Shown: piece after piece, positions 1 through 35,706 of the stretch
Layout: the number at the start of each line of letters is the position of its first letter
Position numbering within the stretch: the stretch's first letter is position 1
Virus record (IMG/VR): IMGVR_UViG_3300033388_005484
Span: 1-35,706 of that record
DNA length: 35,706 bases
Strand: one strand, 5' to 3'
Source of the DNA: a virus
Position numbers and translations under genes: made by a program
The notes under the pieces: model-generated
What the model was told of the DNA's origin: nothing
Database searches by the model: none
What the model saw: the letters and a program-made list of their open reading frames with translations, nothing else

Positions 1-75
1 CTGAGGGCTTCACTTACGGACTCCAACGACTCCAATCATTCCTACGAAGCAACCGAGAGAGAGTTAACCATGGGG
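1..75. repeat. Imperfect terminal repeat, left copy
   Basis: The first 75 bases match the last 75 bases of the window (35632-35706) at 66 of 75 positions. Both copies are in the same reading frame of a gpG-like virion morphogenesis gene. The final 18 bases are identical. The simplest reading is that the genome is circular or circularly permuted and the record was opened here, with the two ends coming from slightly different sequence variants. Confidence 0.85.
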
Positions 76-291
76 TCCACCAGACGGGAGAACGGGTGGA
101 ACCTCGGACTGCTGCACCAGCGCGGTACTTCCAGAATGCCTGCCAGGCCGCCAGCTACTCTTACCCAACCTGAAAAGAGCCGTTATGTGGGGGTCCTCCA
201 CGAGTACCTTTGGGAGGACCGGATACCTTGGTGGATTGAACGCGAGATGAAGGAACTGGACCGCGAATTCCGGCGGAAAGTATCGGAGTAG
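1..291 (+). CDS. Phage virion morphogenesis protein (Mu gpG / P2 gpS type), C-terminal part
   Basis: The reading frame is open from base 1 and stops at 289-291, so the gene enters from outside the window. Its first 25 codons correspond to the last 25 codons of the partial gene at 35362-35706. Joined through that overlap the protein would be about 187 residues, a normal size for the virion morphogenesis (tail completion) family that sits at the head-tail joint. The tail of the protein is rich in Arg, Trp and Glu. An ATG at 70 is only an internal Met codon of this frame, not the true start. Assignment rests mainly on the other half of the gene and on its position between head and tail genes. 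Confidence 0.75.
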   Translation: MRASLTDSNDSNHSYEATERELTMGSTRRENGWNLGLLHQRGTSRMPARPPATLTQPEKSRYVGVLHEYLWEDRIPWWIEREMKELDREFRRKVSE

Positions 292-302
292 GGGGGTAGG
301 TC

Positions 303-779
303 ATGGAGCAATTAGTAGATAAAGCAGTGGCTCTTCTCAAAACCAACATGGCGGACGAGCTTGCAGCCATAGATACTGAGCGGAATGTTGGCGGGGTGGA
401 CGTAACCACTCCAGCGCCCGGCGATGCCGCCTATTATATCCATGACCTTGCCGGCAACTTCAGGCCGGAGTTTCCCTCCTGTACGGTCTTTGGCCGTCGG
501 ACTACCAACGTCAAGGACGATTACGGAGACTATCAGTTGGAACATCACCTGGAAATAGAGGTATACCAGGCGAACAGCAGCCAGGAGGAGCTGGCGCGGC
601 AGGTATTTCGATATGCCGAAGCCGTTAAGCGCATCCTGGCTGACCCTGCCAACTGGGCGGGGGTGGCACATGACCCTGTTTTTGGCGGGGCCTTTTACTC
701 GAATGTCGTGCCGGACGAACAGGGGTTTCTTCGGGCATGTCGTGTGAATATTTCCGTCAAAACCTTAGAGGCCAAGTGA
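303..779 (+). CDS. Putative tail terminator / head-tail joining protein
   Basis: A 158-residue soluble protein with a G-rich ribosome binding site just before the ATG. It lies between the gpG-like gene and the tail tube gene, where long-tailed phages usually encode the tail terminator that caps the tail and joins it to the head. The sequence has an N-terminal helix followed by alternating hydrophobic strands (around residues 75-90 and 140-155), in line with the small alpha/beta fold of such proteins. I do not recognise a precise family; the role is inferred from order and size. Confidence 0.5.
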   Translation: MEQLVDKAVALLKTNMADELAAIDTERNVGGVDVTTPAPGDAAYYIHDLAGNFRPEFPSCTVFGRRTTNVKDDYGDYQLEHHLEIEVYQANSSQEELARQVFRYAEAVKRILADPANWAGVAHDPVFGGAFYSNVVPDEQGFLRACRVNISVKTLEAK

Positions 780-789
780 GGTGATGATT

Positions 790-966
790 ATGGCCGACGA
801 GTATATCTACCGCGGGCCTAGCGATGTGTTCCGCATAGGCGAAAAAGAACTGGCAAGAGACGGCCGGCCGGTAGAGCTGACCGATAAAGAGGTCAAGGCC
901 ATTAAGGCCGTAGAGGGACACCGTTTCGAGAAGGTGCAGAGCACCAGTAAGAAGGGAGGCAAATAA
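790..966 (+). CDS. Small virion-operon protein of unknown function
   Basis: A 58-residue protein starting at ATG 790; GAGGTG at 778-783 is at the right distance, which favours this start over the in-frame GTG 781 and ATG 784. It has a short strand-rich N-terminus, a stretch around residues 25-45 reading like a small helical unit, and a Lys/Gly-rich end. Small proteins of this kind, placed before the tail tube gene, are common in Firmicute siphophages, but their job is not established. Confidence 0.6.
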   Translation: MADEYIYRGPSDVFRIGEKELARDGRPVELTDKEVKAIKAVEGHRFEKVQSTSKKGGK

Positions 967-969
967 GCG

Positions 970-1521
970 ATGCCTTTGGATGTCAACAAAATCCATGTCG
1001 GACCGGGCAAGTTGACACTTGATGCCGGTGGGGCCAATCCCATTACGTTTGAGGCCACCGAAGAAGGCGGGCTGCTAAGTTACAGCAGGTCCTCGGAGCC
1101 TATTGAGATTGATGAAGCTATTGGCGCTGTGGGCTACTACATCACTGGGGAAGAATGCTACTTTGAGGTAGTGGCTAAGGAGACCGACGCCCAACTGCTC
1201 AAAGCGGCATTCGGGCATGGAACCATCACGACTACAGCTCCGGGCGTGGGAGTTAAAGGGAGCGACTTGCTGGAGTTCGGCGGAACATCTCAGGTAACCG
1301 AACACACCCTCCAGTACATCGCACCCAGGCGGCATAACCCGAACCTGAATATCCAGATTGACCTCTACAAGGTTGTGGCCATGACAGAGGAAGAACTGCC
1401 CTTCAAGAAAGCCGGCCAAACGATGTATCGCTGTCGGTTCCAGGCAGTTCAGGACTTGAGCAAGACAGAAGGAAAGCGCCTTGGCTTTATTCTGATTGAG
1501 ACCGCCGAAGCAACAGGATAA
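970..1521 (+). CDS. Major tail tube protein
   Basis: A 183-residue, strand-rich protein immediately before the paired tail assembly chaperones and the tape measure, the standard position of the tail tube gene. Repeated beta strands run through the whole length, and the N-terminus describes a value-plus-property pattern often seen in tail tube proteins. It forms the stacked rings of the non-contractile tail. There is no contractile sheath gene anywhere in the window, so this supports a siphovirus-type tail despite the Mu-type head. Confidence 0.7.
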   Translation: MPLDVNKIHVGPGKLTLDAGGANPITFEATEEGGLLSYSRSSEPIEIDEAIGAVGYYITGEECYFEVVAKETDAQLLKAAFGHGTITTTAPGVGVKGSDLLEFGGTSQVTEHTLQYIAPRRHNPNLNIQIDLYKVVAMTEEELPFKKAGQTMYRCRFQAVQDLSKTEGKRLGFILIETAEATG

Positions 1522-1538
1522 ACCAGGGGGGATAAGTG

Positions 1539-1961
1539 ATGAGTGAACGTACAGCTGATGATATTCTCAGCCGCAAAGGGACGACCATCACCCTGGGCGG
1601 CGAGAGATTTGAGGTCCGGCCCCTGGTCATAAAGAAGCACAGGAAGTTCATGAACCGCCTGCTCGAAGAGGTCCGCTCCTTGATGGTGACGGACATTTCC
1701 GTAGACAACATGGAGGCCGTCCTGGGAGTGGTTCAGGGATTCATGGACAGTACCCTAATCGAGTTAGTGGGCCTTGGAATTCCTGAGTTCGCCAGTAAGA
1801 GCCAGGACTGGATAGAGGAGGTCTGCACCATGGCCGAACTACAGGAAGCGCTGGGAGTTATCATCAAGGTTAACTTCCCGTGGCTAACAAATTTTCAGAG
1901 CCTCCTCAATCTGGCGATAGCCGGGAGCCAGATTGGGACGAAGGGGACATCTACGACCTGA
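1539..1961 (+). CDS. Tail assembly chaperone, short product (G-like)
   Basis: A 140-residue protein starting at ATG 1539, with a G-rich binding site at about 1525-1532. It lies between tail tube and tape measure. A canonical slippery heptamer at 1889-1895 near its 3' end allows some ribosomes to leave this frame and make a longer product. In lambda-type phages the short chaperone (gpG) and the frameshifted one (gpGT) together coat the tape measure and recruit tail tube subunits. The last 22 codons, after the slip site, are unique to the short form. Confidence 0.75.
   Translation: MSERTADDILSRKGTTITLGGERFEVRPLVIKKHRKFMNRLLEEVRSLMVTDISVDNMEAVLGVVQGFMDSTLIELVGLGIPEFASKSQDWIEEVCTMAELQEALGVIIKVNFPWLTNFQSLLNLAIAGSQIGTKGTSTT
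1889..1937 (+). promoter_or_regulatory. Programmed -1 ribosomal frameshift signal
   Basis: Slippery heptamer A AAT TTT (1889-1895) is in the zero frame of the short chaperone and fits the X XXY YYZ rule exactly. Nine bases later begins an 11-bp stem, 1905-1915 paired with 1927-1937, with one U-G pair and an 11-base loop. Slipping back one base puts the ribosome in the open frame that runs to 2170. Heptamer, spacing, stem and the open -1 frame all agree, and the position between tail tube and tape measure is where this mechanism is conserved. Confidence 0.88.
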
Positions 1962-2170
1962 TAATGCGCGAATATCCCGGTTATACGGTTCGCCGTATTG
2001 AAAATGAGTTGACCTGGGAAATGGTAGGCCTGTTGCTCAAAAAGATTTCCCGCCGCCACGGAGTGAAAGAAACCGGTCTCGACCTGACTGGGGCGGTGGA
2101 TATCGAGGAAGTGGCTGACATCCCTGGGTTCGGAATCAAGAAGGTGGTTAAGAATGTCTCTGGCCGGTGA
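1892..2170 (+). CDS. Tail assembly chaperone, frameshift extension (T part of GT-like fusion)
   Basis: This frame is open across the slip site and has no ribosome binding site of its own near 1880, so it is best read as the C-terminal part of a fusion. Slipping at 1889-1895 would make a protein of about 210 residues: 119 from the short chaperone and about 91 from here. The extension is acidic at first, then basic and hydrophobic, and its stop overlaps the tape measure start at 2154, so the genes are tightly coupled. Confidence 0.75.
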   Translation, partial: FSEPPQSGDSREPDWDEGDIYDLIMREYPGYTVRRIENELTWEMVGLLLKKISRRHGVKETGLDLTGAVDIEEVADIPGFGIKKVVKNVSGR

Positions 2171-4136
2171 CCTGCTGATAAGAATACTGGGCCAAAGCGA
2201 AGGCGCACAGAACGCCATCAACGAAGTGAAGGGCGGATTAAAAGGGCTGCTCAGTCCAGCCAACTTGGCTAAGTCCGCCCTTCGTGGCATTGGCGCCGCA
2301 GCTTCAGCAGGGCTGGCCATGGGTGTTAAGTCTACTAACGAGCTGAACCAGGTAATGTCCCAGTTCTCAGCCCAGACAGGTGTAGTCGGTGAAGAAGCGG
2401 ACAAGGTACGGGCTAAAGTCCAGGAGCTGTATAAGGTCAACGAGGATGGTTATAGCGACCTGGCTGGCACTATAGCCGAGCTGATGACACAGTTCAAAGC
2501 CAGCGCAGATGTGGCCGGCGAAGTTACGCAGGCCTACCTCGACTATGCCAAGGTAACCGGTCAGGATGACGTTCAGGCCACTAAGGCCATTGCCGAAGTG
2601 TCCAAGGCCTGGAACCTAAGCATTGAGGACAGCGTAAGCCTGATGGACAAACTGAAAGCGGTCCAGCAGGAGACGGGGGCCGACCTGAACCAGCTGCAGC
2701 AGTATCTAAAGCGCAGTGCCGGGGCGATGCAATCGCTGGGCATGAGCCTCGATGAAGGCATCGCCATGTTCGGGGCCTTCGCCAAGGCTGGTATCGAGCC
2801 GCAGCAGGCCATGACGGCGTTCAATACTGCTCTTACCAAGGTCAAGTCGCCCAAAGAACTTAAAGACCTGATAAAAGATATTGAGGCCACAAAAGACCCG
2901 ACCGAGGCAGCGGCCAAGGCCCAGGAGCTGTTTGGGGTCCGGGCGGGCCCGGAATTGGCGCGGGCCATCCAGACCGGCAAGCTCAACATCGATGAGTTAA
3001 TGCGAACCATCCAGAACAGTGAGGGCGTGGTCGCTCAAGCTTCAGCAACCTATGATGATAACTTCAATGTCAAGTTTGCTCTGTTCAGGAAGCGCATCAG
3101 CGGAACAGTGCAAGAACTGACCGACCGGTTCGGGCCAGCCATAACCACCACGTCCAGCCTGGCTATGGGTATGGGGTCGCTATTCCCGAACCTGGGCGCA
3201 ACAGTGGCTGGGGCATTTAGCACGATGGGCCAGGCCGCTAAGGGGTTCTTTGGCCTGTTAATGGCCAACCCCATCATTCTGATAATCACAGCGATTATCG
3301 GCGCCGTTATCCTGCTCTACAAAGCATGGACCGGGAACTGGTTCGGCATCAGGGATAAAACCAAGGCGGCAATCGAGTTCCTAGTCAACCTCTTTAACTC
3401 GCTCAAGCAGAAAGTCGGGGAGATATCGTGGGAGGGTATCAAGAACACGGCAGCCAAGGCGTGGCAGGGCATAAAAGACTTCCTCGGAGGGATTTGGGAG
3501 GCCATAAAATATGCCACCTTTGGAGATGCTGCTGACCTACAAGAAGGCTTATGGAACATCTGGGTAAACATCCAGGAAGCCGTGGAAAGAGTTTGGAACG
3601 GAATTAAACGGTTCTTGAGGGAGACGTGGGAAAACCTGGTCAGGAGTATAGTCCAGAAGGCGCGCAGCCTGAAGGATGATATCATTGCCCGGCTGGAAGA
3701 GGTATGGTCTTACATCAAGGCGATACCGGCTAAGGCGTATAACTGGGGGCGCGATATAATCAATGGGCTATGGAGCGGGGTTAAGAACGTGTTTGGCAAC
3801 CTCAAGAACTGGTTCCAAGACAACGTTGTGGGTCTTTTGAACCGGCTTAACCCCTTTGCCCGTCACTCTCCTTCACTGGTAGAGCAGGTCAAGGCCGGTG
3901 TGGCTGAAATCAACCGGCTTTATAAAGGTTTAGACCTTAGCCCTGTCTTATCGGTGACGCGCCCTGTTCAACAGCCAGCCATGGCCACAGCAGGGGGACC
4001 CGTGTATCTATATGGACCGCTGGTGCGCGTAGAAAAGATGGAAGTGCGGTCCAAGGAAGACGTGGACGCCGTAAGCGAGGCCTTGTGGAGCAAAGCGGAA
4101 CAAGCCCTGCGCGGAGAAGGCCTCATTAGGAGGTGA
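2154..4136 (+). CDS. Tail tape measure protein
   Basis: A 660-residue protein, the longest gene of the first tail block. The N-terminal 300 residues are long helices typical of the TP901-type tape measure family. A strong membrane-like segment lies near residues 368-390, as expected of a protein that helps DNA cross the host membrane. The middle part (about 395-570) is rich in Trp and contains amphipathic repeats. The start overlaps the end of the chaperone extension and follows AAGGTGG. It sets tail length and is presumably packed by the two chaperones. Confidence 0.9.
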   Translation: MSLAGDLLIRILGQSEGAQNAINEVKGGLKGLLSPANLAKSALRGIGAAASAGLAMGVKSTNELNQVMSQFSAQTGVVGEEADKVRAKVQELYKVNEDGYSDLAGTIAELMTQFKASADVAGEVTQAYLDYAKVTGQDDVQATKAIAEVSKAWNLSIEDSVSLMDKLKAVQQETGADLNQLQQYLKRSAGAMQSLGMSLDEGIAMFGAFAKAGIEPQQAMTAFNTALTKVKSPKELKDLIKDIEATKDPTEAAAKAQELFGVRAGPELARAIQTGKLNIDELMRTIQNSEGVVAQASATYDDNFNVKFALFRKRISGTVQELTDRFGPAITTTSSLAMGMGSLFPNLGATVAGAFSTMGQAAKGFFGLLMANPIILIITAIIGAVILLYKAWTGNWFGIRDKTKAAIEFLVNLFNSLKQKVGEISWEGIKNTAAKAWQGIKDFLGGIWEAIKYATFGDAADLQEGLWNIWVNIQEAVERVWNGIKRFLRETWENLVRSIVQKARSLKDDIIARLEEVWSYIKAIPAKAYNWGRDIINGLWSGVKNVFGNLKNWFQDNVVGLLNRLNPFARHSPSLVEQVKAGVAEINRLYKGLDLSPVLSVTRPVQQPAMATAGGPVYLYGPLVRVEKMEVRSKEDVDAVSEALWSKAEQALRGEGLIRR

Positions 4137-4142
4137 TGAGAT

Positions 4143-4523
4143 ATGGCCCTGCATTTTTACTTTGACGAAGCGATGACCAACATGATATCCGAAGGTGATA
4201 TGTCCAACCCGGATACTGCAACCGGCTCTGGGACGACCGGTTTCACTGAAGAGAAAGCCATCTACGTGGGCAATGACAGCGCAGCCAAACGGTATGAGAA
4301 CGTGGAAGTCACGGCAGTTAATGATGACCCCAACGTAGATATCCAGTACGCGCCGGATAACGCGGGAGCACCGGGAGCTTACGGAGATACCTTGAACGTT
4401 GGCAACATAGCCGCTTCGGGAGTGGTGAAAATCTGGCGGAAGGTAATTGTGGCCGCAGGACAGGCCAGCCAGAACCGGGTGGACATCAAGCACCGTGTTA
4501 CCGGGACCGAATACGCGGTCTAA
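4143..4523 (+). CDS. Virion-operon protein of unknown function
   Basis: A 126-residue, strand-rich and acidic protein with an AGGAGGTGAT binding site. It follows the tape measure by six bases. The middle is rich in Gly, Ser, Thr and Asn, as in tail surface or baseplate appendage proteins. In most siphophages the distal tail gene comes straight after the tape measure; here this gene, two more small genes and the DGR are inserted first. I do not recognise the family; it may be a structural partner of the variable protein. Confidence 0.5.
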   Translation: MALHFYFDEAMTNMISEGDMSNPDTATGSGTTGFTEEKAIYVGNDSAAKRYENVEVTAVNDDPNVDIQYAPDNAGAPGAYGDTLNVGNIAASGVVKIWRKVIVAAGQASQNRVDIKHRVTGTEYAV

Positions 4524-4542
4524 ATTTGGGAGGTGAACCATT

Positions 4543-5079
4543 ATGGCAAACTTGCCGCTGCCAACTGATATCAATGGAGTGCCGTATCTGGCCAACCAGG
4601 ACGGCAATGGAGACCTGGCTGTACCGTTTGAGTTGTTCCGGAAGGTTGGAGGGCTGTACCTACCAGTTGACCCCGACCAACCCCTGCCCGTCCTAGAGAC
4701 TGACCGACTTTACTATCTGACAGCGGACCATGACAGCATTGCGGTTGGGGCTGTGGCTAAAGGAGAATTGTCTACGCCTTTTGATAGCGTGACGAGCGGG
4801 GGAACCTCTCGGGAAATCCTTTGTGCTGGTTTCAACGCGCTTCTACTGCACCATGTGATTACCGGCGCTCCAGCAACAGGCGGCTATGCAACCATAACTA
4901 TGAGCCCCAAGAGCGGTGGCACCTTCGTTGCTCACCACGGAGACGGGCAGAACATCAAAGGAGCAGCAGTCACTGCAAGCTACATCAGCTTGTTCCGAGG
5001 CATTCTTGACTACATCAAAGTGGTCCTGACCGTAACCGATGGGACACATACGGTGATTGTCCAGCCGCTCAATATCTAA
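4543..5079 (+). CDS. Virion-operon protein of unknown function (possible adhesin carrier)
   Basis: A 178-residue protein with GGGAGGTG before its ATG. The second half (about residues 80-178) is a run of short beta strands rich in Gly, Thr and Ala, like a small jelly-roll or Ig-like tail domain. It stands two genes upstream of the DGR variable protein in the same operon with short gaps, so it may anchor or accompany that protein in the virion. Function is inferred from position only. Confidence 0.45.
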   Translation: MANLPLPTDINGVPYLANQDGNGDLAVPFELFRKVGGLYLPVDPDQPLPVLETDRLYYLTADHDSIAVGAVAKGELSTPFDSVTSGGTSREILCAGFNALLLHHVITGAPATGGYATITMSPKSGGTFVAHHGDGQNIKGAAVTASYISLFRGILDYIKVVLTVTDGTHTVIVQPLNI

Positions 5080-5095
5080 GAGAGGTGATGAGCGA

Positions 5096-5395
5096 ATGGC
5101 TGTTAAGCTGCAAGCAACTGTAGTGGAGACTATTGAAAACCAAGGCCATCAAGGCACGGTTTTGAACGTGAAATTAATGGATGGGGCCCAGCAAATAGCT
5201 GAAAGCACGTGGCCGGCAACATATGGCTGGGCTGACTTAAGCCCGGCAGAAAAACAGGCTCACGTTTTGAACGATGCTAAAGACAGCCTTTTAAGGCCTA
5301 ACTTGCAGGACCGACTGAAGATAGACTACCAAGAAGATGGCCCCGAGAAAATCCTGGTTGACGGCCAGGCAGTAGTAGTGGAGGTGATTGAGTAA
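5096..5395 (+). CDS. Small protein preceding the DGR variable protein
   Basis: A 99-residue protein beginning at ATG 5096, eight bases after AGAGGTG. Its stop codon overlaps the start of the variable protein (TAATG at 5393-5397), so the two are translationally coupled. The sequence is strand-rich and acidic, with no membrane segment. Tight coupling suggests a chaperone, adaptor or partner for the variable protein, but no family is recognised. Confidence 0.5.
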   Translation: MAVKLQATVVETIENQGHQGTVLNVKLMDGAQQIAESTWPATYGWADLSPAEKQAHVLNDAKDSLLRPNLQDRLKIDYQEDGPEKILVDGQAVVVEVIE

Positions 5396-6564
5396 TGAGG
5401 AAAGCTGTAGAGCGTATCTTCATCGACGATGCTGGCAACCCGTCTCACATGGTTTATATTCCGCCATTTAAGTATACTGCCGGTGGCAATACCCGCATCC
5501 TGGGCGGTTTCTGGATGGACAAATATCCATGTTCGCATCCCAATGCTACAGCAACCGACCGGGGAACTACTACGCCAAACAGCCCGGGGACGACCGGGGC
5601 AGTATCCCAGCCACGCAAAGTACCTTGGACCGACATTGATTGGAATAACGCGAAGGTAGCCTGCCAGAACAGGACATTTAACGGCGAACCTTGTCACTTA
5701 ACCACGCCAGAGGAATGGGCGGCGGTGGCCTTACTTGCAAAGCTGATGGGAACCATTCCGCATGGCAATAACAGCTATGGTAAGGATGCAAACTTTCCGG
5801 ATGAAGTCGCAGAACCAGACAGCTATTTCGATAGCGTATATACCCCGGGGAGTGCGAACTGGCCCTACTACGGCAACCTGACGGCCAGAACCCTGGTCGG
5901 GACTGGCCCTAGGACCTGGGCACACAACCATGACCCGTCAGGGGTGTTTGACCTTAACGGGACGGTATGGGAATGGATTGACTTGTCACCCATCGATGGA
6001 GCCATCACTATAAACGGAACCGATTACCTGATTTATCCTACTCAAGGAGGACGCCTGACATTAGCCCAAAACATTGACGCCGTAGTAGACACTATCCCGT
6101 TCGTTGCCGGTAGTTTACTTGGAGTAGACTTTCCGGCTAATGGAACCATCTTCATTGGAACCGAGCAAATCACCTATACTGGCTACGATACAGTTAATAA
6201 CCAGTTCACTGGATGCACTCGAGGGGCTAATGGAACCACCGCAGCTGCCCATAATGCAAATGACCCCATATTCTGGAGCCCTGGCGGCCAAAACTCTGGC
6301 CAGCGGATTCTGACCATGAGAACTGAACTTGACCTGATGCACCTTGCTATACCAGAAAGCGTAGATGCAAATGGAGCAGAAGAGTGGGGCAAAGATGGTT
6401 ACTGGCATTACCGCTCTGATACTGGCTGGGCGGGGACGCGCGCGGCTAGCCGCGGCGGGCACTGGGGCACCGGCTCCTACGCCGGGGTCTTCGCCTTGAG
6501 CTGCTACGTTGTGCCGTCGTACGTGAACAGCGGCGTCGGGTTTCGCGCCTGCAAGTCAATCTGA
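5395..6564 (+). CDS. DGR variable protein: FGE-sulfatase / C-type lectin fold tail adhesin
   Basis: A 389-residue protein whose last 40 residues are encoded by the variable repeat. Residues 1-200 and 300-389 resemble the formylglycine-generating-enzyme-like C-type lectin fold used by many DGR target proteins, including a DLNG-x-VWEW motif near residues 187-196. Residues about 205-300 look like an inserted beta domain with a phage-structural motif (GTEQITYTG and TRGANGTTAAAH). Residues 356, 358, 359, 362, 369, 371, 372, 376, 380 and 381 differ from the template through template adenines only. Its place in the tail operon suggests that it is a virion receptor-binding protein. Confidence 0.85.
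   Translation: MRKAVERIFIDDAGNPSHMVYIPPFKYTAGGNTRILGGFWMDKYPCSHPNATATDRGTTTPNSPGTTGAVSQPRKVPWTDIDWNNAKVACQNRTFNGEPCHLTTPEEWAAVALLAKLMGTIPHGNNSYGKDANFPDEVAEPDSYFDSVYTPGSANWPYYGNLTARTLVGTGPRTWAHNHDPSGVFDLNGTVWEWIDLSPIDGAITINGTDYLIYPTQGGRLTLAQNIDAVVDTIPFVAGSLLGVDFPANGTIFIGTEQITYTGYDTVNNQFTGCTRGANGTTAAAHNANDPIFWSPGGQNSGQRILTMRTELDLMHLAIPESVDANGAEEWGKDGYWHYRSDTGWAGTRAASRGGHWGTGSYAGVFALSCYVVPSYVNSGVGFRACKSI
6438..6557 (+). repeat. DGR variable repeat (VR)
   Basis: A 120-bp repeat matching 6964-7083 with a fixed offset of 526 bases and no gaps. There are 14 mismatches: 13 fall on adenines of the template (23 adenines lie upstream of the invariant block) and one is T to G at 6449. The last 22 bases (6536-6557) are identical and should act as the initiation-of-homology block. 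Changes fall mostly in AAC/AAT codons, giving His, Gly, Thr, Tyr, Ser or Val in place of Asn. The repeat ends seven bases before the end of the coding region. Confidence 0.95.
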
Positions 6565-6592
6565 TATCTGGGGCGTGATAATCTGCTATCTG
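6558..6592 (+). repeat. 13-bp near-perfect direct repeat just 3' of VR
   Basis: AATCTGATATCTG at 6558-6570 recurs as AATCTGCTATCTG at 6580-6592, 22 bases apart with one difference. It starts directly where template-variable repeat identity ends and covers the stop codon of the variable protein. It may be a trace of past recombination or may help define the 3' end of retrohoming; no hairpin is evident here. Confidence 0.6.
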
Positions 6593-6605
6593 AAGAGAAG
6601 GGCAA

Positions 6606-6941
6606 ATGATTAAGGACCTTATCATTTACCAGAAGGTGTACGACCTGATTCTCTACGTCTTTCCGATAGTGAACAAATTTCCCAAAAGCCAGCGGTTCGT
6701 GCTGGGCCAGCAGATACAGAACACGATGGTAGATATCGCGAAGCTTATCGTTGAAGCCAATAAATCGCGCAACAAGACTAGGTTACTGTTTCAGCTAGAC
6801 GTAGAGCTGGAGAAGTTGAGGCTCCTCCTGAGACTGGCGAAGGATATGAAGTTTATGGGGCTTAAGCAATACGAAATTACGGCCGGCCATCTATCTGAGA
6901 TAGGCAAGCTTTTGGGAGGATGGATGAAGGCCAGCCGGTAA
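6606..6941 (+). CDS. avd: DGR accessory variability determinant (Avd)
   Basis: A 111-residue, almost entirely helical and basic protein, typical in size and composition for Avd, the barrel-shaped pentamer of four-helix bundles that binds the reverse transcriptase and template RNA and is needed for retrohoming. It sits between the variable protein and the template repeat, the usual place. GAGAAGGG precedes the ATG. The gene stops 22 bases before the template repeat, so template RNA and avd mRNA probably share a transcript. Confidence 0.88.
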   Translation: MIKDLIIYQKVYDLILYVFPIVNKFPKSQRFVLGQQIQNTMVDIAKLIVEANKSRNKTRLLFQLDVELEKLRLLLRLAKDMKFMGLKQYEITAGHLSEIGKLLGGWMKASR

Positions 6942-6963
6942 GTTTGGGGTTAAGGTTCATACG

Positions 6964-7083
6964 GCGCGCGGCTATCCGCGGCGGGAACTGGAACAACGGC
7001 TCCAACGCCGGGGTCTTCGCCTTGAACTGCAACAATGTGCCGTCGAACGTGAACAGCAACATCGGGTTTCGCGCCTGCAAGTC
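6964..7083 (+). ncRNA. DGR template repeat (TR)
   Basis: Non-coding 120-bp template for mutagenic reverse transcription. In the frame matching the variable protein it holds ten AAC or AAT codons; changing A in AAY reaches fifteen amino acids and never a stop, a hallmark of DGR templates. The frame happens to stay open from 6920 to 7135, but that reading has no independent support and is not annotated as a gene. It lies between avd and the reverse transcriptase as in most DGRs. Confidence 0.95.
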
Positions 7084-7193
7084 CAGGTTTTGCCTGACCC
7101 TGGTAGATTACGGTCTGCCGGGCCGTGCATTTTGACTTGGAACCTTAATCCCTGTCGATGAAGCAGCCGGCAGAGGCAAAACACATGGACAGG

Positions 7194-7220
7194 CAGGGGA
7201 TAGGCTAACGCCTACCCCTG
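7194..7220 (+). ncRNA. Stem-loop in the TR-RT spacer
   Basis: CAGGGG-A-TAGGC pairs with GCCTA-CCCCTG around a TAAC loop: 11 base pairs with one bulged A at 7200. It sits in the 168-base spacer (7084-7251) between the template repeat and the reverse transcriptase. In the Bordetella phage DGR this spacer is a structured part of the template RNA that primes cDNA synthesis, so this hairpin may be the equivalent; it could also simply limit transcription into rt. Confidence 0.6.
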
Positions 7221-7251
7221 CTGCCTTATAAACACAAGGAGGCGAGAAACC

Positions 7252-8292
7252 GTTAAGACCTTTAATAACCTATATCCAAAAATCTATGACTTTCAAAACC
7301 TCCACCTGGCCTATTTGAAGGCCCGGAAAGGAAAGAGGTACCGGCCGGAGGTGCTCAGGTTCAGCCAGTACCTTGAGGAGAACCTAATCCAGCTGCAAAA
7401 CGAGCTAATCTGGAAAACCTACCGGACCGGGCGCTATCACATGTTCTATGTGTACGAGCCAAAACAGCGGCTGGTGGCGGCCCTGCCGTTTAAGGACCGG
7501 GTTGCACAGCATGCTTTATGCAACATCATCGAACCGCTGTTCGAGGCAACCTTTATTTACGACAGTTATGCCTGCCGGGCGGGGAAAGGAACACATGCTG
7601 GAGCCGATCGGCTGACGAAGTGGCTCAGAAGATGCCATCAAGCCTGGGGGAAGGTATACATCTTGAAAGCTGATGTGACCAAGTATTTCCCCAGTGTGGA
7701 CCACCAAATACTGCTGAGCATCCTGGGCCGGAAGATAAAGTGCCGGGACACCATGGACATGATGGCTGAAATCCTGGCTAGTTCGGCAGACCCTAACGAC
7801 CCGCGGCCGAAGGGGATACCGGTCGGAAACCTCACCAGCCAGCTATGGGCAAACGTTTATTTGAACGAGATGGACTACTTTGTTAAACACACGTTGAGGG
7901 AAAAGTTTTACCTCCGGTATATGGACGATTTCGTGATACTGCACCACGACAAGAAACACTTACGGCAAGCACGGAGAGAAATCGAGGGCTTTTTGTGGGA
8001 CGTGCTTGCCCTTAAGCTCAACCCCAAGACCAGTATTTACCCGGAGGACCAGGGCGTGGATTTTTTGGGCTACCGCATCTGGCGGACGCATCGCCTGGTA
8101 CGGAAACAAAGCATTAAGCGGATGAAGCGAAAGCTCAAGAAGTTTCAGGAAGGCTACAGGGAAGGGCGCTATACCCGGGAGCAAATAGAACAAACCCTAG
8201 CTAGCTGGCTGGGGCATGTGGGACATGCCAATTCCTATAACTTACGCAAGAAGCTGTTTGGCGACTTTGTTCTAAAGAAAGGTGACGGGTGA
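7252..8292 (+). CDS. rt: DGR reverse transcriptase (start codon uncertain, GTT at the expected place)
   Basis: Retron/group II-like reverse transcriptase of the DGR clade. It has the catalytic YMDD box (about 221-224 from base 7252), the IPVGNLTSQ motif where other reverse transcriptases have QGxxxSP, and a short C-terminal thumb. The first canonical start is TTG 7315, but the frame is open upstream and encodes the conserved N-terminus ending in LHLAYLKARKGKR. A perfect AAGGAGG (7236-7242) lies nine bases before GTT 7252, exactly where the start should be. The true start is either GTT by non-canonical initiation, a mutated GTG, or TTG 7315 with a shorter N-terminus. It overlaps the next gene by four bases. 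Confidence 0.93.
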   Translation, partial: VKTFNNLYPKIYDFQNLHLAYLKARKGKRYRPEVLRFSQYLEENLIQLQNELIWKTYRTGRYHMFYVYEPKQRLVAALPFKDRVAQHALCNIIEPLFEATFIYDSYACRAGKGTHAGADRLTKWLRRCHQAWGKVYILKADVTKYFPSVDHQILLSILGRKIKCRDTMDMMAEILASSADPNDPRPKGIPVGNLTSQLWANVYLNEMDYFVKHTLREKFYLRYMDDFVILHHDKKHLRQARREIEGFLWDVLALKLNPKTSIYPEDQGVDFLGYRIWRTHRLVRKQSIKRMKRKLKKFQEGYREGRYTREQIEQTLASWLGHVGHANSYNLRKKLFGDFVLKKGDG

Positions 8293-9377
8293 GGCTTATG
8301 GGACTGTATTCTGTGACCATGCCGGGGGCATATACCGACCACCGTCACCGGCTGGCGGACATGAAACAAATTATCACGGCCGCTCACAGCCAGGAGGCCG
8401 ACACCAAACAGGTTATCACTGCTGATTACCTGGCTGATGCAGATACAGAATGGGTGCTGTTTATCTCCCCGCTCTATTCGGCGGCTATGCCTGGCCTTGG
8501 AGTGACTCAACGGGTAAGGCATATTGACACCAAACAAGTCCTTTGGGTCCCTGTGAGCGCCGAAGGTGACACTAAGCAGATTATTTGGTGGGATTACGTT
8601 ATCGACGCCGATACGATGCAAATCATCTCGCCCGGCCAGCCTGCGTTCGCGTTTGCCGGTAAGCCCGTGCAGGATTATGGCATTATGCTCCTTAGGGGAA
8701 CCAGACGAGAGCTGATACCGGGTCAGCGGTCAAACATTGAGGTTATCCCAGGTCGGCATGGGGCGCTTGACCTTGGAGCCGAATTGGAGCCGCGGCAGTT
8801 TGAGCTCAGATGTGCAGTCAAAGCAAGCACCAGGTCGGAACTGCTGCACCGCATGAGGCAAATAGCGGCGCTTTTCAACCCTGCCAATGGAGTCCAACCG
8901 CTTGCGTTCGACAGCGAGCCGGCCAAGACATATTATGCCCGCGTTAATTCGGTCGTCGACCTGCAGAGCATCTTGACCTATGGGGTTTTTGATTTGGTGT
9001 TTATCGCTCCAGACCCGTTCGCCTACGGCCAGGAGGTTACAGCCAACGTTAATGACGGTGATAGCGTAACCCTGGCCAACGCCGGAACCTGGTCAACGCC
9101 GCTTACCATCACCATGCAGGCCTCCGGGCAGGATGTTGTAGACCCGGCGGTAACTGTAGGCGGCAAACAGATTAAATATACCGGAACCCTGGCCGTCGGC
9201 TCAACGCTCACCATCGAGACGGATAAGATGACGGCGGTCCTGGACGGCCAGAACGCGCTGGCTAATATCACGGGCGAGTTCATGATGCTCCAGCCGGGCG
9301 ATAGCCAGGCGACGCCTTCTAAAGCCAGCGGCGGGACCTTAACGGTAACCTTCACGTTTAAGCCGAGGTGGTTATGA
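8289..9377 (+). CDS. Distal tail protein (Dit-like) with repeated DTKQ extension
   Basis: A 362-residue protein. Residues about 130-362 match the siphovirus distal tail (Dit) pattern: an N-terminal strand-rich ring domain followed by a second beta domain, ending in FTFKPRWL. The first 120 residues are an added segment with repeats of the form D-T/M-K/M-Q-I/V-I/L, about six copies. Dit forms the hub below the tail tube. Start may be GTG 8289 or ATG 8298. It overlaps the reverse transcriptase stop, showing that the DGR is transcribed as part of the tail operon. Confidence 0.78.
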   Translation: MRLMGLYSVTMPGAYTDHRHRLADMKQIITAAHSQEADTKQVITADYLADADTEWVLFISPLYSAAMPGLGVTQRVRHIDTKQVLWVPVSAEGDTKQIIWWDYVIDADTMQIISPGQPAFAFAGKPVQDYGIMLLRGTRRELIPGQRSNIEVIPGRHGALDLGAELEPRQFELRCAVKASTRSELLHRMRQIAALFNPANGVQPLAFDSEPAKTYYARVNSVVDLQSILTYGVFDLVFIAPDPFAYGQEVTANVNDGDSVTLANAGTWSTPLTITMQASGQDVVDPAVTVGGKQIKYTGTLAVGSTLTIETDKMTAVLDGQNALANITGEFMMLQPGDSQATPSKASGGTLTVTFTFKPRWL

Positions 9378-11602
9378 TGGCTATAACCACGGATAAAAAC
9401 TACCCTCGCATTTATGACGGAAATGGGAACCTAGTGGCCATCCTGGAGCAGGCCAAAAACGTCATGCTCACAGAGCAGCTGAACGGGTCCTGTACCTTGA
9501 AGTTCCTGCTGCCGCGGAACGACCCGAAGTGGGAATATATCACCGATGCCTATTACCTCCGCGTAGAAGGTAAAGAGTTTGCCTTGGTGGGAACCGATGA
9601 GGAGCGAGACAACACCGGCAAGCTCATCACCAATGTCCAGTATGAAGAGAACTACCTCGAGCTGGCTGGTTATGTAGGTGACTACCTGACAGTAGAGATA
9701 TTGAACACAGATGCCGGTTCGGCCTTGACCTCGCTTTTGTTCGGCAAGCCCTGGTCGGTGGGGCAGGTTACAGTCCCGAACACCCGCCTCCGGGACCTGG
9801 TGACCGAAAAAGAGTCCTTGCTGTTTAACCTTCGCAAGGTTCAAGAGCTCTGGGGCGGCTATCTCGTATTTGACAGCATCAACCGGTCGGTGAGCCTATT
9901 TGAGACATACGGGCAAGACAACGGGGTCCAGTTCCGCTACCGGAAGAACCTGAAGTCGGTCCGCAAAACCACCGACTTTGCCGGCGTCGTCACACGGCTT
10001 TATCCGTTCGGCAAGGACGGGCTGGATATCTCCTCGGTAGAGCCGGGCGGCAAGAACTACATCGAGAATTTCAATTATACCAACCGGGTCCGGGAAGGCA
10101 TCTGGGTTGACCAGCAGTATACGGACGCCACGAAGCTCTATGAAGCGGCCCAGGAGGTCCTGGCCGAGATAGCCCAGCCAAGGGTGTCTTATGCGGTCAG
10201 CATCGTGGACTTGTCCCACCTGACCGGGTACGAACATGAGAGTTTTAAGCTCGGCGACTGGGTTACAGTCATTGATGAGGAGCTGGGTATCAACGTCAAG
10301 GCCCAGATAGTTAAGCGGACCTACGATGTGCTCCAACCTTGGCGAGGGTCGGTGGAACTGGCAAACTTTAGGCCGGGCATAACGGACCTGATAACCGAGG
10401 CCGTAAAATCCTCGCGCATAGTTGGCCAGGCAGTGCTGCCAAACAAGAAGATATCGACCAATGCCCTGCAGGGCTACATTAACACGGCAACCAACCAGAT
10501 AAACAGCCCGAACAGCCGCCTCAAATGGGATGAGACCGGGATTATTGCCGAAGAAGTAGACGAGCAGGGCCAGCCCACCGGTAAGATTGTAAAGATTACC
10601 TCCGGGGGCGTGGGTATATCGAACGACGGCGGCCAGACCTTCCACGTGGCTATGACTGGGGACGGGGTGCTGGCTAACCGGGTTGTGGTCAATGACATCT
10701 ATGCCCTTTCCACTGAGGACGGCTTTACCAAGATGAAGGCCGCGGGTATTGAGGTTTGGGATAACAGTAACCCGCCGAAAAAGAGGGTCCACCTGGGCCA
10801 GTATGAGGCCGGGAAGTTTGGGCTGGAAGTTAGGGCGCAGGATGGACAAACGGTACTGCTGGATGAGCAGGGGATGTTACAGACTTGGCAGGATAGCAAG
10901 GCCGATAACCTAGATAGCTCCAACCCACTGCTTTTGAATCTTTACCTTCCACCGGAAACACGGAGCATAAAAAGGGCCTTGTTAAGATTCAAGTTGCTGG
11001 CCTTTAGGGCATATGAGACCGGCGCGGCCAGTGGGGGGGGGACTACATCAGGGCCATCTTCTAGAGATACAACCGTTAGCGGAAAGGAAAATCTAGAAAT
11101 AACGGATTACGTAATTCCCCCTGGTAGCCAACCGTTAGTCGATTATGTACAATCTGACGGGGGCCACAGTCACGGATTATCAGACGATTTTCCTTCAGGT
11201 ACTCATAACCATGGTAATCCAGATTACGTAGGAACAGGTCAACATTCCCACAGCTTAAGTATTGATTCGGTAGGTAACCACACACATTGGCTCTATAACC
11301 ATTATCATGCAGCCACAATTAATGGTCACAGCCACGGAATGGACCATAACCATTCTATTCCGAATCACACCCATAGGTTAGTTTTCGGGATTTACACTAG
11401 CACTGTTGCCAGCGGAGTTACAGTTAAAATAAACGGAACAGACCGAACAGCTGACCTTGGAGGACCATTCGATACTGACCAGGAAAGCTTAGATATAAGC
11501 CCTTATCTTACTATAGGCCAGTTTAACACAATAGAGCTTGGTTCTTCCCAGCTTGGCCGTATTGACGCAACGGTATTTATCCAAGCACTTATGGGAGTTT
11601 AA
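9374..11602 (+). CDS. Tail-associated protein (Tal / prophage endopeptidase-tail type) with histidine-rich tip
   Basis: A 742-residue protein (ATG 9374, or 9377). Residues 1-340 match the phage minor structural / endopeptidase tail family that forms the central hub below Dit. A linker with nine consecutive G bases (11033-11041, encoding Gly) leads to a strand-rich end with about ten HxH motifs (HSH, HNH, HTH) at roughly residues 595-665. Such histidine pairs bind iron in trimeric phage fibre tips. The DNA of this end is visibly more AT-rich than the rest of the gene, suggesting that the tip was acquired separately. Confidence 0.8.
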   Translation: MMAITTDKNYPRIYDGNGNLVAILEQAKNVMLTEQLNGSCTLKFLLPRNDPKWEYITDAYYLRVEGKEFALVGTDEERDNTGKLITNVQYEENYLELAGYVGDYLTVEILNTDAGSALTSLLFGKPWSVGQVTVPNTRLRDLVTEKESLLFNLRKVQELWGGYLVFDSINRSVSLFETYGQDNGVQFRYRKNLKSVRKTTDFAGVVTRLYPFGKDGLDISSVEPGGKNYIENFNYTNRVREGIWVDQQYTDATKLYEAAQEVLAEIAQPRVSYAVSIVDLSHLTGYEHESFKLGDWVTVIDEELGINVKAQIVKRTYDVLQPWRGSVELANFRPGITDLITEAVKSSRIVGQAVLPNKKISTNALQGYINTATNQINSPNSRLKWDETGIIAEEVDEQGQPTGKIVKITSGGVGISNDGGQTFHVAMTGDGVLANRVVVNDIYALSTEDGFTKMKAAGIEVWDNSNPPKKRVHLGQYEAGKFGLEVRAQDGQTVLLDEQGMLQTWQDSKADNLDSSNPLLLNLYLPPETRSIKRALLRFKLLAFRAYETGAASGGGTTSGPSSRDTTVSGKENLEITDYVIPPGSQPLVDYVQSDGGHSHGLSDDFPSGTHNHGNPDYVGTGQHSHSLSIDSVGNHTHWLYNHYHAATINGHSHGMDHNHSIPNHTHRLVFGIYTSTVASGVTVKINGTDRTADLGGPFDTDQESLDISPYLTIGQFNTIELGSSQLGRIDATVFIQALMGV
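11033..11041 (+). repeat. Nine-G homopolymer tract, possible phase-variation site
   Basis: The longest G run I noticed in the window. It falls within the coding sequence at the junction between the hub domain and the histidine-rich tip. Loss or gain of one G would truncate or replace the tip, so replication slippage could turn the tip on and off. In the present sequence the gene is in frame. Confidence 0.6.
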
Positions 11603-11615
11603 TGGGGAGGTATGC

Positions 11616-11834
11616 ATGATGAGAAAAACTAAAGCCAACAAGCGCCCTGACGGGAAAATTGTGATTGAAAGGGTTGAAGAACAGATATTTGAAAAATCTG
11701 AGTTAGACCAGCACATAAATCGACTAAGGTTTCAAATCATGCAATGGCAACGGCAAATAAGCCAAATGGAAAGATGGATAAAAGAGGCTGAGTCTGAACT
11801 GAACGAACTCGAGACAGTGCTGGCCAAGTTCTAA
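11616..11834 (+). CDS. Small coiled-coil virion-operon protein
   Basis: About 72 residues; ATG 11616 or 11619 with GGGGAGG at 11604-11610. After a basic N-terminus, residues about 20-72 form one long heptad-patterned helix. It may oligomerise and cap or chaperone the tail tip just encoded. Its 3' end lies five bases from the stop of the convergent minus-strand gene, leaving no room for a terminator between them. No family recognised. Confidence 0.6.
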   Translation: MMRKTKANKRPDGKIVIERVEEQIFEKSELDQHINRLRFQIMQWQRQISQMERWIKEAESELNELETVLAKF

Positions 11835-11839
11835 CAAGT

Positions 11840-12295
11840 TTAATCCCAGTACCCAGCTTCAATGAGGGGCTGTACTGAGAAATAGAGTTTATTGTCTACG
11901 AGCTGGCTTGGAAGGGTGAATTGTTCGTCGTCAATATAGAGAAGGTCTGTCGCGCCGAGCCCCCATATCTTTTTATCTGGGAATTTAGCAGATAACGTTT
12001 CAACTATGAAGCGGCCAGTAAAGTAGCCTTGGGTCTCATTGATGCTGTTCTTTGCGGTTGCATTGGTAGTAACGACTACAGCCCTATTCGCATCATCCCA
12101 CTCAACGTCAGCGCCCAGGGCCTCGGCCACAAACCGAACTGGGACCATGGTTCGACCGTTGATAATCTGAGGGGGGACATCGGTCTTGACCTCTTTGCCA
12201 TTAACTATGAGCTTAATCGGCCGTTCAGCAGCAACGGCCCAGCTGGCGGTTGCGAGCATTAAGCCGACCAGCAGGCCAGCTAAAAAACGTTTCAC
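11840..12295 (-). CDS. Secreted copper amine oxidase N-terminal domain protein (lysogenic conversion candidate)
   Basis: A 151-residue protein from GTG 12295, with AAGGAGG nine bases upstream. Residues 1-22 are a clear signal peptide (Lys-Arg, hydrophobic core, Ala cleavage region). Residues about 26-75 contain the copper amine oxidase N-terminal motif (NGR-T-MVPVRFVAEALGA-VEWD), a cell-wall-associated stalk domain common in Clostridia. It is the only minus-strand gene inside the rightward late operon and has its own strong promoter, the hallmark of a moron expressed from the prophage. It may alter the host surface; that role is inference. Confidence 0.82.
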   Translation of the reverse strand: MKRFLAGLLVGLMLATASWAVAAERPIKLIVNGKEVKTDVPPQIINGRTMVPVRFVAEALGADVEWDDANRAVVVTTNATAKNSINETQGYFTGRFIVETLSAKFPDKKIWGLGATDLLYIDDEQFTLPSQLVDNKLYFSVQPLIEAGYWD

Positions 12296-12342
12296 AATAA
12301 ATCGCCTCCTTGGTTAATTTTGGGAGTTTGTCCCTTAATAAC

Positions 12343-12370
12343 ATTATACCCCTGTCCAGAAAAATGTAAA
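12343..12370 (-). promoter_or_regulatory. Sigma-70/sigma-A type promoter for the secreted moron gene
   Basis: On the minus strand: TTTACA (-35, 12365-12370), a 16-base spacer, TATAAT (-10, 12343-12348, perfect). It lies 47 bases before the GTG start and needs no phage activator by appearance, so the gene should be on in lysogens. Confidence 0.8.
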
Positions 12371-12388
12371 CGAAAGGCGGTGGTGACC

Positions 12389-12631
12389 TTGAGTAGTGCC
12401 GGAGCATCTGCTTTTGAACAGGTAACCCGAGAGCGGGTCCAGGCCGTGGAAGAGGACCTGAAAGAGTACAAACGCCGAATGAATGGTACCTTGGACAAAA
12501 TCGAACAGCGGCTGGCCGCTATCGAAAGACAGCTTAATGCCCGGCCAAGCTGGACAGTATCCCTTACCATTACGCTTTTATCAAGCATCACAGTGGGCTT
12601 GCTCACATTCTTGGCCACCACCGGCCGATGA
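12389..12631 (+). CDS. XhlA-like lysis accessory protein
   Basis: About 80 residues starting at TTG 12389 (in-frame GTG 12380 and 12383 are alternatives). Residues about 10-55 form a charged coiled coil, followed by one transmembrane helix at about 57-77. This coil-plus-C-terminal-membrane-anchor form matches the XhlA haemolysin family that acts with holins and amidases in Bacillus-type phages. It sits directly before the endolysin gene. Confidence 0.72.
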   Translation: MSSAGASAFEQVTRERVQAVEEDLKEYKRRMNGTLDKIEQRLAAIERQLNARPSWTVSLTITLLSSITVGLLTFLATTGR

Positions 12632-12646
12632 AAGGAGGTTCGTTCC

Positions 12647-13834
12647 ATGCGTATCATGTTAGACCCGGGACACGGGGGCAACGACCCCGGAGCACAGGCC
12701 AACGGTATCCGGGAAAAGGACCCGAACCTGAAAGTTGCACTCAGAGCAGCGGCCATGCTTGAAGCCCACGGCATGGATGTCCTGCTGACCAGGACCGGCG
12801 ACGTTACCGTATCCTTGCCGGACCGGACCGACTTTGCCAACCGGGAAAAAGTGGACGCATTTATCTCCATCCACCACAATGCGGCCGATAACAGTTCTGC
12901 CCGAGGCCTCGAAGTTTACCACTCCATTTTTGGCGGAGAAGGTAAACGCCTGGCCCGGCTTATCCATGACCGATTTGTGGCCATTACGGGCATTCCCAGC
13001 CGCGGCGTAAGGACCCGGAAAGGCAGCTCCGGCCGGGATTACTACCACGTCATTCGAGAGACCAGGATGCCGGCGGTCATCGTTGAGGGCGGTTTTGTTA
13101 CCAACCCGGAGGATGCGGCTTTAATCAAGTCGGCTGCCTTTATCGAGCAGGAGGCCCAGGCCATCAGCCAGGCCGTCCTTGCCTGGTACGGCCACGAAGT
13201 GGACGGGCTGGGAACACCTATTCTCGGCAAACCACAGGCTACCCTTGAACAAGCCCAAGCTTGGGCAAGGACAAGAAAGGCATCTGATGATTTCATCGCA
13301 GTAGCCGGGTTGTACTGGAAGCTGGCCCCAACCCTGAACGTCCGGCCTGAAGTCGCATATGCCCAGAGTGCCAAAGAAACGGCGTTCGGAAGGTTTGGCG
13401 GGGTAATAACCAGGGACTTCAACAACTGGTGCGGCCTCAAGACTACCAAAGGCGGCAGCAACAGCGACCCCAATGCTCATGCCCGCTTCCCCGACGACCG
13501 GACCGGCGTTCTTGCCCATCTCCAGCATCTGGCCTTGTACGCTGGCCAGACCGTTACCGGGAAGATAGTGGACCCGCGCCATTTCTCCAGCATCGAAGGC
13601 ACGGCTAAGACGGTGGAGGCCCTGGGCGGTCGGTGGGCTCCGAGCAAGGACTATGGTCAGAGCATAGTCTGGGATTACCTGACGCCGCTTCTCAAGACGA
13701 AGGTGGCCGAGCCCGAACCAAAGCCGCAACCAGAGCCGCCCAAAACCGTCAGCCTGGAAGAGTATGAACGGGTTGTCCAAGAGCGAGACGAATACCGGGC
13801 CAAGCTTGAGCGCATCAAGGCAATCGTTGGTTAA
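12647..13834 (+). CDS. Endolysin: N-acetylmuramoyl-L-alanine amidase with second lytic domain
   Basis: A 395-residue protein, AAAGGAGG before ATG. Residues 1-180 are a zinc-dependent amidase_3 domain: LDPGHGG with the first His ligand, the SIHHNA motif, and VIVEGGFVTNPED near the end with the catalytic Glu. Residues about 200-345 look like a glucosaminidase-type domain, with AKETAFGRFGG carrying the likely catalytic Glu and a FNNWCGLK motif. The C-terminus (about 365-395) is a Pro-rich linker plus a short coiled coil. It would cut both stem peptide and glycan bonds of peptidoglycan. Confidence 0.9.
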   Translation: MRIMLDPGHGGNDPGAQANGIREKDPNLKVALRAAAMLEAHGMDVLLTRTGDVTVSLPDRTDFANREKVDAFISIHHNAADNSSARGLEVYHSIFGGEGKRLARLIHDRFVAITGIPSRGVRTRKGSSGRDYYHVIRETRMPAVIVEGGFVTNPEDAALIKSAAFIEQEAQAISQAVLAWYGHEVDGLGTPILGKPQATLEQAQAWARTRKASDDFIAVAGLYWKLAPTLNVRPEVAYAQSAKETAFGRFGGVITRDFNNWCGLKTTKGGSNSDPNAHARFPDDRTGVLAHLQHLALYAGQTVTGKIVDPRHFSSIEGTAKTVEALGGRWAPSKDYGQSIVWDYLTPLLKTKVAEPEPKPQPEPPKTVSLEEYERVVQERDEYRAKLERIKAIVG

Positions 13835-13858
13835 CCTCGAGGAAAGGAGGGTAACATC

Positions 13859-14161
13859 ATGCCCCAAGATTTCATCACTATGGACTACCTGGCCACGTTC
13901 ACTGGCCTTGTGGCAGTCGTAGCACTGATAACGCAGTTTACCAAAAGCATCATCAAACGCAGATTCCCCGATTGGGCCGTCCGGCTGTACTCACTCGGGC
14001 TTTCCTGGGTGCTTCAGGGCTTTCTAATTTACACCCAGGGAAACATTACGGCCGAGAAAGTCGGTCTGGCTATTTTGAATGGCTTTTTAGTGGCCCTGAC
14101 GGCAACTGGAGCCTATGAGACCGTATTCGACCCGGCAGCAAGCAAGAAAAAGACTGGTTGA
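13859..14161 (+). CDS. Holin
   Basis: A 100-residue protein with two to three predicted membrane helices (about 8-28, 42-60 and 70-88) and a Lys-rich cytoplasmic end. It follows the endolysin by 24 bases with a strong AAAGGAGGG site. Size, membrane pattern, charged tail and position match phage holins that open the membrane to release the endolysin. Confidence 0.78.
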   Translation: MPQDFITMDYLATFTGLVAVVALITQFTKSIIKRRFPDWAVRLYSLGLSWVLQGFLIYTQGNITAEKVGLAILNGFLVALTATGAYETVFDPAASKKKTG

Positions 14162-14181
14162 TATTGGCAAATCGTTTTTAA

Positions 14182-14293
14182 GGCCTCCAGGAGGCCCGAG
14201 AAGGTGTTTTGTTCATTTCCGAATACAAAACCATTCGGAAGTAATTATAAAGCCGTTCTCGGGCTTCCTGTGGCTTCGTTCTAAGCCCGTTTT
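14182..14293 (+). promoter_or_regulatory. Structured intergenic region with mutually exclusive hairpins (attenuator-like or terminator)
   Basis: Four segments can pair in sequence. GGCCTCC (14182-14188) pairs with GGAGGCC (14190-14196). The 15-base segment 14188-14202 pairs with 14256-14270 (14 of 15). CGGGCTT (14260-14266) pairs with AAGCCCG (14283-14289), followed by TTTT. Inside the middle loop is a perfect 8-bp hairpin, 14217-14224 with 14233-14240. The 1:2, 2:3, 3:4 pattern is that of attenuators and riboregulators; at minimum the last hairpin can end the lysis operon. Confidence 0.55.
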
Positions 14294-14304
14294 GGTATAG
14301 TTTA

Positions 14305-14333
14305 CCTCCACCTTGCAGGAGGACTTCTTTTTT
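14305..14333 (+). terminator. Possible weak rho-independent terminator
   Basis: CCTCC (14305-14309) and GGAGG (14318-14322) flank an eight-base loop and are followed by a T-rich run ending near 14333. The stem is only five pairs, so this may back up the hairpin at 14260-14293 rather than act alone. Confidence 0.35.
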
Positions 14334-14390
14334 GGGCCGGTTTAGGGTACAATACATAATATGGACTTGTAGTTGGAGGTGTTATTTTTT

Positions 14391-14483
14391 ATGAGCAAGA
14401 AAGATAAACAACTTTTCTATCTAATAGAGACGTTCGGTTGTCCGATGAACGCTGTTAGACAGAACAACCGTTCGACTATATAG
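14391..14483 (+). CDS. Possible 30-residue ORF spanning the attP candidate
   Basis: ATG 14391 follows TGGAGGTG (14374-14381); a possible promoter TTGGGC-N17-CATAAT lies at 14332-14360. It encodes 30 residues with no recognised motif. It stops ten bases before the 3' end of the integrase gene on the other strand. It contains the inverted repeat proposed as attP, so integration would split it; this could be meaningful or may be chance. Confidence 0.35.
   Translation: MSKKDKQLFYLIETFGCPMNAVRQNNRSTI
14428..14477. other. Candidate phage attachment site (attP) for the serine integrase
   Basis: An imperfect inverted repeat of 50 bp: 14428-14441 pairs with 14464-14477 at 11 of 14 positions, including a perfect CGGTTGT/ACAACCG core. 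The centre dinucleotide is CT at 14452-14453. Length, imperfect symmetry and a non-palindromic centre fit attP sites of large serine integrases, and the place between the lysis genes and the integrase 3' end is where attP lies in several Firmicute phages. Confidence 0.5.
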
Positions 14484-14492
14484 GGCAAGGGT

Positions 14493-16190
14493 TTAACGGT
14501 GTAAGAACCGGTGGGTGATGCCTCCCTTAAAGTGGATGGCTATCACCTTTTTTTCTTTCATGTCGATACGGTCGATAACGCTTCGTACGAACTGCTGCAA
14601 GATGGCCTTGTCGCCGGCACGGGCCAAGCTATTGTAATCAGCTTTGCCCGAAAGCAGGTTTTTGGCAATAAGAAACCGTGAAGCTTTCTGGATAAAATCC
14701 ACACCTTTTGTATCCCTGCCGTTTCCTGCCCACTTGGAACGTATGTTCTCATCAATCTCCTGAAGCTTGTCCTTTAATTCGGCTCGCTTTATCAGATAGT
14801 CTTTTTCAGACATACCGCCATCCTCGAATAGATAAGCCCGTTCCAGCCTATCCAAAGCCCGCTCGTATTTCATACGGGTTTGTTTCAACCTCTCAAGCTC
14901 TTGGTCGATGGCTGCAGCTGTCTCCCGGTGGTTTTCTCTGGCCAAAAGCTGGCCGGCAGCTTCCAGAATACCTTGGTAGGTATCAGAAAGCCCTTCCATC
15001 TCGATGCCGGCAATTCCCTCGAATTCTTCGCCTTTGAGCAGATGTTTTTCAATCGTGGCAATCCGAATGGTAGGCCTACGGCGTATTATACTTTCCACCC
15101 GGACCATGTTAGCCAGGTATTTAAACACGAACGGGCCAAGGGTAATGTCGCTGGTGTAGCCGTTGCACTTCTTCCAGGCTTTCTTGCTTTGGGCATTATT
15201 CCGGCAGCGGTAAGTAGACGGCCGGTAACCGTCATTACGGGCCCGGTCGAGATTGGCGATATAATTCAGGTCGCAATCAACGCAGCGCAAAAGGCCGGCA
15301 AATACATGGACATGCCTTGCCCGTTCCCGCTTGCTACGGCCGCCGCGGTAGTTGGTATCCAGCTTCTTTTGTACCCTTTCCCATTGTTGAGTGGGAATAA
15401 TAGCAGGAACGGCATCATCGATAAGTATCCATTCGTCAGGGTCTTTTTTCTTGCCGCGGCCGGATTCGCGATAGTTGTAGCGCAAAGTCCCTTTGTAAAT
15501 GGGTGAGCGCAGGACATCATTGATGGTCTTAGTGGTCCATTTGCCGCCGCGCTTAGTGGCGATATTATGCAGTTCCAAGTAATGAAGCACGTCAGCAGAA
15601 GAGCCGGTCTTTTCATAGAGGTCATATATAAGACGGACGGTCTTGGCCTCTTTCTCGTTTATCTTCACAAACTCAGCTTCCTCGTCCCAGTCAAAACCAA
15701 TGGGGACCGGCGCGCCGTTCCAGAGACCCTTTTCAGCCCGGGAGAGCATGATACTCATTACCCGCTCGGCGGTGAGCTTCCGTTCCAGCTCGGCAAAAAC
15801 CAGGATAATCTTCAACATGGCCTCGCCCATGGCCGTGGAGGTATCGAACTGCTCCATTTTGGAGACGAAGGTCACACCGCGCTCTCGGAGTTCTTCCCAC
15901 ATTTCCGTGAAGTCTTTCAGGTTGCGGCTGATACGGTCCAGCTTCCACACCAGAAGGTGGGTGAACTCTCCCTGACGGATACGGGCCATCATTTCCTGGT
16001 ATTTAGGCCGGTCGGTATTTTTGGCCGAGTACCCGGCGTCCTCGAACAGTTCGTAATCCTCAATGTTTAGGACATATTTGCAGTAGTTGATTAGTTCTTG
16101 GCGCTGAAAGGGGAGAGAATCTCGGTCCAGCTGGTGGTGAGTTGAGACCCTAACATACAAGCAGGCCTTCGGGGGCAGCTTTGAGGACAT
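14493..16190 (-). CDS. int: Large serine recombinase / integrase
   Basis: About 565 residues from ATG 16190, preceded by GGGAGGTGG. Residues 1-150 are the resolvase-type catalytic domain, with YVRVSTHHQ holding the nucleophilic Ser and Arg residues such as those of KLDRISRN. Residues about 160-300 are the recombinase domain. A zinc ribbon follows (Cys pairs about 305-345: CVDC and the CRNN...KKC region), and a long coiled coil spans about 420-490. It would integrate the phage at a single attB with no host factor except a directionality protein for excision. Its start overlaps the upstream immA-like gene by 41 bp. Confidence 0.95.
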   Translation of the reverse strand: MSSKLPPKACLYVRVSTHHQLDRDSLPFQRQELINYCKYVLNIEDYELFEDAGYSAKNTDRPKYQEMMARIRQGEFTHLLVWKLDRISRNLKDFTEMWEELRERGVTFVSKMEQFDTSTAMGEAMLKIILVFAELERKLTAERVMSIMLSRAEKGLWNGAPVPIGFDWDEEAEFVKINEKEAKTVRLIYDLYEKTGSSADVLHYLELHNIATKRGGKWTTKTINDVLRSPIYKGTLRYNYRESGRGKKKDPDEWILIDDAVPAIIPTQQWERVQKKLDTNYRGGRSKRERARHVHVFAGLLRCVDCDLNYIANLDRARNDGYRPSTYRCRNNAQSKKAWKKCNGYTSDITLGPFVFKYLANMVRVESIIRRRPTIRIATIEKHLLKGEEFEGIAGIEMEGLSDTYQGILEAAGQLLARENHRETAAAIDQELERLKQTRMKYERALDRLERAYLFEDGGMSEKDYLIKRAELKDKLQEIDENIRSKWAGNGRDTKGVDFIQKASRFLIAKNLLSGKADYNSLARAGDKAILQQFVRSVIDRIDMKEKKVIAIHFKGGITHRFLHR

Positions 16191-16626
16191 CAATCCACCT
16201 CCCTTCGGTACGTAATAGCGATAGTCGAAACTCGACCATCTGTTCTGTTACATCGAAATGCTCTGCCAGCTCCCAACGGGTGATTATTCCCTGGCGAACA
16301 GCATTGACCAGCTTCTGGTATGGAATGAGATAACGGGCAGCCCAGCGCAAAGCCTGGTGCTCAGCTTTGCTGACTTTGAGCCTGTCCGAGTAGTTGAAAT
16401 AAGTAGCAGAAACACAATGGCCGACCGAAGTAAAATGATGGCCGAATTCCTCGGCCAAGATACATCGAAACAAACGCCTATTCTCAAAAAGGGCTTCAGA
16501 TAATCCGATTATAGGTCTTGGTAGTCGCTTGTCCAACAAGTAGACAGCCTGCAAAGGTGGTTTGAAAGGCCAGTATTCAATCGAAACCCCCTGGCTTTCA
16601 GCAAGTTTTATCAAAGCAAACGGCAA
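16150..16626 (-). CDS. ImmA/IrrE-family metallopeptidase-like protein
   Basis: A 158-residue protein from TTG 16626, with GAGGGTGG upstream. Residues about 52-75 hold AEEFGHHF, the site of the HExxH zinc motif, but with Glu in place of the first His. The C-terminal third (about 110-158) reads like a helix-turn-helix. ImmA proteins cut and inactivate the paired phage or ICE repressor after DNA damage. Here it lies between repressor and integrase in one minus-strand operon, the ImmR-ImmA-Int order of ICEBs1-like elements. The altered motif may mean modified metal binding or another lineage of the family. Confidence 0.8.
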   Translation of the reverse strand: MPFALIKLAESQGVSIEYWPFKPPLQAVYLLDKRLPRPIIGLSEALFENRRLFRCILAEEFGHHFTSVGHCVSATYFNYSDRLKVSKAEHQALRWAARYLIPYQKLVNAVRQGIITRWELAEHFDVTEQMVEFRLSLLRTEGRWIDVLKAAPEGLLVC

Positions 16627-16638
16627 CGTTTGCCACCC

Positions 16639-16989
16639 TCAGGACTTGTTCTTGTACTTCCGGAGGAGATATTCTTTGAACTCCTCCAAAGACTTGCGGG
16701 CATCAGGGGGCAGGTCTTCCATGAAATTATCGGACCGGTGAGCAGCTTCAGTGATAATGTCATCTGAGAGGTATCCTGCCGCCTTCATTAGCTCTTCATA
16801 TGTGATGCCAAGGGGTTTTGCGAGCTTCCTAATTGTGTCAGGAGAGGGAATCGGCCTAAGCCCACGTTCAAGCCTAGAAATGTGAGCAGCACTGATGCCA
16901 GAATAAAGGGCCAATTGGTTAATAGAGTAATCCTTGTTTTCGCGTAGCTGGCGTAAAAAGCGGCCAAACGATTTTGGGTCGACTTTCAA
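16639..16989 (-). CDS. XRE-family phage repressor (cI/ImmR-like)
   Basis: A 116-residue protein starting at TTG 16989 after GGGAGGTG. Residues about 8-65 are a helix-turn-helix of the XRE type, including SINQLALYSGISAAHISRLERG. The C-terminal helix is charged and may dimerise or be the target of the neighbouring ImmA-like peptidase. It is divergently transcribed from the cro-like gene across the operator region, and by inference binds RTTACC-N4-GGTAAY sites there. Confidence 0.88.
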   Translation of the reverse strand: MKVDPKSFGRFLRQLRENKDYSINQLALYSGISAAHISRLERGLRPIPSPDTIRKLAKPLGITYEELMKAAGYLSDDIITEAAHRSDNFMEDLPPDARKSLEEFKEYLLRKYKNKS

Positions 16990-17025
16990 AATGCATCACC
17001 TCCCACGTGGGCGGCCACCACGTAA

Positions 17026-17055
17026 ATTTTAACATTATCTATTGACAACGGGCAA
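17026..17055 (-). promoter_or_regulatory. Leftward promoter for repressor-immA-int operon
   Basis: On the minus strand TTGCCC (-35, 17050-17055), an 18-base spacer and TAAAAT (-10, 17026-17031). The -35 matches consensus at four of six positions. Its -35 region overlaps the first rightward promoter, so the divergent promoters should compete. Confidence 0.5.
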
Positions 17056-17071
17056 TACTTGCTGGTAAAAT
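17042..17071 (+). promoter_or_regulatory. First rightward early promoter
   Basis: TTGACA (17042-17047), 18-base spacer, TAAAAT (17066-17071). Operator O1 begins three bases after the -10, so a bound repressor would block initiation. Confidence 0.75.
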
Positions 17072-17074
17072 AGT

Positions 17075-17090
17075 ATTACCAAGAGGTAAT
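17075..17090. promoter_or_regulatory. Operator O1
   Basis: ATTACC-AAGA-GGTAAT: perfect 6-bp inverted arms with a four-base spacer, placed at the transcription start of the first rightward promoter. Confidence 0.8.
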
Positions 17091-17117
17091 GCCCCTGGAA
17101 TTTTGGTGGGCGGCCTA

Positions 17118-17147
17118 TTGACAGTTGGTAAGGTTTAGAGTTAAAAT
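17118..17147 (+). promoter_or_regulatory. Second rightward early promoter
   Basis: TTGACA (17118-17123), 18-base spacer, TAAAAT (17142-17147): the same boxes and spacing as the first promoter, 76 bases downstream. It directly precedes O2 and the cro-like gene. Confidence 0.78.
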
Positions 17148-17163
17148 GTTACCACGAGGTAAT
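17148..17163. promoter_or_regulatory. Operator O2
   Basis: GTTACC-ACGA-GGTAAT directly after the second -10 box. It differs from O1 at one arm base. Together O1 and O2 give RTTACC-N4-GGTAAY when the third site is included. Confidence 0.8.
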
Positions 17164-17180
17164 GGAAGGGGGTAGTTGAA

Positions 17181-17465
17181 TTGAGCCAAGACATACGAGA
17201 ACATGACCTCGTAAACCTGGATAAGGTCCGGGCATTTATGGCCTATAAAGATTGGAGTGAGTACGAGCTGGCAAAAGCCATGAAAGTCAGCTATTCGTTC
17301 ATCAATCGAGTTATGAACGGAAAAAGAAAGCCAGGGCCTAAGTTTATTGCCGGGCTCATCAGAGCAGGTATGGACCCAGAAAGTGTTTTTTATTTACCCA
17401 AACCATTACCAACTGGTAACGGAAAATTAGAGCCGCATGAAAAGAGGAGTGAGGCGAGTGAGTAG
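17181..17465 (+). CDS. Cro-like XRE DNA-binding protein
   Basis: A 94-residue protein from TTG 17181, with GGAAGGGGGT upstream. Residues about 14-70 are a helix-turn-helix (YELAKAMKVSYSFINRVMNG). It is the first rightward gene after the divergent operators, the place of cro in lambdoid phages, and should repress cI and limit early transcription. A third operator lies inside its coding region at 17405-17420, which may mediate looping or self-limitation. Confidence 0.85.
   Translation: MSQDIREHDLVNLDKVRAFMAYKDWSEYELAKAMKVSYSFINRVMNGKRKPGPKFIAGLIRAGMDPESVFYLPKPLPTGNGKLEPHEKRSEASE
17405..17420. promoter_or_regulatory. Operator O3 inside the cro-like gene
   Basis: ATTACC-AACT-GGTAAC fits RTTACC-N4-GGTAAY and lies about 242 bases downstream of O2, near the end of the cro-like coding region. 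It could act as a distal site for repressor looping or as a roadblock. Confidence 0.6.
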
Positions 17466-17622
17466 TGACCCCATCATCAAAGCCCAAACCCTGGGTTTAA
17501 ATATCCGCTCTTTGCCTGCTTTAGGCTGGAACGACGACCCGCAGGAGCACTACCTGGTAGACGGCGAGGTAATGACCCGGCGGGCGTTGCTGGCATACAT
17601 GGAGAGCATCGAGAGAGAGTGA
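17458..17622 (+). CDS. Small early protein of unknown function
   Basis: About 54 residues if started at GTG 17458 (AAGAGGAG upstream); ATG 17437, in frame, would give 61 residues but has a poorer binding site. Overlaps the end of the cro-like gene. A mostly helical C-terminus follows a strand-turn segment with Asp-Asp-Pro. A directionality factor for the serine integrase is expected somewhere in the early region, and this is one of several small candidates. Confidence 0.5.
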   Translation: MSSDPIIKAQTLGLNIRSLPALGWNDDPQEHYLVDGEVMTRRALLAYMESIERE

Positions 17623-17635
17623 AGGAGGTGATAAC

Positions 17636-17911
17636 TTGCTAGAAACCTACATGCCAACTGCAGTTATCCAGGAAACACGGCGCAAGTTCGCGCCCGAGGA
17701 GAGACGCCGGAAGGAGAGGGCCCTCGAGGAGCTGTTGGCCGAGTTCGGGGTAACGCGGGAAACGCTTGACGATGCATGGGACGAGCTGCTGGAAGAATAT
17801 TACGCCATGGCCACCGGGGAAGCGGCGGCAACCAAAGAGGAAAGGAGCGATGAAGATGGCAGTAGTGCTGACCAAGGAGTTAGCATCCCAACGCCTGGGA
17901 CGTTTGCGTGA
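17636..17911 (+). CDS. Small charged helical early protein
   Basis: A 91-residue protein from TTG 17636 after a strong GGAGGTG (17623-17629). Residues about 10-60 are Glu/Arg/Leu-rich helix; the tail is acidic and Ser/Pro-rich. Overlaps the next gene by 56 bp. No family recognised. Confidence 0.55.
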   Translation: MLETYMPTAVIQETRRKFAPEERRRKERALEELLAEFGVTRETLDDAWDELLEEYYAMATGEAAATKEERSDEDGSSADQGVSIPTPGTFA

Positions 17912-18941
17912 ACGCAAATACGACCAGGCCGAATTCAGGCTGTCGGAAACAGGCTGGTGCCGGCGCGGACGGGTTCTCCGGGTTTTAGGATACGAGGCAG
18001 ACCCGGTTCCTGACGACGTGCTGGGCCTGTTCGAGACCGGCCATGTTTGGGAAGAGTGGATTCATTCCCTCTTTCGCGAGAAATACCCACGAAAGACCCG
18101 CACACAGGTTAAGGTCCCAACGCCATACGGGACCGGCCACATCGACATCTATTTCCCCAACCCACCAGACGGAAACCCTCGCATCATCGAGGTAAAGGCG
18201 GTCCGCATGGGGGCCAAGTTCTACGGCCTGCCCAAGGACGAGCATATCGCACAAGTCCAGAGTTACCTGTATTTCGGGCGCAAGTACGGCATCAAGCTGG
18301 ACGGCCGTATCGTGAAGCTGCCCGAGAACACCACGGCGGAAATCGTTTACGTCATCCGCGAAACCCTGGACATCGAACCTTACCCGGTCTATTACAACGA
18401 GCTGGCCGGCCAAAGAGCCGAAAAAGAGCTTGTTGAGCTTACCAGCTGGGCCGACAGGGGCGAAGCTCCACCAATACCTGCAGAATATGGACCGGACACC
18501 TTCCCCTGTTATTACCAGACTCGAGACTACGAAGTATTTTGCCCCTTCTACAAGCACTGTCATGATGGGGCGGAAGCGACCGAAGCTATCACCGATGAGG
18601 CTCTAGCGGCCAAATTCAAAGAATACTATGCTGCCCGGATGGAACTGACGACGGCCAATAAGAAGGCAGAGGCCGCCAAGGCCAAGGTTAAGGTCCTGGA
18701 GGATGAGTTGGAAGCCATTTTCAACTCCCGAGATGCTGAGGTTATCCGGGCAGGCGGCTACCAGCTGAAGCGGTCCAAAGTGGACGGCAGGCGGTATTAC
18801 CGGGTAGAGAAGGCCATCGATGCCGGGGTAATTCCACCTGACCTGGCCGAGGTCCTAAAGGAACACTACTCCAGCCAAAGCGACGGCTATACCCGGTGGT
18901 ATATCAGCAAACCTAAAGAGAAGGGAGGGAAGATAGCATGA
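17856..18941 (+). CDS. PD-(D/E)XK nuclease with probable iron-sulfur cysteines (Cas4/AddB-like)
   Basis: A 361-residue protein from ATG 17856, eight bases after AAAGGAG. Visible nuclease core: GHIDIYF (Asp), IIEVKAV (Glu-x-Lys), and an AQVQSYL Gln motif. Four cysteines at conserved places (GWCRRG near the N-terminus; FPCYY and FCPFYKHC after the core) look like the split 4Fe-4S cluster of Cas4 and AddB nucleases. The C-terminus adds a coiled coil (about 255-295). It probably resects DNA ends to make single strands for the annealing protein encoded next. Confidence 0.78.
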   Translation: MAVVLTKELASQRLGRLRERKYDQAEFRLSETGWCRRGRVLRVLGYEADPVPDDVLGLFETGHVWEEWIHSLFREKYPRKTRTQVKVPTPYGTGHIDIYFPNPPDGNPRIIEVKAVRMGAKFYGLPKDEHIAQVQSYLYFGRKYGIKLDGRIVKLPENTTAEIVYVIRETLDIEPYPVYYNELAGQRAEKELVELTSWADRGEAPPIPAEYGPDTFPCYYQTRDYEVFCPFYKHCHDGAEATEAITDEALAAKFKEYYAARMELTTANKKAEAAKAKVKVLEDELEAIFNSRDAEVIRAGGYQLKRSKVDGRRYYRVEKAIDAGVIPPDLAEVLKEHYSSQSDGYTRWYISKPKEKGGKIA

Positions 18942-20002
18942 CGGACCCCAAAACATCCAAGCACGCAACCGAGCGGGAAACGGAAGAAAGCCGGGAGCTG
19001 ACCATTATTGACAACCTCGATATCCTGCCGGAGGACCTTGACCGGCGCATCCAGCGGACAAAAATGCAGATTGAGGCCCTCGAGCGACTGATGAAAACCG
19101 TTCTGACACCAGGTGTGGATTATGACACCATACCGGGAACACCGAAACCGACCTTGCTGCAGGACGGCGCACACCAGATATGCTTGACATTTCACCTTCA
19201 GCCGGAATTCCACATTGAGGACAAAACCGAGGACCGGACTGCCAACCCTCCGTTTCTGGCTTACTTCTGCCGGTGCAGGCTTTATCACCGGCCGTCAGGG
19301 ATGCTGGTAGCGGAAGGGATAGGCTCGGCCAATTCTTACGAATCACGGTACCGCTACCGCTGGGTGGAAGCACCTGCAGAGGAACAACAGCGTTGGCAGG
19401 AACTAAAGGACTTGCCCAATTACCGGTCCAGAAAGATAAACGACCGCTGGGTCCTGCAACGCCGGGTCGAAAACCCTGACATCTATGACCTGCAGAATAC
19501 GCTCGTGAAAATGGCCAAGAAAAGGGCTTACGTTGATGCGACCTTAAATGCCACTGGAGCCAGCAGGCTCTTCACCCAAGACCTCGAGGATATCGGCCAT
19601 ATCGTAGCCGAGGAGCAAGCTGGGGAAGCGCCTCCACCGCAGCAAGGGCAACAGCGTACTCAACAACAAGGGCAGAAAACCGCCAACGGCCGCACGAAGA
19701 CCCAAAACGGAAACGGCGGCGGCAAGGCTACCCAGGCCCAGCTGTCCAAAATCTACGCCATGACCAGGGGCCTTGGCATCGATAAGGAAACTATCCGCGC
19801 TATATCGCTGGACAAATTCGGCAAGGAGTCTAGCACTCAACTAACCAAGGCCGAGGCCAGCGAGTTAATCGAGTACCTGCAGGCTATGGAGAACGGGGAA
19901 GTAGTATGGCCGGGCCCTGAAGATGAACTGCCGCCGGAGGAACCGCCAATGGATGACATTCCACCCGAGGATGAACAGAGAGGATTGTTCGATGGTCAGT
20001 AA
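18938..20002 (+). CDS. Putative single-strand annealing / recombination protein
   Basis: A 354-residue protein overlapping the nuclease stop by four bases. The central region (about 60-215) is a mixed alpha/beta domain ending in VKMAKKRAYVDATL and a GAS-RLFTQD motif, seen in Rad52-like or similar phage recombination proteins. A Gln/Gly/Thr-rich linker (about 225-260), a small helical domain (265-320) and a very acidic tail ending in RGLFDG follow; the tail recalls SSB-like partner-binding tails. Pairing with the nuclease supports a two-component recombination system. The family assignment is tentative. Confidence 0.55.
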   Translation: MTDPKTSKHATERETEESRELTIIDNLDILPEDLDRRIQRTKMQIEALERLMKTVLTPGVDYDTIPGTPKPTLLQDGAHQICLTFHLQPEFHIEDKTEDRTANPPFLAYFCRCRLYHRPSGMLVAEGIGSANSYESRYRYRWVEAPAEEQQRWQELKDLPNYRSRKINDRWVLQRRVENPDIYDLQNTLVKMAKKRAYVDATLNATGASRLFTQDLEDIGHIVAEEQAGEAPPPQQGQQRTQQQGQKTANGRTKTQNGNGGGKATQAQLSKIYAMTRGLGIDKETIRAISLDKFGKESSTQLTKAEASELIEYLQAMENGEVVWPGPEDELPPEEPPMDDIPPEDEQRGLFDGQ

Positions 20003-20010
20003 ACGGGAAA

Positions 20011-20039
20011 GGGGCTTGGAGAAAGCGCCTCCAAGCCCC
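20011..20039 (+). terminator. Strong hairpin after the recombination gene
   Basis: GGGGCTTGGAG (20011-20021) pairs perfectly with CTCCAAGCCCC (20029-20039) around a seven-base loop. No T run follows on the plus strand, so it may act as an RNA stabiliser or processing site rather than a classical terminator. Confidence 0.5.
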
Positions 20040-20115
20040 ACAGGCCTTATTAAAAACCACCGCTTTGCCTTCAGTATATCACGCTGGAGGCTGGCGCACA
20101 AGGAGGTATTTTCAG

Positions 20116-20340
20116 ATGCTTACAGCCATGGAGGAAAAAAGAAGTAGCGGGAAGTGTGCGCGCTGCGGCCGGGCTCTGAGTGACCCGGTATCGGTAGAGC
20201 GCGGTATGGGGCCGGTTTGCGCCGGCAAGACAAGAGCGGAGGAACAGAGGCAAGGCAAAGAATCGCGCCGGAATACAGGGGACCAATCAGCCTCAACGAC
20301 CTGCCCAAAGGTCCGGCAACAAAAGTCTATGTCGGGATGA
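20116..20340 (+). CDS. Small zinc-ribbon protein (DUF6011-like)
   Basis: A 74-residue protein from ATG 20116 after AAGGAGGT. Residues about 14-38 carry CxxCGR-L-DP-S-ERGMGPVC, a short zinc-binding unit common in actinobacterial and clostridial phages. Its second half is low complexity and overlaps the next ORF in another frame by 124 bases, raising the possibility that the two were once one protein. Confidence 0.65.
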   Translation: MLTAMEEKRSSGKCARCGRALSDPVSVERGMGPVCAGKTRAEEQRQGKESRRNTGDQSASTTCPKVRQQKSMSG

Positions 20341-20651
20341 GAGGCGGTAGCCTGGGTGAGACCGTGGTCGCGGTCGAGCAAAACGGCCGTAGCCGTTTGT
20401 TGAGGCATATCGTCTACCACAGCCCTACCGGGATGGAATGGGGTTACGGCGGGTCAGGCCCGGCAGACCTGGCCCGGTCCATACTGGCCGATGTGGCCGG
20501 CCTGAAGGTAGCCGATGCCCTTTATCAGGATTTTAAATGGGCATTCGTTTCTGGCTTGCCCAGGGAAGGGTTTAGGTTGGAGGAAAAGGCAATTCGCCAG
20601 TGGCTCACTGAGCAGCTCCAAAACAAGGAGGAATCTACATGCGAGGCATAG
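20217..20651 (+). CDS. DUF6166-like early protein
   Basis: Up to 144 residues from TTG 20217, but the start is uncertain: no good binding site precedes it and the first 25 codons look like shadow of the zinc-ribbon gene. The conserved part (about 30-140) includes a YGGSGPADLARSILAD motif typical of DUF6166 phage proteins. Function unknown. It may be expressed by frameshift from, or coupled to, the upstream zinc-ribbon gene. Confidence 0.6.
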   Translation: MRRQDKSGGTEARQRIAPEYRGPISLNDLPKGPATKVYVGMRGGSLGETVVAVEQNGRSRLLRHIVYHSPTGMEWGYGGSGPADLARSILADVAGLKVADALYQDFKWAFVSGLPREGFRLEEKAIRQWLTEQLQNKEESTCEA

Positions 20652-20761
20652 CCAGCTTTTGCGGAACCGTAGCCGACTTCAAGCTCTATCTCCTGGCCAT
20701 GAGGACATGGCTGCAGTGGGAAAGTGGCTGCCGGCAACGTAGGAAAGCAGCGAGCCAATAA
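20639..20761 (+). CDS. 40-residue small ORF
   Basis: ATG 20639 lies six bases after AAGGAGGA (20625-20632), a better site than many larger genes have here. The product has two cysteines, three tryptophans or tyrosines and a basic tail. No family recognised. The excellent binding site and compact fit between its neighbours make it worth listing. Confidence 0.45.
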   Translation: MRGIASFCGTVADFKLYLLAMRTWLQWESGCRQRRKAASQ

Positions 20762-20803
20762 ATTTTTTTACACATCTGCGGGAAATCTTGGAGGAATTAC
20801 CAG

Positions 20804-20841
20804 TGGCTCCGTCTCTTGGAGGAGGGGCGGGGCCATTTTTT
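20804..20841 (+). terminator. Rho-independent terminator
   Basis: TGGCTCCG (20804-20811) pairs with CGGGGCCA (20828-20835) with one U-G pair, followed at once by six T (20836-20841). It separates the recombination block from the replication block. Confidence 0.7.
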
Positions 20842-20866
20842 CGCCGGGGAAAGTAGGTGATGCTAT

Positions 20867-21904
20867 GTGAAGAACTACATCCGCGAGATTCGGGCGTTCT
20901 ACGATTGGCTCGAAACGAACCCTATACCGCCATCGGCTCAGGCGCTTTGGCACGCCTTAATGTATATCTGCAACAAAGCCGGTTGGCCAAAGGAGTTCAC
21001 GGTAGCCAATCGCACGCTTGAATCCATATGCGATATAAGCCGCACTCAGCTTTACGAGATGAGAAATCTGTTAAAGCAGAGGGGTCTTATATCGTACGCC
21101 AAAGGCCGCGGAAACCAAGCCGGCAAATACGAGCTTCATTCTATAGCTCAGCTTTTGGATTCATTATATGAACACAATAGCGAACATGAAGACTTGTGTT
21201 CATATAAAGAACACAGTAGTGAACACAGTAGTGAACACAGTAGTGAACACAGTAGTGAACACAGTAGTGAAACATTAAATAAACATAAACATAAACGTAA
21301 TAATATTATTTCCCTTACGGGAAATAGTCGGGTCGAGGATGAAACCGCCGCATCAACCGAACCGGATATCAATCAGCAAGTCCAAGTTGTATGGGATTAC
21401 TACTTGGAGCGCCTTCGAGAAATCGACCGCAAAGCCCTGGCGATTCAAAGCCTTAACCCTGAACGTCGGAAGCTCACCAAGGCCAGGAGGGCCAAAATCA
21501 GGGCCAGGCTTGATGAGTTTGGCCTGGAAGACTGCAAGGTCATTATTGACAATGCCTTATCTAGCCCCTTCATGTTGGGCCACAACGACAGTCAGCGTTT
21601 TTACGGCGAAATTGAAACCATCTTTCGCAATACCGAAAAGGCCGAACGCTGGTTATTAAATCCTCCACAGAAGCAGATAGGAGGGAGAAACGGTGGAGAG
21701 CATTGGGAGCATTCTGGCCGCGAAAAACCCACTCAGCGGCCAGCAAACGGGTCAACACAAACACCAACACAAAAGCGCGGAAAATACGACCACCTCATCA
21801 GGGACGCCGGAACAGGACAATTTATTGGACATCCTCCCGGCGAAGGCAAGGGAAAGACTGAAAATCATGGAACAGGCCCCGGTAACCGAGAAGACAGTCT
21901 CTAA
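20867..21904 (+). CDS. DnaD-like replication initiator
   Basis: A 345-residue protein from GTG 20867. Residues about 1-95 form a winged-helix phage replisome-organiser domain. Residues about 100-145 are low complexity, with five EHSS repeats encoded by the iterons of the proposed origin. Residues about 175-270 include SSPFMLG-N and a final Trp motif, like the DnaD C-terminal domain. The last 70 residues are Gly/Thr/Gln-rich and overlap the helicase loader gene by 212 bp. It would bind the origin in its own gene and recruit the loader, as lambda O recruits P. Confidence 0.78.
   Translation: MKNYIREIRAFYDWLETNPIPPSAQALWHALMYICNKAGWPKEFTVANRTLESICDISRTQLYEMRNLLKQRGLISYAKGRGNQAGKYELHSIAQLLDSLYEHNSEHEDLCSYKEHSSEHSSEHSSEHSSEHSSETLNKHKHKRNNIISLTGNSRVEDETAASTEPDINQQVQVVWDYYLERLREIDRKALAIQSLNPERRKLTKARRAKIRARLDEFGLEDCKVIIDNALSSPFMLGHNDSQRFYGEIETIFRNTEKAERWLLNPPQKQIGGRNGGEHWEHSGREKPTQRPANGSTQTPTQKRGKYDHLIRDAGTGQFIGHPPGEGKGKTENHGTGPGNREDSL
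21164..21326. other. Candidate replication origin with iterons
   Basis: A perfect 12-bp inverted repeat (21164-21175 with 21196-21207), then five tandem copies of GAACACAGTAGT (21209-21268), then a very AT-rich stretch (21269-21310), then an 8-bp inverted repeat (TATTTCCC at 21307-21314 with GGGAAATA at 21319-21326). Iterons plus an AT-rich unwinding region inside the initiator gene is the layout of the lambda origin. Confidence 0.65.
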
Positions 21905-22622
21905 ACCCAACGAGTGCCCTTGGGGCCGTTGGAATTGTGAGTACTGCAAAGACGGTGTAAGGGTTGACTTCTATTGGGAACCAGAACCACATAAAATCCG
22001 CTATCACGTAGAGCAGTGCTACAAACTTCACAGATACCACCGCCTGATTAATAAAAGTGGCCTGGTTGGAATCGAACTAGAACATACTTTTGAACGGGCT
22101 ACCATCGACCAGCACAACGGTTATCTTTACAAGTACCTGCAGCGGTGGGATGTAACCAAAGGCGGCGGTATTTACATTGTCGGGCCGAATGGAACTGGAA
22201 AATCGTATGCTTTGCATGCCCTGGCACACAGGCTGGCGTGGGAAGGCGTGTCATGCTTATACAGCCGGACCGTCGATTTTCTCGCCAAGCTCCGGGCGAG
22301 CTATGAAATTAACAGCCAGGAGAGCGAGGACAAGATAATGCATAAATACTGCAATGTTCCGGTCTTGCTATGGGATGACATCGGCAAGGAGAGCTTTAAA
22401 ACTGAGTGGGCGCCCGAGAAATTCTATTACGTCGTCGATTACAGGGTTCGGACTAACAAGGCTTTGGTTATCAGCTCAAACTTTGAACCGGAAGCTTTGG
22501 AAAAAAAGCTTGGAGAAGACAACTATGGGCCTGCAGTAGTAAGTCGCCTCTTGGGATATTGTGATATTCACCGGCTTAACGGACCCGACCGAAGACTTAA
22601 AGCCAAGGGGGTGGTATTGTGA
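21693..22622 (+). CDS. DnaC/IstB-like helicase loader ATPase
   Basis: A 309-residue protein from GTG 21693, seven bases after AGGAGGG, so the long overlap with the upstream gene is probably real. Residues 1-70 are low complexity; a Cys cluster (CPWGRWNCEYC near 75-85) may bind zinc. The AAA+ core has Walker A GPNGTGKS at about 164-171, Walker B VLLWDDIG at about 224-231 and sensor VISSNF at about 262-267. It should load the host replicative helicase at the origin. Confidence 0.88.
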   Translation: MESIGSILAAKNPLSGQQTGQHKHQHKSAENTTTSSGTPEQDNLLDILPAKARERLKIMEQAPVTEKTVSKPNECPWGRWNCEYCKDGVRVDFYWEPEPHKIRYHVEQCYKLHRYHRLINKSGLVGIELEHTFERATIDQHNGYLYKYLQRWDVTKGGGIYIVGPNGTGKSYALHALAHRLAWEGVSCLYSRTVDFLAKLRASYEINSQESEDKIMHKYCNVPVLLWDDIGKESFKTEWAPEKFYYVVDYRVRTNKALVISSNFEPEALEKKLGEDNYGPAVVSRLLGYCDIHRLNGPDRRLKAKGVVL

Positions 22623-23056
22623 TTGCTCTGACCAATAGCTTAGAAGGCCAGCTGTGGCGGATTATTCTTGATGCTTTCGGTTATGACGAGGATACCCATT
22701 ATTTTCTTCGGGAAATCCGGCAGCGCGGTATCCTTGAATGGGCCAAGCAGCGGGCAGTGGCTATAGAAAGCGACTTAGTCTTATTGCGCCATACCAAAGG
22801 CGTGGCCGTTTACAAGGAAACTGTCAGGGATGCAACTATTCTGCGGCGGCTCCTGGGGATATTGGCCGAAGGAAAGGATAGTGGACCATACCTGGGGCCT
22901 GGAGACGCCAGATTAAAAGAAAAGCAGGTAATCAGGTGTTGCCATTGGTGCCCTGATTTTAAGTCATATGAACGCGAACCAAAATGGCGCGCCACGTGCT
23001 GCATCAGGTGCCCAATCTATGAAGATTGCCGGCGGGACCCAAGGAGGGACGAGTAG
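22619..23056 (+). CDS. Cysteine-rich early protein of unknown function
   Basis: A 145-residue protein from GTG 22619, overlapping the loader stop by four bases. The first 90 residues are helical. The last 40 carry CCHWCPDF and CCIRCP-YEDC clusters, suggesting one or two zinc or iron-sulfur sites. It lies between the helicase loader and SSB, so a replication role is likely but unproven. Confidence 0.6.
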   Translation: MIALTNSLEGQLWRIILDAFGYDEDTHYFLREIRQRGILEWAKQRAVAIESDLVLLRHTKGVAVYKETVRDATILRRLLGILAEGKDSGPYLGPGDARLKEKQVIRCCHWCPDFKSYEREPKWRATCCIRCPIYEDCRRDPRRDE

Positions 23057-23058
23057 CA

Positions 23059-23457
23059 ATGCTTAACCGGATTATCCTTATCGGACGGTTGGTACGCGAG
23101 CCGGAACTAAGATATACGCCCAATGGGATAGCTGTAAGCCGGTTCACCCTGGCGGTGGACAGGCCGTTTACCAATGACCAGGGCGAAAACGAGGCCGATT
23201 TCATTGACATCATATGCTGGCGCAAGCTGGCCGAAACTGTGGCGGAACACCTGGACAAGGGCCGCCTGGTAGCAGTTGAAGGTCGGCTGCAGATACGCAG
23301 GTATGAAGACAAGGAAGGCAAGAAACGGCGGGCCTCGGAGGTTGTAGCCAGCCAGGTGAAGTTCCTTGACTATCCCAAGAAAGAGCAAAACGACAGCGAT
23401 GAGGATTGGAGCGACCTGGGCACGGAAGTGCCCGTTGATGACGATGTTCCGTTTTGA
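23059..23457 (+). CDS. ssb: Single-stranded DNA-binding protein
   Basis: A 132-residue protein from ATG 23059 (AAGGAGGG upstream). An OB-fold runs from MLNRIILIGRL to about residue 105, followed by an acidic linker and the conserved acidic tip DDDVPF, which binds host replication and repair proteins. The length is slightly shorter than bacterial SSB, typical for phage. Confidence 0.95.
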   Translation: MLNRIILIGRLVREPELRYTPNGIAVSRFTLAVDRPFTNDQGENEADFIDIICWRKLAETVAEHLDKGRLVAVEGRLQIRRYEDKEGKKRRASEVVASQVKFLDYPKKEQNDSDEDWSDLGTEVPVDDDVPF

Positions 23458-23468
23458 GGAGGGAAATC

Positions 23469-23816
23469 ATGCGAAAGCCGGTTTATATTATTCACCCGTT
23501 CAAGGGTAAAAACGGCGAATATGAAGCCAATACAGTCAAAATTAAAGCTATCTGCCGGGACATTATGGAAAACTACCCTCAAGTAGTGCCAGTAAGCCCG
23601 GTCTTAACCCTAAGCTTTATGGACGATAACAAGCCGCATGAAAGGGAGCAGGCTTTGGCCTATTGTAGGGACTTGCTCCGGGTAGTTGCCGCAGCTGGCG
23701 GGGAGGCCTGGGTATATGGGGATTATCAAAACTCCGAAGGGTGCCGGAAAGAAATAAAACTGGTCCGGGAGCTGGGTATGTGGCTTAGCTACAGGGAGGC
23801 GGTGAAGCCGGCATGA
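23469..23816 (+). CDS. DUF7768/DUF4406-like protein (nucleoside deoxyribosyltransferase fold)
   Basis: A 115-residue protein from ATG 23469. It begins with VYIIHPFKG, has a mid Glu-rich helix and a late W-YGDY segment with SEGCRKEI, a pattern shared with nucleoside 2-deoxyribosyltransferase-like phage proteins. It might process nucleotides, possibly to counter host defences, but no such function is shown. Confidence 0.6.
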   Translation: MRKPVYIIHPFKGKNGEYEANTVKIKAICRDIMENYPQVVPVSPVLTLSFMDDNKPHEREQALAYCRDLLRVVAAAGGEAWVYGDYQNSEGCRKEIKLVRELGMWLSYREAVKPA

Positions 23817-24127
23817 AAGCGGTAGAAATCGCAATCCCGCCACACGTCCGAGCTGGGTTGGAACCTGGAGCGCGGGCCTTTCGGCTTGGTGAGTGTTTGG
23901 TAATCGTGGGGCATTCGTCAGATGGATGGCATCTAAGCATTAGCCATGCACGGCGTTACCCAACGTGGGACGAAATCAAAGCGGCAAGATACCAGCTTAC
24001 GCCTCACAATGTGACCATGGCCATGCTGTTGCCGCCGCCCGAGGAGTACGTCAACATCCACGAAAACTGCTTTCACCTGTGGCAGATAGAGGACCGGCGG
24101 GGGAAAAAGGTGGTGGGGGCCCTGTGA
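23813..24127 (+). CDS. DUF7694-like protein
   Basis: A 104-residue protein overlapping the upstream gene by four bases (ATGA). The conserved stretch W-HLSISHARRYPTWDEI-AARY, then LPPPEEYVN and HLWQI, is common in small proteins of actinobacterial and Firmicute phages. Function unknown. Confidence 0.65.
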   Translation: MKAVEIAIPPHVRAGLEPGARAFRLGECLVIVGHSSDGWHLSISHARRYPTWDEIKAARYQLTPHNVTMAMLLPPPEEYVNIHENCFHLWQIEDRRGKKVVGAL

Positions 24128-24172
24128 CTGGTCTGAGCATATTCAAGAATTTCCTGTCAGGGGGGGATATGA

Positions 24173-24493
24173 GTGAATCCAGATACCGGACATCTTCTGA
24201 AAATGGATAGTGAGCTGGCCAAGAAATTGTTTGGAAAGCCAGAGACCACAGAAAAAGCTATGAAAAAGCGCATGCATGCTTTGGGGTATCAGCCGGTTCC
24301 TAAAGAACTGGAAAATGCGGCCGAGAAGAAACTGGCGGGCAAAGATGAGGCCTATGTGAGCCTGACCAGCGGTGGCAAGTTGTCCAAATGGGCAGCCCGG
24401 CAAAGAAAGTTGAAAAGAAAAGCCAATGCTCGTAAGGCTAAGAATCGGGCCAAAATGGCCAAACAGTCACGGAAGCGGAACAGGAGGTCGTAA
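24173..24493 (+). CDS. Small very basic early protein
   Basis: A 106-residue protein from GTG 24173 behind a seven-G run that may act as binding site. The last 45 residues are almost wholly Lys, Arg, Ala and Asn, so it likely binds nucleic acid. An ATG at 24169 opens only a 13-codon frame and was not used. Confidence 0.5.
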   Translation: MNPDTGHLLKMDSELAKKLFGKPETTEKAMKKRMHALGYQPVPKELENAAEKKLAGKDEAYVSLTSGGKLSKWAARQRKLKRKANARKAKNRAKMAKQSRKRNRRS

Positions 24494-24495
24494 CC

Positions 24496-24636
24496 ATGTC
24501 ACCATTCTACCTCGGCCTAATCATTGGCCTTTTCCTCGGAACCTGGATAGGAATGTTTGTTCTGGCCCTGTGTGTAGTTGCTAAAAGGGCCGACCAGATG
24601 GGAGGGTTGGAAGATGAACCTGGAGGTTGGCGATAA
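24496..24636 (+). CDS. Single-pass membrane small protein
   Basis: A 46-residue protein from ATG 24496, with AGGAGGT at 24482-24488. Residues about 4-30 form one strong hydrophobic helix, followed by a Lys-Arg and an acidic tail. It overlaps the next gene by 23 bases. Small membrane proteins in early regions often act in superinfection exclusion or host takeover; here that is speculation. Confidence 0.6.
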   Translation: MSPFYLGLIIGLFLGTWIGMFVLALCVVAKRADQMGGLEDEPGGWR

Positions 24637-24832
24637 GGTCCGGGTAACCGAATATACCAGCGCAAACCAGCGGCGCGCCAAGAAAAAGACCGGCAACATA
24701 ACCGGAATTTATAAAGACTTTATAACGGTCCATACCGGCAAATACCAGGAGAGCTTTCTTTTCGTGGATCTCGAGATGGGTAACGTGGAGATTGAAAGGG
24801 TGAATTCTAATGCGGCTAAACAGCCTGCCTAA
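24614..24832 (+). CDS. Small SH3-like barrel protein
   Basis: A 72-residue protein from ATG 24614 (GGGAGG upstream). GDKVRV at the start, then alternating strands through about residue 60, like small nucleic-acid-binding barrels seen in Firmicute mobile elements. Function unknown. Confidence 0.6.
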   Translation: MNLEVGDKVRVTEYTSANQRRAKKKTGNITGIYKDFITVHTGKYQESFLFVDLEMGNVEIERVNSNAAKQPA

Positions 24833-25061
24833 AGAAGTCCAGGAAGCCAAACGAGCTTACGAGATGGCCCAAAACCACCTGGATGTGGCGGATACACCGG
24901 AATTAATCGATGCTGCTATTTACGAACTGAACGCCGCGAGGATACGGCTGGGTGTGGCCATCAAGGCAGCGGGGGAGGAGGTCGAGAATGGGAGACGCCA
25001 AACGCTTTTTAGGCCTGGATACAGGCCAAAAGAATATAGGCTGGGCGGTTATCGAGCTTGA
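24810..25061 (+). CDS. Small helical early protein
   Basis: An 83-residue protein from ATG 24810, with AAAGGGTG upstream. Two long helices span residues 5-60; the last 25 residues overlap the resolvase gene by 74 bases and may be poorly constrained. No family assigned. Confidence 0.55.
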   Translation: MRLNSLPKEVQEAKRAYEMAQNHLDVADTPELIDAAIYELNAARIRLGVAIKAAGEEVENGRRQTLFRPGYRPKEYRLGGYRA

Positions 25062-25533
25062 CCCAAAAGGGGAGCCGCACCTAGTCGATGCCGGAAACAA
25101 AGAGCCGAAGGAAAAAGACCTCGGGGAGCGGCTTTACCAGCTTTCCCAATGGGCGCAGGTAATGGCGGTAAAATACGGGATGCTGGAAGCAGTCGGCTAT
25201 GAGGAAGTGTTCTTTTCGTACCGGCGCAAAGACGGCACGATGGGCACGGCCAGCAAGCATAAGCAGTTGGTGGCGTACCACACAGGAGCAATCCTCGGAA
25301 TATTAGGCGTTGCCAATGCCAAGGGGTACCGGCCGCAGGAGGTAAAACTGCACGTGGCCGGTTACGGCCGGGCTGGGAAAGACCAGGTGGCCCGGGCGGT
25401 TGCTATCCGCCTGGGCCTGGACCAAAGCGAGAAATACCCGGACCACGTGACAGACGCCATGGCCATCGCTCTTTGTCGTGCGCTTGAATGGCAGTGGTCC
25501 CAGCGGTTGCAAAAGGGAGGGGCGGTGAGATGA
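24988..25533 (+). CDS. RuvC-like Holliday junction resolvase
   Basis: A 181-residue protein from ATG 24988 after GGGGGAGGAGGT. RNase H-fold core: FLGLDTG with the first Asp, GYEEVFF with a catalytic Glu, and DHVTDAMAIA near the end with two acidic residues, the four-acid set of RuvC. It should cut branched DNA from recombination or replication before packaging. Confidence 0.85.
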   Translation: MGDAKRFLGLDTGQKNIGWAVIELDPKGEPHLVDAGNKEPKEKDLGERLYQLSQWAQVMAVKYGMLEAVGYEEVFFSYRRKDGTMGTASKHKQLVAYHTGAILGILGVANAKGYRPQEVKLHVAGYGRAGKDQVARAVAIRLGLDQSEKYPDHVTDAMAIALCRALEWQWSQRLQKGGAVR

Positions 25534-25848
25534 TTGGCGAAGACCAGGATAGCGATTTCAAATCACGCAGTCAAAAGGTGGCGGGAGCGAGCGGGCCCTG
25601 CCACGAGGAAAGAGATAGCCCGCGAGATAACAAGCCGGTTGTTGCCGCGCCTGCATTTAGGTGTCGATACCGACCCTTACGGTGCAGTACATATTGCTGT
25701 TGGCCAGAACCTGGTGGCAGTGCTGTACCCAAGCATGCAGGGTGGGTGGGAATTGGTAACCGTCTATCGTAGGGGAACGAATGAGTATGAACAGGAGGTG
25801 GCCGCTTCTGAGCATGGAACAAGGCAAAATCAAGTACAAACCAGTTGA
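25534..25848 (+). CDS. Small protein with HAxxRxxER motif
   Basis: A 104-residue protein starting at TTG 25534, directly after the resolvase stop. An alternative ATG 25530 opens another frame with no recognisable features. The N-terminal SNHAVKRWRERAG motif and the beta-strand core ending in VTVYRRG resemble small phage proteins that often follow ruvC. Possibly a nuclease- or toxin-like fold; not certain. Confidence 0.6.
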   Translation: MAKTRIAISNHAVKRWRERAGPATRKEIAREITSRLLPRLHLGVDTDPYGAVHIAVGQNLVAVLYPSMQGGWELVTVYRRGTNEYEQEVAASEHGTRQNQVQTS

Positions 25849-25999
25849 GCTGCACCCAGCGGAGCGCCGCCTAATTCAGTATCTGAGGGAGCTGAAGTTC
25901 GGCGAGGTTAACCTCAAGGTCCAGGACGGGCTCCCGGTGATAGCCGAACGGGTCCGCGAAAAGGTAAAATTTACAGAAACTGTTGACAGGGAAGAATAG
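25814..25999 (+). CDS. YezD-like protein (DUF2292)
   Basis: A 61-residue protein from ATG 25814; an in-frame ATG 25781 is possible, but AGGAGGTG at 25793-25800 fits the later start better. The ERRLIQYLRELKFGEV region and VQDGLPV match the DUF2292/YezD family of Firmicutes. Function unknown. Confidence 0.7.
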   Translation: MEQGKIKYKPVELHPAERRLIQYLRELKFGEVNLKVQDGLPVIAERVREKVKFTETVDREE

Positions 26000-26053
26000 A
26001 TTATGCTACTCTTTAGACAAAAGCATAAGGCATGGCTGACTGAAGACCTCAGA

Positions 26054-26101
26054 GGCCGACATTTTTCTCGTATTGAAAGCGGGAGAAGTGTCGGCCTTTT
26101 T
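26054..26101 (+). terminator. Strong rho-independent terminator before the late genes
   Basis: GGCCGACA (26054-26061) pairs with TGTCGGCC (26089-26096), with an inner TTCTC/GAGAA stem, then five T (26097-26101). It separates the early operon from the methyltransferase and packaging genes. The rest of 26000-26128 holds no gene; a TTGACA at 25983 has no convincing -10 partner. Confidence 0.82.
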
Positions 26102-26128
26102 GCTTTGTTCAGGTGGAGTTGAGCACGG

Positions 26129-27574
26129 ATGGAAATAGCAAAAATCGCAATCGAGAAAATTAACCCGGCTCCTTATAACCCACGGCAAGACCTTAAGCCA
26201 GGGGACCCGGATTATGAAAAGCTGCGAAAATCCCTCGAGGAATTCGACTGTGTAGAGCCGCTTGTTTGGAATAAGCGGACAGGGCATCTAGTGGGGGGGC
26301 ATCAGAGGTTAAAAATCCTCAAGGCCCGCGGGGACCGAGAGGTGATGGTCTCCGTGGTTGACCTGCCGCTCGACAAAGAAAAGGCACTAAACCTCGCCCT
26401 GAACAAAATCCAGGGCGATTGGGATATGCCCAAATTGAAAGACCTGCTGGAGGAGCTGGATACAGGGGCCTTTGATATCGAGATTACTGGCTTTGACGAG
26501 GAAGAGATAGAGGACTTAATGACCCAATATGGGACACCGCCCACAGAGGAAGAGAGCGCGGAGGACAACTTTGATGCCAAGGAAGCTCTTGAACAGATAG
26601 CTACGCCACGAATCCAACCGGGTGAGGCCTGGCAGCTGGGCGACCACCGGTTGATATGTGGGGATGCAAAGGACTCAGCTATCTGGAATAAGGTGCTTGG
26701 TGGCCAACTAGCTGACTTAGTGGTAACATCACCGCCGTACAATGTGGGCGTGAAATATAGGTCGTACAAAGACAAGACGGCCAAAGATGAGTACCTGGGA
26801 CTTATTGAGGCTGTAGCCCTAAACGTAGTTAAGCACCTCAGCCCCGGTAGGTTTGTGGCGTGGAATGTGGGGGTATCGCCAGAGTCATATCCTCACTACC
26901 ATGTGGTCATATTGGAAAGCTGTGGCCTGGAGTTTTACCGGCAAATTGTTTGGGAAAAGGCTGGGGTGCCCTATCCCATATTCCAAACCACGCGCCGAGC
27001 AAAAAAGGCGCGGCATTACAAGCCCAACTATAAACACGAGATGATTTACATTTTTCAGGGCCCGGGAGAGCCGGATCTAGCTGAGGCGGAGGACATTGAG
27101 ACTGATTGCCCGTTGTGTGAAGGTAGTGGCAAAGTTTTCGGATATCAGGTGCCCAGCGTTCATGGGATGATATTACTTTGCACCAAAGATGAGCCTGAAT
27201 TAGGAGAAAAAGTGGCTCCCGATAACAGGTACGCAAATGACGTTTGGAAGATAACTCAAAGCATGGCTACGGTCGACCTGCCGACGTTGGGGACGAAATC
27301 CACGGGCCTTGAGAAGAATGGCAAAAAGTCACACATGGTAAAAGCTCACCCCGCGGCGTACCCGGTGGAGCTGCCAAGAGCATTGATAGGGTTCTTAACC
27401 GGTGAGGGGGAATGTGTGGTAGACCCATTTTGTGGTGTCGGTACAACGATAGTCGCTGCTGAGAAAATGGGGCGTAGGGCATATGGGATAGAGTTGGACC
27501 CTCTTTACTGTGAACTGGCTATGATGCGGTGGGAGAAGCTCACCGGGGAACAGGCGGTGAGGGTGGATGGCTAG
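26129..27574 (+). CDS. ParB-like nuclease domain fused to DNA methyltransferase
   Basis: A 481-residue protein. Residues about 1-95 are a ParB/Sulfiredoxin-type domain with GGHQRLKIL. Residues about 160-480 are a beta-class DNA methyltransferase: DLVVTSPPYN (motif IV), later VDPFCGVGTT (motif I) and a GIELDP tail, which fits N6-adenine or N4-cytosine methylation. An inserted CPLCEGSG...LLC pair around residues 330-355 looks like a small zinc knuckle. Likely protects phage DNA from host restriction or marks DNA for packaging, given its place before terS. Confidence 0.85.
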   Translation: MEIAKIAIEKINPAPYNPRQDLKPGDPDYEKLRKSLEEFDCVEPLVWNKRTGHLVGGHQRLKILKARGDREVMVSVVDLPLDKEKALNLALNKIQGDWDMPKLKDLLEELDTGAFDIEITGFDEEEIEDLMTQYGTPPTEEESAEDNFDAKEALEQIATPRIQPGEAWQLGDHRLICGDAKDSAIWNKVLGGQLADLVVTSPPYNVGVKYRSYKDKTAKDEYLGLIEAVALNVVKHLSPGRFVAWNVGVSPESYPHYHVVILESCGLEFYRQIVWEKAGVPYPIFQTTRRAKKARHYKPNYKHEMIYIFQGPGEPDLAEAEDIETDCPLCEGSGKVFGYQVPSVHGMILLCTKDEPELGEKVAPDNRYANDVWKITQSMATVDLPTLGTKSTGLEKNGKKSHMVKAHPAAYPVELPRALIGFLTGEGECVVDPFCGVGTTIVAAEKMGRRAYGIELDPLYCELAMMRWEKLTGEQAVRVDG

Positions 27575-28097
27575 GTCCAAGGTATCCCACCAGCAACTAA
27601 TAGAACGGCGGGAAAAAGTGAGGCGGTTTTTGAGGTCAGGCATGAGGCCGGCTGAGATACTTAAGGCCATGCGCTCCGACTTTCAGAAGTACAAAGACCC
27701 ATACGGCACACTTAGAAAGGATATCATCGCCGTCAGGGAAGAGGATGTAAAAGCCTTGCGCCTCGGCGGCATGGACGAGCACCTGGCTGATTACATTGGG
27801 AGGCTAGAAGAACTGTACCAACGGGCCATTCTGGACGCCACTCGGTTGTCTGGAACTGCAAAGGTGGGCGCGTTGAATAAGGCCCATGAAATAGCCCGCG
27901 ACCTGGCCAGGGCTAAGGGCATCAATCCAGACAAGCTCGACCAGGCCCTTGCTCTCCGGTTTAGCGGGGAGGTGGGCATTAACCGTGAGTACCACATCAT
28001 TCAAGAACTCATCACAGACCCGGATGCAGCCCAAGCTCTTAAACAGCTTTACCGACGGGCAGTTGCGTCTGGCCTGGAAAGCACTCGCGAAGAATGA
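27567..28097 (+). CDS. terS: Terminase small subunit
   Basis: A 176-residue helical protein starting inside the methyltransferase end (ATG 27567). The N-terminus (about 5-35) is a helix-turn-helix for recognising the packaging site; the middle is an oligomerisation helix. It directly precedes and overlaps terL. Confidence 0.78.
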   Translation: MARSKVSHQQLIERREKVRRFLRSGMRPAEILKAMRSDFQKYKDPYGTLRKDIIAVREEDVKALRLGGMDEHLADYIGRLEELYQRAILDATRLSGTAKVGALNKAHEIARDLARAKGINPDKLDQALALRFSGEVGINREYHIIQELITDPDAAQALKQLYRRAVASGLESTREE

Positions 28098-29511
28098 TTT
28101 AGCGTTTTTTGCGGAATATGCCAGCTATGGTTGGTGGCAACCGGCTCAACATTTGGAACTTTTAGCCCAACACCTCGAGGCAGTGGTCAAGGGCGATATT
28201 ACCAGGTTAATGGTGTTCATGCCGCCACGACACGGGAAATCGGAGCTTACCAGTATGTATTTCCCAACGTGGTACCTGGGTAAGTATCCGGACAACCGCA
28301 TAATCCTTACGTCATATGCGGCAGAGCTGGCGGAGGGTTTTTCGCGCAAGTCCAGGAACTTGATGGCCGAAGTCGGTCAGGACATTTTTGGCGTTACCAC
28401 CGCCGAGGACCTCTGGGCCAGGGACAGGTGGGATATAGAGGGTCATCGCGGGGGTATGGTGGCCGCAGGTATCGGCGGGCCCATAACCGGCCGCGGGGCC
28501 AATATAGCCATAATCGACGACGTTATCAAGAATCACGAGGAGGCAAATTCGCCTACCTACCGGCAAAAGGTATGGGATTGGTACAAAACCACGTTATACA
28601 CGCGGCTTGAACCAGGCGGGGCAATTATCCTCGTAATGACTAGATGGCACGAGGATGACCTGGCCGGAAGACTATTGAAAGAGGCAGAAAACGACGGTGA
28701 CCAGTGGGTAGTTCTCCGGCTGCCGGCAACTGCCGGAGAAGGTGACGTTTTAGGCCGTAGACCTGGGGAAGCGTTATGGCCTGAGCGGTTCGATGAAGAG
28801 GAGCTGGCCAGAATAAAGCGGGCAGTAGGCTCATATGTCTATGCCGCTATGTACCAGCAAAAGCCTCAGCCGGCCAGTGGGAATCTGTTCAAGCGGTCAT
28901 GGTTCAGGTACTTCCAAGAGGATGGCGAATTCTACATCCTTGAGCGGCCAGAGGGCCAGCATCGGGTCAAGAAAGCCGCCTGTTGGATTTTCCAAACAGT
29001 GGACCCGGCGGCGACTGAGAAGGAAACCAGCAGCTATTTTGTATGCTCCACGTGGGCCGTTACGCCTGAGAAGGACCTACTCTTATTGGACGTATTCAGA
29101 GAACGGGCCGAGACGACTAAGCATAAAGCGGTTCTAAAGGCACAGCGGGATAGGTGGTCACCGGCCTTCCAAGGCGTTGAAAATAAAACATTTGGTCTCA
29201 ACATCATCCAGGAGGCCAAGAAGGAAGGGGCTCCAATTAAGCCCCTTGAGGCGGACAGTGACAAGGTGGCCAGGGCGCTACCGGCGTCGGCCCGTTATGA
29301 GGCGGGGACCGTATATCACCGGATGGGCGCTCACTGGCTGGAAGAGTATGAGAACGAGCTGCTGGCCTTCCCCAAGGGCAAGTGGAATGACCAGGTGGAT
29401 ACGGCGGCTTATGCGGCCAAGGTGGTCCAGACCTATGCCGGCAGACCGGCAAGAGAACAGGTCAGGTACCCGAAGAAAAAGAGCCTGGCCAGCCAGGCTA
29501 ACAAGTGGTGA
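28024..29511 (+). CDS. terL: Terminase large subunit
   Basis: A 495-residue protein, start likely ATG 28024 overlapping terS (the frame is open further up). ATPase: PPRHGKSE Walker A, NIAIIDDVIKN Walker B, and a coupling motif with MTRWHEDD. Nuclease: Asp of TVDPAATEKE and later DQVDTAAY. It drives DNA into the Mu-type prohead. Confidence 0.93.
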   Translation: MQPKLLNSFTDGQLRLAWKALAKNDLAFFAEYASYGWWQPAQHLELLAQHLEAVVKGDITRLMVFMPPRHGKSELTSMYFPTWYLGKYPDNRIILTSYAAELAEGFSRKSRNLMAEVGQDIFGVTTAEDLWARDRWDIEGHRGGMVAAGIGGPITGRGANIAIIDDVIKNHEEANSPTYRQKVWDWYKTTLYTRLEPGGAIILVMTRWHEDDLAGRLLKEAENDGDQWVVLRLPATAGEGDVLGRRPGEALWPERFDEEELARIKRAVGSYVYAAMYQQKPQPASGNLFKRSWFRYFQEDGEFYILERPEGQHRVKKAACWIFQTVDPAATEKETSSYFVCSTWAVTPEKDLLLLDVFRERAETTKHKAVLKAQRDRWSPAFQGVENKTFGLNIIQEAKKEGAPIKPLEADSDKVARALPASARYEAGTVYHRMGAHWLEEYENELLAFPKGKWNDQVDTAAYAAKVVQTYAGRPAREQVRYPKKKSLASQANKW

Positions 29512-29516
29512 TATAG

Positions 29517-30287
29517 ATGGCTAATGTAATCAAACTGCAGGAAAAGAAACGTCTCAAGCGGGGCGAGATAGGCGCTATCAACCGGAACCTGTTCGGCCAG
29601 CTGGCGGACAGTGAATACCTGCGCGAGCTGACCTGGCCGAATAACATCAAGGTTTACGATAAGATGCGCCGGTCAGATGCACAGGTCCAGGCTTTGCTTT
29701 TAGTGCTGGAGCTGCCCATCCGCTCGGCCAGATGGTACGTGGAGCCTTACAGCAACAGCTCCAAAGACAAGCAGATAGCAGAGTTCATCGAGGAAAACCT
29801 GTTCAGCGGCCCGCCCTTGGGGATGACCGTTCACTGGGACGATTTCCTCCGGTTGGCTTTGACCATGTTCGCCTTCGGGCATTCGATATTTGAGAAAGTC
29901 TACGAGGTGGATGATGACGGCTACGTTAAATGGCGGAAGTTTGCCGAACGGCCCCAAGATACCATCCATGAGTTCTACTATGACGAGGCCGGCGGACCGG
30001 AATACATCGAGCAGTGGCTGTCGGCCAAAGGCAAGGTAAAGATACCTATCGATGACCTTTTAGTGTTCACATACCGCAAGGAAAAGGGGGACCTCCGGGG
30101 CATATCGGTGCTGCGGCCTGTATATAAGCACTGGTTCATCAAGGATTTTTTGTATCGCATTACCAACATCGGGCTTGAGCGGAACCTGGTCGGAACACCC
30201 GTTTTAACCCTGCCGGAGCAAACCCAAGACGGGGACGATGAAGTGGCTCAAGGCATTGTCACTTGGGTGGGTCCTGGACCTCTTTGA
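29517..30287 (+). CDS. Portal protein, N-terminal half (DUF935 / Mu gp29), frame interrupted
   Basis: 256 residues matching the first half of a Mu gp29-type portal (LPIRSARWYVEPYS, PKDTI-like RPQDTIHEFYYDEAGG, RKEKGDLRGISVLRPVYKHW). The frame then meets a stop at 30287. The remaining portal sequence continues in the next frame from about 30265. Removing one G from GGG at 30265-30267 or 30269-30271 would restore one long portal. Either a sequence error, a real mutation, or a frameshift used to make a fusion. Confidence 0.85.
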   Translation: MANVIKLQEKKRLKRGEIGAINRNLFGQLADSEYLRELTWPNNIKVYDKMRRSDAQVQALLLVLELPIRSARWYVEPYSNSSKDKQIAEFIEENLFSGPPLGMTVHWDDFLRLALTMFAFGHSIFEKVYEVDDDGYVKWRKFAERPQDTIHEFYYDEAGGPEYIEQWLSAKGKVKIPIDDLLVFTYRKEKGDLRGISVLRPVYKHWFIKDFLYRITNIGLERNLVGTPVLTLPEQTQDGDDEVAQGIVTWVGPGPL

Positions 30288-31578
30288 GGGCAAGCGTAAC
30301 ATTAGCGCGGAAGTCATGTCTTACATCGAGCACCACGACCTGATGATAGTCCGGGCAGGCCTGGCGCAGTTCTTGAATCTCGGCTCCAAGGAAGTCGGGT
30401 CCTTTGCTTTGTCGAAAGACCAGAGCGACCTCTTTCTGATGTCGCTCAATGCATCGGCAAACTACGTGGCCAACACCATCAACAGTTATGCTATCCCGCA
30501 GCTGGTAAATTACAACTGGGACGTAGAAGGCTACCCGAAACTGAAGCATGACCCTATTGGGGGGCAGGACCATTCCAAGTTTATTAATGGGGTCAAGGCC
30601 CTGGTGGAGGGGAAGGTCATCGTTCCTGACACCGACCTTGAAGGTTTTATGCGTGACTTGATGGGCCTTCCTGAAAAGGCCAAAGATGCTAATCAGCCTA
30701 CCGGTCAAGCCAACCAGGTTCAGGCAAGCGAATGCGGTTGCAGACGGGCACACGAGCGGGTAACGCTCGCAGAAGGGAAGCGCAAGTGGCGGCGGGACCT
30801 TACGACCTACGAGAAGCGGATTAATCTAGCCGAAATCGAGCGGAAATGGGATACCGCCGAGAAGCAGTTTGTGGACCAGGGCAAAGAGCTGGGCCAAAAG
30901 CAGATAGCCGCACTGGTGCAGGAGATACAAAAGCTGGCCGAAGCTGGCCAATGGAATAAGATAGCCGAGTTGGAAGTTAAATACCAAGGTGAGGTGGCCA
31001 AGTTCATCAAGGCCTTTCTCGCGGACTTGGTAGACTTCGGGGCGGACCAGGCAGCAGAGGAGCTGAAGATAGACAAGCCCGGCATTTCCCGGGAGACGCG
31101 GCAGCAACTGGATGCGCGGGCCGCTTTGGTAGCAGGGCTCATGGCCAGCCGGTTAAAAGCCAGGGTTGGGTTTGAGTTTTTGAACCAGCTGGCAGGGGGG
31201 GCCACGGTCAAGGAAGCTGCCTACCAGGCAAAGCAAGCCGGGGAAAGCGTTTTGGAAACAGACCTGGCCGGGCATGCCAGCGCACAGGTTAATTACGCGG
31301 TCAACAAAGGCCGCGACCTGGCGGCAGAAAAGGCCAAGGCCCAACTAGCCCAGTATTCGGCAATCCTCGACGAGCGGGTTTGCCCACTCTGTGAGTGGTT
31401 GGATGGCAGGATAATCGAGATGGACAACCCGGATTTTGACCGGTTTACTCCACCCATCCACAATAACTGCCGTTGCATATGGGCTTACGTCTTGCCTGAT
31501 GAGGAGCCACAGCCAGAAGTGACCTGGGAGACACCGCCGCCAGACCTGGTGGAGCAATTCGGGAACCTGGTGGTCTAG
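30238..31578 (+). CDS. Portal C-terminal half fused to Mu gpF-like minor head protein
   Basis: 446 residues with no good ribosome binding site at ATG 30238, so translation likely comes from upstream through the frame offset. Residues about 20-115 complete the DUF935 portal (RNISAEVMSYIEHHDLM, NASANYVANTINSYAIPQL). Residues about 170-446 are a MuF/SPP1 gp7-type protein ending in CPLCEWLDG and PPIHNNCRC, a Cys/His site of that family. A portal-MuF polyprotein is known in some phages; MuF is packed into the head and can be ejected with DNA. Confidence 0.82.
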   Translation: MKWLKALSLGWVLDLFEGKRNISAEVMSYIEHHDLMIVRAGLAQFLNLGSKEVGSFALSKDQSDLFLMSLNASANYVANTINSYAIPQLVNYNWDVEGYPKLKHDPIGGQDHSKFINGVKALVEGKVIVPDTDLEGFMRDLMGLPEKAKDANQPTGQANQVQASECGCRRAHERVTLAEGKRKWRRDLTTYEKRINLAEIERKWDTAEKQFVDQGKELGQKQIAALVQEIQKLAEAGQWNKIAELEVKYQGEVAKFIKAFLADLVDFGADQAAEELKIDKPGISRETRQQLDARAALVAGLMASRLKARVGFEFLNQLAGGATVKEAAYQAKQAGESVLETDLAGHASAQVNYAVNKGRDLAAEKAKAQLAQYSAILDERVCPLCEWLDGRIIEMDNPDFDRFTPPIHNNCRCIWAYVLPDEEPQPEVTWETPPPDLVEQFGNLVV

Positions 31579-31597
31579 AAGAAAGGGGGGAGATGCC

Positions 31598-33271
31598 ATG
31601 GGCAAAGACATTCAGAGTAAATCCAGCCGTCGACGGTATAAGGGCAAGCTGGCTTGGTTGGTGCGAATGGGGTATCCCCTCCAGATAGCAATACGAAAAG
31701 CGGCCGGTTATGCCGGCGGCAAAACAGTACCAGATAGGGGGAATGTGACCATGCCCTATTCGCGTATCACCGAACTGCCGGAAAGTGTGAGGAAAGCGCT
31801 CCCGCCGGAAGCCCAGGAAATATGGATGCAGGCTTTCAATGCCGCACATGAAGACGGCGAAGATGAAGGCTCGGCAGCTGCCATAGCCTGGGCTGCGGTG
31901 AAAAATGCTGGCTACAAAAAGAACGCCCAGGGGAACTGGGTCAAGGCCGAAGAGCCTCAAAAGCCTCAGCGGGTCCGGGGACTGGTGGATGTAACAGGCC
32001 TCGAATTCGCCGACACAGACAGAAAGACTTCCTGGATAGAGATTATGCGGACCGGCAAATGGGACCATCCAGTTTACGGCCGGTTTGAAATCACCGAGAA
32101 AGACCTCGATGAGTTTGTTGCCAACTTTAACAACCGGGTCCGGAGGGTAGACCTTGCCGTAGACCAGGCCCATCGACCGGATGAAGGGGCCGCGGGTTGG
32201 TTTAAGGCGTTAAAGCGAGAAGGGAACAGGCTTTTGGCCCTAATCGAATGGACGCCTCTCGGCCAGGAATTGATAGAAGCAGGCATTTACCGGTATTTCT
32301 CGCCGGAGTTTGACTTCAAGTACAAAGACGAAGAGACCGGGAAGACCTACCGAAATGTGCTGTACGGCGGTGGCCTTACTAATCGCCCGTTCATCAAGGA
32401 TATGCAGCCTATCATGCTCAGTGAGGAGATGGCGGATAGGCTGCTTGATGAAATACAGTTCAGCTTTGCCCTGGAGCAGAAAGGGGGGAGTGGTACGAGT
32501 AAGCCGACTAAAGCCGATGTTGAGAAGGATTTGGAAACATTAGTGGGTTTGGCTAAAGCTGGCAAGATACCAAAGCTCAAGCTGGAAGAAGGGCAGCTGC
32601 AAGCTCAGGGCAACGTCCAAAATATTATCGATGCGTGGGACGATTGGGCCGGTTCATTTACGGCCTGTGTAAACGTGCTGCAGGACAAAGAAGGTATCAC
32701 CAACCCCGAGGCAGTTTGTGCCTGGCTCCACCACCAGGCGGAAGGTGTCTGGCCGGCAGAGGCGAGTGAAGGAAAAACCAAGGCAGGAGAGGAGGATGAT
32801 GAAAACATGAAACTGGAGGAAATCAGGAAGTTGTTGGGGCTAAAAGAAGAGGACGACATCGAGGCGGCCATCAAGGGCCTACTGGAGAAGGCCAAGGGAC
32901 CCGCCCAGTTGTCCGAAACCGTGGCGCAGCTCCAGGAAGAAAATAAAGGCCTTAAAACCAAAGTTGAGGCTCTGGAGAAAGAGGCCAAGGAAGCCAAGTG
33001 GGAAGCAATCAGCAGCAAGGCTTTCCGTGAAGGGCGGCTTACGGCTAAACTGGCCGAGAAGATTAAGCCTATTTTCATGGCCGAACCTGAAGCTGGCAAA
33101 GCCCTTATCGATGAGCTGCCGGTAACGGTTAAAACTGGCGAAAAGGGCGGAACCAACGCCGGCGGGCAGGCGCAACTGACCGAAATTCAAAGCAGCATCA
33201 ATACTCAGTTGGGCTTAGACGAGGAAACGTTCAAGAAATATCATCCCGACTTCGGCAAGGCCGGAGAGTAA
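31598..33271 (+). CDS. Mu gpI-like prohead protease with scaffold and ChaB-like N-terminus
   Basis: A 557-residue protein. Residues about 50-115 resemble ChaB (MPYSR-TELPESVRKALPPEAQEI and AAAIAWAAVKNAGY). Residues about 130-290 match the Mu I-type prohead protease. Residues about 305-390 hold a Cys-containing insert also seen in phage proteases. Residues about 404-557 are acidic coiled-coil scaffold with an internal start (see nested feature). It would build and then clear the prohead interior. Confidence 0.8.
   Translation: MGKDIQSKSSRRRYKGKLAWLVRMGYPLQIAIRKAAGYAGGKTVPDRGNVTMPYSRITELPESVRKALPPEAQEIWMQAFNAAHEDGEDEGSAAAIAWAAVKNAGYKKNAQGNWVKAEEPQKPQRVRGLVDVTGLEFADTDRKTSWIEIMRTGKWDHPVYGRFEITEKDLDEFVANFNNRVRRVDLAVDQAHRPDEGAAGWFKALKREGNRLLALIEWTPLGQELIEAGIYRYFSPEFDFKYKDEETGKTYRNVLYGGGLTNRPFIKDMQPIMLSEEMADRLLDEIQFSFALEQKGGSGTSKPTKADVEKDLETLVGLAKAGKIPKLKLEEGQLQAQGNVQNIIDAWDDWAGSFTACVNVLQDKEGITNPEAVCAWLHHQAEGVWPAEASEGKTKAGEEDDENMKLEEIRKLLGLKEEDDIEAAIKGLLEKAKGPAQLSETVAQLQEENKGLKTKVEALEKEAKEAKWEAISSKAFREGRLTAKLAEKIKPIFMAEPEAGKALIDELPVTVKTGEKGGTNAGGQAQLTEIQSSINTQLGLDEETFKKYHPDFGKAGE
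32807..33271 (+). CDS. Nested in-frame scaffold protein (Mu gpZ-like)
   Basis: ATG 32807 is in the protease frame and follows GAGAGGAGG (32787-32795), giving a 154-residue coiled-coil product identical to the protease C-terminus. Mu makes its scaffold in exactly this way from gene I. The 11-base spacing is a little long. Confidence 0.6.
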   Translation: MKLEEIRKLLGLKEEDDIEAAIKGLLEKAKGPAQLSETVAQLQEENKGLKTKVEALEKEAKEAKWEAISSKAFREGRLTAKLAEKIKPIFMAEPEAGKALIDELPVTVKTGEKGGTNAGGQAQLTEIQSSINTQLGLDEETFKKYHPDFGKAGE

Positions 33272-33291
33272 GAGAAAGGAGGAATAGTTAA

Positions 33292-33741
33292 ATGGCGGCT
33301 CTTACTAGCGAGAGAAACGTCAAGAAGAAAGACGGGAAGTTGATTTCCTTCCCGGTGGCCGCTAACACAAAGATATATAAAGGCGGTTTGGTAATGCTGG
33401 ATGGTGGGTACGCCAAACCGGCGGCCGGTAAAGCCAATGGGGTTGCAAATTCCATCTTCGTTGGAGTAGCTTATGAAACCGTTGACAATAGCACCGGTGC
33501 GAATGGCGACCTGTCCATCCGAGTGGAAACCGAGGGCACCTTCGAGTACGCTGGCGACGGCGTAGCGGCTGATGTTGGGAAGGTTGTCTATGTTGAAGAC
33601 GACCAGACGGTCAGCGTAACGGCCAGTACTACTGCTGGAGAAGAAAACCTAAAATGCGGCATCCTTATAGCCGTACCGAGTGCTGGAATTAACCGGATTA
33701 GAATTGACAATCAAGTCGGCGAAGTAGCCGTGACGGTCTAA
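33292..33741 (+). CDS. Head decoration protein (DUF2190-like)
   Basis: A 149-residue, strand-rich protein between scaffold and major capsid, AAAGGAGG upstream. The small barrel pattern with a lysine-rich start matches DUF2190-type capsid cement proteins that stabilise the expanded head. Confidence 0.7.
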   Translation: MAALTSERNVKKKDGKLISFPVAANTKIYKGGLVMLDGGYAKPAAGKANGVANSIFVGVAYETVDNSTGANGDLSIRVETEGTFEYAGDGVAADVGKVVYVEDDQTVSVTASTTAGEENLKCGILIAVPSAGINRIRIDNQVGEVAVTV

Positions 33742-33761
33742 GAAAGGGGGAGAGATAAACA

Positions 33762-34655
33762 ATGGCTGTAGTGACTAGTGATTTCCTGGCGGGGCTATAC
33801 AGGTCCCTGCAGGCACTGTATAAAGACACCTACGAGAAAACCGAAGTGGACCACCCGAAGATTGCCATGGAAGTTCCCTCGACTACTGGCGAAAACCAGT
33901 ACGAGTGGCTCGGCGAAGTCCCGGGCATGAAAGAATGGGTCGACGAAAGGACCCTCGAGGACCTCAAGGCCTGGGATTACACCATCAAGAACAAAGACTG
34001 GGAGTCCACCATCGCTGTGGACCGAAACACCATCGAGGACGACCAGCTGGGCATCATTCGCCCACGGGTAATGTCTCTGGCTGTGGCGGCCAAAACTCAC
34101 CCGGACGAGCTGGTGTTCAGCCTGCTGGCCCAGGGGTTCAGCCAGACCTGTTTCGATGGGCAGTACTTCTTCGATACCGACCACCCATTGGCCGATGGAA
34201 GCACCCAATCCAATAAAATTACTCTGCCTCTTGATGCTACCGGCCTGAAGACTGCTCTGGCTACGCTGCGCAGGCTCAAGGGCTGGACAGGAAGGTCGCT
34301 CAACTTGAAGGCGACCCACCTCGTCGTACCGCCCGAGCTCGAGTGGACGGCAAGAGAACTGCTCCAGGCCGAGCGGGATGCCAGCGGAGCAACCAACATA
34401 CTCCGTGGAACCATTCCGAACATCATCGTTTCGCCGTATCTAACGGACACCAACAATTGGTTTGTCCTGGATGCTTCCAAGCCCGTGAAACCGCTCATCC
34501 TCCAGATGCGGAAGCGGCCTGAATTCGTATCCCTGGACGACCCGAAACAGAGCGAGACGGTGTTCATGCGGAAGAAGTACCTCTATGGCGTAGATGCCCG
34601 CTACAACGTGGGCTACGGGCTATACCAGCTGGCTGTCGGCTCTGAAGTCGCGTAA
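33762..34655 (+). CDS. Major capsid protein (Mu gpT-like)
   Basis: A 297-residue protein of the Mu major head subunit family: YEWLGEVPGMKEW, LEDLKAWDYTIKNKDWE, FFDTDHPL, and a late LYGVDARYNVGYG. It has the HK97-like capsid fold by family. It follows the decoration gene by 20 bases. Confidence 0.9.
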   Translation: MAVVTSDFLAGLYRSLQALYKDTYEKTEVDHPKIAMEVPSTTGENQYEWLGEVPGMKEWVDERTLEDLKAWDYTIKNKDWESTIAVDRNTIEDDQLGIIRPRVMSLAVAAKTHPDELVFSLLAQGFSQTCFDGQYFFDTDHPLADGSTQSNKITLPLDATGLKTALATLRRLKGWTGRSLNLKATHLVVPPELEWTARELLQAERDASGATNILRGTIPNIIVSPYLTDTNNWFVLDASKPVKPLILQMRKRPEFVSLDDPKQSETVFMRKKYLYGVDARYNVGYGLYQLAVGSEVA

Positions 34656-34672
34656 CGGGGGGGTGAGGGTTG

Positions 34673-34915
34673 ATGCCTGAATATCGGGTCAAGGCCCGCC
34701 AGGCTCGTGGGTTCTGGCGGGCCGGGACCTTCTTTCCCGGCAACGAAAGCAAGGAAATCAATAGCGAGGACTACACTGAGGAACAGCTGGCGGCCATCCT
34801 GGGTGAAAGCATGTTAGTAGTCGAAGAAGTGCCGGAGCCCAAGGCCAAAGAGGAACCTCCGGAGCCTAAAAAGCCGGAGAAGTCAAGCTCCAAAAAGAAG
34901 TCCGAGAAGAAATAG
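34673..34915 (+). CDS. Small head-associated protein with Lys/Pro/Glu tail
   Basis: An 80-residue protein from ATG 34673. The first 45 residues are a short strand-helix unit (RVKARQARGFWRAG); the rest is Pro, Glu and Lys repeats. Lies between capsid and gp36-like genes. Function unknown. Confidence 0.6.
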   Translation: MPEYRVKARQARGFWRAGTFFPGNESKEINSEDYTEEQLAAILGESMLVVEEVPEPKAKEEPPEPKKPEKSSSKKKSEKK

Positions 34916-34927
34916 GCGGTGTGAGAC

Positions 34928-35362
34928 ATGGCGGAATTGCTATACCATTCGCAAACCGATATTGAGGAATTGTTCCGCCAGGCCAAGGTGAGCTTTACGG
35001 CTACATCGACGGTGACGGAGACGGACCTCAATAACCATATGCTCTCTACCGAGGCCTATGTAACTGAACGGCTCCGGCCGGTATATAGGGTCCCGGTAAC
35101 CGATGCGACAGCTAAGAGCATCCTGAAGCGCATCTGCGCCCGGTTGACGGCCGCAACGGTGTGGCGCATCCTGAACGCGGTTACCCAGCCGGGTGAATCC
35201 AATAAGGCCAAGGAATGGCAGAACGAGGCTGAAACGACTCTGGACCGCATTATCTCGGGCGAGATGGCGTTTGGCGGCGCTACGCCGGCAGGTGCAGGTA
35301 AGCCCACGTCAGGGACCAAGGATAGCGAGCCTATCTGGAAGCTCAAGGAGGACCAGTGGTAA
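34928..35362 (+). CDS. Mu gp36-like head-tail connector (DUF1320)
   Basis: A 144-residue helical protein typical of DUF1320: residues 10-100 are the conserved helices, including LSTEAYVTERLRPVYRVP. It ends with TAATG overlapping the gpG-like start. It is expected to close the head neck. Confidence 0.82.
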   Translation: MAELLYHSQTDIEELFRQAKVSFTATSTVTETDLNNHMLSTEAYVTERLRPVYRVPVTDATAKSILKRICARLTAATVWRILNAVTQPGESNKAKEWQNEAETTLDRIISGEMAFGGATPAGAGKPTSGTKDSEPIWKLKEDQW

Positions 35363-35706
35363 TGGCTAACGGCGGCATGCTCCACCTCGAGGTGGAGGTA
35401 GTAGGTGAAAAGCAGCTCAGCCGGGTACTGGACGGGATTAATTCGGATATCGAAGACCTCCGCCCAGCATGGGAACAAGTCCATAAGGTTTTCCTGGAAA
35501 AACGGCACGGCGTATTTGCGATGGAGGGAGCTTTTGAAGGTCTGCCGGCCTGGGCTCCACTATCACCTAAGTATGCCGAATGGAAGGAGAGCCGTTACCC
35601 TGGTCAGCCTATTCTAGTCCTGACCGGACAGCTGAGGTTTTCGCTTACGGACCCCAACGACCCCAATCATTTTTGCGAAGCAACCGAAAGAGAGTTAACC
35701 ATGGGG
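35362..35706 (+). CDS. Phage virion morphogenesis protein (Mu gpG / P2 gpS type), N-terminal part
   Basis: 115 codons open to the window end, starting at ATG 35362 with AAGGAGG upstream. LPAWAPLSPKYAEWKES and ILVLTGQLR are conserved motifs of the virion morphogenesis family (tail completion/head joining). The last 25 codons overlap those at 1-75 imperfectly; residues A/F, S/P, S/P, S/F and Y/C differ between copies. Confidence 0.85.
   Translation, partial: MANGGMLHLEVEVVGEKQLSRVLDGINSDIEDLRPAWEQVHKVFLEKRHGVFAMEGAFEGLPAWAPLSPKYAEWKESRYPGQPILVLTGQLRFSLTDPNDPNHFCEATERELTMG
35632..35706. repeat. Imperfect terminal repeat, right copy
   Basis: Right-hand partner of 1-75, with nine differences among 75 bases, in the same frame of the gpG-like gene. 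Confidence 0.85.

What the first reader, a model, noticed from the sequence alone, without database searches (positions are those of the whole stretch)
5395..8292. Complete diversity-generating retroelement inside the phage tail operon
Seen directly: a 120-bp template repeat (6964-7083) and variable repeat (6438-6557) at the end of a lectin-fold tail protein, with 13 of 14 mismatches at template adenines, ten AAY codons in the template, an Avd-like gene and a reverse transcriptase with YMDD and the DGR-type VGNLTSQ motif. Established: DGRs retarget phage receptor proteins by adenine mutagenesis. Inference: this phage diversifies host attachment.
Basis: partly seen in the sequence, partly recalled or inferred. 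Interest (0 to 1): 0.92.

Follow-up and report, generated by a model that had tools for sequence, protein, structure and literature searches.

The report
Phage tail-gene hypermutation cassette (DGR)
This virus carries a complete, ordinary-looking diversity-generating retroelement that rewrites the tip of one of its tail-region proteins by copying a template with errors at adenines; unusually, its target site lacks the usual DNA hairpin and instead carries a repeated seven-base motif that recurs at the same place in many related cassettes.

Summary
Template (6964-7083) and variable repeat (6438-6557) are 120 nt each and differ at 14 sites, 13 of them at template A (p = 7e-10). All 25 template adenines sit at codon positions 1 or 2, and there are ten AAY codons. 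The Avd and reverse transcriptase (RT) genes match solved BPP-1 proteins, and the RT falls with DGR RTs, apart from group II introns (100/100). The order target-Avd-TR-RT is the BPP-1 order. It is a new member of a known kind; host-attachment diversification is likely but not shown.

What goes further: (1) The target site has no GC hairpin, the element BPP-1 needs after VR. Instead VR runs into ATCTG heptads, which follow VR in most related DGRs (70 ATCTG after VR, 0 after TR, 2.2 expected, 33 loci); I found no description in the papers searched. The motif alone is not DGR-specific. (2) The TR-RT spacer is a covarying structured RNA with no Rfam match; a model built here finds it in 31 of 47 sources. 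(3) The RT has no ATG, GTG or TTG start ahead of its conserved N-terminus (GTT here). (4) The cassette lies between tape measure and Dit genes. Activity was not testable.

The parts
2154..4136 (+). tape measure protein gene (upstream neighbour)
   Evidence: PhageMin_Tail 7.5e-16; PHROG tape measure 1.8e-48
4143..5395 (+). three small genes of unknown function (4143-4523, 4543-5079, 5057-5395) between tape measure and DGR target; kept in order in relative L028
   Evidence: tblastn 78/59/44% in L028; no Pfam match
5395..6564 (+). DGR target gene, 389 aa; FGE/C-type-lectin-like, with one inserted small beta domain at about residues 217-293
6438..6557 (+). variable repeat (VR)
6558..6595 (+). heptad array after VR, ATCTG at 6559, 6566, 6581 and 6588, overlapping the target stop codon (TGA 6562-6564); no hairpin
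6606..6941 (+). avd, accessory variability determinant
   Evidence: bAvd 4.4e-32; PDB 4dwl and 8ub7 chain B
6964..7083 (+). template repeat (TR); ten AAY codons, all A at codon positions 1 and 2
7084..7251 (+). TR-RT spacer, structured RNA; covariance-model core 7092-7193
   Evidence: fold z -4.4; covariation; model R1 match 71.6 bits
7236..7254 (+). ribosome-binding-like AAGGAGG (7236-7242) and GTT (7252-7254) at the position where relatives have ATG/TTG/GTG
7252..8292 (+). DGR reverse transcriptase (conserved part from 7270; first canonical in-frame start is TTG 7315)
   Evidence: RVT_1 4.4e-22; phrog_1423 1.2e-149; tree; alignment A1
8289..9377 (+). distal tail protein Dit (downstream neighbour)
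   Evidence: Sipho_tail 8.4e-18; PHROG Dit 1.2e-38

Best explanation
A diversity-generating retroelement in the tail operon of a probably temperate siphovirus-like phage. The TR-containing RNA (avd end, TR and a folded spacer) is bound by RT and Avd and copied into cDNA with errors at adenines. The cDNA replaces VR, the 3' end of a lectin-like tail-operon protein, changing up to about 14 residues (about 5e14 possible sequences). The likely benefit is altered binding to host surfaces. Shown here: the anatomy, the adenine pattern, codon placement, RT and Avd homology, and the conserved spacer RNA structure. Inferred: that it is active, that the target sits on the virion and binds hosts, and that in this sub-group the heptad array after VR serves target recognition where a hairpin is missing.
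For: TR/VR with 13 of 14 mismatches at A, p 7e-10. Template adenines only at codon positions 1 and 2. RT among DGR RTs; nearest solved RT is 8ub7. Avd. Same gene order and A-biased TR/VR in BPP-1, BalMu-1, Lagaffe, ZX4290 and a Tepidanaerobacteraceae prophage. Spacer covariation: 93% of cells paired, 62 double-change cells against 18 shuffled. Conserved placement before Dit in L028.
Against: No canonical RT start codon ahead of the conserved N-terminus. No hairpin after VR, which BPP-1 needs for efficient homing (PMC3240598). A frame break in the portal gene shows either sequence errors or decay elsewhere in this record. No direct evidence of ongoing variation.
Confidence: 0.93

Rival explanations
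1. A decayed DGR: once active, now silent because the RT start codon is lost and the hairpin is gone.
For: GTT instead of ATG/GTG/TTG at the start position, with an in-frame stop upstream; no hairpin.
Against: RT, Avd and target frames are all open and catalytic motifs intact. Relatives with sound elements also use or appear to use ATA or ATT at the same place (L017, L149). Six other loci lack the hairpin, and those checked keep intact TR/VR pairs. VR already departs from TR at half of its adenines.
Confidence: 0.12
2. The heptad array after VR is incidental slippage repeat, not a DGR part.
For: ATCTG heptamer arrays occur in many phage contigs with no DGR: 27 of 32 contigs found by a blind scan had none. 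BPP-1, ANMV-1, cr55_1, vir525 and SC_8 lack it.
Against: 48 of 49 ATCTG clusters in 2.0 Mb of held sequence lie at a DGR VR end, nearly all in the sense of the target gene (many are copies of the same loci, and the loci were chosen mostly for DGRs). In 33 distinct loci, 70 ATCTG after VR, none after TR, 2.2 expected. Lag-7 periodicity 0.389 against 0.261 +/- 0.013.
Confidence: 0.25
3. The target is not a receptor-binding protein but another variable virion or secreted lectin, for example one binding mucus or particles.
For: It lies between tape measure and Dit rather than after Tal at the tail tip.
Against: It sits in the tail operon next to tail-tip genes, as in other phage DGRs.
Confidence: 0.2

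Closest known systems
Bordetella phage BPP-1 DGR (mtd-avd-TR-brt)
   Same: Same gene order and strand, A-specific TR/VR mismatches, Avd and RT homologues, VR at the target's 3' end
   Different: RT 42% identical; no GC hairpin after VR; heptad array present; siphovirus-like tail context between tape measure and Dit
Bacillus phage BalMu-1 and Faecalibacterium phage Lagaffe DGRs
   Same: FGE/lectin-like target, order target-avd-TR-RT, ATCTG heptads after VR
   Different: RT 51% and 42-43%; BalMu-1 has a GC hairpin with GGTA loop after the heptads; DGR lies at the end of a contractile-tail module
IMG/VR contig L028 (IMGVR_UViG_3300005443_000005)
   Same: Same three upstream genes, target (69%), avd, RT (69%), then Dit and Tal; five heptads, no hairpin
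   Different: Different TR sequence; ATT or distant TTG as RT start; Dit only 37% identical
Tepidanaerobacteraceae prophage DGR (L017)
   Same: RT 64%, same order, heptads, structured spacer, non-canonical (ATA) RT start
   Different: Has a GC hairpin with GATA loop; baseplate (contractile) context

Membership tests
Diversity-generating retroelement | Near-identical TR and VR with mismatches concentrated at template adenines | tested here: met
   13 of 14 at A, p 7e-10
Diversity-generating retroelement | RT of the DGR clade | tested here: met
   Tree against group II intron RTs, 100/100 split, BPP-1 Brt on the same side; retrons not included
Diversity-generating retroelement | VR at the 3' end of a target ORF with lectin-type fold | tested here: met
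   VR ends 7 nt before the end of the ORF; profile match to 5vf4, 4e-26; fold itself not modelled well
Diversity-generating retroelement | Avd-like accessory protein (common, not universal) | tested here: met
   bAvd 4.4e-32; PDB 4dwl, 8ub7
Diversity-generating retroelement | Structured RNA spacer 3' of TR | tested here: met
   z -4.4; covariation above all 500 shuffles; model R1
Diversity-generating retroelement | GC hairpin/cruciform with GRNA loop downstream of VR (nearly always present, PMC3240598; not defining) | tested here: not met
   Best imperfect stem no better than shuffles (24 of 100 as good)
Diversity-generating retroelement | Mutagenic homing in vivo | not testable with these tools
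   No reads; no near-identical VR in the viral collection
Group II intron | RT of the group II clade, with intron RNA | tested here: not met
   Group II RTs split off at 100/100; no Rfam match in the window
Retron | RT of the retron clade with msr-msd RNA | not tested
   No retron RT was put in the tree; no Rfam match in the window

The most novel reading that the evidence does not exclude
A large lineage of phage DGRs marks its target site with an iteron-like array of about four or five seven-base units (consensus WAATCTG) immediately after VR. A sub-group including this phage uses that array without the hairpin that BPP-1 requires, so target recognition works by a different DNA signal.
Probability: 0.45. 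Interest if true: 0.65.

Novelty: new member of a known kind. Interest (0 to 1): 0.4.

Why it matters
As a DGR it is ordinary: tens of thousands are catalogued (PMC8144416). It matters for three testable leads. First, how the cDNA finds VR when the hairpin is absent, with a conserved heptad array as the candidate signal. Second, a covariance model of the spacer RNA that can annotate DGR RNAs, which Rfam did not detect here. Third, weak or non-canonical start codons on several DGR RT genes, a possible brake on mutagenesis.

Tried and rejected
Second VR elsewhere in the record: none. Population variants by an A-masked pattern in IMG/VR: none. Close phage relatives by DNA: only the TR of a Vibrio phage, 82%. 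AlphaFold model of the target from 8 sequences: mean pLDDT 39, only the inserted domain has fair confidence, not used for a fold search. Heptads as copies of, or pairing partners for, the TR RNA: neither ATCTG nor CAGAT is enriched there (11 against 10.2 and 13 against 14.7 expected). Heptads as a DGR-specific signature: rejected, a blind scan finds mostly non-DGR tandem repeats. Hairpin loss as one clean clade: clustered on the tree (2 of 500 shuffles as low) but one origin is neither shown nor excluded. An independent set of 12 named phages gave 7 TR/VR pairs and no full ATCTG array; nd12 has related heptads, VP585 and ACA1 have degenerate ones by eye.

Full report
Observation. Fourteen positions differ and thirteen are template adenines; the chance of at least 13 of 14 falling on 25 adenines of 120 is 7e-10. 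Read in the frame of the target gene, all 25 template adenines lie at codon positions 1 (14) or 2 (11), none at position 3; there are ten AAY codons, nine of them changed in VR, and only one codon could mutate to a stop. No other VR exists in the 35.7-kb record.

Genes. The order on one strand is target (5395-6564), avd (6606-6941), TR, spacer, RT (conserved from 7270 to the stop at 8292). Avd matches Pfam bAvd at 4e-32 and BPP-1 Avd structures. The RT matches the PHROG reverse transcriptase family at 1e-149, the PDB RT 8ub7 at 5e-72, and group II RTs far less well. In a maximum-likelihood tree of 38 RTs the four group II intron RTs are separated at 100/100, and the window lies among DGR RTs that include BPP-1.

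Target. The 389-aa protein is FGE/C-type-lectin-like: its family profile hits PDB 5vf4 at 4e-26, including the C-terminal stretch, and PHROG 2889 at 1e-44. A small beta domain (about residues 217-293) is inserted before the VR part. From the alignments and translations I read one copy here and in L028, two in L029, L030, L017 and L032, and none in BalMu-1. An AlphaFold run gave a poor model and was not used.

Context. The record is an IMG/VR virus. A contig with 96% identical capsid protein (L038) runs across the two ends of the window, so the genome is probably complete and circularly permuted. It has a Mu-like portal and capsid, a siphovirus tail (tape measure, Dit, Tal), an amidase and a serine integrase. 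The DGR lies between tape measure and Dit. L028 keeps the same block (three small genes, target, avd, TR, RT, Dit, Tal), whereas in L042 the tape measure and Dit matches lie about 0.4 kb apart with no DGR match between. Other related DGRs sit next to baseplate and tail genes of contractile-type modules.

Related elements. Every related TR/VR pair examined shows the same adenine bias, and target-avd-TR-RT order was seen in the named phages. RT identity ranges from 69% (L028) and 64% (prophage L017) down to 42% (BPP-1).

Spacer RNA. The 171 nt after TR fold 4.4 standard deviations better than shuffles. Across 15 relatives the consensus structure keeps 93% of cells paired; 16 of 24 pairs show changes on both sides; 62 double-change cells compare with 18 in shuffles; and shifting the partners by one column drops pairing to 45-48%. 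A covariance model matches 31 of 47 sources, of which only the window was in its training alignment, although L147 is nearly the same sequence as training member L031; each matching source has one match. Rfam gave no match in the window. In BPP-1 the spacer is known to fold and recruit the RT-Avd complex (PMC12875486), so this extends a known part rather than adding a new one.

Target site. In BPP-1 a GC hairpin or cruciform downstream of VR is needed for efficient homing and was described as nearly always present, with GRNA loops and a flexible 4-34 bp spacer (PMC3240598). Most relatives here have it. The window does not: its best imperfect stem is no better than shuffles. L028, L029, L030, L162, L219 and L185 also gave none.

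Heptad array. VR runs directly into AATCTGA-TATCTGG-GGCGTGA-TAATCTG-CTATCTG (6558-6592). In 33 distinct DGR loci there are 70 ATCTG within 66 nt after VR, none after TR, and 2.2 expected. Lag-7 self-similarity after VR is 0.389 against 0.261 +/- 0.013 for shuffles and 0.271 after TR. In 2.0 Mb of held sequence 48 of 49 clusters of three or more ATCTG lie at a DGR target gene's 3' end (44 within 2.5 kb of a detected RT, four in loci where no RT was detected); this set is redundant and enriched for DGRs. As a counter-test, a blind scan of IMG/VR for a four-unit pattern returned 32 contigs, of which only five are DGRs; the rest are unrelated heptamer tandem repeats, so the motif alone is no signature. 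The phages VP585 and ACA1 have degenerate heptads by eye, and ANMV-1, cr55_1, vir525 and SC_8 and BPP-1 have none. The array is not copied from, nor complementary to, the TR RNA. Full-text searches found no description, but only open papers were searched.

RT start. In the window no ATG, GTG or TTG lies between the upstream in-frame stop and the conserved RT N-terminus. GTT stands behind AAGGAGG where relatives have ATG, TTG or GTG. L017 has ATA and L149 ATT with no canonical alternative (in L149 within 30 codons); L028, L032, L126 and L127 are ambiguous; seven others use TTG. Weak initiation to limit RT is an attractive but untested reading. A base error cannot be excluded, since the portal gene of this record is split by a frame break that relatives such as L039 appear not to have.

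Verdict. A real and intact-looking DGR, a new member of a well-known kind, with likely but unproven attachment diversification. The target-site array, the hairpin-free sub-group, the covarying spacer and the RT starts are the parts worth following.

Noticed in passing
6558-6595; L028, L029, L030, L162, L017, L022, L023 and others: Array of ATCTG heptads directly after VR, conserved in related DGRs, absent after TR; not described in the papers searched.
   Followed up: yes
6558-6605: No GC hairpin after VR, unlike BPP-1 and most relatives; six further loci also lack it.
   Followed up: yes
7236-7270; L017 about 7980; L149: RT genes with non-canonical start codons (GTT, ATA, ATT) and frequent TTG at the same position in relatives; possible expression brake.
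   Followed up: partly
7084-7251: Covarying spacer RNA downstream of TR, no Rfam match in the window; covariance model R1 made here.
   Followed up: yes
29517-31575: Portal gene split into two overlapping frames, while in relatives such as L039 the two parts appear to run in one frame; sequencing error or real frameshift.
   Followed up: partly
target residues 217-293 (within 5395-6564): Small beta domain inserted in the lectin-like target, copy number 0, 1 or 2 among relatives; similar domains occur in large phage structural proteins.
   Followed up: partly
TR 6975 / VR 6449; L017 TR/VR: The only non-adenine mismatch, T in TR and G in VR, recurs at the corresponding place in the L017 DGR (64% RT identity).
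   Followed up: no
L199, L203, L211, L213, L216, L229 and others: Unrelated phage contigs carry long ATCTG heptamer tandem repeats without any DGR.
   Followed up: no
1-4530 and 33610-35706: Contig L038 (about 90-94% DNA identity) spans the junction of the window's ends, so the record is probably a circularly permuted complete genome.
   Followed up: partly
26129-27574: Single ORF matching ParB-like partition proteins in its N-terminal part and DNA methyltransferases further on.
   Followed up: no
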